Of a stretch of DNA of 64,000 bases, positions 1 through 64,000 are shown piece after piece. Each line of letters opens with the position of its first letter. Positions within the stretch are counted from its first letter, which is position 1. The DNA is from Scytolyngbya sp. HA4215-MV1. GTDB taxonomy: Bacteria > Cyanobacteriota > Cyanobacteriia > Leptolyngbyales > Leptolyngbyaceae. Where the stretch lies: contig JAHHIA010000001.1 in NCBI GenBank assembly GCA_019359045.1, forward strand, positions 558,001 through 622,000. Reading direction: 5' to 3'. The notes beneath the pieces are model-generated. The model did not search any database. It saw only the letters and a list, made by a program, of their open reading frames with translations, and was not told the origin of the DNA. The position numbers and the translations under genes were made by a program.

Positions 1-3000
1 AAACCCAACCATCATCACTCATAACTACACTTTGGATCTGGTTGCCATTGTCTACATCCCAGAAACGCATGGTGACATCCGTACCCCCCGAAAGAATCAT
101 TTTACCGTTGGGGCTAAAGACAGCACTCTTTACACTACCAGTATGTCCTTTTAAAGTTTGCAATAGCTTACCATCTAGAGCCCATAGCTTGATGGTCTTA
201 TCGTCACTGGCTGAAGCAAGCACTTTGCCGTCGGGGCTAAAGCTCACGCTATCGATCGGATCAGTGTGTCCCTTAAATGAATTTAATTCTTTACCATCCA
301 TACTCCAAAGTTTAATTTGCTTATCACCACCTGCTGAAGCAATTGTTTTACCATCCGGGCTAAAGTTAACATCATTGACGAAATCCGTATGTCCTTTGAA
401 GGTTTGGATTTCTTTCCCATCCAAAGCCCAAAGTTTTATCGTCGTGTCTTCGCTGGCTGAAACCAGCCATTTCCCGTCAGGACTAAACCTCACCTTTTTG
501 ACTGCAGCTTTATGTCCCCTAAATGTGCGAAGTTCTTTCCCATCAAGAAACCAAAGCTTGATTGTGCCGTCTATACTAGCTGAAGCAATCAGCCTGCCAT
601 TTGGACTAAAGCTGACACTATTGACACCTTCACCATGTCCAAGAAATGTCCGTTGCACATGACCGTCGTTTGTCCATAGTTTAATCGTCCCATCGTAACT
701 GGCTGAAGCAACTAATTGACCATTGGGACTAAAACTAACGCTACGTACACTTGTACTATGTCGCTGTGGCGGAGACTCTGGAAACGTATGCAGCAAATTA
801 CCTGATATACTCCACAATTTGAAGAAGCTACTTCCTTGACCGATAGAAGCAATTAGCTTGCTGTCCGGACTAAATTGAAAGCCAAAAAGTCCTAAGTCAT
901 TTCCCCCTAGAGTTTGAAGTTCTTTACCCTGAAAATTCCACAACTTGATCGCATTATTCTTGGCGACTGTAGCTAGCAATTTACTATCCGGGCTGAATTG
1001 AATTGGTGTAAAAGACTTCTGAGCATCTAATGTATAGATAGACTTATTATTAATATTCCAGAGATGGACATTAGCACCATCTTCATAGTTTCTAATCTCC
1101 TCTACAGCAAGGATTTTCCCATCAGGACTAAAGGCGAGCTTCGGAACATCTCTAAAGTCACCCTTCATTGTTTGAATGAGTTGCCCATCAAGATTCCATA
1201 GCCGAGCAGATCCAACAAATTCAGCATAAAAGTTATTTGGATCGGATTTTTCCTTATTTAAGTGATAGCTAGCTGAAGCAATTAGTTTACTATCAGGACT
1301 AAAAACAACATCAACAATGCTGGAATCTTCGTTATTTCCTTGAAATCTTTGTAGTTGTTCCCCATTAAAATTCCAAAGAGTAATCGTTCTACCAGAAAAC
1401 GTTAGTAAGAATTTTCCATCAGGGCTAATACGCAACGCATTGGTTGAAATCGGGTTAGAGGCATCACCCAAAATGCGGAGTTCTTTGCCATCCAGACTCC
1501 ACAATTTAATAGCATTGTCGCCATCTGTTGCTGCGATCCAGGAGCTGTCTGGGCTAAAAAAGATATCCTTACTCCCTTTAGATGCTCTCACATGGAAAGT
1601 TTTGAGCAACTTGCCTGTCTGACTCCAGAGGTTAACTTGTTCAGCGATGGAAGCGATCATCTTTCCATCAGGACTGAATTTAACGCTACTGACAACACCT
1701 GTATGGTCTCGCAGGGTAGCCTGCTCTTGACCATCCACGTTCCAGAGCCTAATCAAGCTATCATTACCAGCAGAGGCAATCGTCTTGCTATCTGGACTAA
1801 AACTGACGCGATTGATTGCTGAAAGGTGACCCACGGAAGGTGGAAGTTCCTGGACATCAATGTTCCAAAGTTTAATGCTTCTATCGTTACTGGCAGAGAC
1901 AATCTGTTTGGTATCCGGTGTAAAATCAACATCCTGGACTCCACTACTGTGTCCCTGAAGCGTTTTGAGTAATCTTCCATCCAAATCCCAAAGTTTGATT
2001 GTATTATCATCACCTGCAGAGGAAACTATCTTACCATTTGGACTAAAATTGACTGCGGATACACTACTGTAATGTCCACTAAAAGTTCTCGACGTATTTA
2101 CTTTGATGTTCCAGACGGTAACAGTATTACCACCACTATTTGTACTGCCATACGCAAGCAGGTTTCCATCAGGGCTAAAGCGAACTGAGTTTACTGAACC
2201 CAGTGCAACTGCTTTATTTATTGTTTTGCTATCATCAAGATTCCAAAGCTTAACCGTTTTATCAAAGCTACCGGAGGCAAGCAGTTTTCCATCAGGGCTG
2301 AAGTCGATACAGTTGACTATACCCTCATGTCCCTTAATGGTTTTGAGCACCTGACCATTCAGACTCCAAAGCTTGATGGTTTTGTCGCTACTGGCAGAAG
2401 CAATCATCTTGCCATCTGGACTGAAACGGACATCATTGACTGCCCCCTCATGTCCTTCTAATTTCTTAATTAATTTGCCATCGTTGCCCCAGATTCTGAT
2501 GCTGTTGTCTGCGCTGGCAACCGCAAGCAACTTTCCATCAGGGCTATATCTGACCTTGTACACGGCAGGTGGAGACGGCGGAGAGTTAGTCTCCCCTGAT
2601 TTATCACTGTCCTTTTTAGCGGAGAGGTCTGGCTTTTTAGTGTCTTTCTTATTCGACCCAGCACTACTTTTCTGATTCTTGGAGTCTTGTTTTTTGTCAT
2701 CAACGGGTGGCTTGAACATTAAGAATTCTTGTCCATTGAGATGCCAAAGCTTAATTGTGCCATCAGTGCTGGCAGAAGCAATGGTTTTACCATCTGGGCT
2801 AATACTAATCCCATTGACAGCATCAGTATGTCCGTTGAAGCTATTCGCTTCCTTGAGTCCAAACACTGCTTGCTGCATTGCAGTCAGGGCTCTTATCCGA
2901 GTACTTGGGTATATCCACCAAGTTTGAAAGAGTGAGATTCCCCAAAATGACTGCTTTAGCTGTTTACCAAGCTTAATTCCTGTTATCACGGCGTCATATT

Positions 3001-5803
3001 GCCCACCGTTACGAAAAAGTAATTCTGAGGAGGCACTCAAATCATTAAGGCGGGCATTAGTGTCACTGATTGTGGAACGAACAGTAGAGACTATCGCAAA
3101 AAGGAAGCAGATTAAAAGAACTGAAGAACCACTATAAGCCCAGTTTCGTTGTCGTCTCAGCAGTCGATTACGATCTTTTTTAGTTTCTTCCAGTTCTGCT
3201 AAAGTTTTGGTTAATTTATTTCCTTGTTGTCCTCGAATTAAATCAGCTAAATAATCGTGAACCAGTTGGTATCGATTATCCGGTATCTCTGGAACTAGAA
3301 AAACTAAACCAGAACCAACAAAGATCTTTAAAACCAAGTCTAATTGCCTAGTGAGATTGGGTAAACTATTTGCCAAATCTCTTAAATCGCTTTCTAGCTC
3401 AGTGCGAGTTTTTAGTGGTCGAGCCTCGCGATCTCCAGCAAGTAACCCTAAAATGAACTCTGCAACTTCTCTATTTTCTGAACCGCAGTCTTCTACAACA
3501 GATGCTAGATAACGGTTAACCAGTTCAGTCTTAGCACTGTCTCCCAAAGCCTGGTATTGCTTCAATGTATTAATAGGAATTTTTTCGCTTTGTAGTTGAG
3601 CACCTACAATTTGTAATTCAATGGGTCTTACTGAACCTGATCCCTCTTTTGTTAGATCCTGCACAAGTTGTTCAATCAAACTATCTTCCAGGTAAAAGTG
3701 GGCAGATTTAGTTAAACTCTCAATAATCTTCTTCGCATCTTGCGAGGAAAAATCACCTACTTCGTATCTTACTTGTTTACTTAAAATGTCAATTCCCCGT
3801 TCCTTCATGATTTCTAGGCGACTGCATTCCAGCAAGTAATGAAGATAATCTTCTCGCAGTGATATAAATATCTTAATCGATAAGATTTTCAGGCATTGAG
3901 CTAGAAATTTGAAAAATGGTTGACGATCTTGCGGTTTAGGGTAAACGAAAAAAAACTCTTCAAATTGATCAAAGATCAGAATCACGCGCCGATTTTGCTG
4001 ATCAATCTTACGCAATTGAACAAGTAAGTCTTGCGTTTCTCCCAACATTTTAACTTCTGATTCCTGACCTCCTAACTCCGGCTGACTCAACAACCTTGCT
4101 AATTCCTGTGCCCACTGGGTGTAAACCCGCATCACTAATGGCACATTATCCCGTGCTTCAATCGGTCTTTGCTTCAGAGCTGGTACCAAACCCGCATTGA
4201 CAAGTGAGCTTTTGCCTACTCCAGAACTACCGTGAATTACAATTAGCTGATAATCCCGTCGTTTAACTCGTTCAATTAATCGCTCCAAATCTTGCTGCCG
4301 TCCTGCTGCAGTAATCTCTGGAGCCACCATGCCTTCGATTGGTGTTTGGAATTCTGTCACTACGGCTTGTCGCTGCGGCTGCAATCGTCCGGCTCCGATA
4401 AATGCCCGCAATCCGTACTGTTGTTCGATCGACAACCGCTCTTGCTTTGCCTGAAACGCCTCCAGATAATGCTTGCGCTCAAAGTGCAGTTCCCGCAGTT
4501 CCTGCAAAATTCGGATGGCAATTTTGGGATAACCCTGATTGCTCACTTCTCTGGCATTTGCTTCTGTGAGATGCCCGATCGCGGTCTCTGCATCACCCAA
4601 CCGTCGCTCTGCCTGTGCCCGAAATAAGCGGTAAAGTCCCCGCAACCAATTGAGTGCCTCAGGTTCTGCTGCCAACTCTACCAGTGCCTGTTGAGCTGCT
4701 TGTCGAGCAGCGGTCCACTGCCGTTGTTCCAGCAGTGCTCGTGCCAGAAAACCATAGTCCTGAGATAGCCGGGTCTGGTTGAGATAAATCCGATGCAGTT
4801 CCAGCCCTTTCCTGGCGGTTTCTGCTAACTCATCCCATGCCTGTAATTTCTGCAACACCCGCTCCAATTGAGGAATACAGAGGGCTACCAGATCGGGACG
4901 ATCCGCCTGCTCAAATTGAGCGATCGCTTGCTGCAATAGTTGCCGAATAGATTGCCAATCGGGTGTTTGCTGTGGTGCCGTCTCGGAGATCGCAAATTTC
5001 ACGCGGCCAATGTATACCAAAAGCAATCCAATTTTGAGATTAACCTGTTCTACGTCTGCTTCTGCTTCGCCTTGCCAAAACTGTAGACTTCGCTCAAAAT
5101 ATGCCAGTGCCTCAACTAAATCATTTGTATTCAGCCCTCTAGCAAAATCCAAACTAGCTTGCATGCTTGGGGTGAGTGTTGTTCCCTGCAATTGAAGATC
5201 CTGAATCGCAGACGGTACTTCTGCAGGTTGCAGAAACCCCAAGTCCAGAACTTGCCGCACTGTATCGAAAGATGTGTGATTGGCTGGGTCTAACAGGGTT
5301 GCGAAAAGTTGATTTACAGCTTGCGTCAGGGCTTGCGTTAGCGTTGCAGGGGGAAGCGTAAAGTGAGTTTTGGTTGCCCAACTTTCCAGATCGGGAGCGG
5401 CATGAACTAACCCCTTCATCACCTTATCCGTCACCCACAGCACAATCGGAAATGGACAATTTTTGCGAAATTCCTCCCGTACCTGGTTGGCGGTGGAAAG
5501 CAGTCGCGCTAAATCTGTCATCGACTCCAAACCTAATACCATCAATGCACCAGGTTGCTCATCTCTGATTTCATCCAGAATTCGGGTATAAAGCGCTGTT
5601 TCATTTGCCTGTACTATTAGGATGCGGATTGCGATCGGGCAAATCTGTCGCAAATGTTCGACTAATTCATCCCTCAGGCGAACGTAATTGCATCGCGCCA
5701 GGATTAATGAAAACTGTCCCGCCGAAGCTTCCAATTCCCAGGCAAGATCCTCCAGCTCTGCCTGGTTATGCACAATAAATTCCTGTGGAGATAGGCTACT
5801 CAT
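1..5803 (-). CDS. nSTAND-ATPase / WD40-repeat protein, C-terminus cut by window edge
   Basis: Reading frame starts at ATG 5803 (MSSLSPQEFIV...) and is in register with WD40 codons at position 70, so at least 1,934 residues are visible without a stop. Order: an N-terminal ~150-residue domain typical of cyanobacterial STAND proteins; a helical TPR-like stretch (~residues 160-500); a P-loop with Walker A GSSGVGKSS (~525-533) and Walker B ILIFDQFEEFF (~600-615); a single membrane segment (~890-905, SSVLLICFLFAIVS); then about 22 WD40 blades ending in IKLW-type motifs. A Lys/Asp/Ser/Pro-rich linker interrupts the early blades (about 2560-2715). Family knowledge: such proteins are ligand-sensing switches used in signalling or phage-triggered immunity. 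The start overlaps the upstream ATPase stop (ATGA), so the two are probably co-translated. The trigger and output domain are unknown. Confidence 0.9.
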   Translation of the reverse strand, partial: MSSLSPQEFIVHNQAELEDLAWELEASAGQFSLILARCNYVRLRDELVEHLRQICPIAIRILIVQANETALYTRILDEIRDEQPGALMVLGLESMTDLARLLSTANQVREEFRKNCPFPIVLWVTDKVMKGLVHAAPDLESWATKTHFTLPPATLTQALTQAVNQLFATLLDPANHTSFDTVRQVLDLGFLQPAEVPSAIQDLQLQGTTLTPSMQASLDFARGLNTNDLVEALAYFERSLQFWQGEAEADVEQVNLKIGLLLVYIGRVKFAISETAPQQTPDWQSIRQLLQQAIAQFEQADRPDLVALCIPQLERVLQKLQAWDELAETARKGLELHRIYLNQTRLSQDYGFLARALLEQRQWTAARQAAQQALVELAAEPEALNWLRGLYRLFRAQAERRLGDAETAIGHLTEANAREVSNQGYPKIAIRILQELRELHFERKHYLEAFQAKQERLSIEQQYGLRAFIGAGRLQPQRQAVVTEFQTPIEGMVAPEITAAGRQQDLERLIERVKRRDYQLIVIHGSSGVGKSSLVNAGLVPALKQRPIEARDNVPLVMRVYTQWAQELARLLSQPELGGQESEVKMLGETQDLLVQLRKIDQQNRRVILIFDQFEEFFFVYPKPQDRQPFFKFLAQCLKILSIKIFISLREDYLHYLLECSRLEIMKERGIDILSKQVRYEVGDFSSQDAKKIIESLTKSAHFYLEDSLIEQLVQDLTKEGSGSVRPIELQIVGAQLQSEKIPINTLKQYQALGDSAKTELVNRYLASVVEDCGSENREVAEFILGLLAGDREARPLKTRTELESDLRDLANSLPNLTRQLDLVLKIFVGSGLVFLVPEIPDNRYQLVHDYLADLIRGQQGNKLTKTLAELEETKKDRNRLLRRQRNWAYSGSSVLLICFLFAIVSTVRSTISDTNARLNDLSASSELLFRNGGQYDAVITGIKLGKQLKQSFWGISLFQTWWIYPSTRIRALTAMQQAVFGLKEANSFNGHTDAVNGISISPDGKTIASASTDGTIKLWHLNGQEFLMFKPPVDDKKQDSKNQKSSAGSNKKDTKKPDLSAKKDSDKSGETNSPPSPPAVYKVRYSPDGKLLAVASADNSIRIWGNDGKLIKKLEGHEGAVNDVRFSPDGKMIASASSDKTIKLWSLNGQVLKTIKGHEGIVNCIDFSPDGKLLASGSFDKTVKLWNLDDSKTINKAVALGSVNSVRFSPDGNLLAYGSTNSGGNTVTVWNIKVNTSRTFSGHYSSVSAVNFSPNGKIVSSAGDDNTIKLWDLDGRLLKTLQGHSSGVQDVDFTPDTKQIVSASNDRSIKLWNIDVQELPPSVGHLSAINRVSFSPDSKTIASAGNDSLIRLWNVDGQEQATLRDHTGVVSSVKFSPDGKMIASIAEQVNLWSQTGKLLKTFHVRASKGSKDIFFSPDSSWIAATDGDNAIKLWSLDGKELRILGDASNPISTNALRISPDGKFLLTFSGRTITLWNFNGEQLQRFQGNNEDSSIVDVVFSPDSKLIASASYHLNKEKSDPNNFYAEFVGSARLWNLDGQLIQTMKGDFRDVPKLAFSPDGKILAVEEIRNYEDGANVHLWNINNKSIYTLDAQKSFTPIQFSPDSKLLATVAKNNAIKLWNFQGKELQTLGGNDLGLFGFQFSPDSKLIASIGQGSSFFKLWSISGNLLHTFPESPPQRHSTSVRSVSFSPNGQLVASASYDGTIKLWTNDGHVQRTFLGHGEGVNSVSFSPNGRLIASASIDGTIKLWFLDGKELRTFRGHKAAVKKVRFSPDGKWLVSASEDTTIKLWALDGKEIQTFKGHTDFVNDVNFSPDGKTIASAGGDKQIKLWSMDGKELNSFKGHTDPIDSVSFSPDGKVLASASDDKTIKLWALDGKLLQTLKGHTGSVKSAVFSPNGKMILSGGTDVTMRFWDVDNGNQIQSVVMSDDGWV

Positions 5804-7149
5804 ACCTGTAACTCGCTGGCTCCAACCAAAATAGGATTTACTGTAAACCAGGAGCCCTCACTATCGCGATATTCAAATACTAATCGACGGCGAATCAAGG
5901 TCTGATAGCCCGCATCGGGAACAGGTTTGCGGGTTTGGTGAACCTGGCGTAGCAACTCCCATTCTGCTTGGGAAACTGTCATCGTCGTATCGTTACAACT
6001 GGCACGGATGAGATTTTCCAGCACTTCACTAGAGAGGGGTAGCTGTCTTCCCTTGCCGATCCATTCACTTAGCAACCGCAGCAAGTCCCGCACATGCCCG
6101 CCGCAAATCTGGCACAGTCGATCCAGACTTTCTGCACTCTCAAAGACTTCAGTAATGTGGTTCAGCCGTTCCACTGGGTTGAGTTCTGGAAACGCTCGTG
6201 CAAGTATCATCTGACGCAATAACTCCATCCCTACCTCACAATGCCCGCCATCCCGGTACTGTACAGGCACCATCGGTAGTATCTTAGGTTCGCCAAATCG
6301 TTGCTCCAGCGTTTTGTAATCCAGTGAAAATTTCAACGCCAGAGGCATGGTATAGACCACATGACAGTGCAGACTGGTCAAGCACTCGCTCTGATCCACA
6401 AACAGATACTCCTGTTGCGATCGACTGGACGACTTCTGCCGATTATCAATCCGATCCAGATTGTCGATAATCACCACCAGTCCCTGTTTACCAATGCTTT
6501 GCAGTTTGGCTATCGCAGGTTCAATCAACTCCTGATTAAGCGATGCCAGCAGCACGTTTTTCTGAGGTCCCAGAAACTGGTTAAGCTTCTCCCGCAAGCC
6601 TGGGTCATTCTTTGCCGTCACAGTCAACTCGGCAATTCCGGCAGAAAGAGACACCTCTTGCTTATTGGTATCAATCCCTATTTTGATACCAGGCCAATTG
6701 ACCACTCCTTTAATGTCCACTTCCGTCAATAAGACTTTCTTAGTAGTCTCCAGGAGAGCTTTGAATCCGGTTGCCTGAGGTATGAGTTGGATGTGTTCCA
6801 AACTTTCACTAATCCGGCGAGCAATCGCTAACAACACATCTCCAATGTCCACATCTGCCATCTCCAGATCTTCACTGGACTCAAAGTAAACTACATGGAA
6901 CCCTGCTTCCTCCAGTTCTGCCTTGAGTCGGCGCAACTCCGTTGATTTACCACAGCCGATATGTCCAGTAAACAAAGCACAGGTGGGCTGGTCAAATAAA
7001 TCAATAATGTTTTCTTTTAATTCCGCAATGATCTCGCCACCACGCACCGCAGCAAAATCAATATAGTATTTCTTATCCTCTGGATCACCAAAGATTAGCG
7101 TTTTGCTGGGATCACAGGCTCTACGAAATTTTGCTCTATCAAGTGTCAT
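5800..7149 (-). CDS. P-loop ATPase (AAA/KAP-like), partner of the STAND protein
   Basis: 449 residues. Walker A is GHIGCGKST (residues 62-70) and Walker B is LVVIIDNLDRID (224-235); the C-terminal third looks like a helical and winged-helix region, as in ORC/STAND-type ATPases. No membrane segment or nuclease motif was seen. Its stop codon TGA (5800-5802) overlaps the ATG of the downstream nSTAND/WD40 gene (5801-5803), which indicates translational coupling. This layout suggests a two-component sensor/ATPase module, possibly in conflict or stress signalling. The exact function cannot be assigned from sequence. Confidence 0.85.
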   Translation of the reverse strand: MTLDRAKFRRACDPSKTLIFGDPEDKKYYIDFAAVRGGEIIAELKENIIDLFDQPTCALFTGHIGCGKSTELRRLKAELEEAGFHVVYFESSEDLEMADVDIGDVLLAIARRISESLEHIQLIPQATGFKALLETTKKVLLTEVDIKGVVNWPGIKIGIDTNKQEVSLSAGIAELTVTAKNDPGLREKLNQFLGPQKNVLLASLNQELIEPAIAKLQSIGKQGLVVIIDNLDRIDNRQKSSSRSQQEYLFVDQSECLTSLHCHVVYTMPLALKFSLDYKTLEQRFGEPKILPMVPVQYRDGGHCEVGMELLRQMILARAFPELNPVERLNHITEVFESAESLDRLCQICGGHVRDLLRLLSEWIGKGRQLPLSSEVLENLIRASCNDTTMTVSQAEWELLRQVHQTRKPVPDAGYQTLIRRRLVFEYRDSEGSWFTVNPILVGASELQV

Positions 7150-7340
7150 AACATCTCAGTTTTCGCTACATAGAGTATGGCAAAGGAGGCAAGAAAACTC
7201 AATGAATTTTAGTTGCTAGAATCTTTTAAATCTCTGAGTTCTAACGATAGTTCTCTAAACCCAAATAATAATTACCTAAATCCTCTCGATTTAGAGTAAG
7301 TCTTTGAGCTTTGTCAATGACGGTCTAGGCTTTTTCGTCT

Positions 7341-7466
7341 GCCTCTAATACAAGCTCGATCGCCTCAAAAACTAGATCGAATACCCTAAAAACAATATCG
7401 AAGACCTCTGAAACCATTTCGATCGTCTCCAAAACAAGTCCGAAGACTTCCGAAATGAGGAAACCA
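7341..7466. repeat. Degenerate 21-bp tandem repeat, six units
   Basis: Units start at 7341, 7362, 7383, 7404, 7425 and 7446. Each follows the pattern (g/a)(c/t)ctc-(t/a)aaa(a)ca(a)-tcga(t/a)-. The 21-bp period equals seven codons. Read on the plus strand the units would code heptads but carry TAA, TAG and TGA stops. On the minus strand the heptad frame is open and hydrophobic (VSEVFDIVFRVFDLVFEAI), ending at a stop near 7329. Either a decayed coiled-coil-coding segment or a non-coding tandem repeat. Confidence 0.75.
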
Positions 7467-7603
7467 ATGGAAATACGGTGACTTATTTGGGCAGCTTGTT
7501 AGCGCTGGATCAACTGAAGGCGCAAACGTTTCGAGCTTGGGCAAAGGTGCGATCGCAGTTGGCGTGGGTGAAACTACTAGTGTTGGGAGTGGAAGAGTAG
7601 GGC
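7446..7603 (+). pseudogene. Possible gene remnant after the 21-bp repeats
   Basis: The plus-strand frame continuing from the last repeat unit reads NGNTVTYLGSLLALDQLKA and ends VKLLVLGVEE-stop at 7601-7603. It has no credible start and the frame upstream is interrupted by stops inside the repeat units. It looks like the tail of a decayed gene. Another short open stretch (7743-7871, 42 codons, MQQSPQHLKTW...) follows and is equally unsupported. The rest of the 7150-7889 gap shows no RNA gene or other recognisable feature. Confidence 0.25.
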
Positions 7604-7889
7604 TGTTGACCATTTCAGCCGATAACAGACCCTGACCACTTCCAGAAAGGGATCTTATGATTCAGATTGCTAAGCCCGATAGCTATGAGGTTGAAGCCTA
7701 ATACCAAGCCTGCTTCAAGACTGATGTGCCCGGTTTTCAATCATGCAACAAAGCCCTCAGCATTTAAAGACTTGGGAACGATCGCAATTTAGCGACAGCA
7801 ATCCCTTTAATACTGATACGCAGCCTTATCGGTTGAATAGTTCTACGTTCAAGCCAGAAGTCGTAACCTAACCCTACTTTTGGCAAGCC

Positions 7890-9359
7890 TCAAGACAAGA
7901 TGGGCGTGAGATCCAGATAGGGTTCAATTTCATCCGCGATCGCATTCAGTGCCAATTCGCGTTGCTCGCGATAATTGGAAACACCCGTTGGCAGAGATTT
8001 TAGCCCACGTTGCTGGCGCAGGCGATTGAGCCAGGCACGTCGCCAGGGACCATTGTCGAAAATGCCGTGCAGATAGGTGCCCCAGATGGAATGGGTCTCA
8101 TCGACCATACCCAGATTGGGATCATCAAACAAAGGTTGAATGCCAATATTTTCTTCTTCCATCACGCGCGATCGTCCCTGGTGGATTTCGTATCCGCCCA
8201 CAGGCAATCCTTCTTGCGGAAAATTGGACGTGACCAACCGCTGGCGTGCCACTTTTTGACCGGCAATGACCGTTTTGAGTGGCAACAGTCCTAATCCCTT
8301 ATAGCGTCCTTCCTGCCCTTCAATCCCTTCTGGATCAGCCAGGATCTTGCCCAACATCTGGAAGCCGCCGCAGATGCCCAACACAGTGCCGCCTGCGGCT
8401 GCATAGTTGTGCAGTTCTTCCGCCATGCCGGTTTTGTGCATAGCCACCAAATCAGCGATCGTGGTCTTCGATCCAGGGATAATTACCGCATCTGGATGCC
8501 CCAGCGATTGTTTGAGATGGATATACTTCACATTGACGGTGGACTCAGCTTCCAGCGGATCAAAATCTGTGAAGTTAGAAATGCGAGGCAGACGAATCAC
8601 CGCGATCGTGATGTCACCACTGTTATCACTCTTGCGCTCAAACAAGCTGAGCGAATCTTCTGCTGGGAAGCTATTCTCCAGCCAGGGGATGACCCCTATC
8701 ACCGGAATGCCAGTGCGCTCCTGCAACCAATCAATCCCTGGCTGCAAAATGCTTCGCTGTCCGCGAAACTTATTGATCACAATCCCTTTGATCAAGGCTC
8801 GTTCGTCTGGGTCGAGCAATTCTAATGTACCGACCACATGGGCAAAAGCACCGCCGCGATCGATATCCACGATCAAAATCGTAGGAGCATTGAGATGTTT
8901 TGCCACCCGCATATTGGTCAGGTCGCGATGCTTGAGGTTGATCTCAGCCGGACTGCCTGCTCCTTCACAAACTAACAAATCAAACTCTTCGCTCAAGCGC
9001 CGAATTGATTCTTCGATCGCCTGCCAACCGATGTCAAAAAACTGTTCGTAGTAATCAGTCGCACTCACTCGACCTACGACGCGACCTTTGAGGATCACCT
9101 GTGAAGTCGTATCTCCCTGAGGCTTCAATAAAATGGGGTTCATCTCAATCCAGGGCATAATCCCAGCTGCCCAGGCCTGAACCGCTTGAGCATAGCCAAT
9201 TTCACCACCATTACTGGTGACATAAGAATTCAATGCCATGTTCTGGGCTTTGAAAGGAGCCACTCGCCATCCCCGCCGAGAAAGAATCCGGCATAAAGCA
9301 GCTGTCAGCATTGATTTCCCAGCATGGGATGTGGTTCCTACGACCATAATGGCTTTCAT
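7890..9359 (-). CDS. cobQ: Cobyric acid synthase (glutamine-hydrolysing)
   Basis: 489 residues, the usual length for CobQ/CbiP. The N-terminal dethiobiotin-synthetase-like P-loop is GTTSHAGKS (residues 8-16). The C-terminal class I glutamine amidotransferase domain has the nucleophile elbow GICGGFQMLG (~330) and a catalytic His in YLHGIFDN (~435). The enzyme amidates four carboxylates of adenosylcobyrinic acid a,c-diamide in B12 (here probably pseudo-B12) synthesis. It stands alone with no cob neighbour, and no cobalamin riboswitch was seen upstream. Confidence 0.96.
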   Translation of the reverse strand: MKAIMVVGTTSHAGKSMLTAALCRILSRRGWRVAPFKAQNMALNSYVTSNGGEIGYAQAVQAWAAGIMPWIEMNPILLKPQGDTTSQVILKGRVVGRVSATDYYEQFFDIGWQAIEESIRRLSEEFDLLVCEGAGSPAEINLKHRDLTNMRVAKHLNAPTILIVDIDRGGAFAHVVGTLELLDPDERALIKGIVINKFRGQRSILQPGIDWLQERTGIPVIGVIPWLENSFPAEDSLSLFERKSDNSGDITIAVIRLPRISNFTDFDPLEAESTVNVKYIHLKQSLGHPDAVIIPGSKTTIADLVAMHKTGMAEELHNYAAAGGTVLGICGGFQMLGKILADPEGIEGQEGRYKGLGLLPLKTVIAGQKVARQRLVTSNFPQEGLPVGGYEIHQGRSRVMEEENIGIQPLFDDPNLGMVDETHSIWGTYLHGIFDNGPWRRAWLNRLRQQRGLKSLPTGVSNYREQRELALNAIADEIEPYLDLTPILS

Positions 9360-9488
9360 CGGTCACCTCCAGGCAATCCCTGCTTAGGCATCATAAACTG
9401 CAACTCAGTGATGGTAATGAGAAGGAGAAACGGTTGAGAAAGGAGATTTAACAACGTTGGATTTTGTTTTGTTTCAGTAGGATTGGAC

Positions 9489-9896
9489 TTAAAAGGGAAA
9501 TCGCATCCATCGGCTCACAGCATTATAGAGGCGATCGCTCAAAGTAGGCGCAGGAAACTGATTCATTCCCCGTTGCTGCACCTTTTCGACCAATTGGCGA
9601 CCGAGTGGGGTTAGACGAAAACTATCTGTCAACCCTTGCCCATCGACCTCCCGTCGTAGAACACCCACCTGAATCAGCCAAAGCAGCGCATTTTCAGCCG
9701 CAAGCTCTGACACAGGCATTTTTGTAAACCGATGTTGCACCCCAGACGCACCCGCAATTTCTGACAGCGAAACACTTTGATGCATAATCGAAACAAACAA
9801 TGCTAACCCAAAGGGTGAACACTGGATCGCTCGCTCCGCCCGCTTCATGGTTGGCTTAGGATATCGCATGGACGGACGAGCTTTAGAAGAATTCAT
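9489..9896 (-). CDS. Conserved cyanobacterial winged-helix-like protein (Npun_F0494 type)
   Basis: 135 residues. Motifs ALLWLIQVGVLRREVDGQG and SFRLTPLGRQLVEK resemble a winged-helix fold; I associate them from memory with the cyanobacteria-restricted Npun_F0494 family of unknown function. An internal ATG nine codons in (MRYPKPT, 9869) is an alternative start. There is no operon partner: cobQ lies 129 bp downstream on the same strand. Confidence 0.7.
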   Translation of the reverse strand: MNSSKARPSMRYPKPTMKRAERAIQCSPFGLALFVSIMHQSVSLSEIAGASGVQHRFTKMPVSELAAENALLWLIQVGVLRREVDGQGLTDSFRLTPLGRQLVEKVQQRGMNQFPAPTLSDRLYNAVSRWMRFPF

Positions 9897-10082
9897 AGCA
9901 AGCGAATTAACCCAGCACTGGTAAGTTTATTCAATTAATCTAACCAAAATCAGGGTCGTTCACCATATTATGCACTTTTCGGGATAGATTGCTCGAAATT
10001 TGTTGTCAACGATACATATTCGCTCTGGGCTTCTTGGTAGATATTAGGTCGAGCGAATTCCAAATTCTCTTATACAATCTAT

Positions 10083-10210
10083 GGCTTCTAGGGTTCCGGT
10101 TTGATCGATTTTGAGCGTCTGGTCCGAGAGAAGCAAGCTGGGATAAAAAATTTTCTTGATGCAAGAAAACGATCGCCAGCTACACGGCGGGAGAAAAGCC
10201 CGGGAGAGAT
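10083..10210 (+). promoter_or_regulatory. Guanidine-I riboswitch (ykkC/yxkD class) aptamer
   Basis: The conserved blocks occur in the right order: CTAGGGTTCCG (10088-10098), TCTGGTCCGAGAG (10118-10130), a variable hairpin (10148-10170), TACACGG (10181-10187) and GGGAGAAAAGCCCGGGAGA (10189-10207). These are the class-defining ykkC guanidine-I core motifs. It lies on the plus strand 230 bp upstream of an ABC-transporter operon. In this class guanidinium binding stabilises the aptamer and blocks the downstream terminator, turning genes on. Confidence 0.95.
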
Positions 10211-10252
10211 AGCGACTGTGAGAAAGACGGTTGCTTCCTTCTGGGCTTTTTT
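10194..10252 (+). terminator. Riboswitch expression platform: intrinsic terminator competing with the aptamer
   Basis: AAAAGCCC (10194-10201), part of the aptamer 3' core, can pair with GGGCTTTT (10243-10250), with inner pairing AGCGAC (10211-10216) with GTTGCT (10230-10235). A run of six T follows (10247-10252). Sharing the 3' aptamer strand is the expected ON-switch arrangement. Confidence 0.85.
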
Positions 10253-10443
10253 GCTGCAAAAATTTGTATTTCTAATCCCCGACCGAGATGGAGTTTTGTA
10301 GCCAATGTGACGGACGCCTTCCCGTCCAATTCGTTAAATCCATAACCATGAGTGACTCGTTGCCACAAGGGTGCAGGTCATTGATGGTTCTCGACTCCTC
10401 GTTCAACCGATTCAGTTAAACCAATCCCTTGTGAGGACGTGCA

Positions 10444-11493
10444 ATGAAATTACGATCGCTATTCTCCTATGTTGGACTTTTTCTGGTCAGTGCAGTGCTC
10501 ATCGTCAGTTGCACTAACCCAGCGAGCCAACTCCCAACCTCAACCGGGGGTTCCCCCACCGCTAGTGGAGGGGCGGCATCGGTGCGTCTGGGCTTCAGCG
10601 CGTGGCCCGGTTGGTTTCCCTGGCAGGTTGCCCTGGACGAAAAAATTTTTGAGAAGAATAAAGTGGCCGTAGATCTGAAATGGTTTGATGGCTACTTGGA
10701 ATCGATCAATACCTTGACGGCTGGACAGATTGATGCAAACTCCCAAACTTTGAATGACACCATCAGTGCAGTTTCTGGCGGAGCCGATCAAGTCGTCGTG
10801 CTGGTGAACGATAACTCAACTGGTAACGACAAAATTATTGTCCGCGAAGGGATTAATTCTATCGCCGATCTGAAAGGGAAGAAAGTGGCTGCGGAAGAAG
10901 GCACCGTCGATCATTTTCTGCTGTTATTGGGCTTGAAGAAAGCTGGAATCGATCCAAAAGAGATTAGCTTTCAACCCTTGGAAACCGGGAAGGCTGCCGC
11001 TGCCTTTGAGGCTGGACAGGTGGATGCTGTGGGTGTGTTTGCGCCTTTCACCACGCAGGCACTGAAGCGTCCTGGTAGCAAAGAACTCTTTAGTTCCAAA
11101 GACTTTCCGGGAGCCATTCCCGATCACCTGGTATTTACCCGTAAGTTTGTCACCGAACATGCAGATCAAGTACAGGCAATGGTTGATTCTTGGTTTGCCA
11201 CGATCGCCTACATTAAAGCCAACCCAGACCAGACCATAGAGATTATGGCAAAACGGGCAGGTGTGAGTGTGGATGAGTATAAAGAATATGCGGCTGGCAC
11301 CAAAATTTTTACCGTAGAAGAAAACTTGAAAGCTTTCCAACCAGGTAAAGACATGACTTCTTTAACCTTTGCTGCCGAAGAAATGGCAACCTTTCTTACC
11401 CAAGTTGGCTTAGCTCCCACCAAACCCGATTTGAGCAAGCTATTTGACGATCGCTTTGTCAAAGCCTATGCCGAGAAAGCTAAGAAAGCTTAG
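10444..11493 (+). CDS. ABC transporter substrate-binding lipoprotein, probably for guanidine
   Basis: 349 residues, NitT/TauT/NMT1-type periplasmic-binding protein. A lipoprotein signal peptide ends VLIVSC with the lipidated Cys at residue 23, followed by a Ser/Thr/Gly/Pro linker and the mature start VRLGFSAWPGWFPWQVALDE. The family usually binds sulfonates, nitrate or pyrimidine precursors, but the guanidine-I riboswitch upstream points to guanidinium as the substrate. First gene of a three-gene operon with the permease (11596) and ATPase (12636). Confidence 0.88.
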   Translation: MKLRSLFSYVGLFLVSAVLIVSCTNPASQLPTSTGGSPTASGGAASVRLGFSAWPGWFPWQVALDEKIFEKNKVAVDLKWFDGYLESINTLTAGQIDANSQTLNDTISAVSGGADQVVVLVNDNSTGNDKIIVREGINSIADLKGKKVAAEEGTVDHFLLLLGLKKAGIDPKEISFQPLETGKAAAAFEAGQVDAVGVFAPFTTQALKRPGSKELFSSKDFPGAIPDHLVFTRKFVTEHADQVQAMVDSWFATIAYIKANPDQTIEIMAKRAGVSVDEYKEYAAGTKIFTVEENLKAFQPGKDMTSLTFAAEEMATFLTQVGLAPTKPDLSKLFDDRFVKAYAEKAKKA

Positions 11494-11595
11494 GCATTAA
11501 GAGCGTTCGTGGCGGGTAACCAGCCTTCATTATTGGCAGTTAGCCATCAGAATTCCCTCACTTCTTCACTCCTTCACTCCACCCCCTTTCCCGCC

Positions 11596-12447
11596 ATGAA
11601 CCCAAGCTCTGCGCCGCCTCAAATCAATTCTCAAAAACCGATTAAAACGCTTCGCCCCAGCACTTTCTGGCGATTAGCCGAGGATATTCCCCCTTCTCTA
11701 AACTGGGGATTGATGGTGGCTTCGATCGCGATTCCGCTGTTCCTGTGGTGGTTAGTGACCACGTTGGGCAACGTTGATCCCAAATTTTTACCATCACCGG
11801 CAAAGGTCATTGCTGCCTTTCAGCGGTTATGGAGTACGGGGGATCTACAAAAAGATACGATCGCCAGTTTGTGGCGAGTAGGGGTGGGCTTTTTGATGGC
11901 AGCCCTGTGCTCCATTCCTATAGGAGTGTTGATGGGCAGTTTTGCCAGCATCCGTGCCCTACTAGAGCCAATGTTTGGGCTGATGCGATACATGCCTGCT
12001 CCTGCCTTCATACCCTTGCTGATCCTGTATTTAGGCATTGGTGAAGAACCCAAAATTACTCTGATCTTTATTGGGGTATTTTTCTTTAATTCGCTGATGG
12101 TGATGGATACCGTCAAATTTGTCCCCAAAGACCTGATCGAAGCCACCTATATGTTGGGCGGCAAGCGCTTACAAACCCTCTTACAAGTCATCTTTCCCTA
12201 CGTATTACCCGGAATCTTAGATGCTTGCCGAATTAACCTGGCAGCTGCTTGGCAACTGGTGATCGTCTCCGAACTGATTGCCGCCACCGAGGGTCTGGGT
12301 CGCCGCATCAGTGTTGCTGGAAGATTTCTCCGCACCGATGAAATCTTTGTTGGACTCATCGTGATTGGCGTAATTGGTCTCACGTTCGATTTACTTTTCC
12401 AGTATGTTTTGAGAATTTCCTGTCGCTGGGCGAGTCAGAAGCGATAA
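11596..12447 (+). CDS. ABC transporter permease (NitT/TauT type), probably guanidine importer
   Basis: About 283 residues from ATG 11596; an upstream GTG (11509) would add 29 low-complexity residues encoded by a pyrimidine-rich repeat, so I prefer the ATG. Several hydrophobic segments, with the binding-protein-dependent transport EAA-type loop (EATYMLGGKRLQTLLQVIFP) contacting the ATPase. Downstream of the lipoprotein gene and upstream of the ATPase gene. Confidence 0.88.
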   Translation: MNPSSAPPQINSQKPIKTLRPSTFWRLAEDIPPSLNWGLMVASIAIPLFLWWLVTTLGNVDPKFLPSPAKVIAAFQRLWSTGDLQKDTIASLWRVGVGFLMAALCSIPIGVLMGSFASIRALLEPMFGLMRYMPAPAFIPLLILYLGIGEEPKITLIFIGVFFFNSLMVMDTVKFVPKDLIEATYMLGGKRLQTLLQVIFPYVLPGILDACRINLAAAWQLVIVSELIAATEGLGRRISVAGRFLRTDEIFVGLIVIGVIGLTFDLLFQYVLRISCRWASQKR

Positions 12448-12479
12448 GGGTGATGAGCTAATGAGGTGATGGGCTGAAA

Positions 12480-12633
12480 AGGCGAAGAAGTTAAAAAAAT
12501 TATTCCCTAACCTCTTTACTCTTCTACTCCTCCACTTTTTCACTCCTCTACTCCTCCACTTCTCCAGTCCTCTACCCCGTTACTTCTTCCCCCTCCACTC
12601 CCCATCTCCCCACCTCCCCACTTCCCCAAAAAA
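12480..12633 (+). repeat. Pyrimidine-rich low-complexity spacer
   Basis: Dense run of C/T words such as ctcctccact and ctcctctact between permease and ATPase genes. A shorter copy lies at 11555-11590, and a similar tract lies inside mgdC (about 37265-37345, opposite strand). This is an interspersed simple-sequence family seen in many filamentous cyanobacteria. No coding signal. Confidence 0.6.
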
Positions 12634-12635
12634 CT

Positions 12636-13415
12636 ATGTACTTACAAATCACTAATCTGCACAAAAACTTCGAAACCAAGGCGGGTCCGTTGGTTGTGCT
12701 GAAAGACATCAATATGCTAATCGAGCAAGGGGAGTTTATTTGCGCGGTTGGGGCATCGGGTTCTGGCAAATCGACCCTGCTGCGCCAGATTGCGGGATTG
12801 GATAGTCCTTCTTCGGGAGAAGTCCGGATTGATGGCAAGTTGATTACAGGGCCGGGACCCGATCGCGGCATGGTATTTCAGCACTACACGCTCTATCCCT
12901 GGATGAATGTGCAACAAAATGCTGAGTTTGGGCTGAAGTTGCAAGGGTTGGCAAAAAAAGAACGCCGGGAGCGCGCCAGCTATTATTTGAGTGTAGTGGG
13001 ACTCACCCGCTTTGCGAAATCGTTGCCTAAGGAATTGTCAGGGGGGATGAAACAGCGAGTGGCGATCGCCCGTGCCCTCGCTTCAGAACCCAAGGTACTG
13101 TTGATGGATGAACCTTTTGGTGCGCTCGATGTTCATACCAAAGAATCAATGCATGAATTTATGCTAGATCTCTGGCAACGTACCCACATCACCGTCTTCA
13201 TGATTACCCACGATGTGGAAGAAGCCGTTTTTCTTTCTAATCGGATTTATGCGCTAGGTGCCCGTCCCGGTACGGTGAGGAAGGAAATTAAGGTGCAATT
13301 GCCCGATCGTTCTCATGCCGTGAAACGCCATGCCATCTTTCACGATTACCGGGATGAACTGATGGATTTGTTACGCAAACATGGACAGGAGGCGTCTTTG
13401 GCAGTGGCGGCTTGA
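12636..13415 (+). CDS. ABC transporter ATPase, probably guanidine importer
   Basis: 259 residues. Walker A GASGSGKST (39-47), signature LSGGMKQR, Walker B VLLMDEPFGALD, and switch His in FMITHDVEEA. The C-terminal half is typical of NitT/TauT/SsuB ATPases. Last gene of the riboswitch-controlled operon; no guanidine hydrolase or carboxylase gene follows in this window. Confidence 0.92.
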   Translation: MYLQITNLHKNFETKAGPLVVLKDINMLIEQGEFICAVGASGSGKSTLLRQIAGLDSPSSGEVRIDGKLITGPGPDRGMVFQHYTLYPWMNVQQNAEFGLKLQGLAKKERRERASYYLSVVGLTRFAKSLPKELSGGMKQRVAIARALASEPKVLLMDEPFGALDVHTKESMHEFMLDLWQRTHITVFMITHDVEEAVFLSNRIYALGARPGTVRKEIKVQLPDRSHAVKRHAIFHDYRDELMDLLRKHGQEASLAVAA

Positions 13416-13437
13416 GGGTAGGGGTGAAGGGGAAGTT

Positions 13438-13500
13438 GGTTATTGACTCTTAACTCCTGACTCCTGATCTCTAACTCCTGACTGCTGACGCCGGATGTCT
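13438..13500 (+). repeat. Short direct-repeat tract (actcctgact words)
   Basis: Imperfect repeats of ctcctgactcctga and aactcctgac between convergent genes. The same word type recurs in filamentous cyanobacterial intergenic regions. No terminator-like hairpin was evident. Confidence 0.5.
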
Positions 13501-13520
13501 GGAACTCTGATTCATGTTCC

Positions 13521-14177
13521 TTACCGAACCCGCTCCTCTAACCACGTCCACAATGCAGACTGAGTAAAGTCTTCGATGGTCAGCATGGCTCCCAAATTGT
13601 GGAGCAGAGAGGGTTCCTGAGTGGTGGTAATACCCACGGTGGCGATGCCTGCGGCGACTGCCGATCGCATTCCGGAGGGAGAATCTTCAAAGGCGATCGC
13701 TTCAGTGGCAGTGATGCCAAAATCCTTCAGTGCCCATTGATAAGGAGCAGGATCGGGTTTGCCGATCCCAATGTCTTGAGCAATAATGACGCGATCGAAG
13801 CAATCTCGCAGGTGCAAGGCATCCAGCATGAACCAGGCATTTTGGGAGGGGGCATTGGTCACCACGGCTTGCTTTAACCCTTGCTCCACTGCCCAAGCCA
13901 TCAACAGGTGTAATCCGGGCGTGGCGGGCAGTGTCGTCACTCGTTGTCGAAACAGTGCCTCTTTGTGCTCGGCAAATTCTTCAGCTTCTTGGGGCGAAAG
14001 CTGTGGCAGCAAATCTTCAATGATGGCAGGATTCAGGCGCCCACTCAGCCGATTTTTGTAAAACGTTTCGTCAATTTCTAGCCCAAATTCTTTGAGCAGG
14101 TCGTACCAGATCTGATAGTGCAACGGATCGGTGTTGGCAAGCGTGCCATCCAAATCGTACAGAATTGCTTTCAGCAT
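13521..14177 (-). CDS. HAD-superfamily phosphatase / beta-phosphoglucomutase-like
   Basis: 218 residues. Motif I is DLDGTLANTD (residues 8-17), motif II Thr/Ser is in VVTNAPSQNA, and the conserved Lys and motif III/IV are GIGKPDPAPY and AFEDSPSGMRSA. The cap domain is helical, as in the beta-PGM/phosphoglycolate phosphatase group. The substrate cannot be named. Confidence 0.9.
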   Translation of the reverse strand: MLKAILYDLDGTLANTDPLHYQIWYDLLKEFGLEIDETFYKNRLSGRLNPAIIEDLLPQLSPQEAEEFAEHKEALFRQRVTTLPATPGLHLLMAWAVEQGLKQAVVTNAPSQNAWFMLDALHLRDCFDRVIIAQDIGIGKPDPAPYQWALKDFGITATEAIAFEDSPSGMRSAVAAGIATVGITTTQEPSLLHNLGAMLTIEDFTQSALWTWLEERVR

Positions 14178-14248
14178 GTTCCTCTGTCAACGGTTAACGG
14201 TATAAGTGGGTAGAACGCATCCACATCATCAGGCAGAACAGGAGCCAT

Positions 14249-14587
14249 ATGAGCGAGTTTCAAGATTTCCTGACCCATAAGTTTGCTCATGTCACGGTTG
14301 GAGAATTTAAGCTAGGCAAATTTGAGGAAGCTGCACAAATTTACGAGGAGGCAGTTTCGACCTATGGGGCAGGATTTGAGGGCGCATATCTGTTGCGAGA
14401 ACAGGGCACCGATCGCGGTATCTCTATCATCTTTTGGGATAGTCAAGAAGATATGGAAGCCAATATCAGTGAAGCTCATAAGTTAATCCTTAAGAGGATG
14501 ATGCCGCTGTTTGCCACAACACCAACAGATAACTATTACGAGGTGATGGGCGAAATCCAGCCGCAGGAAAAAAAAGAGGACGCATGA
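14249..14587 (+). CDS. Small ABM-like dimeric alpha/beta-barrel protein
   Basis: 112 residues. The pattern of a buried strand (HVTVGEFKLGK), helix, then ISIIFWDSQEDMEAN resembles antibiotic-biosynthesis-monooxygenase-like domains. A lysine/glutamate tail follows. It lies 159 bp upstream of panB on the same strand. No catalytic residues can be assigned. Confidence 0.6.
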   Translation: MSEFQDFLTHKFAHVTVGEFKLGKFEEAAQIYEEAVSTYGAGFEGAYLLREQGTDRGISIIFWDSQEDMEANISEAHKLILKRMMPLFATTPTDNYYEVMGEIQPQEKKEDA

Positions 14588-14745
14588 GGGATGAACCATT
14601 CCTGGTTGCCCAGCTATAGCCTGGTAACCCCGATACAGCCGCCGCTCGCCAAGTTTCTTGCTCAGATCTCAGCGCGACAATTTCTATTAACGCTAGAATC
14701 ACAGGTGCAAGGGCATTTGAACCTTGTTTGCTTTGTGAGGTGCAA

Positions 14746-15540
14746 ATGGCAGTCAAAATCCAGCAATTCACTCACTGGAAACAGGAGGGGCGTAGCATTG
14801 TCGCACTGACTGCATGGGATTATGCCATTGCAGAAGTTTTGGATCAGGCAGGGGTTGATCTGATTTTGGTGGGAGATTCATTAGCCATGGTGGCGTTAGG
14901 ATATCCCACCACCTTACCGATTACGCTAGATGAAATGTTGCATCATGCCAGAGCCGTGCGTCGGGGTGTGAAACACGCTTTAATGGTATTCGATTTGCCG
15001 TTTTTGACCTATCAGGAAAGTCCAGAACAGGCACTCCACTCGGCTGGACGTGCCCTCAAAGAAGCCGGAGCACAGGCGGTCAAGGTAGAGGGCGGCTATC
15101 CGACGATGGTGGAAACGGTGGCGCGTTTGGTGCAGGCAGGGATTCCGGTAATGGGGCATGTGGGGTTAACACCACAGTCGGTGCACCAGTTAGGCTATCG
15201 CCAACAGGGACAGTCGCCGGAAGCGCAGGAGCGAATTTTGCAAGAAGCGATCGCCCTGGAACAAGCTGGTGCTTTTGCGATCGTGCTGGAACATATCCCT
15301 GCCGATCTTGCTTTACACATTACCCAAAAATTATCGATCCCAACGATCGGGATTGGGGCAGGTCCTCATTGTGACGGACAGGTGCTCGTCACTTCCGATA
15401 TGTTGGGGTTATCGGGCTGGCAACCGCCCTTTGCCAAAACCTATGCCGATTTGCGAGCCACCATTACCCAAGCGGTGCAGACCTATTGCCAGGAAGTGCG
15501 CGACCATGGCTTTCCCTTGGCAGATAGCCATCAGAGGTAG
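14746..15540 (+). CDS. panB: 3-methyl-2-oxobutanoate hydroxymethyltransferase
   Basis: 264 residues from ATG 14746 (MAVKIQQF); a TTG at 14728 would add six residues. PanB hallmarks: [24 protein letters not shown] (metal-binding Asp), VKVEGGYP and GHVGLTPQS, and [15 protein letters not shown]. It transfers hydroxymethyl from methylene-tetrahydrofolate to ketoisovalerate in pantothenate synthesis. The ubiB-like gene starts 5 bp after the stop. Confidence 0.96.
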
Positions 15541-15545
15541 GCAAT

Positions 15546-17198
15546 ATGTTTATTCGGCTCGCCCAAACCAGTTCCCGCCAGGGAGAAATCGCTGAGGTTG
15601 TACTCCGCAACGGTTGGGGCTATATGCGACGACTGTTGACTGGGGGCAAACCGGATGAGCCAAAATTGCCCCCTCCTGCCGTTTTACGGAATATTTTGGT
15701 TGAGCTAGGTCCGGTTTATGTCAAGCTGGGTCAATTATTGAGTACTCGTCCTGATCTGTTGCCTGCGGAATATATTGAAACGCTGACCGAATTGCAGGCA
15801 GAAGTGCCTCCGGTAGATTGGACAGAAGTAGAAGTCGTGATTCGCCAACAATTGCGGCAGCCGCTGGAAATGGTATTTGCTCACATCAATTCTCAGCCAG
15901 TGGCAGCCGGATCGATCGCCCAAACCCACCGTGCTACCCTGAAGAATGGGCAAGAAGTTGCGCTCAAAGTGCAACGTCCAGGCTTAGAAAACGTGATTGA
16001 GCAAGACACAGCGCTGATTCGCCTGGTAGCAGAAGTGGTGGCGCAAACCGAATTTGGGCAATACTACGACACCATGGCGCTGGCAGAGGAATTTACTCAG
16101 GCTTTGCGATCGGAATTGGACTTCACCCAGGAAGCATCCTACACCGACCAACTTCGTAATAACCTGGCAAGCAGTCGTTGGTTTGACTCAAAATTGTTGG
16201 TGGTGCCCCAAATTAACTGGGATCTCACCACGAAAAGGCTGCTGGTAATGGAATGGTTAGAGGGTGGACCTTTACTCTCAGCTCAGATTTCCGGCGATCG
16301 TCATGGCGGAGATCCAGTAATTGAACGACGCGAAATCTCGACGCTGCTCTTGCGTGCTTTCTTTCAGCAAATCTGTTTGGATGGGTTCTTTCATGCCGAC
16401 CCCCATCCGGGCAATGTGTTTTATCTTAATGATGGACGAGTAGCGTTGCTAGATTGTGGGATGGTAGGGCGGCTAGACCCGCGCACACAGCAAATTTTGC
16501 TAGAACTGGTGCTGGCGATCGTCAATCTGGATGCCCAACGCTGCACCCAACTGACTTTGCAACTAGCTCCCCCTGCTCAACCGATTAATCGCGCTCAGTT
16601 AGAAGTAGAGTTCGATCGCCTGTTGCGGCGCTATTACAGCCGGAGCATTTCAGAGGTCAATTTTAGCAAGTTGGTTTATGAAGTGTTGCAAGTTGCTCGG
16701 CAAAACAAAGTTCGCATTCCAGGAAATTTAGGCTTGTGTGCGAAGGCGATCGCCAATCTGGAAGCGATCGCCCGCACCCTCGATCCCGAATTCAACATTC
16801 CCAACAAACTGCGCCCCATGATGACTGAAGTATTTCAGCGACAGCTGGTGGGCGAAGATCCCCTTGTGGCAGTGTTGAGAACTGCCCTGGATCTGAAAAG
16901 TCTTTCGCTCCAATCGCCTCGCCAGGTGGAACTATTGCTCGACCAGGTCACGTCTGAAACCTTACAGTGGAATTTAGCGATTCGTGATTTGGATTCTCTG
17001 CGTCGTACGTTCGATGCCTCTGCCAATCGGTTGTCGTTTAGCATTGTGGTGGGTTCACTGATTATCGGAGCAGCGATTATTTCATCGAATGTTCAAGTCA
17101 ATCGTGTGTACTGGATTAGTGATGTGTTGTTTGCAGCAGCGAGTCTGATGGGATTGTGGTTGATTGTGAGTATTCTGCGATCGGGAAGATTGCGTTGA
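15546..17198 (+). CDS. ABC1/UbiB-family atypical kinase
   Basis: 550 residues. KxGQ motif in VYVKLGQLLSTRP, Ala-rich loop AAGSIAQTHRA, ATP-binding Lys in VALKVQRPG, catalytic FHADPHPGNVF and metal-binding LLDCGMVGRL. Two hydrophobic segments close the C-terminus (IVVGSLIIGAAIIS and DVLFAAASLMGLWLIVS). Family members support quinone or prenyl-lipid metabolism; cyanobacteria carry several paralogues, so no symbol is given. Confidence 0.93.
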   Translation: MFIRLAQTSSRQGEIAEVVLRNGWGYMRRLLTGGKPDEPKLPPPAVLRNILVELGPVYVKLGQLLSTRPDLLPAEYIETLTELQAEVPPVDWTEVEVVIRQQLRQPLEMVFAHINSQPVAAGSIAQTHRATLKNGQEVALKVQRPGLENVIEQDTALIRLVAEVVAQTEFGQYYDTMALAEEFTQALRSELDFTQEASYTDQLRNNLASSRWFDSKLLVVPQINWDLTTKRLLVMEWLEGGPLLSAQISGDRHGGDPVIERREISTLLLRAFFQQICLDGFFHADPHPGNVFYLNDGRVALLDCGMVGRLDPRTQQILLELVLAIVNLDAQRCTQLTLQLAPPAQPINRAQLEVEFDRLLRRYYSRSISEVNFSKLVYEVLQVARQNKVRIPGNLGLCAKAIANLEAIARTLDPEFNIPNKLRPMMTEVFQRQLVGEDPLVAVLRTALDLKSLSLQSPRQVELLLDQVTSETLQWNLAIRDLDSLRRTFDASANRLSFSIVVGSLIIGAAIISSNVQVNRVYWISDVLFAAASLMGLWLIVSILRSGRLR

Positions 17199-17237
17199 TC
17201 GATCAGGTTAGAGCAATTGTACGGAAACATTAAAGTT

Positions 17238-17284
17238 GGAAACTGAAATGTAAACATGGAAACTGAAATGTAAACATGGAAACT
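17238..17284. repeat. Two 20-bp direct repeats plus partial third
   Basis: ggaaactgaaatgtaaacat occurs at 17238-17257 and 17258-17277, followed by ggaaact (17278-17284). It lies between the UbiB-like gene and a pseudogene; nothing else is recognisable in the 220-bp gap. Confidence 0.85.
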
Positions 17285-17418
17285 AACTGTCACACTGTTT
17301 CCGGACTACTGACTAAGCTCTTAAAGCTCTAAATGAGAGAAGTGTTAAGAATGTTTGCAAGCTTGACTGATTTTAGGAGCTAGATCCCAAGTTTTTATTT
17401 GCAACAAAAACTTCTTAA

Positions 17419-18285
17419 TTGGGTGGTGTTCTAGAACTGTGGATTGTGGATGCGGCTCAATGCCACATGGAATTATGGCAGCTAATGGATGGAACATACC
17501 AGCGACAAACAACCGATGCGGCTGGACAATATGTGGTTTCCAGCGTTCCGGGTTTGACCTTCTTCTCTGACAAGATTTGGCTGGCAAAAGATGACTGGGA
17601 TTACCCCCTCGAAGAGACCTGGTTTGAAGTGGCAGCAGATGCACCTCGGCTTACCCGATTGCCTCAAATGGGGGAAGGAGTTGATTGGAGCAAAGCACTG
17701 CTCAAATTTCCGGTTGCGTTAGACCCAGTGGCGATCGCCTTTGACGACTACATCTACTGGTGTCCAGAGGCGAAGTTTGAGTTCCTCAACGGATGACCTG
17801 ACATTGGTGGACGAGAAGGCATTAAGGGGTTGGCAGGGATGCTCATGATGACCTTTGGACTAGCAGAGGTCGTCAAATTGGCTCATCCGCGTGATTGGGT
17901 CGCTGCTCTGCTGGCACAACGAAGGGTAGCCGCTGACCCTAACCACAAAGTAGGTGCCTGGAAATTGGCGCGAGATACAGCTACATTCCTGCGGGATCAC
18001 TACTCCATCAATCGCATTGCGGTGGCGGGCGATCTGGTTGCACCTGAACCCTTAAATCTATGGTCTGAGCTAGTGCTGGTTGTTTGGGGGTTGCCAGAGG
18101 TTGAGCCACCCCGCTCTGAGTCAGGTCGAACCCGATATACCAGTCCAGAGGCGATGCTCTTTCAGAGCGGCTACGCCAACGCACGACAATTAAGTGACTA
18201 TCCTCGGATTCGTCTGGTGGATGCTGGTAAGGATCTCACCTCTACGGAAACAGCACTGTTGAATGCAGGTTATGTCGAGCTTTGA
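17419..18285 (+). pseudogene. Uma2 C-terminal / nucleotidyltransferase-like gene with in-frame stop
   Basis: Two open stretches (17419-17796 and 17830-18285) lie in the same frame, separated only by TGA at 17794-17796. Reading through gives ...KFEFLNG-stop-PDIGGREGIKGLAGMLMM..., which I recognise as a continuous motif of cyanobacterial Uma2-family proteins. The second part (LRDHYSINRIAVAGDLV, LWSELVLVVWGLP) resembles a minimal nucleotidyltransferase domain with degenerate active-site acids. The Uma2 catalytic core is missing at the 5' side, so this is a truncated gene disrupted by one stop (a CGA to TGA change would suffice). Confidence 0.65.
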
Positions 18286-18364
18286 GGAATTTTCCGTCTT
18301 GGGGTTTGCTGGATTGGCTTGGGCGATACAGTGGTGATGGATATAAAGAGCCTGGAGTTTGAGG

Positions 18365-18973
18365 ATGGCTCAGACTGTGAATGAGATGCAGATTGGTCAA
18401 TACCTGACGCTGGAGGAGTTTTGTACCTGCACACAAACTTACCAGAAGTATGCGGATCAGATTGACCCGTACCCTGGCAACCGGTCAGAGACAATCCCAG
18501 CGTTGGAGGCTCTGTGTCATCACATCCTTGACCCTGTGATTGCTCACTTCGGCAGGGAGCGGTTTCAGTTGACCTATGGGTTCTGTTCAAAGGATTTGAA
18601 GCGGTTTCTGGCTCAGAAAGACCCAGAGACGGGGATTAAGAATGGGCGGGTTGATCCGAGCCGCGACCAGCACATGGCGCATGAGAAAAACCGGAATGGC
18701 AAGTATTACTGCGTTAGCGGAGCTTCCGGAACGGCTCGCCTCGGTGCTGCCTGTGATTTTCGGATTGTAGGGTTAGAGAGCGATCGCCTCGTAGAGTGGA
18801 TTCTGGAACAGCAGTTACCGTTTGACTCGCTGTATTACTATGGGGGCGATCGTCCCATCCATGTCAGCTACGCTCCTCAACAGAGGCACAGTATTTGGAC
18901 ATTTACAGACAAAGGAGTACCCACGAGGAAGGGTATTGAAAATTGGATAAAAGCAACCAACCAATTGAACTAA
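18365..18973 (+). CDS. Peptidase M15-like fold protein of unknown function
   Basis: About 202 residues from ATG 18365. The segment SGTARLGAACDFRIVG and the later YYYGGDRPIHVSY resemble the Zn-binding His/Asp and His regions of M15 (D-Ala-D-Ala carboxypeptidase/hedgehog) folds, but the first Zn-ligand His is not at its usual place. Located at the edge of the defence island, 12 bp from the convergent DUF5615 gene. Confidence 0.55.
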   Translation: MAQTVNEMQIGQYLTLEEFCTCTQTYQKYADQIDPYPGNRSETIPALEALCHHILDPVIAHFGRERFQLTYGFCSKDLKRFLAQKDPETGIKNGRVDPSRDQHMAHEKNRNGKYYCVSGASGTARLGAACDFRIVGLESDRLVEWILEQQLPFDSLYYYGGDRPIHVSYAPQQRHSIWTFTDKGVPTRKGIENWIKATNQLN

Positions 18974-18985
18974 AATCTATTTTTC

Positions 18986-19339
18986 TTACTGATGCACAAT
19001 CACGGAGTCTCTACTCAATTCGATGTAATTGTGCTGAGACAGCAAATCAACGATCAAGAGTAAATTTGTGGTGAAGAGAATTTCTAAATCTGCGTTTTTG
19101 ATGTTTCCCGTTGTGATGAGCAAAAGTTTATAGGGTTGCTGCACAGTGAGGAAGGAATCGACAAAATCTGAGTCTTTAGTGATGACGACTCGTTCTTCTT
19201 GAATGGAGATTGAGTTTATGATTGAGTCTGGAGTCGCGTTTTGCTGAGGAAGCTCTCTGGTATGGATGGTGTCATAACCAGCTTCCTGCAACAGTCGGGC
19301 AAGTCGAATCGGAAGTTGGGCATCAACGAGAAACTTCAT
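18986..19339 (-). CDS. DUF5615 PIN-like toxin candidate
   Basis: 117 residues. MKFLVDAQLPIRLARLLQEAG plus ITKDSDFVDSF are the hallmark acidic motifs of DUF5615, a PIN-like nuclease fold. Its ATG overlaps the stop of the upstream DUF433 gene (ATGA, 19336-19339). Paired DUF433/DUF5615 genes behave as candidate toxin-antitoxin modules. Confidence 0.88.
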   Translation of the reverse strand: MKFLVDAQLPIRLARLLQEAGYDTIHTRELPQQNATPDSIINSISIQEERVVITKDSDFVDSFLTVQQPYKLLLITTGNIKNADLEILFTTNLLLIVDLLSQHNYIELSRDSVIVHQ

Positions 19340-19572
19340 GATGCCAGTTTGTGAATGCTTTTAACCTGGCTGAGACGAGCGGCAAACAGCAGAACGGCAA
19401 GAATATCGTCCGATTCGAGATCCTCATAGTCAGCAAGAATTTCTTCAGTCGTCATGCCGGAACTCAGGAGTTCAAGAATAAATTCGACAGGGTAGCGTAA
19501 ACCGCGAATGCAGGGCTTCCCGTGACATATCTCTGGGTTGTGCGTGATACGTTGCAATAAATCCTTTTCCAT
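19336..19572 (-). CDS. DUF433 antitoxin-like protein
   Basis: 78 residues. RITHNPEICHGKPCIRGLR and GMTTEEILADYEDL are the DUF433 signature, a winged-helix-like fold. First gene of the translationally coupled pair with the DUF5615 gene. Confidence 0.9.
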   Translation of the reverse strand: MEKDLLQRITHNPEICHGKPCIRGLRYPVEFILELLSSGMTTEEILADYEDLESDDILAVLLFAARLSQVKSIHKLAS

Positions 19573-19586
19573 ATTTGAATGCTAGC

Positions 19587-20603
19587 CTATGAATTTAGAA
19601 GGGGTAATTGAGTTTGACGTGGAGGAGATTTTCTATCTTGGCGATCTACAGTTTCAATTCCATCCCATTTTTCAACAGTTGGTTTATACCACCAATAATC
19701 TAGTATTGATGAATCAACATAGCCTTTCAACTCTTGATCTGGCCAAATGTGTAAACGGTCTATACACCCCAAATCCTCTGCCGCTGCTTCAATTGCTTCC
19801 CATTGTTTAAGAAAACAGGTTGCCCAAGCATCTTTTTCCATAATGGATTTAGCAAAGTTTAATCCGGCTGCTAGCATTCGTTTTCCGTTAGTACCACGAG
19901 CATTGATCGGTTCCCAAAAAATAACTTCTGGATTAAGGAGTAGTAGGCTGTCTAAATGTTTCTTAAAGTCGTCCTTATCCATCATTGGGGGCGTAGGAGC
20001 TACAGCAACGTATAGTCTACATCCGGCTTTAGAGCCTCTAAGCAGAGCTTGATATCGTTTAGAAGGAGGAGGAGCTTGTGGTTCAATCTGACGGCTTAGG
20101 TCATCATCTCCATACGGTAGACTCATCCCTACAGTTACATTTGGATTTGCAAGGATGTCTAGATCCGCTGTCCAAAGGAGACCTCTAGTCAAAACTCTAA
20201 CTCGTTTGTTGTGTTTCAGCAGAGTTTGAATTGCTGCACGACTAACAGTAGCAGTTTGTTGATTCTGGTAAGGATCAGTTCCAGAACATAGGAGAACAAC
20301 ACCCCTTCCAGCACTAGTCTCATGCCAAGTTCTCTTTCGACTAAGAACTGCTTCTAGCTGTTCAGGTATACCATCTCGTATAAAAAGATACTTTCCCCAA
20401 TCCATCTGGGGATTGTCTACTCCTTTTTCTTGAAGTTGAGCTTGCCTTGCTCTTATAACAGGTGTTGAGGGAACGTAACAAAACGTGCATCCGTGAAGAC
20501 AACCTGATGCTACATTAACCACATAGTCACATAACCCCTTCTTATTGAGTGCGCTTTGTTGCAGGGGATTAATGACTTTTTCAGTGCCTTTTAGAATGCT
20601 CAT
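19587..20603 (-). CDS. Radical SAM protein (spore-photoproduct-lyase-like, three-Cys motif)
   Basis: 338 residues. The [4Fe-4S] motif is CLHGCTFCYV (C-x3-C-x2-C, ~residues 35-44). Downstream features fit an SPL-like/DUF5131-type fold: CSGTDPYQNQQ, RVLTRGLLW, VGMSLPYGDDD, VAVAPTPPMMD, FWEPINARGTN. It lies head-to-head with a TcmP gene 62 bp away, the usual partner of three-Cys radical SAM proteins. The pair's substrate is unknown; DNA or RNA is suspected. Confidence 0.82.
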   Translation of the reverse strand: MSILKGTEKVINPLQQSALNKKGLCDYVVNVASGCLHGCTFCYVPSTPVIRARQAQLQEKGVDNPQMDWGKYLFIRDGIPEQLEAVLSRKRTWHETSAGRGVVLLCSGTDPYQNQQTATVSRAAIQTLLKHNKRVRVLTRGLLWTADLDILANPNVTVGMSLPYGDDDLSRQIEPQAPPPSKRYQALLRGSKAGCRLYVAVAPTPPMMDKDDFKKHLDSLLLLNPEVIFWEPINARGTNGKRMLAAGLNFAKSIMEKDAWATCFLKQWEAIEAAAEDLGCIDRLHIWPDQELKGYVDSSILDYWWYKPTVEKWDGIETVDRQDRKSPPRQTQLPLLNS

Positions 20604-20665
20604 AGTACATTTATATTAAAATTTGGCAAATCCTGCAACAGAAGAGCTTTGTAAGGAAAGTCACT

Positions 20666-21937
20666 ATGGGAGATCACGATACTTACTGGAAAGCGGACGG
20701 TAGCTATTTACCTCCTGTCAAGCCACACACAAAAGCAAAACACCAAATTTTAGCAGATTACATCAAGAACTGGGTTGTGACGCTCTGCGGCAATAACATG
20801 GGCAAGAGAAAATCCATCACGTTGATTGATGGATTTTGCGGTGGTGGAATGTATGTTGACCCGGAGAACAATAATGAATTATGGAAGGGTTCACCTATTC
20901 GCATGATAGAAATGGTTGAGCGTGGACTAGAAATTGTTAAATATGAGAAAAGTAAATTTGATTATGACTTAGATGCAAAATTTATATTCATTGATAGCAA
21001 GCCAGACCATATAGATTGCTTAAAAATTCAGATGCAACGTGCTGGACTTGAACATTACATTCACAATTCTGAAAAATGTGAATTCATTTGTGGAGAGTTT
21101 GAACCACTGGCTGAACGTTTAGTTTCTGAGGTTGGTATGAGGAAGGGGTCTTCATTTTTCTTTTTAGACCCTTTCGGGTATACCGATGTGACTATGGCAA
21201 CTATTAGGAAAATAGTTTCTTTGGGGAAATCAGAAATTATTTATACATTTATGATTGACTTCATCAGAAGATTTTTGAGCGAAAGAGAAGGATCATTAAA
21301 AAGAGCATTCACAGACATTCTGGAAGCCGAGGGCTATTTCATGCCTGCTAGTGGTTATAACATTCTTGATCAGCAAGATTACTTGCGAAATGAGACTTTA
21401 AGGCTGTTTAGGAATAAGGGAGGTGCTCGCTACGTTTACAGCTTTGCTCTACTACCGAATAGAACTATAGTTGAGTATTATCTTGTTCATTTAGCCAGTA
21501 GCCCAACCGCTCAAAGAGTAATTAAGAATGCACTTTGGGAGCATAACAATATAGAGTTGATTTATCAATTTAATCGCGGTGTAACTGGTCTTGGATTCAG
21601 TACACCGGAATATTATGAAAGAGGAACAAAGATATTCAATATAGAAGAAGAAAATGTAAGGGCTTCTATTGAAAGCTTAAACAACGAACTCATGCCTGTA
21701 ATTTACAGCCATGAGGATGGAATTCTTTTTGAAGAGCTTCATATTAAGACAATGCAAACCAATCCATCTCCTGTTAATCACTATATGAGTTATGTGGATG
21801 AGCAAAGAGATATGAGGGAAATCGAGGTGTGGAGAAACGGAAAAATTACAAAAGCTAAGCAGCTTAAGCCAGGAGATATTATTATCAAATCCAGCCAAGG
21901 TAAATTATTTGATTTCAAGAGTTTCAAGCATAAGTAG
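20666..21937 (+). CDS. tcmP: Three-Cys-motif partner protein TcmP
   Basis: 423 residues. The N-terminus HTKAKHQILADYIKNWV, TLIDGFCGGGMY and SSFFFLDPFGYTDVT match TcmP, a methyltransferase-like fold found next to three-Cys radical SAM genes. The C-terminal ~100 residues are hydrophilic. It is AT-richer than the surrounding genes, suggesting transfer. Transcribed divergently from the radical SAM gene. Confidence 0.85.
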   Translation: MGDHDTYWKADGSYLPPVKPHTKAKHQILADYIKNWVVTLCGNNMGKRKSITLIDGFCGGGMYVDPENNNELWKGSPIRMIEMVERGLEIVKYEKSKFDYDLDAKFIFIDSKPDHIDCLKIQMQRAGLEHYIHNSEKCEFICGEFEPLAERLVSEVGMRKGSSFFFLDPFGYTDVTMATIRKIVSLGKSEIIYTFMIDFIRRFLSEREGSLKRAFTDILEAEGYFMPASGYNILDQQDYLRNETLRLFRNKGGARYVYSFALLPNRTIVEYYLVHLASSPTAQRVIKNALWEHNNIELIYQFNRGVTGLGFSTPEYYERGTKIFNIEEENVRASIESLNNELMPVIYSHEDGILFEELHIKTMQTNPSPVNHYMSYVDEQRDMREIEVWRNGKITKAKQLKPGDIIIKSSQGKLFDFKSFKHK

Positions 21938-21962
21938 TATTTCCAATAATCTAATGTACTCC

Positions 21963-24071
21963 TTATAATTCTTGCTTTTTACGACAAGATTGCACCAACT
22001 TCACTCGATAAGGATCCGCATCCTTCCGCCACACGACCCGATGCCCCTTCAATTCTGCACAGTGTTCCTCCAGGCACTTCTGCCAACCCCGCCGATCGCG
22101 AATCTTTCCCAAATCATCCAATAGTCCCCAATCCGCCTCTTGCCGACTCAGCTTGGCAAACTTTTCATAGAGCGGATAGTCTGACTGCACCAGCAACTCC
22201 TTTTGATGCAATACAGGTGGGTTGTCCCCTGGGTCATAGTCTCGGTAGCTGACGTGCAGATCTTGCAGGTCAATCTGCATACTGGTACGGAGGCAGGGGT
22301 GTGGTTCGCGATCGAAGGCCGGGTAGAACAGGTAGGTGATTTTGGGTTTGCTGGTATGGAACTTGACCACAGTTGCTTCTTCAGGGCGACCAATCGTGCG
22401 AGAAGCGCAGCCTTCGTAGAGCCGGAGCAGAGGATCAAGGGCATCCAACGCAGACACATGAACCCACAGAGAGTTCGACAGCTTCTTACCGATCTCACTC
22501 GACTTACACCGTTCTGCCATCACCTCTAAATTCCCCAGGCTCAACAGCATCAAATCCGCTGCGGTACAGGCTTGCTGATAGTTACCGAATAATGCCTTGA
22601 TGTCGTGCTGAACGATAGGAGCGAGATGTCGCAGTTTGGGACGATCGCCAAAATGACTGAGCGCAAGGTAGACGAGCAAATCCTGGCGGCGTTTCTCGCT
22701 GATGGCATCCCATTCCTGAGCCTCCGTTGCCTGGAGAATCACCTGGAAGGCTCGTCGTAGCGTTCCAAATTCCGATTGCAGTGCCCCAAACTCCTGAAGT
22801 TCCTCCTCAATGGGCAACCGTCCCCGCTCCGTGAAAAATGCCATCAGGGGAGCTAGCATTTCTTTATACTGCTCAAACCGCTTGACGCTAGCTTTGACTC
22901 TAGGAGTCGTGGCACGCGATCGGAAGCGAGATGCTCGGAAGGTTTGTGCCTGTGCCTCATCCCGAAAGACCAAGTAAATGTCCAACGCAACCGGAATGGC
23001 ATCAACGCCAAGCACCTGGTCAATGTAGCTCTTGAGTTCCTCCTGGCTGTAATTCTTCTGGAACGTATTGCGGCGGGTAATCACTCCATCGCTGTATGCC
23101 ATCATGCCGCGCATCCGATCTTCAATCAGCACTTGCGCCGCGACAATTAGCACCTTTCCGGTTAACTTCCAGGCTTTGAGCAATGCCTCTCGTCGCTCTG
23201 CCGGATCTTCAATAACGTTAATGATGTAACCCAGGTTAACAATATCAGCAGACCCACAGGGAGCATCAGGACGATAGTAGGGGTCCCAACCAGAACTGGT
23301 GTAGCCGCGATCGCCGATCCGCTCCACATCTCCCCCATGCCCACAGCCGTAATCAAAGAAGGTGGTTTCAGGGGGAAATAATCCTGCCTCCAGCGCAACC
23401 CTCACAGGCTTAAAAAGCTCGTTACGGACAAGAGCAGCTTTGTGGCGATCTATTTTGGGCTGACTGATAACCGCAGTTCGGGAAGTCGGGCAAGCCAGGA
23501 CATGACCCTGAATCTCAATCCCGCAATCAGTCAGCCTTTTTGCCCAACCCTCACGAGTTCCGATCTCCCGCGATTGATTTAGTAACCCCAGAGCTTCTTC
23601 CTGGCGTGTCAGTTCTGCAAAGGGTTGGTACAGAGGGTAGTCTGAGGTGACAAAGGTTTCCTTCCGGTGCAGAACGGGCGGATTATCTGTGTAGTTATAG
23701 TTCCGCACACCCACCTGCGAAGTTACCAGGTCAACCTGAACACTCCATTGCAGCGCAGGGTGGGCATCGGTATCAAAATCAGGGTAGGACAGGTAGGATA
23801 CCCTGGGCTGGTCGGTGCTGAACTTGACGAGGGTAGCCCCCTCCAGCTTCTTCAGGTGTTGACGTGCCAAATTTTCGTAATCTTGTAGCGATCGCTCCAA
23901 GGCAGGGAGGGCAGAGATATGAACGTAAAGGGCACCAGGGAGGCGTTTGCCAGTTTGACTGCAATCGCAGCACCTGACAATCTCAGCAAATTGCTGAGGA
24001 ATCGACTTTGAGGCGTACGTTGCTGACTCTACGCTGTCCATAAAGCTCACCCAGTCGCTTAAAAACAGCAT
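21963..24071 (-). CDS. DNA phosphorothioation-associated methyltransferase with duplicated flanking domain
   Basis: 702 residues (an internal ATG at 24041 is an alternative start). A class I SAM motif FFDYGCGHGGDVERI sits at ~238-252. The N-terminal segment (~25-190: KRLPGALYVHISALPALE, TDNPPVLHRKETFVTSDYPL) recurs degenerately at the C-terminus (~500-690: KKLSNSLWVHVSALDALD, GDNPPVLHQKELLVQSDYPL). So the methyltransferase core is flanked by two copies of one domain. The family is found beside dnd genes; its target is not established. It is divergent from the dndC-like gene. Confidence 0.82.
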   Translation of the reverse strand: MLFLSDWVSFMDSVESATYASKSIPQQFAEIVRCCDCSQTGKRLPGALYVHISALPALERSLQDYENLARQHLKKLEGATLVKFSTDQPRVSYLSYPDFDTDAHPALQWSVQVDLVTSQVGVRNYNYTDNPPVLHRKETFVTSDYPLYQPFAELTRQEEALGLLNQSREIGTREGWAKRLTDCGIEIQGHVLACPTSRTAVISQPKIDRHKAALVRNELFKPVRVALEAGLFPPETTFFDYGCGHGGDVERIGDRGYTSSGWDPYYRPDAPCGSADIVNLGYIINVIEDPAERREALLKAWKLTGKVLIVAAQVLIEDRMRGMMAYSDGVITRRNTFQKNYSQEELKSYIDQVLGVDAIPVALDIYLVFRDEAQAQTFRASRFRSRATTPRVKASVKRFEQYKEMLAPLMAFFTERGRLPIEEELQEFGALQSEFGTLRRAFQVILQATEAQEWDAISEKRRQDLLVYLALSHFGDRPKLRHLAPIVQHDIKALFGNYQQACTAADLMLLSLGNLEVMAERCKSSEIGKKLSNSLWVHVSALDALDPLLRLYEGCASRTIGRPEEATVVKFHTSKPKITYLFYPAFDREPHPCLRTSMQIDLQDLHVSYRDYDPGDNPPVLHQKELLVQSDYPLYEKFAKLSRQEADWGLLDDLGKIRDRRGWQKCLEEHCAELKGHRVVWRKDADPYRVKLVQSCRKKQEL

Positions 24072-24244
24072 ATGGCATTCATCAATGTGAGGAGCAAAAC
24101 GATTTTAAGTACGGCTATACTAAAGCAAGCTCTTGACGATCAGCTAGCGCTTAAGCTCCTACATCCAGATTTCTGAACTCCATATCTAGTGCAAAGCCCT
24201 AAATGTTTGCTATTGCTAGGAGCCAGTGGAAAACGAAAGCGTGA

Positions 24245-25279
24245 TTGATGAGAACCCTGAGCCTGTTTGAGGAGGAGCGCCTAACTCTGCCGAAAAGCAT
24301 CGAGCTGTCGGTAGAGTCGCTGCGTCATTACGGCTCTCTTTACAAACACTGGGTCGTTAGCTTTTCTGGAGGCAAAGATTCCTCCGCCACAGTCACCCTA
24401 ATCGCGGATTTGATTAAAAAAGGCTCTATTCTAGAACCAGAAAGCCTGACTATTCTCTATGCTGATACTCGTCAAGAGCTTCCCCCCCTTCACGCGGCAG
24501 CACTAGGCATTTTAGAGGAACTTCGGCAGCGAGGGTTTGATGCTCGTGTTGTACAACCAGAATTAGACCACCGCTTCTTCGTCTACATGTTAGGACGCGG
24601 AGTTCCGCCCCCATCCAACACCTTTCGCTGGTGTACGCCGAAGCTCAAACTAATGAGCATTGAGCGTGAGCTAGAAGCCTTGCGGCAGGAACGGGGTGAA
24701 AAGTTCCTGATGCTAACAGGGGTCAGAATTGGGGAGAGCGCTGCTCGTGACCAGCGAATTGCGGTTAGCTGTACAAAGGATGGCGGAGAGTGTGGGCAGG
24801 GGTGGTTTCAGCATACTTCCTCTGAAGCAGTATCAGATATTTTGGCTCCCATTTTGCATTGGCGAGTATGCCATGTTTGGGACTGGTTGCTACAAGCCGA
24901 TTTGGAATTAGGATTTCCAACGTTTGAAATCGCTAGGATCTATGGGCAAGAGGTGAGTGATGGAGAAGAACCCCTTAATGCAAGGACAGGTTGTATTGGC
25001 TGTCCATTAGTTGAACGCGATGCAGCATTGGAACGCATTATTCGGCAACCACAATGGACATACCTCGCTCCGCTACAGAAGCTTCGCCCCCTATATTGGG
25101 AGATTCGGAAACCTCAGTATCGCTTACGCAAACATGGGGAATTTAAGAAGGATGGTTCTTTAGCATCGAAGCAAAATCGATTGGGGCCGCTACATATTGA
25201 GGCTCGTCTTCAAATTCTGGAGCAGGTACTACAAATTCAAGATGAGGTAAGTAGGCAGGCGAGATTAAACGTAATATAG
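24245..25279 (+). CDS. dndC: DndC-like PP-loop sulfurtransferase (PAPS reductase family), short form
   Basis: 344 residues. PP-loop SFSGGKDSSA (~39-48), TRQELPP, NTFRWCTPKLK, GVRIGESAARDQR, and two Cys in RTGCIGCPLV plus one in GGECGQG, a likely Fe-S site as in DndC. In Dnd systems this protein activates sulfur for backbone phosphorothioation. It is shorter than most DndC. The stop TAG (25277-25279) coincides with the left end of an IS630 element. dndB and dndE are absent here; a dndD remnant lies at 27108. Confidence 0.75.
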   Translation: MMRTLSLFEEERLTLPKSIELSVESLRHYGSLYKHWVVSFSGGKDSSATVTLIADLIKKGSILEPESLTILYADTRQELPPLHAAALGILEELRQRGFDARVVQPELDHRFFVYMLGRGVPPPSNTFRWCTPKLKLMSIERELEALRQERGEKFLMLTGVRIGESAARDQRIAVSCTKDGGECGQGWFQHTSSEAVSDILAPILHWRVCHVWDWLLQADLELGFPTFEIARIYGQEVSDGEEPLNARTGCIGCPLVERDAALERIIRQPQWTYLAPLQKLRPLYWEIRKPQYRLRKHGEFKKDGSLASKQNRLGPLHIEARLQILEQVLQIQDEVSRQARLNVI

Positions 25280-26373
25280 GAGAGATGGTAAAACCTATAT
25301 CTTGCTTGAACCAATGTCCGCCCCTTTACGTATTGTTCTCAGCGAGGAGTCAGACCGGACTCTGCAAGAATTACGAGTTGCACCCAGGGTAGCGCAGCAC
25401 ATCAAAGACCGTGCTCATATGGTGCGACTGAATGCACAAGGTTGGAACGTGCCCGCAATTGCCGAGATCTTCCAATGTCGGGAGCAGACCGTGCGAGAAA
25501 CCCTCAAGCGGTGGGAGAAGGGTGGCTTAGGGGGATTATGGGATACCCGTGGACGAGGCATGAAACGGCGCTGGGATGAGGCAGACCTTTTGTATCTAGA
25601 AGACCATTTAGAGCAGGACCAACGCACCTACAACAGTGCTCAATTATCCACCCTGTTGGAGCAAGAGCGAGGCGTAAAACTGAGCGCAGACCGGATACGC
25701 CGGATTCTGCAAAAAAGGGGTTCCACTGGAAGCGAACCCGCCACCGCCAGCAGCGCAATCGGGACCCAGTGTACCAAGGGCGCAAGCAAGCCGACCTCGA
25801 CACGCTAGAGTTGGCGGCACAAGAAGGGCATATCGACCTGAAGTACCTGGATGAAGCAGGGTTCTGTTTGTATAGTCCTGTCAGCTACAGCTACAGTCGG
25901 GTTGGCACTCAAAAACAGTTAGACCAAGTGCCGACGCGCGGCAATCGCATCAGCATTTTAGGACTGTGGCAACCAGACAACACCTTTGAGTATGCGCTTG
26001 CCCAAGGAGGGTTTAATGGCGAGAGTTATCTCAAAGTGATGGACTGGATGGCCCAAAAAGCAGCCCTGTCGTTGGCCCAAACCGGACGCTTGACGGTTGT
26101 GGTGCAAGATAACTGTCCAATTCACAAGCGTGATATCGTGCGGCAACACTGGCAGCGCTGGCAGGAGAAAGGTCTATTGCTGTTCTTTTTACCGCCCTAT
26201 AGTGCTCAAATGAATCGGATTGAGGACCAGTGGCATCAACTCAAAACCCATGAGATCGCAGGGCAGATATTTGAAGATGAGTATGATTTAGCTATGGCAG
26301 TGATCAAAGGCATGGAAACACGAAGTTAAACAGGAGGATATACGCTTGAGCATTTTCGGTTTAATTCCGCCTA
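25277..26373 (+). mobile_element. IS630-family insertion sequence
   Basis: Bounded by imperfect inverted ends, TAGGAGAGATGGTAAAACC (25277-25295) and its relative reading TAGGCGGAATTAAACC on the complement (26358-26373). TA flanks both ends, as expected for IS630 TA target use. Encodes one frameshifted transposase. The end positions are my best reading and could shift by a few bases. Confidence 0.65.
25302..26329 (+). CDS. IS630 transposase, two frames joined by a -1 frameshift
   Basis: The 5' frame (25302-25808) is a helix-turn-helix domain (NVPAIAEIFQCREQTVRETLKRW split over two helices). The 3' frame (25769-26329) is the DDE domain with Asp in KYLDEAGF, Asp in VVQDNCPIH and Glu in NRIEDQWH. 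At the slippery run aaaaaagggg (25711-25720) a -1 shift gives RILQKKGFHWKRTRHRQQRN and joins the two halves exactly as in full-length IS630 transposases. This is probably programmed rather than decay. Confidence 0.85.
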
Positions 26374-26405
26374 GCTACTTATATACTTTGTGGACTCCTC
26401 ATCAG

Positions 26406-27008
26406 TCAGGGCATTAGATCGTCCAACCGAAGCTTTAGTTCAGGTAACAATGCTGAAGAGATAGGTTCTCCCGATCGATATTGTTGCTGACGATATTCAC
26501 CATTAACCAATTGGCAAACTGTAAATGTGGGTTGTTTCGGCTTTCCGATAAAAGCAATTCCGCCTAAACCTCGAAAATCTACAATCCAATATTCAGGAAT
26601 TCCCAATAGAGAATACTCCTCTACTTTGCGAGCATAATCATCCTGCCAGTTGGTGCTAACGACTTCTGCCACCAACCGAATTGCTTTACCACGGGTTAAA
26701 ATAGGCTGCTTCTCCCACAGCGGCTCTTCCACCAAATCCGCTTCATCCAGCACAATCACATCAGGCCGCAGGGCAGTTGCTTCAGTATCCGGTGGGCGAA
26801 TCAAGCAATTTTTGGGAATCGTCCAGGATAGATTCAACCGTAAAATTTCAACAAATAACCGCCCTGCTAATTTTCCTGAAGTTGACTCATGCGGTCCTGT
26901 TGGCTCCATATCGCGTAGTTCACCATCGATCAGTTCATAGCGGGAGTCATTACCATATTGCTGCGAAAAGTCATCAAAAGAGAGGAGTTTAGAAGATATA
27001 TAGGTCAT
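26406..27008 (-). CDS. Uma2-family (PD-(D/E)XK-like) putative endonuclease
   Basis: 200 residues, typical length. Motifs: YELIDGELRDMEP, ALRPDVIVLDEADL, LVAEVVSTNWQDDYARKVEEY and GIPEYWIVDFRG, which hold the acidic and Lys residues of the restriction-like fold. Its ATG overlaps the stop of a 37-residue upstream ORF (ATGA). Very common in cyanobacteria; function is not established. Confidence 0.9.
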   Translation of the reverse strand: MTYISSKLLSFDDFSQQYGNDSRYELIDGELRDMEPTGPHESTSGKLAGRLFVEILRLNLSWTIPKNCLIRPPDTEATALRPDVIVLDEADLVEEPLWEKQPILTRGKAIRLVAEVVSTNWQDDYARKVEEYSLLGIPEYWIVDFRGLGGIAFIGKPKQPTFTVCQLVNGEYRQQQYRSGEPISSALLPELKLRLDDLMP

Positions 27009-27118
27009 AATTTACGCTCTGCTTCCTTTTGCACCAACGCTACAAAATCAAGCACCTTCTGCTGCTTACTACTAGGTAAAGTCCTTAGCTTCTCTAAAAC
27101 GGCTTGCTCAATGCTCAT
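27005..27118 (-). CDS. 37-residue DUF2281-like small protein upstream of Uma2
   Basis: Sequence starts MSIEQAVLEKLRTLPSSKQ and ends KEAERKL. The leading helix resembles DUF2281/antitoxin-like N-termini often paired with Uma2 or PIN genes in cyanobacteria. Stop TGA (27005-27007) overlaps the Uma2 ATG (27006-27008), and its own start lies inside the last codons of the dndD remnant. Confidence 0.6.
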   Translation of the reverse strand: MSIEQAVLEKLRTLPSSKQQKVLDFVALVQKEAERKL

Positions 27119-27713
27119 GGCTCACCTCCAAAATCTCAGTATATTCAAACTCATTCGGGCTTTGCCTGAGCAATGGATACATTTGCCCGTAACGTTTGAT
27201 TGATGCTTCCTCACAATCTGGCTTTGGCGAATTAAACGTCAACACATACTCCCTGCCAATCCGAGACTGCATCTCCTGCTCCACTTCCCCTCGCCACTGA
27301 GTTTGAGATGCCATCACCACTAACTGATTTGCTAACAACGGAACCAACCTTGCCACCTGCCTCCGGTAAATCTCATCCAGGTTGCCAAAGGGTGAATCCA
27401 TCACAACTGGGAAAGTGCTGCTATCCGGTTCCATTACCAGCCCTGCCTTGCTCCACTGGCGCACTCGATCGATCGCACTACCAATAAACGACAAACTGAG
27501 GATTTGATTCTCCCCAGTTGAGGCTCCCACCAGTACATCCTACCCACCCGCAACTTCAACCAAGCTCAGCTCATAGCGATCGCTCAACCGTGGCAAGTAT
27601 GCCTTGAACGAAATCTGCCCATACAGCTCCTCAATCTGCTGCTCCAACTGCTTGCGAAACACCTCATCCCGGTTTTCCTTAACCAGTTTCAGACGGTCAA
27701 TCTGATATCTCAT
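27108..27713 (-). pseudogene. dndD: dndD C-terminal remnant with in-frame stop
   Basis: Reads MRYQIDRLKLVKENRDEVF...RYELSLVEVAGG-stop-DVLVGASTGENQILSLSFIG... and on to VVMDSPFGNLDEIYRRQVA. The TAG at 27540-27542 is in frame between the two parts. The second part holds the SMC-type signature/Walker B region of DndD-like ATPases (GENQILSLSFIG; VVMDSPFGNLD). The N-terminal P-loop and coiled coil are absent: sequence homology ends where an IS1-like remnant begins. Non-functional by appearance. Confidence 0.75.
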
Positions 27714-27744
27714 AATTCTCCATTGAGAATGATCCTGACGATTT

Positions 27745-28139
27745 TCACTTACGGCACTTCTGAATCCGTTGAGTAAACAATGAAATTAACTTGTTTGCCT
27801 TGTTATCCACAAAGGACCACAGTTCGTCACATTGGATCATGAGTCTCCCCTTTTTTTGGGTGTCACCTGCACTTGGCGGGGCACCTTCCCATATTTCTCG
27901 TTGACGTAAGTTTGGAGCCATTGTTCAGAAACCTGGGTAGCACGGGCAATCCCAGCTAAAGAGATCTGTTCTAACAGCAAGCGGTCAATCAGTGCCCTTG
28001 TTGCTTGGTCGATGACTTTTTTAGTAGGTTGTTCGATGAACTGTCGTCCGCAGTCATGGCATTTGAATCGTTGTTTACCATTGTGGATGCGACCGTTCTT
28101 CACCGTTTTGGCGGAGTCACAAAGGGGGCAGGCAGGCAT
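27745..28139 (-). pseudogene. IS1-like transposase remnant (InsA plus truncated InsB)
   Basis: First frame (27837-28139, 100 residues): zinc ribbon CPLCDSAKTVKNG...CHDCGRQF and an HTH, as in InsA. A second frame starts with an overlapping ATGA at 27837-27840 and reads CDELWSFVDNKANK before homology is lost and it ends at 27745. A run of seven A then GGGG on the minus strand (27847-27857) could be the IS1 frameshift site. The catalytic DDE part is missing. Confidence 0.72.
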
Positions 28140-28236
28140 GGTAGGAGAACAGCAAGAACTCTACTTCTCCATCATTACATCTTGAGCACTACCAGAAATA
28201 CACCTAGTTTTCCTTTGGAGGATAAACTTATGGCAC

Positions 28237-28650
28237 GTTTCAGTCCCCTTGCGGGGAAGTGGTGATGAAAGTTTACCGTAATAGATAAGCAGCTTCCTTC
28301 GCAATGGCAGTCCCGTTTCAGTCCCCTTGCGGGGAAGTGGTGATGAAAGTATTGCAGTGTGGAGTGCGCGTGATCCGATCTTTTTGTAGTTTCAGTCCCC
28401 TTGCGGGGAAGTGGTGATGAAAGCTGTCCGTTTTTGGTTCTCCAGCTCTGCCACCCGGTGGAGTGTTTCAGTCCCCTTGCGGGGAAGTGGTGATGAAAGA
28501 GTAATTGGTAACACGGCTTTTATAGTTGCTAGTGCAACTAAATTTCAGTCCCCTTGCGGGGAAGTGGTGATGAAAGGATGAAGGTGCTCAGGAAGTTTCA
28601 GGGTTGTATCGTTTCGTTTCAGTCCCCTTGCGGGGAAGTGGTGATGAAAG
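28237..28650 (-). CRISPR. CRISPR array, six 35-bp repeats and five spacers
   Basis: Repeats at 28237-28271, 28315-28349, 28389-28423, 28465-28499, 28542-28576 and 28616-28650; all identical except that the fifth starts A instead of G on the plus strand. Spacers are 43, 39, 41, 42 and 39 bp. On the minus strand the repeat starts CTTTCATCACCAC, contains the stem CCCCGCAAGGGG and ends ACTGAAAC, the canonical 3' handle of type I/III repeats. The leader and cas2 remnant at higher coordinates agree with minus-strand transcription. Confidence 0.97.
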
Positions 28651-28946
28651 TGGGGCGGCTAAAATCCGCTCTGGATAGAGGCTCCTGGGCGGAAATCGAC
28701 GCAAGTCAAAAATGACTCGCAACAACCGCTTTTCCTTTTCAATAACTTAACTAGCTAGCGTCTAAAATGCCTACTGAACAGGGCATCGACGCAATCTGAC
28801 GAAATTATGCGGTTTTCAAGGTGCGGCTGGATCGCGTCGATTGGAGCGCGACCGCCATATCCTAGTATGCTCTTTCTATAAAGTCAATGGAAGAAAAAAA
28901 AAGAAGCAAGAGGAATGATGGATGTGCCAGTAACTGAACTTTCTAC
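28651..28946 (-). promoter_or_regulatory. Probable CRISPR leader
   Basis: Non-coding 296 bp between the leader-proximal repeat and the cas2 remnant. It contains the word atcgacgcaa twice (about 28697 and 28785) and the related gcgtcgattgg (28836). Position between cas2 and the array fits a leader; promoter elements were not resolved. Confidence 0.6.
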
Positions 28947-29170
28947 CTAAACGATATAAAGCTGGGGAGGGGGCTGGGGTGGGTTGCTGCCAATAGTCAA
29001 GGTTCTGGGTAAACAATCTGCCGCAATCCAGTAAAAACGCACATTGTCTTCAGCGGGTTTCACTCGTCGTTTGACCTGATTGTGCAATTTCTTTATTTCT
29101 GGCAATGAAATGAAACATTCAACACACTCAATTGCACCCGTCTGCCATACCCTTCTAAAAAAGTTGCCAG
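28947..29170 (-). pseudogene. cas2: cas2 remnant, frameshifted and 5'-truncated
   Basis: The 3' part reads ECFISLPEIKKLHNQVKRR, VKPAEDNVRFYWIAADCL and ends PPQPPPQLYIV, the Cas2 C-terminal half. Immediately upstream another frame reads LATFLEGYGRRVQLSV, the preceding Cas2 segment. The two join if one T is restored in GTGTTGAATG near 29120-29122 (giving VFECF). Upstream of ~29170 an in-frame TGA ends the homology, and the catalytic N-terminal YDI region is gone. Lies next to the leader, as cas2 usually does. Confidence 0.82.
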
Positions 29171-29277
29171 TCATGCACCGAAACTACGGTGGGCGGCGCG
29201 TTATGGCGTTGCCCAACACATCCTATGCAATCATGACCAAAGGCTGTCGAGTTCATAGGTGCAGTTCAAGCACCGCC

Positions 29278-29871
29278 CTACCCTCTTTCACCCGTTACGC
29301 TGGCAGCGGCGAAAAAAAAAGGATACAGGAAGTTGGTGAGATACAAAATATTGACAGCAATCATCAGCCCTTTGCCAACCCAGGAGTCGATTTTGGGGAA
29401 GACGTAAAGCGTGGATGCCAGCACCATGAGGCGTTCCAAAACAGAGACGATACGACCATGGTATTTAGGGTCCCAGTAGGAAATCGGACTGATAAAACGA
29501 TAGTTGCTGAAGGGAAAAAAGTGGCGATGGGCATCGTCGTGGTGGACCGGCAAATCGAGAAATGAATGGAACAACATGCTCCAGAACAGAATTTCGACCC
29601 TTTGCCAGCCATAGTGTCGAGCAATCAAAATGCCGATGATTGCCAGGGGGATGGAGTGAAAGGCAGCAGTCCAGTTTTGCCAGAAGGGTTGCCAATACAT
29701 CTCCGTCCAAATTTGACGCTCTGGTAGCCGCTGGATCAGCTTTGCCCAAAAGTACAACACAAAGATAGGGAGGTCGGGCAGGATGGCACCGATCGCGATC
29801 GTCAGAGCTGCTTGCGGTTTTTGATCGATCAGCAAAGCGAGGTTGATGATGGCATGGCTGGGGGTATTCAA
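29278..29871 (-). CDS. Membrane protein resembling metal-dependent hydrolases
   Basis: 197 residues with about five hydrophobic segments. Conserved polar clusters: HAIINLALL at the start, GAILPDLP, AAFHSIPLA and FHSFLDLPVHHDDAHRHFF, which could bind metal as in YbcI/YdjM-like membrane proteins. Widespread in cyanobacteria with no assigned role. Strand and position do not link it to the CRISPR remnants. Confidence 0.65.
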   Translation of the reverse strand: MNTPSHAIINLALLIDQKPQAALTIAIGAILPDLPIFVLYFWAKLIQRLPERQIWTEMYWQPFWQNWTAAFHSIPLAIIGILIARHYGWQRVEILFWSMLFHSFLDLPVHHDDAHRHFFPFSNYRFISPISYWDPKYHGRIVSVLERLMVLASTLYVFPKIDSWVGKGLMIAVNILYLTNFLYPFFFAAASVTGERG

Positions 29872-30003
29872 GACAGACTGCCCGTAAAAGATGCATTGAT
29901 TCTAAACCACATCCTTGATCTCACAGTACAATCCCGCTTGAAATTGGAACAATTGCAGAGTTCAGTCAACCGAACAGTTCTGCCGTTTGATGGACTCAAC
30001 AGT

Positions 30004-30780
30004 TTAGCCGTTTTTGCGGGCAACTTGTACAGCAGAAAGAAACGTGAGCTGTACGTGCTCTCCCAATTTTTCTAGCTTCTTTCGCAATGCTGCAAAGAGT
30101 AACTCTTTTGTAGGTGGCTCCAATTTGCCAAAGGTACTCACCAGCTTGAGATAATCATCCAGGCGATAGGTGACTTCACAAGTCGTTTGCTCGACGACTA
30201 ACGCCCGAAAACAACCGGAATCTAAAATCTCTTGACCAAATCCCTGCAAAATCTCGGCTTGAACCTCCGCCCCTTCGTAGTGACTGAAAGAAGGGGCATA
30301 AGCCTGGTAAACTTCCTCGATCGCCTGGTAAACCTCGTATTTCGGTTCGGGGGTAAGATTCCAAAGCAGGATCAGAAAACCGTTGTCGCGCATTGCAGCG
30401 GCTGCCTTGGTATATCGAATTTCTGGCGGTATCCAGTGAAAGGCATTGGCAGAGAGAACAGCATTGAATTGTTTAGCTTCTAATTCCCACTCCTCAAAAG
30501 CAGTATTGCAAATCATCACATTTGGATAGCGATCGCAGTTCTGTCGTGCCAGATGACAAAAATCCTGGTTTGGTTCAAGACAGGTCATTGAAAAACCCAA
30601 TTGGGCAAAAGCCACCGTCGCATTTCCGGGTCCACAACCAACCTCCAGAATTGATGCATCTGAGGCAAGTTGAGCCAAAGCAACCGATCGATCGACGAGT
30701 GCTTTGGGATAGTGTGGTCTAGCGTTGTAATAAATATCAGCAACAGGAGAGTACCAATTCCTGCGCTGTTCTAAATCCAT
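30004..30780 (-). CDS. Class I SAM-dependent methyltransferase
   Basis: About 258 residues from ATG 30780 (MDLEQRRNWY); an ATG at 30819 would add 13. SAM motif I ILEVGCGPGNATVAFA, acidic loop CLEPNQD, motif IV NAFHWIPPEI, and LILLWNL. Resembles generic UbiE/trans-aconitate-type methyltransferases; substrate unknown. Confidence 0.9.
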   Translation of the reverse strand: MDLEQRRNWYSPVADIYYNARPHYPKALVDRSVALAQLASDASILEVGCGPGNATVAFAQLGFSMTCLEPNQDFCHLARQNCDRYPNVMICNTAFEEWELEAKQFNAVLSANAFHWIPPEIRYTKAAAAMRDNGFLILLWNLTPEPKYEVYQAIEEVYQAYAPSFSHYEGAEVQAEILQGFGQEILDSGCFRALVVEQTTCEVTYRLDDYLKLVSTFGKLEPPTKELLFAALRKKLEKLGEHVQLTFLSAVQVARKNG

Positions 30781-30842
30781 AGATGCTCTGGCATGGATTG
30801 CTTGTCTAGGGTCTTGCATCAGCTGGCGCGAAAGAATCCATT

Positions 30843-31541
30843 CTAGGCCGCGATCGATTTGATGGGATCTTGAATCATGCCATCTTCGAGATAGGTCACG
30901 CGATCGGCAACATCAATAATGCGAGGATCATGGGTCACCATGAGAACTGTACGTCCCTGCTCTTTTGCCAGGTGGCGCAATAGATCAATCACCGCATGTC
31001 CACTTTTAGAGTCCAAAGCGGCAGTGGGTTCATCTGCCATGATCAGTTTGGGATCCCCTGCCAGAGCACGGGCGATCGCCACACGCTGCTTTTGACCACC
31101 GGATAAGTCGCGGGGCAGTTGGTTCGCTTTATCTGCCATACCCGTTTGGGCTAACAGATGCTTTGCCTGTTGTTTGGCGGCTGATCCCCGAATGCCTTTA
31201 ACTTTGAGGGCAAGCTCCACATTTTCAACCGCGGTGAGGGCAGGAAATAAATTAAATCCTTGAAAGATGAAACCAATATTTTCTAAGCGAAAGCGAGAGA
31301 GGCGCGATCGAGACAGGCGGGTGATCTCTTGTCCTAGCAATTGAACTTTACCGCTGGTGGGGGTCATCATCCCTGCCAGGATTGAAAGGAGCGTCGTTTT
31401 GCCTGACCCAGACGGTCCCATGAGCAACTGGATATCTCCAGCTCGGACATCCAGATCGACTTTTTTCAAAACTTGAAATTTTTCTGACCCAGAACGGAAT
31501 TCCATACCAATTCCTCTGGCTGTGACTGCTTCTGCACTCAT
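30843..31541 (-). CDS. DevA/LolD-type ABC transporter ATPase
   Basis: 232 residues from ATG 31541 (MSAEAVTARGIGM); upstream starts to 31712 would add up to 57 poorly conserved residues. Walker A GPSGSGKTT, signature LSGGQKQR, Walker B LIMADEPTAALD, switch VMVTHDPRI: the MacB/LolD/DevA family that works with FtsX-type permeases. No permease or membrane-fusion gene is adjacent, so its complex must be encoded elsewhere. Confidence 0.88.
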   Translation of the reverse strand: MSAEAVTARGIGMEFRSGSEKFQVLKKVDLDVRAGDIQLLMGPSGSGKTTLLSILAGMMTPTSGKVQLLGQEITRLSRSRLSRFRLENIGFIFQGFNLFPALTAVENVELALKVKGIRGSAAKQQAKHLLAQTGMADKANQLPRDLSGGQKQRVAIARALAGDPKLIMADEPTAALDSKSGHAVIDLLRHLAKEQGRTVLMVTHDPRIIDVADRVTYLEDGMIQDPIKSIAA

Positions 31542-31724
31542 TTCCGATCGGGTTTGGGGAAGCGTGGTTGCAACAGGGTAAAGGGTCTGGCAGGGGCGTT
31601 CCAGGATCTCAAGTTGGTAGGCAGTCATGGGGTTCAATATTGCAGGATTCATACTTCTTAGACAGAGGGGCAATCGAAAAAGTTCATAAAAAACGTTGCC
31701 GCTTTCTGCCAACTTTGCTGCCCT

Positions 31725-33098
31725 TTACTGCCAGCCAGGAATCCAGGAAGTGCCAGCTAGGGGGAGCTTTGCCATGGCAGCAGCTTCGACAGTGAGTGCT
31801 ACGAGGTCTTCTCGTTCGAGATGATGCACATTTTGCTTGCCGCAGGCGCGGGCGATCGTCGTCAGTTCCATGTTCAGCGTTTGCAGGTAATTTTTGACCC
31901 GTCGCGCACCCACTTCGGGTTCCAGCCGCTTTTCCAATTGAGCATCTTGAGTTGTGACACCCACAGGACATTTGCCCGTGTGGCAGTGATGACAGGTGCC
32001 GGGAGTCGTGCCGATCGCGGTGTAGTCGGCGTGGGCAGAGTGGTGTTCGCCATTTTGGATATAGGTTTCGCTATTGCATCCTAAAGCCACTAATACGCCC
32101 TGACCGATCGAGACGGCATCAGCTCCCAGCGCGATCGCTTTTGCCACATCGGCTCCCGTGCGAACGCCGCCAGAGACAATCAACTGCACCGTGCCTTTCA
32201 TATCCATTTCTTCGAGCGCTTCTACGGCTTGCCGCACGGCTGCCAGCGTGGGAATGCCGACATGCTCAATGAACACCATCTGCGTGGCTGCGGTGCCGCC
32301 CTGCATGCCATCGACCACAATTACATCTGCGCCAGCCTGGACGGCTAGTTTGACATCATTGTAGGTCCGGGAAGCACCGACTTTGACATAGATCGGTTTT
32401 TCCCAGTCGGTCAGTTCACGAAACTGTTGAATCTTGATGGTTAAATCGTCGGGTCCGGTCCAGTCGGGATGGCGGCAGGCAGAGCGCTGGTCAATGCCTT
32501 CGGGCAGGGTTCGCATGGCAGCAACCCGAGGGTTGATTTTTTGCCCCAGCAACATGCCGCCGCCACCAGGTTTAGCCCCTTGTCCAATGACAATTTCGAT
32601 CGCATCAGCACGGCGCACATCATCAGGATTGAAGCCGTAGCGGGAGGGTAAGCATTGATAGATCAGGGTTTTGGAAGAGAGTCGTTCTTCTGAGGTCATA
32701 CCGCCATCGCCCGTGGTCGTGGAGGTGCCCATGGCAGTGGCAGCACGACCCAGCGCTTCTTTAACGTTGGCAGAGAGGGAACCAAAACTCATACCAGCGA
32801 TCGTGATAGGGATGTCGAGTTCGATCGGTTTGGTGGCATAGCGAGTGCCGAGTACCGTTTTAGTAGAGCACTTTTCGCGATAGCCTTCCAGGGGATAGCG
32901 CGAAAGCGATGCACCCAAAAACACCAGATCATCAAAGTGCGGCAATCGTCGTTTTGCACCCAGTCCGCGAATTTCGTAAAGTCCGTGGGCAGCCGCGTTT
33001 TGAATGTATTGCAAGGTGCGGCGATCGTATCCCCAAGACTCTTCGCGAGAAAGATATTGATGAGTTTGAGTAGGGTCTGTAGTCATAAGATGGGGCAT
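31725..33098 (-). CDS. mgsC: N-methylglutamate synthase FMN subunit (glutamate-synthase domain-2 type)
   Basis: 457 residues. FMN-dependent glutamate-synthase core: IAGMSFGSLS, GDGGMTSEER, GQGAKPGGGGML, VKVGASRTYND, DGMQGGTAAT, IVSGGVRTGADVAKA, and a Cys cluster CHHCHTGKCPVGV for the Fe-S centre. Encoded with a separate class II amidotransferase (mgsA) and GXGXG subunit (mgsB), and beside soxBDAG-type genes. That combination marks N-methylglutamate synthase, which makes N-methylglutamate from methylamine-derived nitrogen. A repeat of ~470 bp separates it from mgsB. Confidence 0.8.
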   Translation of the reverse strand: MPHLMTTDPTQTHQYLSREESWGYDRRTLQYIQNAAAHGLYEIRGLGAKRRLPHFDDLVFLGASLSRYPLEGYREKCSTKTVLGTRYATKPIELDIPITIAGMSFGSLSANVKEALGRAATAMGTSTTTGDGGMTSEERLSSKTLIYQCLPSRYGFNPDDVRRADAIEIVIGQGAKPGGGGMLLGQKINPRVAAMRTLPEGIDQRSACRHPDWTGPDDLTIKIQQFRELTDWEKPIYVKVGASRTYNDVKLAVQAGADVIVVDGMQGGTAATQMVFIEHVGIPTLAAVRQAVEALEEMDMKGTVQLIVSGGVRTGADVAKAIALGADAVSIGQGVLVALGCNSETYIQNGEHHSAHADYTAIGTTPGTCHHCHTGKCPVGVTTQDAQLEKRLEPEVGARRVKNYLQTLNMELTTIARACGKQNVHHLEREDLVALTVEAAAMAKLPLAGTSWIPGWQ

Positions 33099-33169
33099 CC
33101 CTAAAGAAATTGACTGGGCTTAAAAGTCTTGGAAAATGGTATGACGAGAGGCAGAGCCTCAGAGGGTGT

Positions 33170-33480
33170 TTGAAAAGGTGCTCGCTGTGATGTTGAGCAC
33201 TCAGAGATCCCCCCTAGCCCCCTTAAAAAGGCTACCGTGTACACACAAGTCTTCTGATCGAGCCTAGGTCGGGTTGTGATCCTCCCTAGCCCTGCTTAAA
33301 AAGGAGGGAACCAGATCGGAAGTCCCCCTTTTTAAGGGGGATTTAAGGGGGAGCTTTAACGCTTAGCTACAGACGCAGCACTTGTGTGTACGCCGTAGCT
33401 TAAAAAGGGGGGATCAGCCTCAAAGTCCCCCTTTTTTCTAGCGCAGCGGTGCGTTAGCACGGGGATTTAGGGGGATCGTG
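33170..33480. repeat. Composite inverted repeat / MITE-like element between mgsC and mgsB
   Basis: Contains three blocks of the cyanobacterial agtccccctttttaaggggg type and an internal inverted pair: taccgtgtacacacaagt (33233-33250) against acttgtgtgtacgccgta (33381-33398). Outer blocks cccccctagccccctta and aggggga are also inverted. No ORF. A related sequence lies at 49345-49447. The rest of the 33099-33569 gap is unremarkable. Confidence 0.75.
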
Positions 33481-33569
33481 TCTGTTTCTACTTACGAAAG
33501 GACTTTTAAAACATCCTCTTAGGGGACGTTCCCAGGCTGAACCCATGAACGAGAAGTAATCGTCCATCG

Positions 33570-34268
33570 CTAATACTCCTGATCGGCATCTGCGTTCCAG
33601 TGATAGAGCTGTCGAGCAGAAGCCACCCGTTTGAAGTCTTGGGGCTGATAGGACAATCCGGCTTGCGCCAAAAGCTCCCCAACCGTTTGATAATCGGCTT
33701 CCATCATCGGTTCGATCTGCGCGTCTGCTCCCAGCGATTTGATCTGTCCGCGGATATAAATCACGGCTTCGTAGAGCGAATCGCCCAGGGCATCACCCGC
33801 ATTACCGCAGATAACGATGCGTCCTGCTTGTGCCATAAACGCCGAGAAGCTACCCACACTGCCACCCACCACAATATCTGCCCCTTTGAGCGAAATACCA
33901 CAACGGAGGCTGGCATCGCCATCGATCACCAACAGTCCCCCATGCGCCGAAGCCCCGGCAGAAACCGAGGCAAACCCTTTGACATGCACGCGTCCCGACA
34001 TCATATTTTCGGCAACCCCGGTGCCCGCATTGCCAAAGATGGTAATGGTTGCCTGTTTGTTCATACTGGCAGTGTAATAGCCTGTATGCCCCATGATTTC
34101 AACGTCGATCGTCGCATCTAATCCCACTGCTAAATTATGTGCTCCATCCGGATTGAGAAGGGTGATTTTCGGAGTTTCAGAGTTAAGTTCGCGATGGAGA
34201 AAGTGATTAACCTGACGAAGCGAGGTTTGGGCAAGATCAAAGGTAACCTTAGAGATTACACGTTCCAT
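33570..34268 (-). CDS. mgsB: N-methylglutamate synthase GXGXG subunit
   Basis: 232 residues matching the C-terminal right-handed beta-helix of glutamate-synthase alpha chains: repeated GXXGXG turns (GHTGYYTASMN, FGNAGTGVAENMM, GGLLVIDGDAS, VICGNAGDALGDS). It has the GlxC/MgsB length as a free-standing subunit. Its start overlaps the end of mgsA by 13 bp. Confidence 0.85.
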   Translation of the reverse strand: MERVISKVTFDLAQTSLRQVNHFLHRELNSETPKITLLNPDGAHNLAVGLDATIDVEIMGHTGYYTASMNKQATITIFGNAGTGVAENMMSGRVHVKGFASVSAGASAHGGLLVIDGDASLRCGISLKGADIVVGGSVGSFSAFMAQAGRIVICGNAGDALGDSLYEAVIYIRGQIKSLGADAQIEPMMEADYQTVGELLAQAGLSYQPQDFKRVASARQLYHWNADADQEY

Positions 34269-35152
34269 ACATAAATCTCCTCTGGGGCGGGTTCGTAGAT
34301 GTGGGCGTGTTTGACCTGGGGCAGATGGGCGAGAGAGCGAAATTCGGAGGCGATCGCCACATACTCATCTGTCTCAGCAACCACTGCTGGTTTGCAGGCA
34401 AAGGCATCGCGCACTAACGCCAACTTGTCTGCCGTTCCCATCAGAAAGGTATAAAAGCCGTCGAGTGCCTCAAACCCTTTCTGCAAAGCAGTTGCCAAAT
34501 CATCGCCTTCCCGCATCCGCCATTCCAAAAAGCGACAGGCAGCTTCAGTATCGTTGTCGGTTTCAAAATGGATGCCGCGCGGTTCTAATTTGCGGCGAAT
34601 TTCATTAGGGTTGGACAGCGAACCGTTATGTACCAGGCAAAAATCTTCTCCAGCAGTGAAAGGGTGGGCATGGGCAGGGGTGACGGCGGACTCGGTTGCC
34701 ATACGGGTGTGGGCAACGACGTGAGATCCCTTCAGGTCTTTAAAGTGGTAGCGATCGGCAACTTCAGTAGGATTGCCCGCATCTTTGTAAAGGTCGATCG
34801 CTCGCCCCGTCGAGAGGACATGCAACTGGGGATAGTGGGCTTTTAACCAGGGTTTCAGGGTGGTAGATGGCAAATCTGTGGTCAAAACTGCTTGATTCCC
34901 GTGGGGCTGTAGCTCTGCTTCTTTGCTCATTTGGGTTTGCAGAGCTTGACTCAGGTCTTGCCAGGGAAAATCTTTGCCTCCTGAGTAGAGGCTGTATTTG
35001 CGATAGGGATCAGCTAGGGTTTGGGTGAAGACGGCGAGTCCAGCCGAGTCAGGGCCGCGTTCACCCATGCCGATGAGCATGGGTACGGTGAGTTCGCCGA
35101 GGGAATCGCGTAGATGGGGTTGTTTGATTAGTAGTCCGATGATGCCGCACAT
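34256..35152 (-). CDS. mgsA: N-methylglutamate synthase class II glutamine amidotransferase subunit
   Basis: 298 residues from ATG 35152, chosen because Met-Cys-Gly (MCGIIGLL) exposes the Ntn nucleophile Cys2 after Met removal; the frame is open further upstream but without conservation. Motifs: GERGPDSAGLAVF, GSHVVAHTRMATESAVTPAH, LVHNGSLSNPNEIR. Homologous to GlxB. Follows mgdD by 25 bp in the operon. Confidence 0.87.
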   Translation of the reverse strand: MCGIIGLLIKQPHLRDSLGELTVPMLIGMGERGPDSAGLAVFTQTLADPYRKYSLYSGGKDFPWQDLSQALQTQMSKEAELQPHGNQAVLTTDLPSTTLKPWLKAHYPQLHVLSTGRAIDLYKDAGNPTEVADRYHFKDLKGSHVVAHTRMATESAVTPAHAHPFTAGEDFCLVHNGSLSNPNEIRRKLEPRGIHFETDNDTEAACRFLEWRMREGDDLATALQKGFEALDGFYTFLMGTADKLALVRDAFACKPAVVAETDEYVAIASEFRSLAHLPQVKHAHIYEPAPEEIYVWNV

Positions 35153-35177
35153 GGGGTGGAGGGGTAAGGGGGTGGGG

Positions 35178-35822
35178 TTAAAGTTCAACGTTTGTGATGG
35201 TGCCGCCAAATTCGGTGGCGATCGCAACCAAGGTTTGCCATAGATAGTTGCCAAAAGTGCCGTCACACCAGAGGCGATAGAAGGGATGTCCGTTGTGTTC
35301 GCCGGGCAGGAGGGTGACGACAACACCGATCAAGGAGGTGAGCAGGATGGGGCGATCTGCCAGGATGAGGGCACGAAAGTTGAGGTTGCACGTTTGTTGG
35401 AGCAATTCATGGGTAGCTGGGCCAGAAAGGGCGATCGCCAGGTCTTGGCGTAAGACGGGATAGACTTTGGCGGGCGGAGTTTGGCAAGCCATTGCCAGTT
35501 GCGGGGCGAGGCGGCTGGAAAGGCTATCTTCGATCAGAAATTCGCTCAGTCCCAGACGGGCGATGATGCCAGCGCTAGGATTAGGTAAGGGACACCAGGA
35601 ATTAGGGCGATCGGGAATGGTAAGCCCCTGACTGGCTAACCAATCGGCAGCGTTGGCTCCTTTGACGCCGAAGCGCGTCAGGCAGGAGCGATCGGTAAGA
35701 ATGAGCGGAGAAGTTGTGGGGGGCGATACGGTCAGTACAGGCATTCCGTTGATTGCCTGCCAGTTACCGGGTAAGGATTGCAGTAGGTCATGGATGGGGC
35801 TAAGTCGAAGAGGCGTGTTCAT
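35178..35822 (-). CDS. mgdD: N-methylglutamate dehydrogenase, SoxG-like gamma/delta subunit
   Basis: 214 residues, SoxG (GcvT-like fold) size. Motifs LTDRSCLTRFGVKGANAADW and VVVTLLPGEHNGHPFYRLW. Start overlaps the stop of mgdC (ATGA, 35819-35822). In NMG dehydrogenase and sarcosine oxidase the subunit helps form the folate chamber. Confidence 0.8.
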   Translation of the reverse strand: MNTPLRLSPIHDLLQSLPGNWQAINGMPVLTVSPPTTSPLILTDRSCLTRFGVKGANAADWLASQGLTIPDRPNSWCPLPNPSAGIIARLGLSEFLIEDSLSSRLAPQLAMACQTPPAKVYPVLRQDLAIALSGPATHELLQQTCNLNFRALILADRPILLTSLIGVVVTLLPGEHNGHPFYRLWCDGTFGNYLWQTLVAIATEFGGTITNVEL

Positions 35823-38800
35823 GCGGCAACCTGGCTGGGATGAGCGATCGTTTCTTTTTGGCGTTGGTTGTCTGGGTCATAGAAAGGCGTAGAGGTGACG
35901 ATCGCCGTCACGATTTCCCCATTCGATAAACGAATGTTAAAGCGATGATTTGGCGTTGCCATCTCTGGTGCAACATAAGCTAAGCCAATGAATTGTTTCA
36001 GAGTGGGGCTGTAGGCAACACTGGTCACCCGTCCGACAATTTCATCCTGTTCAATAACCAGATGACACTCTTGAGGCGGTGTCGCTTGAAAAGCTGGATC
36101 TAGCCGGAAACCCACCAATTTTTGCTGGATGGGTTGTTTGGCAAGAATTTCTAAACTTCGTTGCCCAATGAAAAAGGGTTTGTCTGATTTGACCGCCCAC
36201 GCTAACCCCGCTTCTCTCGGGGTCGTGAGTCCATCGGTATCTTGACCTACGATCAAATGTCCTTTTTCAAGTCGCAAAAGACGTTGGGCTTCAACCCCAA
36301 AGGGTGTGATATCATGCGCAGCACCTGCTACCATCAGCGCATCCCAGAGCGCCGGAGTTGATTCGGCAGCAACGTGAATTTCATACCCCCATTCACCGAC
36401 AAAGCCCACACGCAAGAGCAAGACAGGAATTTGGGCAACGATCGCCTCCCGCACTGCCAGGTAAGGAAAGGCAGCACTACTCAGGTCACAATCGGTGAGT
36501 TGAGCTAGCACATGCCGAGCATGGGGACCTGCTAAATTGATCGCCGATCGTGCTCCAGTTAAATTGACGATACCGCAATCCAGTTGCCAAATGGTATTCC
36601 AACGGGTGAGTTCACGGTGAATCTGAGCAGCACCCGATGTTGTCGTTGTAAAGTAGAAGTGATCTAGCCCCAAGCGTGCAATCACTCCATCATCAATCAC
36701 AACCCCGGTTTCATCTAACATCAATGCATAGCGCGACATACCCCCCTTCAAATTGGCGTAGCGCCCGGTGTAGACTCGCTCTAGGAACTCGGCGGCTTGC
36801 GGTCCGCGAATTTCCAATTTGCCCAGCGTGCCTACATCAATCATGCCAACTCGTTGGCGCACGGCGATCGCTTCTCGCTGAATGCAGTCAATGCGCGAGG
36901 AGTGCGATCGGGCATAGTATTCGGGTCGTTGCCACTGTCCCGCCAGCATGAATTTTGCTCCCAATGCGCCATGGCGACTATGTAGCGGAGTCTGCCGTTT
37001 TGGGGTAAAACTGCGTCCTGCCAGGTGCGAGAGCAGCACCGGATGAAAGAAGGGACGGGCTGTCGTGGTGCCTACTTCTCCAGGAGATTTGCCAGTAATC
37101 TGTGCCAAAATCTGCAGAGCATTCATATTGGAATGCTTACCCTGACTGGGACCCATGCCAACTGTGGTATATCGTTTAAGCAGTTCGATGTTGTCAAATC
37201 CTTCTTGAGCAGCGTGGATGAAGTCTTTATATTGCAAGTCTTCATCAAAATCGACGAAGTTTTTGCCTTTGGGATGGGGGATGAAAGGAGCGGGGTGGAG
37301 GGGGGGTGGAGTGAAAGAGGGAAGGCGTGAAAGCGGGCAGGAGTTGGAAGGGAGAGGATTATTTAGATATTCAAAGGCAGTTACTCCAACGTTTTGTCCG
37401 TCGTGAATTTTTTCGGCAAATTCGTACACTCCGTTGACTCTGCCACAGGCAAAGATGCCGGGGGGTAAAGTATCGGGGACAAATTGCTGAAGGGATGGCT
37501 CAAAGCGCAATTTTGCCCCAGCTTGATAGAGCAAGTTGGCGGTGGGTGCCCAACCGACGCTCATGAGGATGCCATCACAAGCGATCGCTTGGGAAAATCC
37601 GGTTTGAGGAATACCCCTGGCATCGATCGGGCAAATGACCGCACTACAAACCCCATCTTTGGCAGGATTCGTTTTTGCCTCGTATATGCAATAACCTGAA
37701 TAAATCGGAACATGATGCGATCGCAATTGCGCTATCCAGGGGTTGGCAATCGGATCACTTCGCAACTCTACAACCGCTTGAATGGATATACCTTGTGTGA
37801 GTAAATCCATCGCTGCTCGGTAGCCATCTGTATTGGCAACGAGAACTACGGCTCGGTGCATCGGCTTCACTGCATAGCGATAGATCAAGCGTTGGGCAGC
37901 GGATGCCAGCAGGACTCCGGGTAGATCATTGTTACGAAATACGGCAGGTTGTTCATAAGCACCACTGGCAATGATCACGGCTTTTGCCCGCATTTTAGTC
38001 AGATGATCGCGATCCACCAGCGGCACCCAATGGTCGGTATAATATCCGGCTGCCACCGTTTGGGTAAACAGGCGAATGCGAGGATGGTGCATCACCTGCT
38101 GTACCAGTTGATGTGTTGTTTCAGCCAGTGCCAATTCGCCACCCAGTTGATAGCTGCCTGAACCACCAGCCTGGGCATTCTCATCGACGAGCGCCACATC
38201 TGCTCCCGCTGCCGCTGCTGCTAATGCGGCTGAGAGTCCAGACACTCCTGCTCCAATCACCAGCACATCACAAAAGTCGTAACGCTTGGCAGTGCGAATT
38301 CGGGGAGTAGTCGGGACTAATTGCCCCAACCCACTAATCCGGCGAATCAGCCGCTCCCAGAAGGGAAAGAGCCGTTTGTGGTGGAATGCTTTGTAGTAGA
38401 ATCCAACGGGCAGAAACGGGGAGAAAGCATTCAAAAGACTAGCGCGATCGTTGTGGACTCCCTCGATCGTATTTACTGCTGCAAGTGTCATGCCTGGCTC
38501 CAACGGAGTTGTATCGGCACGGAGATTCAGCTTCTCCCCAGCCTGCATCAACGCATTGATGTCATGATTAGCAAAACTGAGGATACCGCGTGGACGATGG
38601 TATTTGAAACTCCGCCCCAAAATTCGTTGTCCAGATGCCCACAGCGCACTGCTGATCGTGTCTCCGGCATAGCCCCAAAAGTGTGTGCCCTCAAACGTAA
38701 AGTCAATGATGCGATCGCGATCGATCCACTCATGCGGCATAGGAGGTAACCGATCGCCTCTTCTGCTGGGGCGATCGGTTAATGGCTCCTGCGGCAAAGT

Positions 38801-38839
38801 AGACTTTGCAAATGGCTGATGCAACCCTGCTTCACTCAT
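35819..38839 (-). CDS. mgdC: N-methylglutamate dehydrogenase large subunit (SoxA-like)
   Basis: 1006 residues. N-terminal ferredoxin-like Fer2_3 region (GYAGDTISSALWASGQ, ~55-70); dinucleotide-binding VIGAGVSGLSAALAAAAAG (~194-212) with ENAQAGGSG; then a GcvT/folate-binding aminomethyltransferase domain (~620-1000: VGMIDVGTLGKLEIRGPQA, GEWGYEIHVA, FGVEAQRLLRLEKGH). An in-frame Pro/Ser-rich insert of about 25 residues (~500-525, PLSRLPSFTPPPLHP) is encoded by the pyrimidine-rich repeat. The enzyme would release methylene-tetrahydrofolate and glutamate. Confidence 0.85.
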   Translation of the reverse strand: MSEAGLHQPFAKSTLPQEPLTDRPSRRGDRLPPMPHEWIDRDRIIDFTFEGTHFWGYAGDTISSALWASGQRILGRSFKYHRPRGILSFANHDINALMQAGEKLNLRADTTPLEPGMTLAAVNTIEGVHNDRASLLNAFSPFLPVGFYYKAFHHKRLFPFWERLIRRISGLGQLVPTTPRIRTAKRYDFCDVLVIGAGVSGLSAALAAAAAGADVALVDENAQAGGSGSYQLGGELALAETTHQLVQQVMHHPRIRLFTQTVAAGYYTDHWVPLVDRDHLTKMRAKAVIIASGAYEQPAVFRNNDLPGVLLASAAQRLIYRYAVKPMHRAVVLVANTDGYRAAMDLLTQGISIQAVVELRSDPIANPWIAQLRSHHVPIYSGYCIYEAKTNPAKDGVCSAVICPIDARGIPQTGFSQAIACDGILMSVGWAPTANLLYQAGAKLRFEPSLQQFVPDTLPPGIFACGRVNGVYEFAEKIHDGQNVGVTAFEYLNNPLPSNSCPLSRLPSFTPPPLHPAPFIPHPKGKNFVDFDEDLQYKDFIHAAQEGFDNIELLKRYTTVGMGPSQGKHSNMNALQILAQITGKSPGEVGTTTARPFFHPVLLSHLAGRSFTPKRQTPLHSRHGALGAKFMLAGQWQRPEYYARSHSSRIDCIQREAIAVRQRVGMIDVGTLGKLEIRGPQAAEFLERVYTGRYANLKGGMSRYALMLDETGVVIDDGVIARLGLDHFYFTTTTSGAAQIHRELTRWNTIWQLDCGIVNLTGARSAINLAGPHARHVLAQLTDCDLSSAAFPYLAVREAIVAQIPVLLLRVGFVGEWGYEIHVAAESTPALWDALMVAGAAHDITPFGVEAQRLLRLEKGHLIVGQDTDGLTTPREAGLAWAVKSDKPFFIGQRSLEILAKQPIQQKLVGFRLDPAFQATPPQECHLVIEQDEIVGRVTSVAYSPTLKQFIGLAYVAPEMATPNHRFNIRLSNGEIVTAIVTSTPFYDPDNQRQKETIAHPSQVAA

Positions 38840-39099
38840 ATCGTTCGCATCTCGTCATAAAGATAAGACTGCATAATTTCATCAGTTAAGGTGTTACGTT
38901 CGACAATGAACCAGGTATTGCTGGGGCTATGGCACCACCATTCCTGTTTCACTCCCGGTGCACCTGTACGATTAAACACATAACTTGCCCAGGTGTCATC
39001 ATCCACTGCATTGGGATCGGGCATGGGACGGACTTCACCGCCATAGACAAACTCACCCACAGGACGCAAACCATTGATCGGACAGGGAATCAGTTTCAT
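38836..39099 (-). CDS. mgdB: N-methylglutamate dehydrogenase small subunit (SoxD-like)
   Basis: 87 residues. Begins MKLIPCPINGLRPVGEF and continues YGGEVRPMPDPN and EWWCHSPSNTWFIVERN. In sarcosine oxidase SoxD the start is a CPxCG Zn site; here the second Cys is Asn (CPINGLR), a pattern I associate from memory with the MgdB branch. ATGA overlap with mgdC. Confidence 0.82.
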   Translation of the reverse strand: MKLIPCPINGLRPVGEFVYGGEVRPMPDPNAVDDDTWASYVFNRTGAPGVKQEWWCHSPSNTWFIVERNTLTDEIMQSYLYDEMRTI

Positions 39100-39102
39100 A
39101 CT

Positions 39103-40344
39103 TTAATGCCCTACCGATGCCGCCCCTTTCTCCCCGACCAACTCATAGTTGGCAAAGCGAGAGAGGGCAAAGGATTCGATCAGCGGATGTGGACGATCGT
39201 GAGCAATGGTATATGCCATGGTTTTACCGGAGACCGGGGTTGCTTTGAAGCCCCAAGTGCCCCAACCAGCGTCGAGGTAGAAGCCTGAAATGGGAGTTTT
39301 TCCCATGATGGGAGCAAAGTCGGGTGTCATGTCTGCTATGCCTGCCCATTGCCGCACGACTTTGACATGGGAGAGGCAGGGAAAGAGATCGAGCATGTGG
39401 GCGGCAAGACCTTCGGCAAATTCCAAAGTCGATCGGGTGGCGTGCAACTCGTAGGGATCAAGAGAAGCTCCCATTACCAATTCTCCCCGCGCGGTTTGAC
39501 TAACATAGACATGCAAACTGCCAGAGACGATGATCGGATCGAGCCAGGGTTTCATCGGTTCGCTGACCATGGCTTGCAGGGGATGAATATAGAGGGGAGA
39601 TCGCAACCCGACCAGTCGCAAGATCCGGGGGGTGAAGCCTGCCACCGCACACAAGACTCGTGATGTCGAAATGCTGCCACGATTAGTTTCGACCCCCGTA
39701 ACTTTACCCGATCGCACCGTAATGCCCAGGACTTCAGTTTGTTGATGGATTTCCACCCCGCGCCGATCGGCACCACGACCATAGCCCCAAGCAACCGCAT
39801 CATGGCGGGCAATACTGCCAGGTGCATGATAGAGCGCCCCCAGTACGGGGGCGTGACCGGCACAGGTCAAATCCATAAGCGGACAGGCTTTTTGGATGGT
39901 TTCAGGATCGACCAGTTCGCTGGCAATCCCATAGTGTTTGTTGACTTCGGCTCGCCAGCGCATGGTTCGCACAGCGGCATCGGTATGGGCGAGGGTGAAA
40001 TGTCCCCGGTTGGAATAGAACAAATTCAGGTCGAAATCCTGGGATAAGTCCTGCCAGAGTCGCATCGACTCGTTGTAGAATTTAACACCTTCGGGGGTGA
40101 GATAGTTGGAACGAATGATCGTAGTATTGCGCCCCGTGTTGCCGCCACCGAGATAGCCTTTTTCCAGGACGGCAACATGGGTCATCCCATAGTCGCGCGC
40201 CAGGTAATAAGCAGCCGCTAAGCCATGCCCGCCACCACCAATGATTACCGCATCGTAGCTGGACTGGAGGCGATCGGGTTGGCGAAACATGCGCGTTTCG
40301 GGATACTCCCTAGAAAAAGCAAATTTCAGCAGTCGCAGCGGCAT
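39103..40344 (-). CDS. mgdA: N-methylglutamate dehydrogenase FAD subunit (SoxB-like)
   Basis: 413 residues from ATG 40344 (MPLRLLKFAF), preferred over an ATG at 40416 because homologues begin with this phrase. FAD motif VIIGGGGHGLAAAYYLA, ADP-ribose Glu in VLEKGYLGGGNTGRNTT, and C-terminal DAGWGTWGFKATPVSGKTMA. Catalytic subunit oxidising the N-methyl group. First gene of the operon mgdA-B-C-D-mgsA-B-C, divergent from an XRE-cupin gene. Confidence 0.85.
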   Translation of the reverse strand: MPLRLLKFAFSREYPETRMFRQPDRLQSSYDAVIIGGGGHGLAAAYYLARDYGMTHVAVLEKGYLGGGNTGRNTTIIRSNYLTPEGVKFYNESMRLWQDLSQDFDLNLFYSNRGHFTLAHTDAAVRTMRWRAEVNKHYGIASELVDPETIQKACPLMDLTCAGHAPVLGALYHAPGSIARHDAVAWGYGRGADRRGVEIHQQTEVLGITVRSGKVTGVETNRGSISTSRVLCAVAGFTPRILRLVGLRSPLYIHPLQAMVSEPMKPWLDPIIVSGSLHVYVSQTARGELVMGASLDPYELHATRSTLEFAEGLAAHMLDLFPCLSHVKVVRQWAGIADMTPDFAPIMGKTPISGFYLDAGWGTWGFKATPVSGKTMAYTIAHDRPHPLIESFALSRFANYELVGEKGAASVGH

Positions 40345-40349
40345 GATGA

Positions 40350-40435
40350 TTCCTGATAGGAAACTTTGGTGAACACCATGAGTGAATATCATGCCGCTTT
40401 GATTCCTATCTGTCAATAAAGTTTCCTGCTATGAT
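40350..40435. promoter_or_regulatory. Divergent promoter region with paired operator-like palindromes
   Basis: TTCCTGATAGGAA (40350-40362) is a palindrome with 3-bp spacer just upstream of mgdA. AGGAAACTTT (40358-40367) is the exact inverted repeat of AAAGTTTCCT (40418-40427), centres 60 bp apart. The distal copy abuts an extended -10, TGCTATGAT (40427-40435), reading toward the XRE-cupin gene. This suggests co-regulation and autoregulation by that protein. Confidence 0.5.
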
Positions 40436-40467
40436 TCAAGCAATCAGAGGGATTGGGGTAGAGCCAC

Positions 40468-41133
40468 ATGACAGAGGATACGAACCGCGCAGTGCAACCC
40501 GATCGCGAATTGCTCCCCCATCCTGGGGCAGACTCAGCCAACCCAGATGATGCACTAGCGCGATATCTTGGCAACACCATCCGAGAATTGCGCCAAAAGC
40601 ATGGCTTGACAATCGCCGAAGTAGCGGATCAAAGCGGTATTTCGCGCGGTATGTTGTCCAAAATTGAAAATGCTCAAACTGCCACTAGCCTGGAGACTTT
40701 AGCAAAAGTTGCCAGTGCCCTAGGGGTTTCAATGTCTACACTGTTTCGGAACTACAATGTGCCAGAAGGCAGTGCCCAACTAGTGAAGCAGGCAGCCGGT
40801 ATGGAGGTGGTGCGACGCGGCACGAAGCGGGGACATACTTACCATTTGCTGGCGTATGACCAGGGTCCTACTAAATTATTTGAACCGTTCTTGATCACGA
40901 TGGATGATGCGTCGGAGGTTTTTCCCACCTTCCAGCATCCCGGGGTAGAGTTTATCTATGTGCTGGCGGGCAAGTTGGAATATCGGCATGGGCGATCGAC
41001 TTACCTTTTGGAACCAGGTGATTCTCTCACGTTTCGGGGCGATACACCGCATGGACCCGAAAAGTTGATTGAATTACCAATCCGCTTTCTTGCCATCATC
41101 CACTACTCCGTTCCTCCCGTAGAGATGTGGTAA
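40468..41133 (+). CDS. XRE-family transcriptional regulator with cupin domain
   Basis: 221 residues. Helix-turn-helix LTIAEVADQSGISRGMLSKI (~51-70) and a C-terminal cupin (FIYVLAGKLEYRHG, YLLEPGDSLTFRGDTPHG). This type often senses small metabolites and sits next to amine or amino-acid catabolic genes. Divergent from mgdA with shared palindromes between, so it is the likely regulator of the NMG cluster. Confidence 0.9.
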   Translation: MTEDTNRAVQPDRELLPHPGADSANPDDALARYLGNTIRELRQKHGLTIAEVADQSGISRGMLSKIENAQTATSLETLAKVASALGVSMSTLFRNYNVPEGSAQLVKQAAGMEVVRRGTKRGHTYHLLAYDQGPTKLFEPFLITMDDASEVFPTFQHPGVEFIYVLAGKLEYRHGRSTYLLEPGDSLTFRGDTPHGPEKLIELPIRFLAIIHYSVPPVEMW

Positions 41134-41139
41134 GTCAAT

Positions 41140-42378
41140 CTAATGATTAGAAGGTTGGGGTGAACCACATTGCCTGCAATAGGGCAAATGTTGATAAGTC
41201 AAAGTGTGGCAATTCTGGCATTCCGTTGCTTGATGATAACCACAGTAGGGGCAATAGAGATCCTGATGGCGAATTTTTTTGGCGCATCGGATACATTGGG
41301 ATTTTTGAATTCGATTGGTGACCTGAACTTTGGAATTGAAAACAAATCTTTGGAAGAACTTGATAATGCCAAATCCAACCAGAGGCACTAACAAGATATA
41401 GATATAACTGACTAAAAACAGCAATCCGCCTAACAACTGGCTGATAATGTCAAAAATGAATTGAAAGATGACATTAATTTGCAGAAACTCAAAGATTTTG
41501 AAGGTCAGCGGCACGAAGAAGATAACCAGTAAGTGCCAGCTAATTAAGGCGATCAGTCCGTAGCCTCTTTGGAGGGCAAAGCGATGGACTAAAAGGGCAA
41601 TCAAAATGAGCGGGAGGAGGAAGAGCGCCTGAAAGAAAAGCTGAATGCTGGGATACCAGAAAGACGATCGCTGAAAGCCGGTCTCAACCTGCTTGAATTT
41701 CGTGCCATCTTTGAGTAAAGCAAGAAATTGTGCACTTTCAGATTTAGCCAAAAGTTGATTTTTAAGAGAAATGGTTTCTTGCTTTAAGTCAGCAATTTTT
41801 GCATTGTTTTGATCAAGTTTCTGTTTGGCTTGCTCAGCTTTAACAGTATTAATGGATTGATCGGGCGATTGTCCGGCAATTTTTTCTAACAGGGTAGAAT
41901 CGTATTGCGATCGAATCGTTCGGTTTGCCTGTTCCAATCGCTCAATTTGATTCGCCTTCTGGTCGATGCTTCGAGCAATTTGCTGATTGAGTGGGCGATT
42001 AATTTGATCTTTTGCGTCTGCGTAATTGAGACAAACAGGCGAGACTTTACCCAAATGCCCAATCTCAGCGTCTTGATACGCCTTAAGAAGACTCCCTTGA
42101 GGACTGTTATGATCCAGCAAGGAAGTCTGAACAATGGCGTAATCTTTATCTGTAGCCGTTTGTTTTTGATAATCACTCCATTCCGGATAACAAGGATAAG
42201 TCTGCCCGGGATCAAGGTGCCATTGGCTAATATCGTGTAGGCCTGTAAAGACATTTACCAAAATAAAAATATCAATCAAAATAATGACAATCAGACTCAC
42301 TTTGTTCAGTGGTTCATTATTGATTGTCCGAGTCTTTCTAAAGAATTGATTGAGCGATCGACGGAGTCTGGTCAACAT
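41140..42378 (-). CDS. Coiled-coil membrane protein with C-terminal double zinc ribbon
   Basis: 412 residues. One N-terminal membrane segment (VSLIVIILIDIFILVNVF), a coiled-coil region (~135-205), three to four more membrane segments (~235-345), then paired CxxC knuckles: CIRCAKKIRHQDLYCPYCG and CQNCHTLTYQHLPYCRQCG. Function unknown; it converges on the XRE gene, 6 bp apart. Confidence 0.75.
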   Translation of the reverse strand: MLTRLRRSLNQFFRKTRTINNEPLNKVSLIVIILIDIFILVNVFTGLHDISQWHLDPGQTYPCYPEWSDYQKQTATDKDYAIVQTSLLDHNSPQGSLLKAYQDAEIGHLGKVSPVCLNYADAKDQINRPLNQQIARSIDQKANQIERLEQANRTIRSQYDSTLLEKIAGQSPDQSINTVKAEQAKQKLDQNNAKIADLKQETISLKNQLLAKSESAQFLALLKDGTKFKQVETGFQRSSFWYPSIQLFFQALFLLPLILIALLVHRFALQRGYGLIALISWHLLVIFFVPLTFKIFEFLQINVIFQFIFDIISQLLGGLLFLVSYIYILLVPLVGFGIIKFFQRFVFNSKVQVTNRIQKSQCIRCAKKIRHQDLYCPYCGYHQATECQNCHTLTYQHLPYCRQCGSPQPSNH

Positions 42379-42900
42379 ATGGATTCTTAATCATCGGTGG
42401 CTTTAATCTACAGTTCTTTTAGAAATACAGTTGCGATCGTCTGGACAGAAATCGATCTGGCCACTCCCTAAAGGATTAGAAGTTTCGATCAATCTGTAAC
42501 CTTGTCTCTAGAATCACCCTCTAGAATCCCACAGTTCGTGATTTGTAGCCTTTATTTTGACTTGAGAAAGCCGTTAAGCCCGTTCAACCGATCGCTGGCT
42601 CATCGGACAGTTGCAGTAGGTGTCCATCGCGATCGCACAAAAATTTCAATCGCTCCAGCGATCGCCAGCGTCTCGATGATCTCATTCAATTCCCCCTCCT
42701 CAATTACAGCAATTTGCGGACGAGTAAGCCACTGTTGAATGGATGGGCGGATAGGTAGATGAGTCGATGGATCTGAGTGTGGCTCATGCCAATGAAAACG
42801 GCTGTAAGTAAGTGGTTACAAATAAACGTAAAAACATTAGGATGTGCCAAGGGCATCGCCCGCACCCATCGACAAGCTTAATCATGGACATGCGATCCTT

Positions 42901-42981
42901 GGCGTTGCTCAACAACGGGATGAAAATAATGCTGAATGATTTGAAACTTCGTTCCAAATCATCCTGCTTTTCAGCAACGCC
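42901..42981 (-). repeat. Interspersed palindromic repeat, copy 1
   Basis: Terminal inverted repeat GGCGTTGCT (42901-42909) / AGCAACGCC (42973-42981), with an inner stem GAATGATTTG (42934-42943) / CAAATCATCC (42955-42964). On the minus strand it reads GTTGCTGAAAAGCAGGATG... then GGAACGAAGTTTCAA, shared with copies at 45541 and 60021. In the rest of the 42379-43034 gap I see only an open minus-strand stretch (about 42570-42800, WLTRPQIAVIEEGELNEI) without a start codon. Confidence 0.75.
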
Positions 42982-43034
42982 CGATCCTTTGCTCGTCTTA
43001 CGTAAGTTTGGTATTGAATAGAAAAAAAGTAAGG

Positions 43035-44255
43035 CTAAGACTGCTCTGGTGGAGGGGCGGTGGTCGGTAAGGTTGATGAAAATGCTGCAGATTCTGCCTC
43101 TCCAGAGGTTGAATAACGATTGAGCGTTTCTCCTAGGGAAATGAGCAATGGCAACGTCAAATTAATCAGTAATAGCCGAACGATATGCCCTGTGGTAATT
43201 AGCTCTGTGTCTTGATGCAGCGTCAACGCAATCCAGATCATTTCTGGGGAGCCTCCTGGCGCTGCCATCAGCAAGCAGGTGAGCCAACTCCAGGCTGTCA
43301 CCAATTGCATAATTTTGGCAGCAATCAGGGCAGCAACAAACATCAAGCCAACTGGTACAACAGCTCGCGCGATCGTTGCCAACTTCAGAAGGGGATTCAT
43401 CCCCCAATACTCGCCAATCGTAATTCCGAGTAAAACTTGCCCAATCAGATTGAACGCCAGTGGCAATTGCAAATCAATCGCAGACACCCCCGACCAGAGA
43501 AAGGGAATATTGTCGAACAGTAGCCCGATCGCGATCGCGCCCAAAAATGCTGCCATGGGAATTTTTAGCGCGTTGCCCCAGTAGACAAAGAGGGCAGTAA
43601 TCAGCAACATCATGCTGGAGAGCAACACATCGGACGGGGATACCTCGGTTAATTGCTGCAAAAAAGCAGGCAAACTGCGGTTGGTCGGGTGGGTGGCTGT
43701 CACATTGGCGATGATAGGCATGATCAAAATGACAGAGGTAAACCGCATCAATTGTGTCAGCGAAACCAACGGGGCATTTTTGCCATAGTCCGCCGCCAGA
43801 CTTGCCATAATCCCAATATTGCCGGGAGTCGTTGCCAGCCAGCCAGTCAATAAATCGATGTGCTCGAGACGAGCATAAATTGCACCGATCGCACCACAGC
43901 AAATCACTAAATAGAGCGGTAAGCTCATGAGAATTGGGAAGTGAGCAGCGATCGTATCAAAATAATGATGTTGCAGTGACAGTCCGATCGCTAACCCAAC
44001 AATCATCTGGCCAATCTTTCGAGCCGTGCGGTTAGGTTGGAGAGGTGGCTCATCGGATGACCTCGGTACAAAGACTGATCGATGCACCGAAAAGACTAGT
44101 GCTCCGGCAATAATACCACCCAAGATCCAGGCAGCGCCTCCCAAGCCCAGAACCACCAGTCCACTGCCAACCAAGAGCGAAATCGCCAGTTCGATGCCAA
44201 TGAGAAGTGCATCTGAAATCCATTTCAGGAAGCCACTTGCTTTTGCATACGACAT
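43035..44255 (-). CDS. AbrB-family (AbrB-duplication) membrane transporter
   Basis: About 406 residues from ATG 44255; ATG 44282 would add nine and overlap the upstream gene. Two similar hydrophobic halves with repeated GxxxG-rich segments (LGGAAWILGGIIAGAL; NLIGQVLLGITIGEYWGMNP), PGNIGIMASLAADYGK and LLMAAPGGSPEM, the hallmarks of PF05145. Once labelled ammonia-monooxygenase-like; the real substrate is unclear. Eight bp after the DUF202 gene, so a two-gene operon. Confidence 0.85.
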   Translation of the reverse strand: MSYAKASGFLKWISDALLIGIELAISLLVGSGLVVLGLGGAAWILGGIIAGALVFSVHRSVFVPRSSDEPPLQPNRTARKIGQMIVGLAIGLSLQHHYFDTIAAHFPILMSLPLYLVICCGAIGAIYARLEHIDLLTGWLATTPGNIGIMASLAADYGKNAPLVSLTQLMRFTSVILIMPIIANVTATHPTNRSLPAFLQQLTEVSPSDVLLSSMMLLITALFVYWGNALKIPMAAFLGAIAIGLLFDNIPFLWSGVSAIDLQLPLAFNLIGQVLLGITIGEYWGMNPLLKLATIARAVVPVGLMFVAALIAAKIMQLVTAWSWLTCLLMAAPGGSPEMIWIALTLHQDTELITTGHIVRLLLINLTLPLLISLGETLNRYSTSGEAESAAFSSTLPTTAPPPEQS

Positions 44256-44262
44256 AGAAGGG

Positions 44263-44706
44263 TCACTCGACGAACACGGCATTCAATTCCAGCGGCAGCG
44301 TGAAAACGTAGTAGATCACACCTGCGCCCAACATTAACACCGCCAAGCTAGAGAGCACAACCCAGCGATCGGGCGGCTCATAGGTGTCTTCTTCAATATC
44401 ATTACGTATAGCAAAATAATGCTGAGTAGAGAGTAGCACTGTCAGTAAACCGACGACCGCAAATGCCAGCCCCAATTTCCATCCGTTGCCGGGAGCCTGG
44501 GGCGCGAGGGGTGGGCGCAGAATCCGCATTCTAACAATCAGGACACCAAACCCCATCAAAGCGATCGCACTGCGCATCCAGGAAAGATAAGTTCGCTCAT
44601 TTGCCAGATGATCTCGAATCCGGTTGGGATTGCGCTTGCATGTTGCTTCTGCTTGCTGAGTAATAGTGCGCGTCTCGGTCATGCTTTTTCCCAGTTCAAA
44701 CTTCAT
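44263..44706 (-). CDS. DUF202 (YidH-type) small membrane protein
   Basis: About 147 residues from ATG 44706. Signature DHLANERTYLSWMRSAIALMG split over the first helix, followed by three hydrophobic segments. DUF202 proteins are uncharacterised inner-membrane proteins. Upstream partner of the AbrB-type transporter. Confidence 0.88.
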   Translation of the reverse strand: MKFELGKSMTETRTITQQAEATCKRNPNRIRDHLANERTYLSWMRSAIALMGFGVLIVRMRILRPPLAPQAPGNGWKLGLAFAVVGLLTVLLSTQHYFAIRNDIEEDTYEPPDRWVVLSSLAVLMLGAGVIYYVFTLPLELNAVFVE

Positions 44707-44882
44707 TGTCGCGGTTTGCTCCGGGTTTCTCAATCTATCGGTTGCTCCATTTTTTTAATCCTGTCCACCCAAGTTTTCGATCGCGATTTTTGGATCGGTG
44801 ACTATCGTCCAATGCCAGCGATGAGCGAAGCATTTTCCTACTCTTGATGCCAAAATCTGATTCAATTCGAGTTGGAATCACC

Positions 44883-44911
44883 TTGACAATAAATAGGTTT
44901 TTTGGTATATC
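44883..44911 (+). promoter_or_regulatory. Sigma-70-like promoter
   Basis: TTGACA (44883-44888), 17-bp spacer, TATATC (44906-44911). Reads toward the small gene at 45110, giving a ~190-nt untranslated leader, or an unannotated small RNA. The 44707-45109 gap holds no other clear feature. Confidence 0.45.
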
Positions 44912-45109
44912 CCGTCTTCTTGTGTATACTAGATACATGTGTTGAATGTTAATCAGTAAAAGTAGTTGCACTATTCCCTTTACCTTAAACAGTAATGGAA
45001 GGTCGCTACTGCACTAAATAACACTCGGAAAAACAGCTATTTAATCTTTTGTGTATTTCAGCAAAAGCCTCAATATAGCTATCCAGATGAATTCCTTAAC
45101 AGGATCGAG

Positions 45110-45376
45110 TTGCCATTGAAAATTCAAGCCGTTGATATCCAGGCGGGCGATCGCATCATTGCTTATTGCAACAACAAGATGCAGATCTGCACAGTAAAGT
45201 ACATCTTAGATCCCGATCTCAGTAACATCACCTTATCCGTTTCGACCTCTGAAAACTCCCGAAATTCGATTTCACGGGTGGTTCGGTTTCAACGAGACGC
45301 TTTGGTGGAACTACATGCCAAAGGTGCCAATCAAGATTTAGTGGCTCAGGCTGAAGCACTCGTTGAGGAATCCTAG
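45110..45376 (+). CDS. Conserved small cyanobacterial protein, function unknown
   Basis: Up to 88 residues with a TTG start (45110 or 45116); no in-frame ATG is available. Beta-rich start KIQAVDIQAGDRIIAYCNNK, then VSTSENSRNSISRVVRFQRD and a helical acidic end. It looks like a small beta-barrel domain. No operon partner. Confidence 0.5.
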   Translation: MPLKIQAVDIQAGDRIIAYCNNKMQICTVKYILDPDLSNITLSVSTSENSRNSISRVVRFQRDALVELHAKGANQDLVAQAEALVEES

Positions 45377-45540
45377 CCTGCCAAAACACAGGGAATTGTA
45401 GATGGGGGTGGGGTTGCTGAAAAAGCCCTATCCCCATAGTTGCCATTCGCTCAATTAGGGCTAAATCGATGACTCAGCGGTTTTGCGTGATAGCGGCACA
45501 TATCTACTACCTGACTCGGTCTATCCACCTGAATCAGGGA

Positions 45541-45586
45541 TGTTGCTGAATAGCAGTATGAATGGGAACGAAGTTTCAACCCACAC
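45541..45586 (+). repeat. Interspersed palindromic repeat, copy 2
   Basis: GTTGCTGAATAGCAGTATG followed by AATGGGAACGAAGTTTCAAC, matching copy 1 and copy 3 in core sequence; arms are degenerate here. Further on, 45630-45648 holds gggggctgcgccccc, another short palindrome. The remainder of 45377-45855 shows no gene or CIRCE-like heat-shock operator. Confidence 0.7.
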
Positions 45587-45855
45587 ATAGGTAACCCTAA
45601 TTAATTGTAAGAAAGGGATTTGGGGGCTGCGCCCCCAGGCAGGGGGCAAACCCCTCTCCACCCCCAAAACATCTTCAATTTAATTTAGCCCAGCTCCTTA
45701 CAACGCTAAATTCATACCCAAAATCAGCGACGCCGAATCAGGATGCAACTAAAGCCAAGGTTTTAATGCCATGGCTTAATCACTCATCGATCTCTGCACC
45801 ACCGCATACTTTCTACAGCCAGAACCCACAATTTCACAGAGAGCTACAAACAACC

Positions 45856-47442
45856 ATGGCTAAGCGCATTCTCTATAACGAAAATGCTCGACGGGCATTA
45901 GAGCGTGGAATGGACATTTTGGCAAAAGCAGTTGCCGTAACATTAGGTCCGAAAGGGCGCAATGTGGTTCTAGGGCAAGCAACAGGTCCACCTCTGATTG
46001 TGAATGATGGAGTCACAATCGCGCAGACCATTGAACTCGAAGATCCCATTGAAAATACCGGGGTTGCTTTAATTCGCCAAGCCGCATCCAAAACGAATGA
46101 TGTTGCTGGAGATGGCACAACCACTGCGATCGTGCTGGCTCATGCCCTGGTTAAAGAAGGGCTACGAAATGTTGTAGCAGGTGCCAATGCAATTTCACTC
46201 AGGCGCGGCATCGACAAAGCCACCATTTTGCTAGTAGAAAAAATTGCCGACCATGCTCGCCCGGTAGAGGGTTCTCAGGCAATTGCTCAAGTCGGAAGCA
46301 TTGCCGCTGGCAATAACGACGAAGTTGGGCAAATGATTGCTGAAGCCATGGCAAAGGTCGGCAAAGAAGGGGTCATTTCCCTGGAAGAAGGGAAGTCTAT
46401 CGAGACAGAACTCGAAATCACCGAGGGAATGCGCTTTGAAAAAGGATATGTTTCTCCCTACTTTGTGACAAACACTGAACGCATGGAAGCGTTGATGGAA
46501 GACCCTTACATCCTGGTAACCGATAAAAAGATTACCAATGTGCAAGACTTAATTCCGTTACTGGAGCAAGTGGTCAAGGCAGGCAAGCCGTTGGTACTCA
46601 TTGCAGAAGACGTTGAGCAAGAAGCACTGACCACGCTGGTGGTGAATCGGATTCGCAGTGTGCTCAATGTCGTCGCGGTTAAATCTCCTGGTTTTGGCGA
46701 TCGCCGCAAAGCCATGCTAGAAGACATTGCAATTTTGACAGGCGGAAAAGTGATTACAGAGGATGCAGGGTTACGGCTAGATACAGTCAAACTAGAGATG
46801 CTGGGCACAGCTCGTCGAGTGGTCGTCACCAAAGACGATACGACGATCGTGGCGACTGGCAATGAAATTGCTATCAGAGCCCGGTGTGAGCAAATCCGGC
46901 GGCAAATGGCAGAAACTGAGTCTGATTATGAACTGGAACAACTCCAAAAGCGGCTGGCAAAACTTTCCGGAGGGGTTGCCGTGATTAAGGTGGGTGCTGC
47001 CACTGAGACCGAAATGCAAGACCGTAAATTGCGGCTAGAAGACGCACTCAATGCAACCAGAGCCGCAGTCGCCGAAGGGATTGTCCCTGGCGGTGGCACC
47101 ACCTTCGCTCACCTGGCTCCTCAACTGGAGGCGTGGGCAATTCAAACGCTGAGTGGGGAAGAATTAATAGGAGCGATGATTGTGGTGCGATCGCTCGCTG
47201 CTCCCCTAAAGCGCATTGCCGAGAATGCTGGTCAAAACGGTGCTGTCATCGCTGAACGGGTGAAGGAAAAAGATTTCAATATCGGTTATGACGCGATTAC
47301 AGGTGAATTTGTGGATCTGTTTGTAGCAGGGATTGTTGATCCCGCTAAAGTGACCCGGTCAGCACTGCAAAATGCCGCTTCGATCGCGGGGATGATTCTC
47401 ACGACAGAATGTATCGTAGCAAACCAAGTAGACACTCAGTAG
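45856..47442 (+). CDS. groEL: 60-kDa chaperonin GroEL, stand-alone paralogue
   Basis: 528 residues from ATG 45856 ([18 protein letters not shown]); the frame is open 90 bp upstream without conservation. ATP-site [38 protein letters not shown] and [14 protein letters not shown]. It ends ...[12 protein letters not shown] and lacks the Gly-Gly-Met tail. No groES is upstream and no CIRCE element was seen, so this is likely the monocistronic GroEL2-type protein of cyanobacteria. Confidence 0.96.
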
Positions 47443-47498
47443 TGCCATCAATTGGTCAATGCTTTCGTTAACCAGAAAACCCTCATTCAGGAATTGAC

Positions 47499-47612
47499 AT
47501 GTCAAAAGAGAAGAAAGGCAACAAAGAATCTAAAAAACCTAAAGCGCAATCTGATGGGACTCAAAAACAAAAAAAAGACCCCAATCGCTATGATGGGCCC
47601 AGCGGTAAGTAA
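47499..47612 (+). CDS. 37-residue lysine-rich small protein
   Basis: Reads MSKEKKGNKESKKPKAQSDG then TQKQKKDPNRYDGPSGK. ATG 47499, TAA ends at 47612, 56 bp after groEL on the same strand. Strongly basic and probably disordered. The composition is codon-like rather than random, but function is unknown. Confidence 0.5.
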   Translation: MSKEKKGNKESKKPKAQSDGTQKQKKDPNRYDGPSGK

Positions 47613-47816
47613 CCAAATCTTGTCTTTTTGAAGCTTTTTAGGGGGTAGTTGCTGTTTCAAGCCCCTAAAACCAATGTTAACGTGTTAAAATGGGTGAAGA
47701 GATAAATATCGGTTGCAGCATTTGTTTGTAGTATTAACGAGTTTTCGCGTTTTTCCATTGACAGACTCCTCTCCGAAATTTCACTCTCCACCTCCCCCTA
47801 ATTTTGGAGACAATCT

Positions 47817-48128
47817 ATGTCAATTTATGTAGGTAACCTGTCTTATGAGGTTACAGAATCTGATCTTACCGCTGTATTTGCAGAGTATGGGTCAGTCAAG
47901 CGAGTTCAGCTTCCTACCGATCGCGAAACCGGTCGCCTCCGCGGCTTTGGTTTTGTAGAGATGGGTGCTGATGCTGAAGAAACCGCTGCCATTGAAGCAC
48001 TTGACGGTGCTGAGTGGATGGGGCGGGATCTGAAAGTCAATAAAGCAAAGCCCCGTGAAGAGCGCGGTGGTTCCTCCTTTGGTGGTGGCGGCGGTCGCAG
48101 AAATAATAGTTTTTCTCGCGGCTACTAA
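47817..48128 (+). CDS. rbp: RRM-type glycine-rich RNA-binding protein
   Basis: 103 residues. RNP2 IYVGNLSYEV and RNP1 RGFGFVEM, followed by a Gly/Arg/Ser-rich tail (GGSSFGGGGGRRNNSFSRGY). Typical cyanobacterial Rbp, often cold- or stress-responsive and RNA-localising. A strong terminator follows. Confidence 0.95.
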   Translation: MSIYVGNLSYEVTESDLTAVFAEYGSVKRVQLPTDRETGRLRGFGFVEMGADAEETAAIEALDGAEWMGRDLKVNKAKPREERGGSSFGGGGGRRNNSFSRGY

Positions 48129-48222
48129 ATCGCTCAATCGCTTACACACTCAACCGAGTATTGGTAGGCGCTGGTTTTCTAGTTGATTAGTCATCGGGTC
48201 GTAGAGACTCGAGATGACCTAC

Positions 48223-48257
48223 AAAGGTTCAGGCAGAAATGTCTGAACCTTTTTTTT
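48223..48257 (+). terminator. Intrinsic terminator after the RNA-binding-protein gene
   Basis: AAAGGTTCAG (48223-48232) pairs with CTGAACCTTT (48243-48252) around a 10-nt loop, followed by an uninterrupted T run to 48257. Confidence 0.92.
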
Positions 48258-48362
48258 GCCTGGATTTGAGACATCCGAACTGATCCCCTTACTCAAGAAG
48301 GGTGTCGATGGGGATCAGGATAAGATCTAGACGTCCGCTGATTTTGTTGCTTACTAAGTGCT

Positions 48363-49265
48363 ATGAATGCCCCATCCGCTCGCTCTTACACGATGCTTTC
48401 GATCGCTGCTGCCGTCCTAACGATCGCGCTGAAATTTGGCGCGTATTGGTTCACGGGATCAGTTGGTCTCCTTTCAGATGCGATGGAGTCGGGTGTTAAT
48501 CTGATTGCTGCGTTTGGAGCATTTTGGGCATTGTCTTATGCAGCCCAGCCACCGGATGAAGAACATGCCTTTGGTCATCACAAAGCTGAATATTTTTCGA
48601 GTGGATTAGAAAGTACTCTGATTGTGATTGCCGCGATTAGTATTGCGATCGCTGCCTGGGGTCGGTTATTGCACCCTCAGCCGATTGAGCAAGTGGGGGT
48701 GGGTTTAGTCCTCGCCCTAATTGCCACTGCTCTGAATGGGGCAGTTGCCTGGATTCTGCTACAAGCCGGACGACGATTGCGTTCGATTACCCTCCGAGCG
48801 GATGCCCACCATTTGCTCACCGATGTTTGGACGTCGGTGGGAGTTGTGATTGGGATTTGCCTCGTCAAGCTGACAGGCTGGTTTGTGCTGGACCCATTGA
48901 TTGCGTTATTTGTGGCTGCCAATATTGTATGGGCAGGCTTTAAGCTTTTGCGGGAAACCGGATCAGGGCTGTTGGATAGCTCTATTCCGAAAGAAGAACG
49001 GAAAATTGTCACCGATATTCTGGCAACCTACGATCCTCAGGGAATTCTATTCCATGCTTTGAGAACCCGAGTAGCCGGATCGCGTCGATTCATTACGTTT
49101 CACGTTTTAGTTCCAGGTGCATGGACGGTTCAACGGGGTCATGCGTTGTGTGAGGAAATCGAGCGAGCCATTATTCAAGCTTTGCCAGGAAGTTACGTGA
49201 TTACACATTTGGAAGCCAAAGAAGATCCCGCTTCCTGGACGGATCAAGAATTAGACCGCACGTAA
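48363..49265 (+). CDS. Cation diffusion facilitator (CDF) metal transporter
   Basis: 300 residues, six predicted membrane segments. TM2 motif [26 protein letters not shown] loop, TM5 [17 protein letters not shown], and a C-terminal cytosolic domain with H and D ligands ([11 protein letters not shown]). Exports a divalent cation such as Zn2+, Fe2+ or Mn2+; specificity not decidable. Confidence 0.93.
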
Positions 49266-49344
49266 TACAGGGGATGGAGACCTACGATTTACTTAATACT
49301 ATTTTTTCTGAGACCCATTTTAAATTGAGAATGTGACACTTAAG

Positions 49345-49447
49345 CGATCCTCCTAAATCCCCGGACTGGCGCGCTGCTGCGCTAGAAAAAAGGGGACTTC
49401 AAGACTGGCTTGGATTTTCGCCTTTTTAAGGTGGCTAGGGGGGATCT
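49345..49447. repeat. Copy of the cctcctaaatcccc repeat family
   Basis: gatcctcctaaatccccg ... gctgcgctagaaaaaagggga ... aaggtggctaggggggatct, an imperfect inverted repeat. It shares ctagcgcag/gctgcgctag and the C/G-run blocks with the element at 33170-33480. Confidence 0.65.
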
Positions 49448-49519
49448 AGATCTGTCGCAAACACAAATCAAATTAGTATGACATCTTTGAGGAATTACGT
49501 CCTGATTGCGTAATAGATC

Positions 49520-50542
49520 ATGCAATTTGAAGATTTTTGGTACGTCGTGGCGCTAAGCCAACAGTTACGCCCCAACACTGCCTTGGCACGATCGCTCCTA
49601 GGCGAATGGTTGGTAATTTTTCGCGGTAAAAATGGACAGCCCGTAGCTTTGCGCGATCGCTGTTTGCATCGCAATAGCCGACTTTCACCAGGGCAAGTGT
49701 GTCAGGGGACACTACGGTGTCCCTATCATGGTTGGGTCTATGACCAGACCGGACAAGTGATTGCAGTCCCGTCAGCGGGAGAAGAGTCGCAACCGCACCC
49801 GTCACGACAAGCTAAACAGTATACGACCATGGAGCAAGATGGGTATGTCTATGTCCGGTTGGCAGAAACACCCAGCGAAATCTTGGTGCCCTTTACCATG
49901 CCCCACTACCAGGAATCCGGCTGGGAAACTGTGCGGGTAATCAATCGATTTCGCAATTCCGTCATTAATTGTGCGGAAAACTTTATTGATGTTCCCCACA
50001 CGGCTTTTGTACATCCGGGACTATTTCGCACCGCACAGCAACAAAAACTAGAGATGACAGTCGAACGATCGAACGGTTCTGTTACAGTGGAGTATCACCA
50101 TGAAACCAGCAATTTGGGCTGGTTTGGTCGCTTTTTAAATCGGCAGGGGACTGAGATTCAACACACAGATCGTTTCTATATGCCGAATGTGACCTGTGTT
50201 GAGTATTGTTTGGGACGCAATCGGCATTTGTTCATTACCAGCCAATCCATTCCTGAAACCGAAAACTCAACGCTGGTTTACACCGACGTGACCTATCGCT
50301 ACGGCATCTGGAACCCATTAGCGCGTCCGTTAGTCTGGTGGACGGCTCAGCAGATTATTCGGCAGGATGTCAAAATTTTAGGCATTCAGCGTGAAACGAT
50401 CGCCAAATACGGCACCCAATTTTCCAACACGCCTGCGGACACGATTCACGTTTTTGTCGAATCGATTCAAGCCGCGATCGAGCGGGGAGAAGATCCTCGC
50501 CAGCTCCCCCAAAAGTCGGTTAAGATTACGTTTTGGGTTTGA
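49520..50542 (+). CDS. Rieske non-heme iron oxygenase
   Basis: 340 residues. Rieske [2Fe-2S] ligands CLHRNSRL and CPYHGWVYD (~46-75). Mononuclear iron site in NCAENFIDVPHTAFVHP (~152-168). The fold is that of PaO/vanillate-demethylase-type oxygenases. First of four tightly spaced plus-strand genes ending at 53428. Electron donor could be the ferredoxin at 60162. Confidence 0.92.
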   Translation: MQFEDFWYVVALSQQLRPNTALARSLLGEWLVIFRGKNGQPVALRDRCLHRNSRLSPGQVCQGTLRCPYHGWVYDQTGQVIAVPSAGEESQPHPSRQAKQYTTMEQDGYVYVRLAETPSEILVPFTMPHYQESGWETVRVINRFRNSVINCAENFIDVPHTAFVHPGLFRTAQQQKLEMTVERSNGSVTVEYHHETSNLGWFGRFLNRQGTEIQHTDRFYMPNVTCVEYCLGRNRHLFITSQSIPETENSTLVYTDVTYRYGIWNPLARPLVWWTAQQIIRQDVKILGIQRETIAKYGTQFSNTPADTIHVFVESIQAAIERGEDPRQLPQKSVKITFWV

Positions 50543-50556
50543 GTTGAAGTCTTGCC

Positions 50557-51303
50557 ATGCAAACCTTTGCCCAGTTTCCCGTCTTTGCAGCATTCCTTGG
50601 ATTGCTTGCCTGGACGATTACAACGCAGGCAGGGCGCACCCAACTGCAATCCAAAAGTCGTGCAGATTGGTGGCTCGATAGTGCCGGATTGCTAATTCAA
50701 GGAATCGCGATTCCTGCCTTTCAGGTTTTCCTGATCGATCAGGTCTATCGTCCTTGGCTGTCCATCCCTCCAGGCTGTTTAACGCTATCTCCGATCGTCA
50801 CGTTTTTGGTGAGTTTTGTGCTGGTTGATTATTTGTATTATTGGAATCATCGTCTGTTGCATCGCGAAGGGCTATGGCAAGTCCACCAGGTTCACCATAC
50901 TGTGACTCAAATGGATGTATTGGGCACATCGCGCAATACACTTTGGACGAGTTTTTTAATTGTTTATGGGTGGGTGCATCCGCTATTGATATATGTGTTA
51001 GCAGATCCCACCGCTTATTTATGGGGAGTGAGTCTGACGGCTGGCTTGGATTTGTGGCGACATAGCCAAGCCATGATTCCTGTCGAAAGCTGGCTGCACC
51101 GTTGCCTTTCGCCCTGGTTGATTCTGCCGCAGGATCATGCATGGCATCATTCCAGCCAGGTGCCTCATTGCAACTATGGTGCCAATTTCAAGCTTTGGGA
51201 TAGACTGCATCGCACCTATGATGGAAGAGACCAGTTGCCCGCCGCGATCGGAATTGCTACACCATTCTCCTTAATGCAAAAGTTGTTATTTCCTTTTCCA
51301 TGA
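50557..51303 (+). CDS. Sterol desaturase / fatty acid hydroxylase family protein
   Basis: 248 residues, about five membrane segments. Diiron histidine motifs HRLLHREG, HQVHHTVTQ and HAWHHSSQVPHCNYG. Acts on an alkyl chain or terpenoid in the membrane. 14 bp after the Rieske gene; its stop overlaps the next start (51300-51303). Confidence 0.92.
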   Translation: MQTFAQFPVFAAFLGLLAWTITTQAGRTQLQSKSRADWWLDSAGLLIQGIAIPAFQVFLIDQVYRPWLSIPPGCLTLSPIVTFLVSFVLVDYLYYWNHRLLHREGLWQVHQVHHTVTQMDVLGTSRNTLWTSFLIVYGWVHPLLIYVLADPTAYLWGVSLTAGLDLWRHSQAMIPVESWLHRCLSPWLILPQDHAWHHSSQVPHCNYGANFKLWDRLHRTYDGRDQLPAAIGIATPFSLMQKLLFPFP

Positions 51304-51920
51304 CCGTTCTTAGTACCTTTTTTTTATTTTTCCCAGCGATCGTGTTGTTGATGACTGGAGCCGCGCTGGTGTACTTTGCCCACGTCCCCAGTGTTCTGAG
51401 TGGGGGCGCTATCATGTTTTCACTGTATGGGTTGCCTGTATTAGTTTATCGATTGCATCAATGGATCTATCCAGTGCAGGAAGGTATTAGTTATCTGCGT
51501 CAAAAAAGATATAGTCCTTGGTGGAGCAGTCACCAAATCCAGGTCATCTACATTGCCATTCCAGCCTTGGAAGCAATCCTCCGACTAATTCCGGGGGTAT
51601 TCTCCATCTGGTTGCGGCTTTGGGGCGCTCGAATTGGACGCAATGTTTACTGGACCCCTGGTTTGGAAATTGCCGATCGTGGTTTTTTAGACATTGGCGA
51701 TCGGGTTGTAATCGGACATCGAGTCGGCATTTATCCCCATGTAATCAAACCCCGCAGACAAGATTTAATGCTGTATGTCAAAACTGTCAAAATTGGTAAT
51801 GATGTCTTTCTGGGAGCCGGATCGCGGCTTGCCCCCGGTGTCGTGATTCAGGCGGGTAGCTACCTGCCGATCGAAACCGATCTCTATCCCAATCAGCAGG
51901 TGAAATCGTGCGTGGGCTAA
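51300..51920 (+). CDS. Left-handed beta-helix acyltransferase-like membrane protein
   Basis: 206 residues. N-terminal membrane segments (FFLFFPAIVLLMTGAALVYF; SGGAIMFSLYGLPVLV), then hexapeptide-repeat strands (GARIGRNVYW, LDIGDRVVIGHRVGIYP, VKIGNDVFLGAGSRLAPG). The His in GHRVGI could be catalytic. Overlaps the downstream GH3 gene by 13 bp. Confidence 0.82.
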   Translation: MTVLSTFFLFFPAIVLLMTGAALVYFAHVPSVLSGGAIMFSLYGLPVLVYRLHQWIYPVQEGISYLRQKRYSPWWSSHQIQVIYIAIPALEAILRLIPGVFSIWLRLWGARIGRNVYWTPGLEIADRGFLDIGDRVVIGHRVGIYPHVIKPRRQDLMLYVKTVKIGNDVFLGAGSRLAPGVVIQAGSYLPIETDLYPNQQVKSCVG

Positions 51921-53428
51921 TTCAACTTTTTGGGCAACTGCTCACACCTGCGGCCCGTCGATTTCACCAAGCCTTGGCTGCCCCTGAACTAGCGCAAAGA
52001 AGGGTGCATCAGGCAATCTGCGATCGCCTGGTGATGAGTGAATATGGCAAAGCGTTGGGAATTCGATCGAGGGCAGATTGGCAACAGCTGCCAATTGTCA
52101 GCTATGACGAGTTGGAACCCTGGATTTTACGGGCAGGTTTGACGCCCGAACCCATTCTGTTTTGCGAGAAGACATCGGGCAGTGGTGGTGCAGTCAAACG
52201 GATTCCCTACACTCGATCGCTGCGGCGATCATTCAATCACATGTTTTGCGTCTGGGCGCACGACTTGATCCAAAATGGACCCCGCTTTTCCACCGGAGTG
52301 CTCTATGCCTGCATTTCTCCCCAACTCTCGACGATCGATGGGAGCGAGAAACCAGGACTACAAGACGACTCAGATTACTTGGACGCATGGCTGCGGTGGT
52401 TGCTCCGTCCCTTTCTGGTCATGCCCAAAGGATTGCCGCAGCTACGCGATGCCCAGTTATTCCAACATCAGCTTTGTCTGGCACTTGTGCAAGCCGAACG
52501 GCTAGAAACGATTTCTATCTGGAGTCCCAGTTTTTTACAGGTGCATTTAAATTATATTCAAGACCATCGATCTCGCTTACAGCAAGAATTGCAGCATCGC
52601 ATCTCGCCCAATCGGTTGCAATGCCTGATTGAACCAGACATTGTTTGGACCCAACTCTGGCCCCACCTGAAGCTGATTTCCTGTTGGGACAGTGCTCAGG
52701 CAGCAGATCAGGCAGATGGACTGCGATCGCAGTTTCCTGAAGTGTTGGTGCAGGGCAAAGGCTTACTCGCAACAGAAGCGCCGATCACAATTCCGCTCAT
52801 CGCTGCTCAGGGCTACGTGCCCGTACTGGATGAGGTGTTTTTGGAGTTTGAAGACGATGCGGGATGTCTACATGGGCTGCACGAATTAAATTTAGCACAA
52901 TCCTACAACCTGATTCTGTCGCAAAAGGGGGGATTGTACCGTTATCGTCTGGGCGATCGCGTCCGTGTCACGCATGGGTATCTTAACACCCCCTGCTTAG
53001 CATTCTTGGGGCGCAGCCCTGCCGTTAGTGATTTGGTAGGCGAGAAATTGCACGCAGGATTTGTGCAGCAAGTTCTCAATCACTTGAATTTGTCAGCGAC
53101 GCATTTCCAAAGTCTGGTGCCCGTTGCTCATCCGCCCCACTATGTGTTGCTTTTGGATCAGGCAACCGAAACGGCAGACGAGATCGCGCACCAACTAGAC
53201 CAGGAACTCTCGCAGTCGCATCACTATCATTGTGCCAGGTTGCTCGGTCAACTGACGCCGCCACAGGTGTTAATTGGTCACCAAATTCCGGAAAGATTGA
53301 CTCTGCATCGGGTTCAAGCAGGCAGTGTCTGGGGGGGCATTAAGCATTCCACCCTAGCGACCTCACCGATCGAAGCGACACTTTTGCAGGAGTTGCAAGC
53401 GCTTTCTACACTTGGAAAAAGGGATTAG
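51908..53428 (+). CDS. GH3-family acyl-adenylating / amide synthetase
   Basis: 506 residues, GTG start. Adenylation motif KTSGSGGAVKRIPYT (~87-101), and C-terminal GLYRYRLGDRVRVTHG and VGEKLHAGFVQQVL. GH3 enzymes adenylate a carboxylic acid and conjugate it, usually with an amino acid. Last gene of the plus-strand operon; its stop region overlaps the convergent Rieske gene by 4 bp. Confidence 0.88.
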   Translation: MRGLIQLFGQLLTPAARRFHQALAAPELAQRRVHQAICDRLVMSEYGKALGIRSRADWQQLPIVSYDELEPWILRAGLTPEPILFCEKTSGSGGAVKRIPYTRSLRRSFNHMFCVWAHDLIQNGPRFSTGVLYACISPQLSTIDGSEKPGLQDDSDYLDAWLRWLLRPFLVMPKGLPQLRDAQLFQHQLCLALVQAERLETISIWSPSFLQVHLNYIQDHRSRLQQELQHRISPNRLQCLIEPDIVWTQLWPHLKLISCWDSAQAADQADGLRSQFPEVLVQGKGLLATEAPITIPLIAAQGYVPVLDEVFLEFEDDAGCLHGLHELNLAQSYNLILSQKGGLYRYRLGDRVRVTHGYLNTPCLAFLGRSPAVSDLVGEKLHAGFVQQVLNHLNLSATHFQSLVPVAHPPHYVLLLDQATETADEIAHQLDQELSQSHHYHCARLLGQLTPPQVLIGHQIPERLTLHRVQAGSVWGGIKHSTLATSPIEATLLQELQALSTLGKRD

Positions 53429-54444
53429 TCAATCAATGATTCTTTGGGCTGGTGCAGGTGCGACCACCGAGACACTTCCAATCGGTTGACATACGCCATA
53501 TATTGAGCCAGGGGCGCATCAATATCGAGCAGCACCTTGGGATTGAACTGAATATGGTCGTAAATTTTGCCATCTTCGTCTTTGAGCAGGTAGTACGCCC
53601 AGCGCGTGCAGAGCAGCAAAAAATGATTGATCAACCCGCCAACAAAGCCCTGGCGCTTTTTCGTCACATAAATCGGTTGGATGCGAGTTCTACCAGGCGC
53701 AACCGGGGTGTAGGCGAAAATCATGTGCAGCGGAGGCAACAATCGCACATTTTTCATCATGGTCAGTAAACCCATACAGCCGTGGGCATACCGCATTGAA
53801 TACTCATAAGTAGATCCTAAAAGGCGCTGTCCCAACCGTTCTCGCCAGGTGGTCTGGGGGAATTGTCCTTGCATGGTGAAGTCCATTTGCGTGCCACGTG
53901 CATTCTGGTGCAGAAATAAATTCATTTTGATATCGAGATGATGAATCGTTTTCAAATGTTGGGCATCAATGCCATTCATCATACAAATGTGGTGATGACA
54001 ACTGCGTTCAAAAGCGGTGTCAGAGTGAGCTACGATCGCGGTTCCCTGCAACTCGTCAAATTCCGCAACCCCTTCTGGGGCATCTGCCTCAGGATAGACC
54101 CAAATGTAGCCATATTTTTCTTCTGTAGCGTAAGCTTGCAGTTTAGCTTTGGCAGGAATCTCCGATTGACAGGGAATATTTTGACAACGCCCCGTTGCAT
54201 CAAACGCCCAGTGGTGAAAAGCACAGCGAATCCAGTTGCCTTCTACCTGCCCCAGCCCTAAATCGGTGCCGAGATGGGGACAGTAGGCATCCAGCGCCCG
54301 AGATCGTCCATCGGCTCCCCGAAACACCACGATTTGCTGCCCACAAATCTTGAGGGACTTGACCTCACCTTGACGCAGGGCATGGCTGGTGCAGGCAATA
54401 TACCAACCCTTGGCAATCACAGACCAGTTGTTGAAGAGTGGCAT
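53425..54444 (-). CDS. Rieske non-heme iron oxygenase
   Basis: 339 residues. Rieske ligands CPHLGTDLG and CAFHHWAFD (~58-87); iron site NGIDAQHLKTIHHLD (~153-167). More similar to the Rieske protein at 62731 (shared INAIDAHHFNTVHHL-type site) than to that at 49520. Last gene of the minus-strand operon; its start overlaps the amidohydrolase end by 28 bp. Confidence 0.92.
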   Translation of the reverse strand: MPLFNNWSVIAKGWYIACTSHALRQGEVKSLKICGQQIVVFRGADGRSRALDAYCPHLGTDLGLGQVEGNWIRCAFHHWAFDATGRCQNIPCQSEIPAKAKLQAYATEEKYGYIWVYPEADAPEGVAEFDELQGTAIVAHSDTAFERSCHHHICMMNGIDAQHLKTIHHLDIKMNLFLHQNARGTQMDFTMQGQFPQTTWRERLGQRLLGSTYEYSMRYAHGCMGLLTMMKNVRLLPPLHMIFAYTPVAPGRTRIQPIYVTKKRQGFVGGLINHFLLLCTRWAYYLLKDEDGKIYDHIQFNPKVLLDIDAPLAQYMAYVNRLEVSRWSHLHQPKESLID

Positions 54445-56591
54445 GACTGATAGTTCCGTAATCTTTCTTGTCTTTGACGAATATCATCTGGATATTTGCC
54501 TATCACAACGCTCAGGAACATTCGACCCAAGCAATAGGAAGCGCGCCAGGAAAAGATCGCATCTTGACGATCGATATGGCTACGCTCAAACAAAAGATGC
54601 CCCAACAAGCCCCATAGCTGAGTGAGCGGTAAGGCAAGCAGCCACCCAAAGGTGTGGAATTTCCAGGAGATGAAGAGCAGGCTGTAAAAGAACAGAATGC
54701 CCACGATGTGAAGCGCAATATTCATCGGATGTTGGTGCTTAAGCACAAAAATATCCCAATAGTCCGTAAAAGGATGATCCAAAATTTGATCCGTGACGCG
54801 GTTTCTCAAGGATCGCGGCTCGATCGGGGTTAGCGGGCTGACTGCACTGGATTGAATCCGCTGTCTGTCAACCGCACCCACCGAATCACTCGGAAACAGG
54901 ACCGTTCCTAAGCGCTCTCGCCCCAACCGTTCACTGATTTGCCCGCAATGAACGACTCGCACTCCGTTAATATAAACGGCTTGCACAATGGCTTCTGAAC
55001 CGCGCTTCACCATCCGAGGTTCCCCATCCAGCAGGGGATCGGAGATTTCCACTTGAGGGCTAATGGGTTGATGGAGAGCAGTAGGGTTCAAGAGAACAAG
55101 ATCGGCTTTAGCACCGATTTTCAGCACACCTGTATTGAGCCGAAACCAGTGGGCGGGTTCTGCCGTGATGCGGTGAATCGCGGCTTCAGGAGAGAGAAAT
55201 CGGGTGGTAACGGCTTGTTTGAGGAGAGATAAAGCGCCATCGTAGTAGCCCAGATTGCGGACATGCGCCCCAGCATCAGTGAACCCGGGCAGAATAGCGG
55301 GATGCCGCATCAGTGCTAAACGCGGTGCCAGCCGATCGTTGGCCCCCGTTGCCACCCAGCGCAGATCGGTGTCGTAATCTCGCAAGGCTTGCATGAAGCA
55401 ATCCACAGCATCCTGTTGCTGTCGATGGGCAATTTCAGCAAAACTCCAGCCTTGCCAGCTGGTGTCAGGGCAGCGGACCACCACCATCAGCTCCAGTTGC
55501 CGATGAAAGGACTTGCGCCAGTTGCTGAGCCATTCTTGACGAAACTGGTGGCGAAAATTCTGCGACCGCCATAGCGATTGCCGTTCCTGACGCGACTCGC
55601 AGCTATTGAGCTGTGCCCCGGTAGAAAATTCTTCAAACAGAGGAGTCAATGGCCCATCTGAATAAATCGTGAAGGGTTCGGTCAGGGTTTGAAAGCGCAC
55701 ATTGCCCCCCAGAAGACAGTTCCACCCAGTCAGCAGGGGGGAAAAGAGCCGCCACAGACGACGATCGTGCACAGCATCCAGGGCAGAAAGCACGGTCAGC
55801 CGCAAAGGACGGCGTCCAATACCCATTCCCAAGCGGAGAATGTCGAGAAAAGAACGCGATCGCTGGAGATTAGGAGTAACTTGAAACACGCGATCCCGCT
55901 GACGACAGAGATCCGCTAGCATGGCATATTCCGAGAATTCGGCATGTTGGGATGGAATGGTGCAGCCGCGCCAGGTACCACTCATGCGATGCCAGGGAAA
56001 CATATCGATCGAGATGCCTGTGAATCCTGCTGCCAAGGCATCAGCGGCAATTTGCTGCATGGTTTGACGATCGGATTGAGAAGGCGGAACGGTTAAACTC
56101 CGCTCTAATCCCATGACATGGGCACGTAAGGCACTGTGCCCCAGCAGGGGAGCTACATTGGCACCCAACGGCAATTGCTGTAAATGTTCCAGATACTCAG
56201 CGGGGATACGCCAGGAAACGGACTGTTGCAACCATTTTTCAATCAAGCGATGGGACAGAGTTTCCACCCGCTGAAAAATATCTGCCAGCATAGCAGGGTC
56301 TCCGATCGCCACCGACAGGCTGCAATTGCCAATTACCACACTGGTTACCCCATGACGCACTGATTCACTCAATCCGGGGGCAATCTCTAGCTCTAAATCG
56401 TAATGAGTATGAATGTCTATAAATCCAGGGGTTATCCACAAACCGGCAGCATCCACCACTTCACGCGCCCCAACCGATAGGCACCGATCCATCGCGACAA
56501 TTCGACCCGCTTGCACCCCAATCTCTCCCCGCACCGGAGCAGACCCCAATCCATCAAAAATCAAGCCATTTTGAATCAGCAAGTCCAGCAT
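54417..56591 (-). CDS. Amidohydrolase (D-aminoacylase type) fused to Mpo1/DUF962-like membrane domain
   Basis: 724 residues from ATG 56591, which has AAGGGAAGG upstream. N-terminal amidohydrolase: FIDIHTHYDLELE (~55-67), LGHSALRAHVMG, later FTDAGAHVRNLG and KADLVLLNP. C-terminal ~120 residues (~600-724): HPFTDYWDIFVLKHQHPMN, three hydrophobic segments and GHLLFERSHIDR, resembling Mpo1/YGL010w, a lipid alpha-dioxygenase family. The fusion suggests hydrolysis of an amide or ester plus chain oxidation at the membrane. Confidence 0.8.
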   Translation of the reverse strand: MLDLLIQNGLIFDGLGSAPVRGEIGVQAGRIVAMDRCLSVGAREVVDAAGLWITPGFIDIHTHYDLELEIAPGLSESVRHGVTSVVIGNCSLSVAIGDPAMLADIFQRVETLSHRLIEKWLQQSVSWRIPAEYLEHLQQLPLGANVAPLLGHSALRAHVMGLERSLTVPPSQSDRQTMQQIAADALAAGFTGISIDMFPWHRMSGTWRGCTIPSQHAEFSEYAMLADLCRQRDRVFQVTPNLQRSRSFLDILRLGMGIGRRPLRLTVLSALDAVHDRRLWRLFSPLLTGWNCLLGGNVRFQTLTEPFTIYSDGPLTPLFEEFSTGAQLNSCESRQERQSLWRSQNFRHQFRQEWLSNWRKSFHRQLELMVVVRCPDTSWQGWSFAEIAHRQQQDAVDCFMQALRDYDTDLRWVATGANDRLAPRLALMRHPAILPGFTDAGAHVRNLGYYDGALSLLKQAVTTRFLSPEAAIHRITAEPAHWFRLNTGVLKIGAKADLVLLNPTALHQPISPQVEISDPLLDGEPRMVKRGSEAIVQAVYINGVRVVHCGQISERLGRERLGTVLFPSDSVGAVDRQRIQSSAVSPLTPIEPRSLRNRVTDQILDHPFTDYWDIFVLKHQHPMNIALHIVGILFFYSLLFISWKFHTFGWLLALPLTQLWGLLGHLLFERSHIDRQDAIFSWRASYCLGRMFLSVVIGKYPDDIRQRQERLRNYQSCHSSTTGL

Positions 56592-56604
56592 GATGTGCCT
56601 TCCC

Positions 56605-57918
56605 TTAACCACTTCGACCCTGGTGCACCGTTTTGATCCACTGCAATTGGGGCGATTTCACGCATAAGCGAAGGGTCGTCACGATCATCACAGGAATCCA
56701 ATGCACCATGTAGCAAGCACCTTGCAGCGTCGCCGCCAGCAAGCGCCAACCTCGTAGTTCTTGAAACTGGGCAAGCCCACCGAGAAAAGCGGCAGTGAGA
56801 AGCAGGCTGAGGAGCAGTTGCAGCGGCAGCAGCACGGGGCGATGGTGAGCGTAGAGTGTCCAAAACAGGTCAGGCACCAGTCCGATCGGCAACAAAAATT
56901 GCAGCAGAAAAAACAGCAGCAAATCCATTTCCTTCAGCCAACCCAACGTCAGAATTTTGGGAAAGTAATCCAAGTAACGCTGGTAGCCCCCCTCTGCCCA
57001 ACGGCAACGCTGATGCCAGAGTTGTTGCCAGGTCGTGACGCCTTCTTCGTGAACCGATGGATCGGCAATAAATTCAATTTCAGTCCCCGCCAGATAAAGT
57101 TTGAAGGTGAGATCTAAATCATCCGTGACAGTGTCTTCGCTCCAACCGTTGCAGGTTTCCAGACATCGCCGCCGCACCAACATGCCATTTCCCCGGAGTT
57201 CTGTCATCCCGGCAACGGCAATTCGATGGGTTTGGAGAAAGCAATCACAGTCCATTTCCATTTGTTGCCAACGCGTCAAGTAATGCGTCTCTGCATTGGC
57301 GATCGTTTTCCGCACCTGCACTGCCCCAACCGTCGGTTTCTGAAACAACGGCACTGTTCGCCGCAGGAAATCAGCGGGCAGATAGGCATCGGCATCACAA
57401 ATCAGCACAATTTCTCCCTGTGTATAGGGCAAAACTGCATTGAGGGCGCCCGATTTCCCCCCTCGCGATTCTCGTCGGTATACCTGGAGTGCTGGAAATT
57501 GGGTTTGCAACTGCTGCAAGCATGTCGGGGTGGCATCGGTGCTACCATCGTTCACAATCCAAATCTCCAGGTGAGCCGTGGGATAGTCCAGATGAAAGAG
57601 GCTGTGCACCAGATTGGGCAGTACCGCACACTCATTTTTGGCAGGCACCAGAATGGAAACGCTCGGTAAATTGACCGAGGCTTCCCCGGTCACAACAGTC
57701 GGCTTTGCCAACAGCAGCCGCACCGTTTGGATCGCCAGGACGATCGTCAAGCCTGCTATGAACCCCTGTGTTTCTGGCAGCCAATGCAGCAAACTCACCA
57801 TTCCCCAGACCAGTAGCAACACCAGCGTTGCCTGCACCCGACGATCTCGACCGTGCTTAACCTGCGGGTCTTGATGAACCCGGTCACACTTCCCTGGTTG
57901 ATCCAACCGTTTTTCCAC
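56605..57918 (-). CDS. GT2-family membrane glycosyltransferase
   Basis: 437 residues, GTG start. Two N-terminal and four C-terminal membrane segments. GT-A motifs: LVPAKNECAVLPNL, VNDGSTDATP, CDADAYLP (DxD), TVTDDLDLT and QRCRWAEGG (QxxRW), the pattern of processive or NodC/cellulose-synthase-like enzymes. Five bp after the SnoaL-like gene and 13 bp before the amidohydrolase ATG. Confidence 0.92.
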   Translation of the reverse strand: MEKRLDQPGKCDRVHQDPQVKHGRDRRVQATLVLLLVWGMVSLLHWLPETQGFIAGLTIVLAIQTVRLLLAKPTVVTGEASVNLPSVSILVPAKNECAVLPNLVHSLFHLDYPTAHLEIWIVNDGSTDATPTCLQQLQTQFPALQVYRRESRGGKSGALNAVLPYTQGEIVLICDADAYLPADFLRRTVPLFQKPTVGAVQVRKTIANAETHYLTRWQQMEMDCDCFLQTHRIAVAGMTELRGNGMLVRRRCLETCNGWSEDTVTDDLDLTFKLYLAGTEIEFIADPSVHEEGVTTWQQLWHQRCRWAEGGYQRYLDYFPKILTLGWLKEMDLLLFFLLQFLLPIGLVPDLFWTLYAHHRPVLLPLQLLLSLLLTAAFLGGLAQFQELRGWRLLAATLQGACYMVHWIPVMIVTTLRLCVKSPQLQWIKTVHQGRSG

Positions 57919-57923
57919 AAAAT

Positions 57924-58583
57924 TTACGAGGTCTGCTCAGAGGATGATTTGGGTTGGCGACGCAGTAGCAGTGTGATTACTGCCCCCAACAGTACACCCC
58001 CGATGCCCGCCGCGATCGCCGTGAGGCGTCCGACTTTCTGAGCCGCACTCAATACCGGATTATTCAGCAGGTTAGAAGAAAAATGGAGGGATTGGAGGGT
58101 CCATTTAGTCTGGAATTTTTGTAGCACTGCTGTCCAGCGCATGGGCATGACGGCGATATTACCATCAGTAAAAGAAAAAGTGGCGATCGCGTCTCCATAA
58201 GCGACCTCGGTTTCGGGAGAAAGAAACGTTCGGGTCGAATCAACTTTGACATCCATTGCAATGTTTTTGATCGGTCCTGTCAACTGCTGATTCCAGTATT
58301 TCTCAAACTCCTGCACGCTATGGAAAACGTGGTTATCAACTGTTGTTAGGGTAAAGGCTGGATGTAAATAGGGGGCAATTTTTGAAAAATCGCGGGTATT
58401 GATGGCTTGCACCGCCATTTCTCGCGTCTGGGCGATCGCCGATTGATCTTGGGGACTGACCTGCGCCAAAACGCTCTGGGGCATCCCCCAACTCGCCAGT
58501 ATCAAAATTGTGCCCCATAGGAGTGGAGCATTCCTAACTTGGCAATGAAGCAACTGCCACCTCCTGCGGTATTTTGCCGCCAT
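57924..58583 (-). CDS. SnoaL/NTF2-like secreted or membrane-anchored protein
   Basis: 219 residues. Signal peptide (LLWGTILILASWGMPQSVLAQ), an NTF2-like domain (AINTRDFSKIAPYLHPAFTL, VQEFEKYWNQQL), and a C-terminal membrane anchor (AIAAGIGGVLLGAVITLLL) followed by RRQPK. The domain may be a small-ligand binder or isomerase. First gene of the minus-strand operon. Confidence 0.8.
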   Translation of the reverse strand: MAAKYRRRWQLLHCQVRNAPLLWGTILILASWGMPQSVLAQVSPQDQSAIAQTREMAVQAINTRDFSKIAPYLHPAFTLTTVDNHVFHSVQEFEKYWNQQLTGPIKNIAMDVKVDSTRTFLSPETEVAYGDAIATFSFTDGNIAVMPMRWTAVLQKFQTKWTLQSLHFSSNLLNNPVLSAAQKVGRLTAIAAGIGGVLLGAVITLLLRRQPKSSSEQTS

Positions 58584-58767
58584 TTTAGAATACTCCCAGA
58601 GACAAGATTGGCTTCTGTTAGATTACTTAGGAGCGCGCCTTCGCGAATCTCGATCGCCTTAAGCAGATTACTTTGCCGATCCCCGCTGCTCAATCCAGTC
58701 TTTTATCAATCTTCACACCACGCTACACTGACTGAGGATTTATTTAAATAAGGAAACATTCAATCGG

Positions 58768-59967
58768 ATGGACTTCAAGCTGCTGTCCAGTCAACTGTTG
58801 ATTCAACTCCTGTTGGGATTCGTCTCTGTCTTCTTAGTTGAACTGGTACGAGATTTTTACCACCTGGCAGGGCACTATTGGCAACCCTTACAGCGTTTCC
58901 ATCTCCTGCATCACAAAGCCTACCGTCCCGATTTGACGATGGCAAGTTTAGAGACGTATAAAAAAGCACAGCGCTACAACGATGTGCCCGAATCGATCCT
59001 GATGCTGGTCGTCGCGGCGCTCGTTGCAGGGCTACTCCAAAGCTATGGCATGGCGTTCGGTTGTCTCTACTCCCTGAGCTTTTTAATTCCCGCGATCGCC
59101 CGTTCTCAGGGATTGTTGCTGCAAAGCGACTTCACCCATCAACCCGGGGCTTTGACGGAAATTCCCTCGACCTGGACTGTAAATCGTGCCTACCACTGGC
59201 GACACCATTTTGATCAAGCCGATGCCTACTTTAGCGGTCACTATACTGTGGTAGACAAAGTGCTGGGAACCAGCCTGGCTTTGAAGGACAAAGTGGTTGC
59301 CATTACAGGTGCCTCTGGAGCCATGGGACAGGCATTGATCGCAGAATTATCCCTTCAGGGAGCCAAAGTGGTTGCCTTGACCACCCATCCCGATGCAGGA
59401 TTTCAGCCAGAGATTGAGGTTTTGGGTTGGCGGTTAGGGGCAGAGGCAGATCTGGCAAACCGTTTAAAAAAGGTCGATATTCTCATCATCAATCATGGGG
59501 TAAATGTCTATGACGATCGCTCCTTTTTAGCGATGCAGCAATCCTATGAGGTGAACACATTTTCGACCTTGAGACTGGCTGAATTATTTTTGGGAACCGT
59601 CACAGGCTTTTCTCATCCAGCCACAAAAGAACTCTGGATTAACACGTCGGAAGCGGAAGTCAATCCCGCCTTCAGCCCCCTGTATGAATTGTCGAAAAGA
59701 ACTTTGGGCGATTTGATTACGCTGCGGCGCCTGAAGGCACCTTGCATCATCCGCAAGTTGGTGTTGGGTCCGTTCAAAAGTCAGCTCAACCCCTATGGGA
59801 TCATGTCAGCCCGATGGATCGCGTGGGCGATCGTCGCTCTGGCAAAGCGCGATGTGCGGAATATCATTGTCACCATTAATCCGATCACTTATTTCACTTT
59901 CCCTATTAAGGAATTCTTTCAGTCCCTCTACTTCCGCCTCTGCTCATCTAGCAAGCAGGAGGCTTAG
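58768..59967 (+). CDS. Bifunctional sterol desaturase / short-chain dehydrogenase
   Basis: 399 residues. N-terminal half: membrane segments and diiron His motifs (FYHLAGHYW, FHLLHHKAYRPD, HWRHHFDQADA). C-terminal half: SDR domain with VVAITGASGAMGQALI, NHGVNVYDD, and a YELSK active-site motif. It follows the known cyanobacterial fusion layout. Divergent from the SnoaL-like gene; single gene. Confidence 0.9.
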   Translation: MDFKLLSSQLLIQLLLGFVSVFLVELVRDFYHLAGHYWQPLQRFHLLHHKAYRPDLTMASLETYKKAQRYNDVPESILMLVVAALVAGLLQSYGMAFGCLYSLSFLIPAIARSQGLLLQSDFTHQPGALTEIPSTWTVNRAYHWRHHFDQADAYFSGHYTVVDKVLGTSLALKDKVVAITGASGAMGQALIAELSLQGAKVVALTTHPDAGFQPEIEVLGWRLGAEADLANRLKKVDILIINHGVNVYDDRSFLAMQQSYEVNTFSTLRLAELFLGTVTGFSHPATKELWINTSEAEVNPAFSPLYELSKRTLGDLITLRRLKAPCIIRKLVLGPFKSQLNPYGIMSARWIAWAIVALAKRDVRNIIVTINPITYFTFPIKEFFQSLYFRLCSSSKQEA

Positions 59968-60020
59968 AATCGGGTCACTCAGTTCCCCAAACCGGATTTC
60001 CTGAACATTGCTGATCCTGG

Positions 60021-60078
60021 GTATGAATTGGGAGTTGTATGAATTGAAACTTCGTGCCAATCCATACGGCTATTCAGA
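60021..60078 (-). repeat. Interspersed palindromic repeat, copy 3
   Basis: On the minus strand CTGAATAGCCGTATGGATTG then GCACGAAGTTTCAATTCATAC; arms GTATGGATTG and CAATTCATAC form a stem around GCACGAAGTTT. Same family as 42901 and 45541. Confidence 0.72.
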
Positions 60079-60161
60079 CCCCCTTTCCTGAGATGTCGTC
60101 CCCACGATTCTGGTCATACCAGAACGGAAATCCGGTTGCTCGACCAACGTGCTTGCAATCT

Positions 60162-60452
60162 TCATTCTGTCCATCTGCGGATTTTAATATCCCCAGTCAG
60201 GATTAATTGGCAGGCTAATCGAGCCTTTGCCTGGTTGGGAGCCAGCAGGTCAAGCATTTCCCGCTCATCTGGCTTCGGTGCTGGAATGTCTCCCTCGACT
60301 TCGACCAGACAAGTCCCACAAATTCCCGTTCGACAACCAAATAATACGGGAGAATTTTGCATCGTCAGATGTTCAGACAAATTTTGCTGCCCGTCTAACC
60401 AGAGCGCAGGATAGGGAGTCCCCGGAAAAGAAACGGTACAAAGCGTAGACAT
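60162..60452 (-). CDS. [2Fe-2S] plant-type ferredoxin
   Basis: 96 residues from ATG 60452, one base after the diiron gene stop. Cluster ligands GCRTGICGTCLVEVEG (C-x4-C-x2-C) and the fourth Cys in LACQLILTGD. Probable electron donor to the adjacent diiron and Rieske oxygenases. Confidence 0.92.
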   Translation of the reverse strand: MSTLCTVSFPGTPYPALWLDGQQNLSEHLTMQNSPVLFGCRTGICGTCLVEVEGDIPAPKPDEREMLDLLAPNQAKARLACQLILTGDIKIRRWTE

Positions 60453-60453
60453 T

Positions 60454-61644
60454 TCATTGCGCCTCATCCATTTTTCGCTCAAAAATCGACCAGGCCCGCT
60501 GTTGAATTGCCAAATATCGGGCGATCGAATTGGCTGCCATAAGCGACATCTCACGATTACTCTTCCATAAATAACTGAGTTTTTCGACATACACTTGATA
60601 GGACGCCAGGGCTTCTCGATGAGTTTGATAACTGCGGTGTAACCCCTCTGACTCTTCGGTAAAGCAGCGCCGCATCATGGCTTTGGCATCTCGATCTCCC
60701 ATGCCAAAGATGGACGATCGCAAGACTTGATAAATTAGGGGATACAGTGCCGGCTCATACCAGAAAATGCCATTGATCGCGATCGAGAAATGGGCATGAT
60801 CGCGCTGACATCCCCGCAGCCCCAAATTGGCAACCCATGCCTCAAAAGGCGTCGGGGGTGCCAGACAAGCCGTCACCTCATGGGACAAAATTGTAGAACT
60901 GTTAAAGTGAAAGCTTTCATCCAAAAAGTGATAGTAGGAAATTTGGGCAGGAATCGCCGCTGCCTCTGGAGTGGGATGTTTCTGATAGAACTGACTGAGT
61001 TTGTGCTGCACCAATTTACCGTTCAGTGTCCGCACTCCCCGCACCGTAAAGTATTGGCAAGCTAGAAATGGATTAGTCGCCGAAATTAAGCCAAAATATT
61101 GCAATTGCAGCGCTTTCCACCAGGTTTTGAGGGCATTGGTGTCGGCATAGACCATGGTCTCGGTAAAGGGACCCCGCATGGGATAGGTAAAAATGAGGTG
61201 TCCAAACAGAGCCTGTTCAGTCTGGCGAGAAATTGTCCGAAAGGCATGAATATGGGCACGTTCCTGAGACGACTCCAGATCCAACATGTCGCAAACCAAG
61301 CGAAAGCCCTCATGGGCATAGAGTCCAGCTGCACTGGTCTGATTGAAAAAGATAGTGGCAATTTCAGCAGAAATAATTTGGGAGTAATAAGCAACCCAAT
61401 AAAGCTGGTTCAAAATTACGCGCTGGGTGGGGCTTGCCTGATCCCATAAAGGAGTGCCATAGAGCAAAGAAAACTCTTCTGGATTCCAGTAATCATCCTG
61501 ACAATCTTTGTAACGAAAATTTTGCGCTGCTTGATCCATCAAGGCGGTGTGATCCTGCTGCTGGTTGCGCGTGTAGTTGATCTGAAGTTTGCGATAGGTG
61601 GTTGTGTGGTCTAAAAGGGGACTGCTGACTGAATTCATAAACAC
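60454..61644 (-). CDS. AurF-like diiron oxygenase
   Basis: 396 residues, helical. Candidate metal ligands: Glu in IISAEIATIFF, ExxxxxE/H in LESSQERAHIHAF, HFLDESFHFNSS and CQRDHAHFSI. The arrangement resembles the p-aminobenzoate N-oxygenase (AurF) / ferritin-like oxygenase group. Directly upstream of ferredoxin (1-bp gap). Confidence 0.75.
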   Translation of the reverse strand: MFMNSVSSPLLDHTTTYRKLQINYTRNQQQDHTALMDQAAQNFRYKDCQDDYWNPEEFSLLYGTPLWDQASPTQRVILNQLYWVAYYSQIISAEIATIFFNQTSAAGLYAHEGFRLVCDMLDLESSQERAHIHAFRTISRQTEQALFGHLIFTYPMRGPFTETMVYADTNALKTWWKALQLQYFGLISATNPFLACQYFTVRGVRTLNGKLVQHKLSQFYQKHPTPEAAAIPAQISYYHFLDESFHFNSSTILSHEVTACLAPPTPFEAWVANLGLRGCQRDHAHFSIAINGIFWYEPALYPLIYQVLRSSIFGMGDRDAKAMMRRCFTEESEGLHRSYQTHREALASYQVYVEKLSYLWKSNREMSLMAANSIARYLAIQQRAWSIFERKMDEAQ

Positions 61645-61760
61645 CTACCCAATACCGAGTGGTCTGTCAAGTCGGTTTTGAGGGACTGAAAACGCTCAAA
61701 ACAGCTCAAAAATGTTTTTGTAGAGTTGAGTGCCCCCTCAAATCTATCCTGACGGATGAT

Positions 61761-61794
61761 TAGTCGGGTGCTGCTATTCAGCAGCACCCGACTA
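61761..61794. terminator. Perfect 15-bp hairpin overlapping the stop of the ferritin-like gene
   Basis: tagtcgggtgctgct (61761-61775), loop attc, agcagcacccgacta (61780-61794). It overlaps the TAG at 61792-61794. No T-run follows on the minus strand, so it may be an mRNA stabiliser or attenuator rather than a classic terminator. The core TGCTGAATAGCAG is shared with the palindromic repeat family. Confidence 0.6.
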
Positions 61795-62721
61795 GGCAAA
61801 GCGAGGCGATACACATAAACGGGGTGGAAATGGCGTAAAGGCGCCTTGTGCTTCTAACCATTGCCCGATCGCCCCCGCCGATTCTCCTTGCATCAACGCT
61901 CGCAACAGTTGCAACCGCTTGCCACTGTGAGCTTCAGCATCCAACTCAGTCAAAATCTGAATTTTTTGCGATCGCGAGAGATGCCCCATCACTTGCTCGA
62001 TCGCAGCCAGAACACTTTGCGGTCCAACCTGTACCATCCCTAAGAAGTTCGCCAGCACTTCTTGAATGGCTGATTGACTGGCTGCCGAAACAGATCGTTG
62101 ATGAAACAATAGATTGCCAGTGCTGTGATGACGGGCTTCGGCTTGCAAAAAACTGGTGAAGAGATGAGCCAGGGTGCGATCGTCACAGCTTTTCGCCAAT
62201 CGGCGATAGTGACTCAACCCCCATCCCTCTAGCACCACCTGAATCACAAACAGCAGCACAGTTTTATCATCCCCCTCAACCACCTCTGCCAGTAACCGCA
62301 AAAAAGGCTGACTCTCAGCCGCCCGATCAGGGACTGAGACAAAGGGGCAGAGTTGGCTCAAGTGTGTCGTTTCATCTGCTGTAAACAGTCCGTAGAGCAT
62401 TCGCTCCTCTAGGGTCTCTGCTAGCAGCACCATTTTTGCCATATAGCCCACCCCAGCTTTTTCAATCCAATAGGCTTCTTCTAGCAAACTCTGATTTGCC
62501 AGCTTGAGGATCGCCAATTGGGCTGAATGACTGGCGGCTTGAAATACCTGAACCTGATGCAGATTAAAAAAAGCAGCATCCCAATAAATAGCGGGTAGGG
62601 TTCCATTCATTGCCCTCTGACTCTGAGTCTGCAAGGTTGCCGCCAGCACCCGACGCAGGCGATCGTCCCCATGCGTATGGGGTAAAGCCAATCCGGCAAC
62701 ACGATGATGGTCGAAACTCAT
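61792..62721 (-). CDS. Ferritin-like diiron protein
   Basis: 309 residues, all helical. Diiron ligands fit LLEEAYWIEKAG, ADETTHLSQL (ExxH), VLEGWGLSHY and QAEARHHSTG (ExxH). Such proteins are oxygenases or oxidases on lipid-like or amino substrates. Between the Rieske gene (9 bp) and the AurF-like gene, same strand. Confidence 0.82.
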   Translation of the reverse strand: MSFDHHRVAGLALPHTHGDDRLRRVLAATLQTQSQRAMNGTLPAIYWDAAFFNLHQVQVFQAASHSAQLAILKLANQSLLEEAYWIEKAGVGYMAKMVLLAETLEERMLYGLFTADETTHLSQLCPFVSVPDRAAESQPFLRLLAEVVEGDDKTVLLFVIQVVLEGWGLSHYRRLAKSCDDRTLAHLFTSFLQAEARHHSTGNLLFHQRSVSAASQSAIQEVLANFLGMVQVGPQSVLAAIEQVMGHLSRSQKIQILTELDAEAHSGKRLQLLRALMQGESAGAIGQWLEAQGAFTPFPPRLCVSPRFA

Positions 62722-62730
62722 GGCACGTCT

Positions 62731-63768
62731 CTAAGTCGGTAAATTTCTTTCAGGAATAATAACTGTCTCCCATGTTCCCCAATGCACAGCGGTTTGCTGA
62801 TTCACCTGCTGAATCAAGTCAAGAATCGATTGATCCGCTTTGATGGGCGTTTTCAGATCGAACTGAATGGTTTGAAACACCTGCGTATCACCCTTGGCAA
62901 AGTAATTCCCCACCTGTTGCGTCAACCACAGTAGCCCGCGATTAATGACCCACCCCAGACAACCCGATCGCTGGCGAGTCAGCAGAATCGTCTGCCCCTC
63001 GGTTTTGCCGCCTTCTGCCAATCGTAGGGCAAACAGGATGTAAAAGTGTAGAAAATCCGGTCCCAGGGTAACGGTGCCCGTACTGCCATACCAGTAGCAT
63101 AGACTGTAGGTCACTTCTTGACGATAGAGGGGACGAATCAGCCGAATCAGCCAGGCATCGTCCCCGCCCCGGGTAGTATTGCGAAAGGTGACGGCATGAG
63201 CGTTGAGCGCTTGCCGCTCAAATACAATCTCCAGAGGCAGATGGTGCACTGTATTGAAATGGTGAGCATCGATCGCATTGATCAACAACACATTCGGATG
63301 ACAGTTTTTGACAAATCGGGCGCCGAAAGCCGTGTCACACTCCACCTGCTCCAGTTCGGGTGCAAACGGAAGTGGCGCAGTGGAACCCGGATCTGTCTGA
63401 CCCACCCAAACCCAAATCATCCCGTACTTTTCTGCCGTGTGCCAGGTTCTAACGCGCACAGGCAAGGCTCTCCCTAAGGAGGGCACCTCTACACAATTTC
63501 CCCCAGCATCATATTTCCAGTTGTGGAAAAAGCAACGAATGCCATCGCCTTCCACCTTTCCCTCTGCTAAGTGAGCCCCCATATGTGGACAGTAGGCATC
63601 CATTGCCACCACTTGCCCACTCGCACCTCGATAAATTGCCAAGTTTCTGCCCAACAGAGAAATTGCCTTCACCCTACCGACTGCCAAATCTTTGCAGGGC
63701 AACGCCCAATACCATCCCTGCACAAACTGAGTGGGATGGTTAAAGGTCGAATCAGCACTAGCAGGCAT
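62731..63768 (-). CDS. Rieske non-heme iron oxygenase
   Basis: 345 residues from ATG 63768 (MPASADSTFN); an upstream in-frame start at 63825 adds 19 residues of low likelihood. Rieske ligands CPHMGAHLA and CFFHNWKYD; iron site NAIDAHHFNTVHHLP. Probably paralogous to 53425. Five bp downstream of another partial gene on the same strand. Confidence 0.9.
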   Translation of the reverse strand: MPASADSTFNHPTQFVQGWYWALPCKDLAVGRVKAISLLGRNLAIYRGASGQVVAMDAYCPHMGAHLAEGKVEGDGIRCFFHNWKYDAGGNCVEVPSLGRALPVRVRTWHTAEKYGMIWVWVGQTDPGSTAPLPFAPELEQVECDTAFGARFVKNCHPNVLLINAIDAHHFNTVHHLPLEIVFERQALNAHAVTFRNTTRGGDDAWLIRLIRPLYRQEVTYSLCYWYGSTGTVTLGPDFLHFYILFALRLAEGGKTEGQTILLTRQRSGCLGWVINRGLLWLTQQVGNYFAKGDTQVFQTIQFDLKTPIKADQSILDLIQQVNQQTAVHWGTWETVIIPERNLPT

Positions 63769-63773
63769 AGAAA

Positions 63774-64000
63774 CTATATAACAACGGAGTCTGTTACAAA
63801 TTCTAGCGGCGAACCTGCTTGCCACATTCGGTGTCCAGCTCGAGTTAAATTCTGATCATGAATTTCTGTCAAACAAACGAGTTCGTCACCCTGCCGATAG
63901 CCGGGATTCCTCGCCTCAAAAAACTGAACGTGGGGGTTTGTCTGCCGTCCAGTTGGAATTTCAATCCATCCCTGCCGCAGCACTTGGGGATTGGAAAAGC
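63774..64000 (-). CDS. C-terminus of an unidentified gene, cut by window edge
   Basis: The minus-strand frame is open to the window end and reads FSNPQVLRQGWIEIPTGRQ, then FFEARNPGYRQGDELVCLTE and ends FVTDSVVI. I do not recognise the family. Its stop lies 6 bp before the Rieske ATG, so it is probably co-transcribed and belongs to the oxidative locus. Confidence 0.6.
   Translation of the reverse strand, partial: FSNPQVLRQGWIEIPTGRQTNPHVQFFEARNPGYRQGDELVCLTEIHDQNLTRAGHRMWQAGSPLEFVTDSVVI

Follow-up and report, generated by a model that had tools for sequence, protein, structure and literature searches.

The locus considered here lies at the right-hand end of the window (the whole 64,000-nucleotide stretch of Scytolyngbya sp. 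HA4215-MV1 DNA that was analysed), from position 49520 onward, and contig extension places its right end at about 64514, 514 bp past the window. It encodes three Rieske oxygenases, a membrane enzyme of the FA_hydroxylase family, two ferritin-like diiron proteins, a ferredoxin, a GH3-like ligase, acyltransferases and a few genes of more restricted distribution (table 1). All the families named in an earlier, sequence-only reading are present and full length. That reading also described the locus as running off the edge of the window, which it does, but it ends soon afterwards with one additional member, a GNAT-fold acyltransferase, followed by an OprB porin that is not conserved among the 48 relatives with full flanks. 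Of the overlapping gene packing reported earlier, the overlap between the ferredoxin and diiron1 is a start-codon artefact, the likely ATG lying just past the diiron1 stop. No PKS, NRPS, FAAL, ACP or terpene synthase was found among the identified cluster members, and Pfam scans of the cluster showed no PP-binding (carrier protein) domain.

Table 1. Genes at the locus, with window coordinates, strand and basis of assignment
Feature	Position	Strand	Basis
Rieske1, Rieske oxygenase with VanA_C	49520..50542	+	Pfam
FA_hydroxylase-family membrane diiron enzyme	50557..51303	+	Pfam; weak OlsE similarity
Hexapeptide (left-handed beta-helix) acyltransferase-like protein	51300..51920	+	Pfam Hexapep
GH3-like acyl-amido synthetase	51908..53428	+	Pfam GH3 N, M and C domains
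Rieske2, Rieske oxygenase	53425..54444	-	Nearest solved structure KshA
D-aminoacylase-like amidohydrolase fused to Mpo1-like domain (subtype-specific)	54417..56612	-	Pfam
GT2 glycosyltransferase with membrane segments (subtype-specific)	56605..57918	-	Pfam
SnoaL-like membrane protein (subtype-specific; also in three proteobacterial relatives)	57924..58583	-	Pfam
FA_hydroxylase (desaturase)/SDR fusion	58768..59967	+	Pfam
Plant-type 2Fe-2S ferredoxin	60162..60452 (listed 142-aa ORF 60162-60590 starts too early)	-	Likely ATG 60452
Diiron1, CylC-type dimetal-carboxylate halogenase homologue	60454..61644	-	Motifs and homology
Diiron2, ferritin-like diiron oxygenase-like protein	61792..62721	-	Structure model and ligands
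Rieske3, Rieske oxygenase	62731..63768 (ORF to 63825; likely start ATG 63768)	-	Nearest solved structure KshA
GNAT acyltransferase	63774..64000, continuing to 64514 outside the window (L009:3774-4514)	-	First gene of operon; fold from structure model

The comparison of gene order across cyanobacterial genomes that had been proposed earlier reveals conserved synteny: the order GNAT–Rieske3–diiron2–diiron1–(Rieske2)–ferredoxin–Rieske1–FA-hydroxylase–hexapeptide acyltransferase–GH3 recurs in Nostocales, Oscillatoriales and Leptolyngbya, while the same gene set, rearranged, is found on MAG contigs of proteobacteria, myxococci and planctomycetes. Clustering was counted in the 48 relatives having 10 kb on both sides, among which the ferredoxin is present in 47, diiron2 in 46, GNAT in 44, the FA-hydroxylase in 42, the hexapeptide acyltransferase in 39 and GH3 in 36. 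None of these 48 has any of four control genes taken from the window flanks, so the core genes, at 36 to 47, cluster beyond chance. Moreover, diiron1 and GH3 are present in the identical set of 15 out of 244 genomes, about 6% of those sampled from the phylum, even where the two genes lie 0.95-2.9 Mb apart; this count is uncorrected for shared ancestry and uses identity thresholds chosen after viewing the match lists. Diiron2, GNAT and the hexapeptide acyltransferase span all 15 carriers, the last having strong matches in one further genome. Cultured strains that carry the locus include Calothrix sp. PCC 7103, Leptolyngbya sp. PCC 7375 and Microseira wollei NIES-4236.

The sequence-only reading considered this locus apparently undescribed, but its architecture was catalogued by Eusebio et al. 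(2021; PMC8406957), who, in the part of their study available, define "Rieske-containing" CylC-homologue clusters as an orphan class of unknown product, missed by CORASON, a standard mining tool. The locus qualifies as a full representative of this class as there described. It combines one CylC homologue, diiron1, with three Rieske proteins, the class having two to four; it includes a protein of the sterol-desaturase family, here the FA_hydroxylase, without a carrier protein nearby; and its diiron1 falls inside the Rieske/PriA clade. All these features, together with a distribution in Nostocales and Oscillatoriales, are shared with the "Rieske-containing" and "PriA-containing" clusters of the catalogue, and the Synechocystis context of PriA with GGDEF/EAL proteins was found again in our data (L127). 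Within the open-licence literature, this partially accessible catalogue is the only source found for the class, whose product may have been reported elsewhere, and no assayed enzyme of the class was found there. To the class as described in the available text, which names neither GH3 nor GNAT, the present analysis adds a GH3 of putative OlsH kind and its pairing with GNAT, also in the absence of diiron1, the matching genome distribution of diiron1 and GH3, an invariant glutamine replacing Glu252 of NocO, and a subtype carrying the deacylase-Mpo1 fusion, GT2 and SnoaL-like genes.

The GH3 protein retains its three nucleotide-binding motifs (T89SGSGGAVK97, GLLATE290 and GLYRYRLGD350), with key positions conserved in 48 homologues, and its Ser90 occupies the position of Ser115 in OlsH, the GH3-type enzyme of the planctomycete Singulisphaera that forms N-acyl-ornithine (PMC12493201). 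By this analogy, drawn from motifs I-III, the protein is suggested to be a putative N-acyl-amino-acid-forming ligase of the OlsH kind, and the pathway possibly begins with the same step as the OlsH/OlsI ornithine-lipid pathway, from which the cluster differs in having no OlsI-type alpha/beta-hydrolase and many extra oxygenases. Its presumed partner at the other end of the locus (P0010) is predicted to be a GNAT-fold acyltransferase from its AlphaFold model (pLDDT 90.7; Foldseek E 1.3e-6; VIA Z 12.5, rmsd 2.9 over 156 aligned residues). Elsewhere in the phylum GNAT adjoins GH3-like genes without diiron1, in two cases also with a fatty-acid desaturase, which likewise flanks GNAT in G074.

The oxygenases of the locus all conserve their iron ligands. 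In Rieske1, whose nearest solved structures are SxtDIOX and SxtT, the Rieske Cys/His residues and Asp157, His160 and His165 are conserved in 62 homologues; the three Rieske proteins share with KshA/SdmA-type and VanA-type enzymes the intact Rieske 2Fe-2S and mononuclear iron sites, but similarity is only moderate and no sterol or aromatic pathway genes were identified nearby. The histidine cluster of the FA_hydroxylase is conserved in 55 homologues. Diiron1 and diiron2 match no Pfam family, nor did PDB sequence searches with either return a match. Diiron2 is predicted to have a ferritin-like diiron fold, a four-helix bundle with two Glu/ExxH sets of invariant ligands (E87, E117, H120, E165, E195, H198), its model scoring VIA Z 17.3 against a diiron enzyme, which exceeds the background from helical bundles, with a Foldseek E of only 5.6e-3. 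These matches indicate a diiron fold in general, and the top-ranked aldehyde-deformylating oxygenase is no evidence for that activity; the protein may also belong to a family that the match lists do not contain.

Both ferritin-like diiron proteins had been recognised from the sequence, but the halogenase-family kinship of diiron1 had been overlooked. This protein carries ExxQExxH and HxxDExxH, the motif pair used for calling the dimetal-halogenase family (PMC12871659), with QExxH, HxxDExxH and the helix-1 Glu present in 78/78 homologues, features it shares with its homologues CylC and NocO (PMC12101540). Eight of the nine residues essential in NocO are kept; the exception is the third-helix Glu252, which is required for chlorination (PMC12101540) and is replaced by Gln213 in diiron1 and in all 78 homologues, whereas Glu is found in the 10 CylC-like proteins that were aligned from outside the clade. 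Diiron1 also lacks an insertion seen in aligned CylC-type proteins, from which it separates to cluster with homologues of Rieske-cluster and PriA contexts.

How, then, might such a set of enzymes work together? Gene content, synteny, co-occurrence and the fold and motif assignments are what we observe, and from them we infer every reaction, substrate and order of steps in the following scheme. The GH3 ligase would adenylate a fatty acid drawn from central metabolism and, in the manner of OlsH with ornithine, couple it to an amino acid or amine, and GNAT and the hexapeptide acyltransferase would add further acyl groups. The ferredoxin would deliver electrons to the membrane hydroxylase, the two diiron enzymes and the three Rieske oxygenases, which would functionalise C-H bonds on the acyl chain or the headgroup. 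Diiron1 could either halogenate or, given its Glu-to-Gln exchange, hydroxylate or desaturate, and in the subtype of the window the GT2, SnoaL-like protein and deacylase-Mpo1 fusion may finish or edit the product. We propose, tentatively and with a probability of about 0.42, that the cluster makes an oxidised amino lipid, best guessed as an oxidised N-acyl-amino-acid lipid, with no polyketide, peptide or terpene scaffold enzyme. Support comes from the gene order conserved over several phyla and the co-distribution of diiron1 and GH3; the GH3 motifs and the OlsH precedent; the fold of GNAT and its association with GH3-like genes and desaturases; an amidohydrolase closest to N-acyl-D-amino-acid deacylases; the intact iron ligands; and the absence of FAAL, ACP, PKS, NRPS and terpene synthase among the members. 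Since order and distribution are conserved and the GH3 appears of the N-acyl-amino-acid-forming kind, the polyoxygenated, amidated or glycosylated hydrophobic product suggested by the sequence-only reading stands insofar as the locus is supported as a conserved biosynthetic unit whose substrate is hydrophobic and probably amidated, while glycosylation is at most a subtype trait, GT2 lying within 10 kb in 5/48 full-flank relatives.

Some observations run against an amino lipid. The amidohydrolase, Mpo1 and Rieske families are typical of catabolism too; GH3 and GNAT enzymes elsewhere act on many non-lipid substrates; and the similarity of the FA_hydroxylase to the NCBIfam OlsE family (E 2e-14) is far under the cut-off.

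A serious though lesser possibility is a chlorinated or cryptically chlorinated lipid, diiron1 then being a genuine dimetal halogenase whose substrate is an acyl chain, either free or in amide linkage. Its homology and motif pair would fit, and the accessible part of Eusebio et al. classes such proteins as CylC homologues (PMC8406957). However, Gln213 stands where NocO requires Glu, the chains that CylC and NocO modify are bound to ACP while this cluster has no FAAL, ACP or PKS partner, and the open-licence literature yielded no assayed member of the diiron1 clade. From its sequence, halogenation by diiron1 is uncertain. A bolder idea, which we consider less likely than not, is that a halogenase-family enzyme was re-tuned by this single invariant exchange to non-halogenating C-H oxidation of a carrier-free substrate, the product being a highly oxidised bacterial amino lipid of a new class, built by the GH3 and GNAT module.

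A catabolic role, with the cluster breaking down a hydrophobic compound of external origin, is improbable: its Rieske oxygenases, Mpo1-like domain, amidohydrolase and adjoining porin are of kinds common in catabolism, but the core GH3, GNAT and hexapeptide proteins are bond-building enzymes, the amidohydrolase is not core (fewer than half of the relatives have it close to the anchor, and 7/15 carriers have it full-length), the porin is not conserved and the cluster showed neither a ring-cleavage nor a beta-oxidation gene. Oxidation of a hopanoid, sterol or other terpenoid is more improbable still, despite Rieske2 and Rieske3 being closest among solved structures to 3-ketosteroid 9-alpha-hydroxylase and weakly similar to 4-beta-methylsterol monooxygenase; the cluster has no terpene cyclase, and a hopanoid substrate is unlikely because squalene-hopene cyclase occurs in only 7/15 carriers, at least six of the eight genomes without it being estimated at least 94% complete. 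A chance neighbourhood of unrelated oxidative genes, of which the desaturase/SDR fusion is a genuine instance (previously counted as a cluster gene, it is absent from 48/48 full-flank relatives and is rejected as a hitchhiker), is scarcely credible for the core, being refuted by conserved order and identical genome distribution.

Rieske-containing clusters contain the carrier-free branch of the dimetal-halogenase family, and the data suggest that a widely conserved set of oxygen-using enzymes builds an oxidised lipid of fatty acid and amino acid, aided by an atypical relative of a chlorinating enzyme. The link to the GH3/GNAT module offers a concrete product class to search for, and the Gln213 difference a one-residue handle on halogenation versus other outcomes in the family.

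Two further candidates were dropped: a saxitoxin-like alkaloid cluster, prompted by the structures nearest to Rieske1, since no amidinotransferase or other sxt-type gene is among the members; and a sphingolipid-like pathway, considered for Mpo1 here and PAP2 and SDR in some relatives, since those genes are scattered and the Pfam scans made contained no serine-palmitoyltransferase-like gene. The amidohydrolase and the Mpo1-like domain, fused in the window and also in proteobacterial relatives, are separate genes in Nostoc.

The locus comprises three operons and one gene standing alone (table), and every protein family that the sequence-only reading had named was found there. Extension of the contig bears out that the locus runs past the right edge of the window and puts the end of the cluster at about 64514; operon C thereby gains one further first gene, encoding P0010, and past the cluster end lie an OprB porin, two-component systems and a chloride channel. 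The overlapping genes formerly seen in operon C dissolve, because the start codons of the ferredoxin and Rieske3 (one of three Rieske oxygenases) were re-assigned by comparison with relatives. Left of the cluster lies an isolated gene for a Cpn60/TCP1-family protein (558 aa), flanked by an AbrB/DUF202 pair on one side and by an RRM protein on the other.

Features of the locus and its left flank (window positions)
Feature	Genes	Position	Strand
Operon A	Rieske1, FA_hydroxylase, hexapeptide acyltransferase, GH3	49520-53428	+
Operon B	SnoaL-like, GT2, amidohydrolase-Mpo1, Rieske2	58583-53425	-
Amidohydrolase-Mpo1 fusion		54417-56612	
Standing alone	desaturase/SDR	58768-59967	+
Operon C	Rieske3, diiron2, diiron1, ferredoxin		-
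Cpn60/TCP1-family protein		45766-47442	

With the CylC-type halogenase homologue diiron1 as query against genome contigs, 80 loci were retrieved, among which the order GNAT-Rieske3-diiron2-diiron1-(Rieske2)-ferredoxin-Rieske1-FA-hydroxylase-hexapeptide-GH3 is repeated in Nostocales, Oscillatoriales and Leptolyngbya; in Microseira wollei (L086) every member but the SDR lies in collinear order within a single stretch of about 13.4 kb. In the 48 loci with complete 10-kb flanks, core genes were found in 75-100% (the counts of the three Rieske proteins, which cross-match one another, being upper bounds) and four control genes from the window flanks in none. Nor does any of these 48 carry the desaturase/SDR gene in its cluster, which rules out as a member a gene previously counted in the pathway; it encodes an FA_hydroxylase/SDR fusion of the PRK07424 family (591 bits, above the family cut-off), lying inside the window's cluster yet in no relative's. 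The loci form two subtypes: the first, including the window, has the amidohydrolase/Mpo1 and sometimes GT2 and SnoaL, while in the second Rieske2 sits between diiron1 and ferredoxin and the amidohydrolase is absent. For nine genes of the cluster, pairwise distances are correlated (0.90-0.97), species phylogeny not being factored out. Reshuffled versions lie on MAG contigs labelled Myxococcota, Halobacteriovorax, Gamma- and Alphaproteobacteria, Accumulibacter and Planctomycetota; binning errors may affect these labels, but are countered by the proteobacterial type (L117, L119, L120), which has a common architecture of its own and a separate branch in the diiron1 tree. The locus is a genuine, conserved pathway, probably serving a single purpose.

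It is not undescribed, as had been supposed. Eusebio et al. (2021, PMC8406957) distinguish seven classes of CylC-homologue clusters, the commonest of which, 'Rieske-containing' (n=36), is outlined there as having 2-4 Rieske proteins and mostly a sterol-desaturase-family protein, without carrier protein or known product; a related 'PriA-containing' class is given for Synechocystis. Since both have counterparts here (in one genome, G074, a GGDEF/EAL protein and PriA come after GNAT-Rieske3-diiron2-diiron1), the window locus is a member of this catalogued orphan class. The present analysis adds where the cluster ends, the exclusion of one gene, the assignment of the GNAT and the GH3, the whole-genome co-occurrence and an invariant Glu-to-Gln difference.

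Across 244 genomes of the phylum, strong matches to diiron1 (at least 53% identity) and to GH3 (at least 42%) fall in an identical set of 15. The two genes lie on a single contig less than 30 kb apart in ten carriers, are separated by 0.95 and 2.9 Mb in two, and are on separate contigs in three. The coincidence has p ~3e-24 if genomes are taken as independent, which they are not, and with thresholds chosen after the lists were seen; within two genera (g7, g8), carriers and non-carriers differ in both genes jointly. GNAT and hexapeptide matches cover all 15 carriers, diiron2 matches these and three more genomes, and near-full-length amidohydrolase matches are confined to 7 of the 15 (G123 among them through a partial match). 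A genome without diiron1 and GH3, G058, holds a reduced version of the cluster, the run hexapeptide-diiron2-GNAT (L138:9108-11509).

P0010 has no Pfam match; its AlphaFold model (pLDDT 90.7; Foldseek best E 1.3e-6; VIA Z up to 12.5) has a GNAT fold. Because this GNAT adjoins or lies near GH3-like genes in genomes from which this diiron1 clade is missing (G197, G013, G050, G053, G060, G077, G100), GH3 and GNAT look like a module that can be separated from the oxygenases; a fatty-acid desaturase adjoins the GNAT in G197 and G060, and radical-SAM enzymes accompany the pairs of G077 and G100. Seven stretches (L131-L137) have such pairs without a Rieske-type diiron1, with fatty-acid desaturases or radical-SAM enzymes close by; some of these genomes are small and do not belong to the window's class.

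GH3 has all three nucleotide motifs, conserved, and its Ser90 corresponds in position to Ser115, which is essential in OlsH, a bacterial GH3-like enzyme forming N-acyl-ornithine from fatty acid, ornithine and ATP (PMC12493201). Together with the GNAT and a second acyltransferase, a membrane hydroxylase weakly similar to OlsE, fatty-acid desaturases that adjoin the module in some relatives, and an amidohydrolase, not present throughout, whose nearest relatives are N-acyl-D-amino-acid deacylases, this suggests a lipid of the N-acyl-amino-acid type, through reactions all of which we infer. With hopene cyclase missing from 8 of the 15 carriers, a hopanoid is unlikely to be a required substrate. 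In the window and in proteobacterial relatives (L117:6397-8505) the deacylase-like amidohydrolase is fused to the Mpo1-like protein, whereas Nostoc has them as separate genes (L047, 2571-4280 and 5481-5894); the fusion is a hint that they work together.

Judging from retained ligands, the Rieske proteins (2Fe-2S and mononuclear iron), the ferredoxin (four Cys) and the membrane hydroxylase (His cluster) look active; diiron2, ferritin-like in its model, has six invariant Glu/His ligand candidates. Diiron1 is about 24-30% identical over its length to CylC-type proteins; among the contexts of these that were checked, two contain FAAL, ACP and large PKS-sized genes and a third an ACP. A published halogenase motif pair (PMC12871659) would still class it as a halogenase. 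In NocO, however, a 2025 study lists nine residues as essential to chlorination, one of them Glu252, which precedes Asp282 by 30 residues; it reports the nine as conserved in 241 further homologues, among which that account does not name the Rieske clade (PMC12101540). The other eight are kept in 78/78 diiron1 homologues, and all 78 have Gln (Gln213 in diiron1) at the Glu252 position, which in 10/10 CylC-like proteins aligned from outside the clade is Glu, at equal spacing to Asp. Halogenation by diiron1 is thus possible, but the case for it is weaker than the motif pair by itself would imply. Two genomes holding the main cluster have a second CylC-like protein (L125:7484-8692, L126:6964-8220), about 32% identical to diiron1 and retaining the Glu, whose gene adjoins an ABC transporter ATPase and an FtsX permease.
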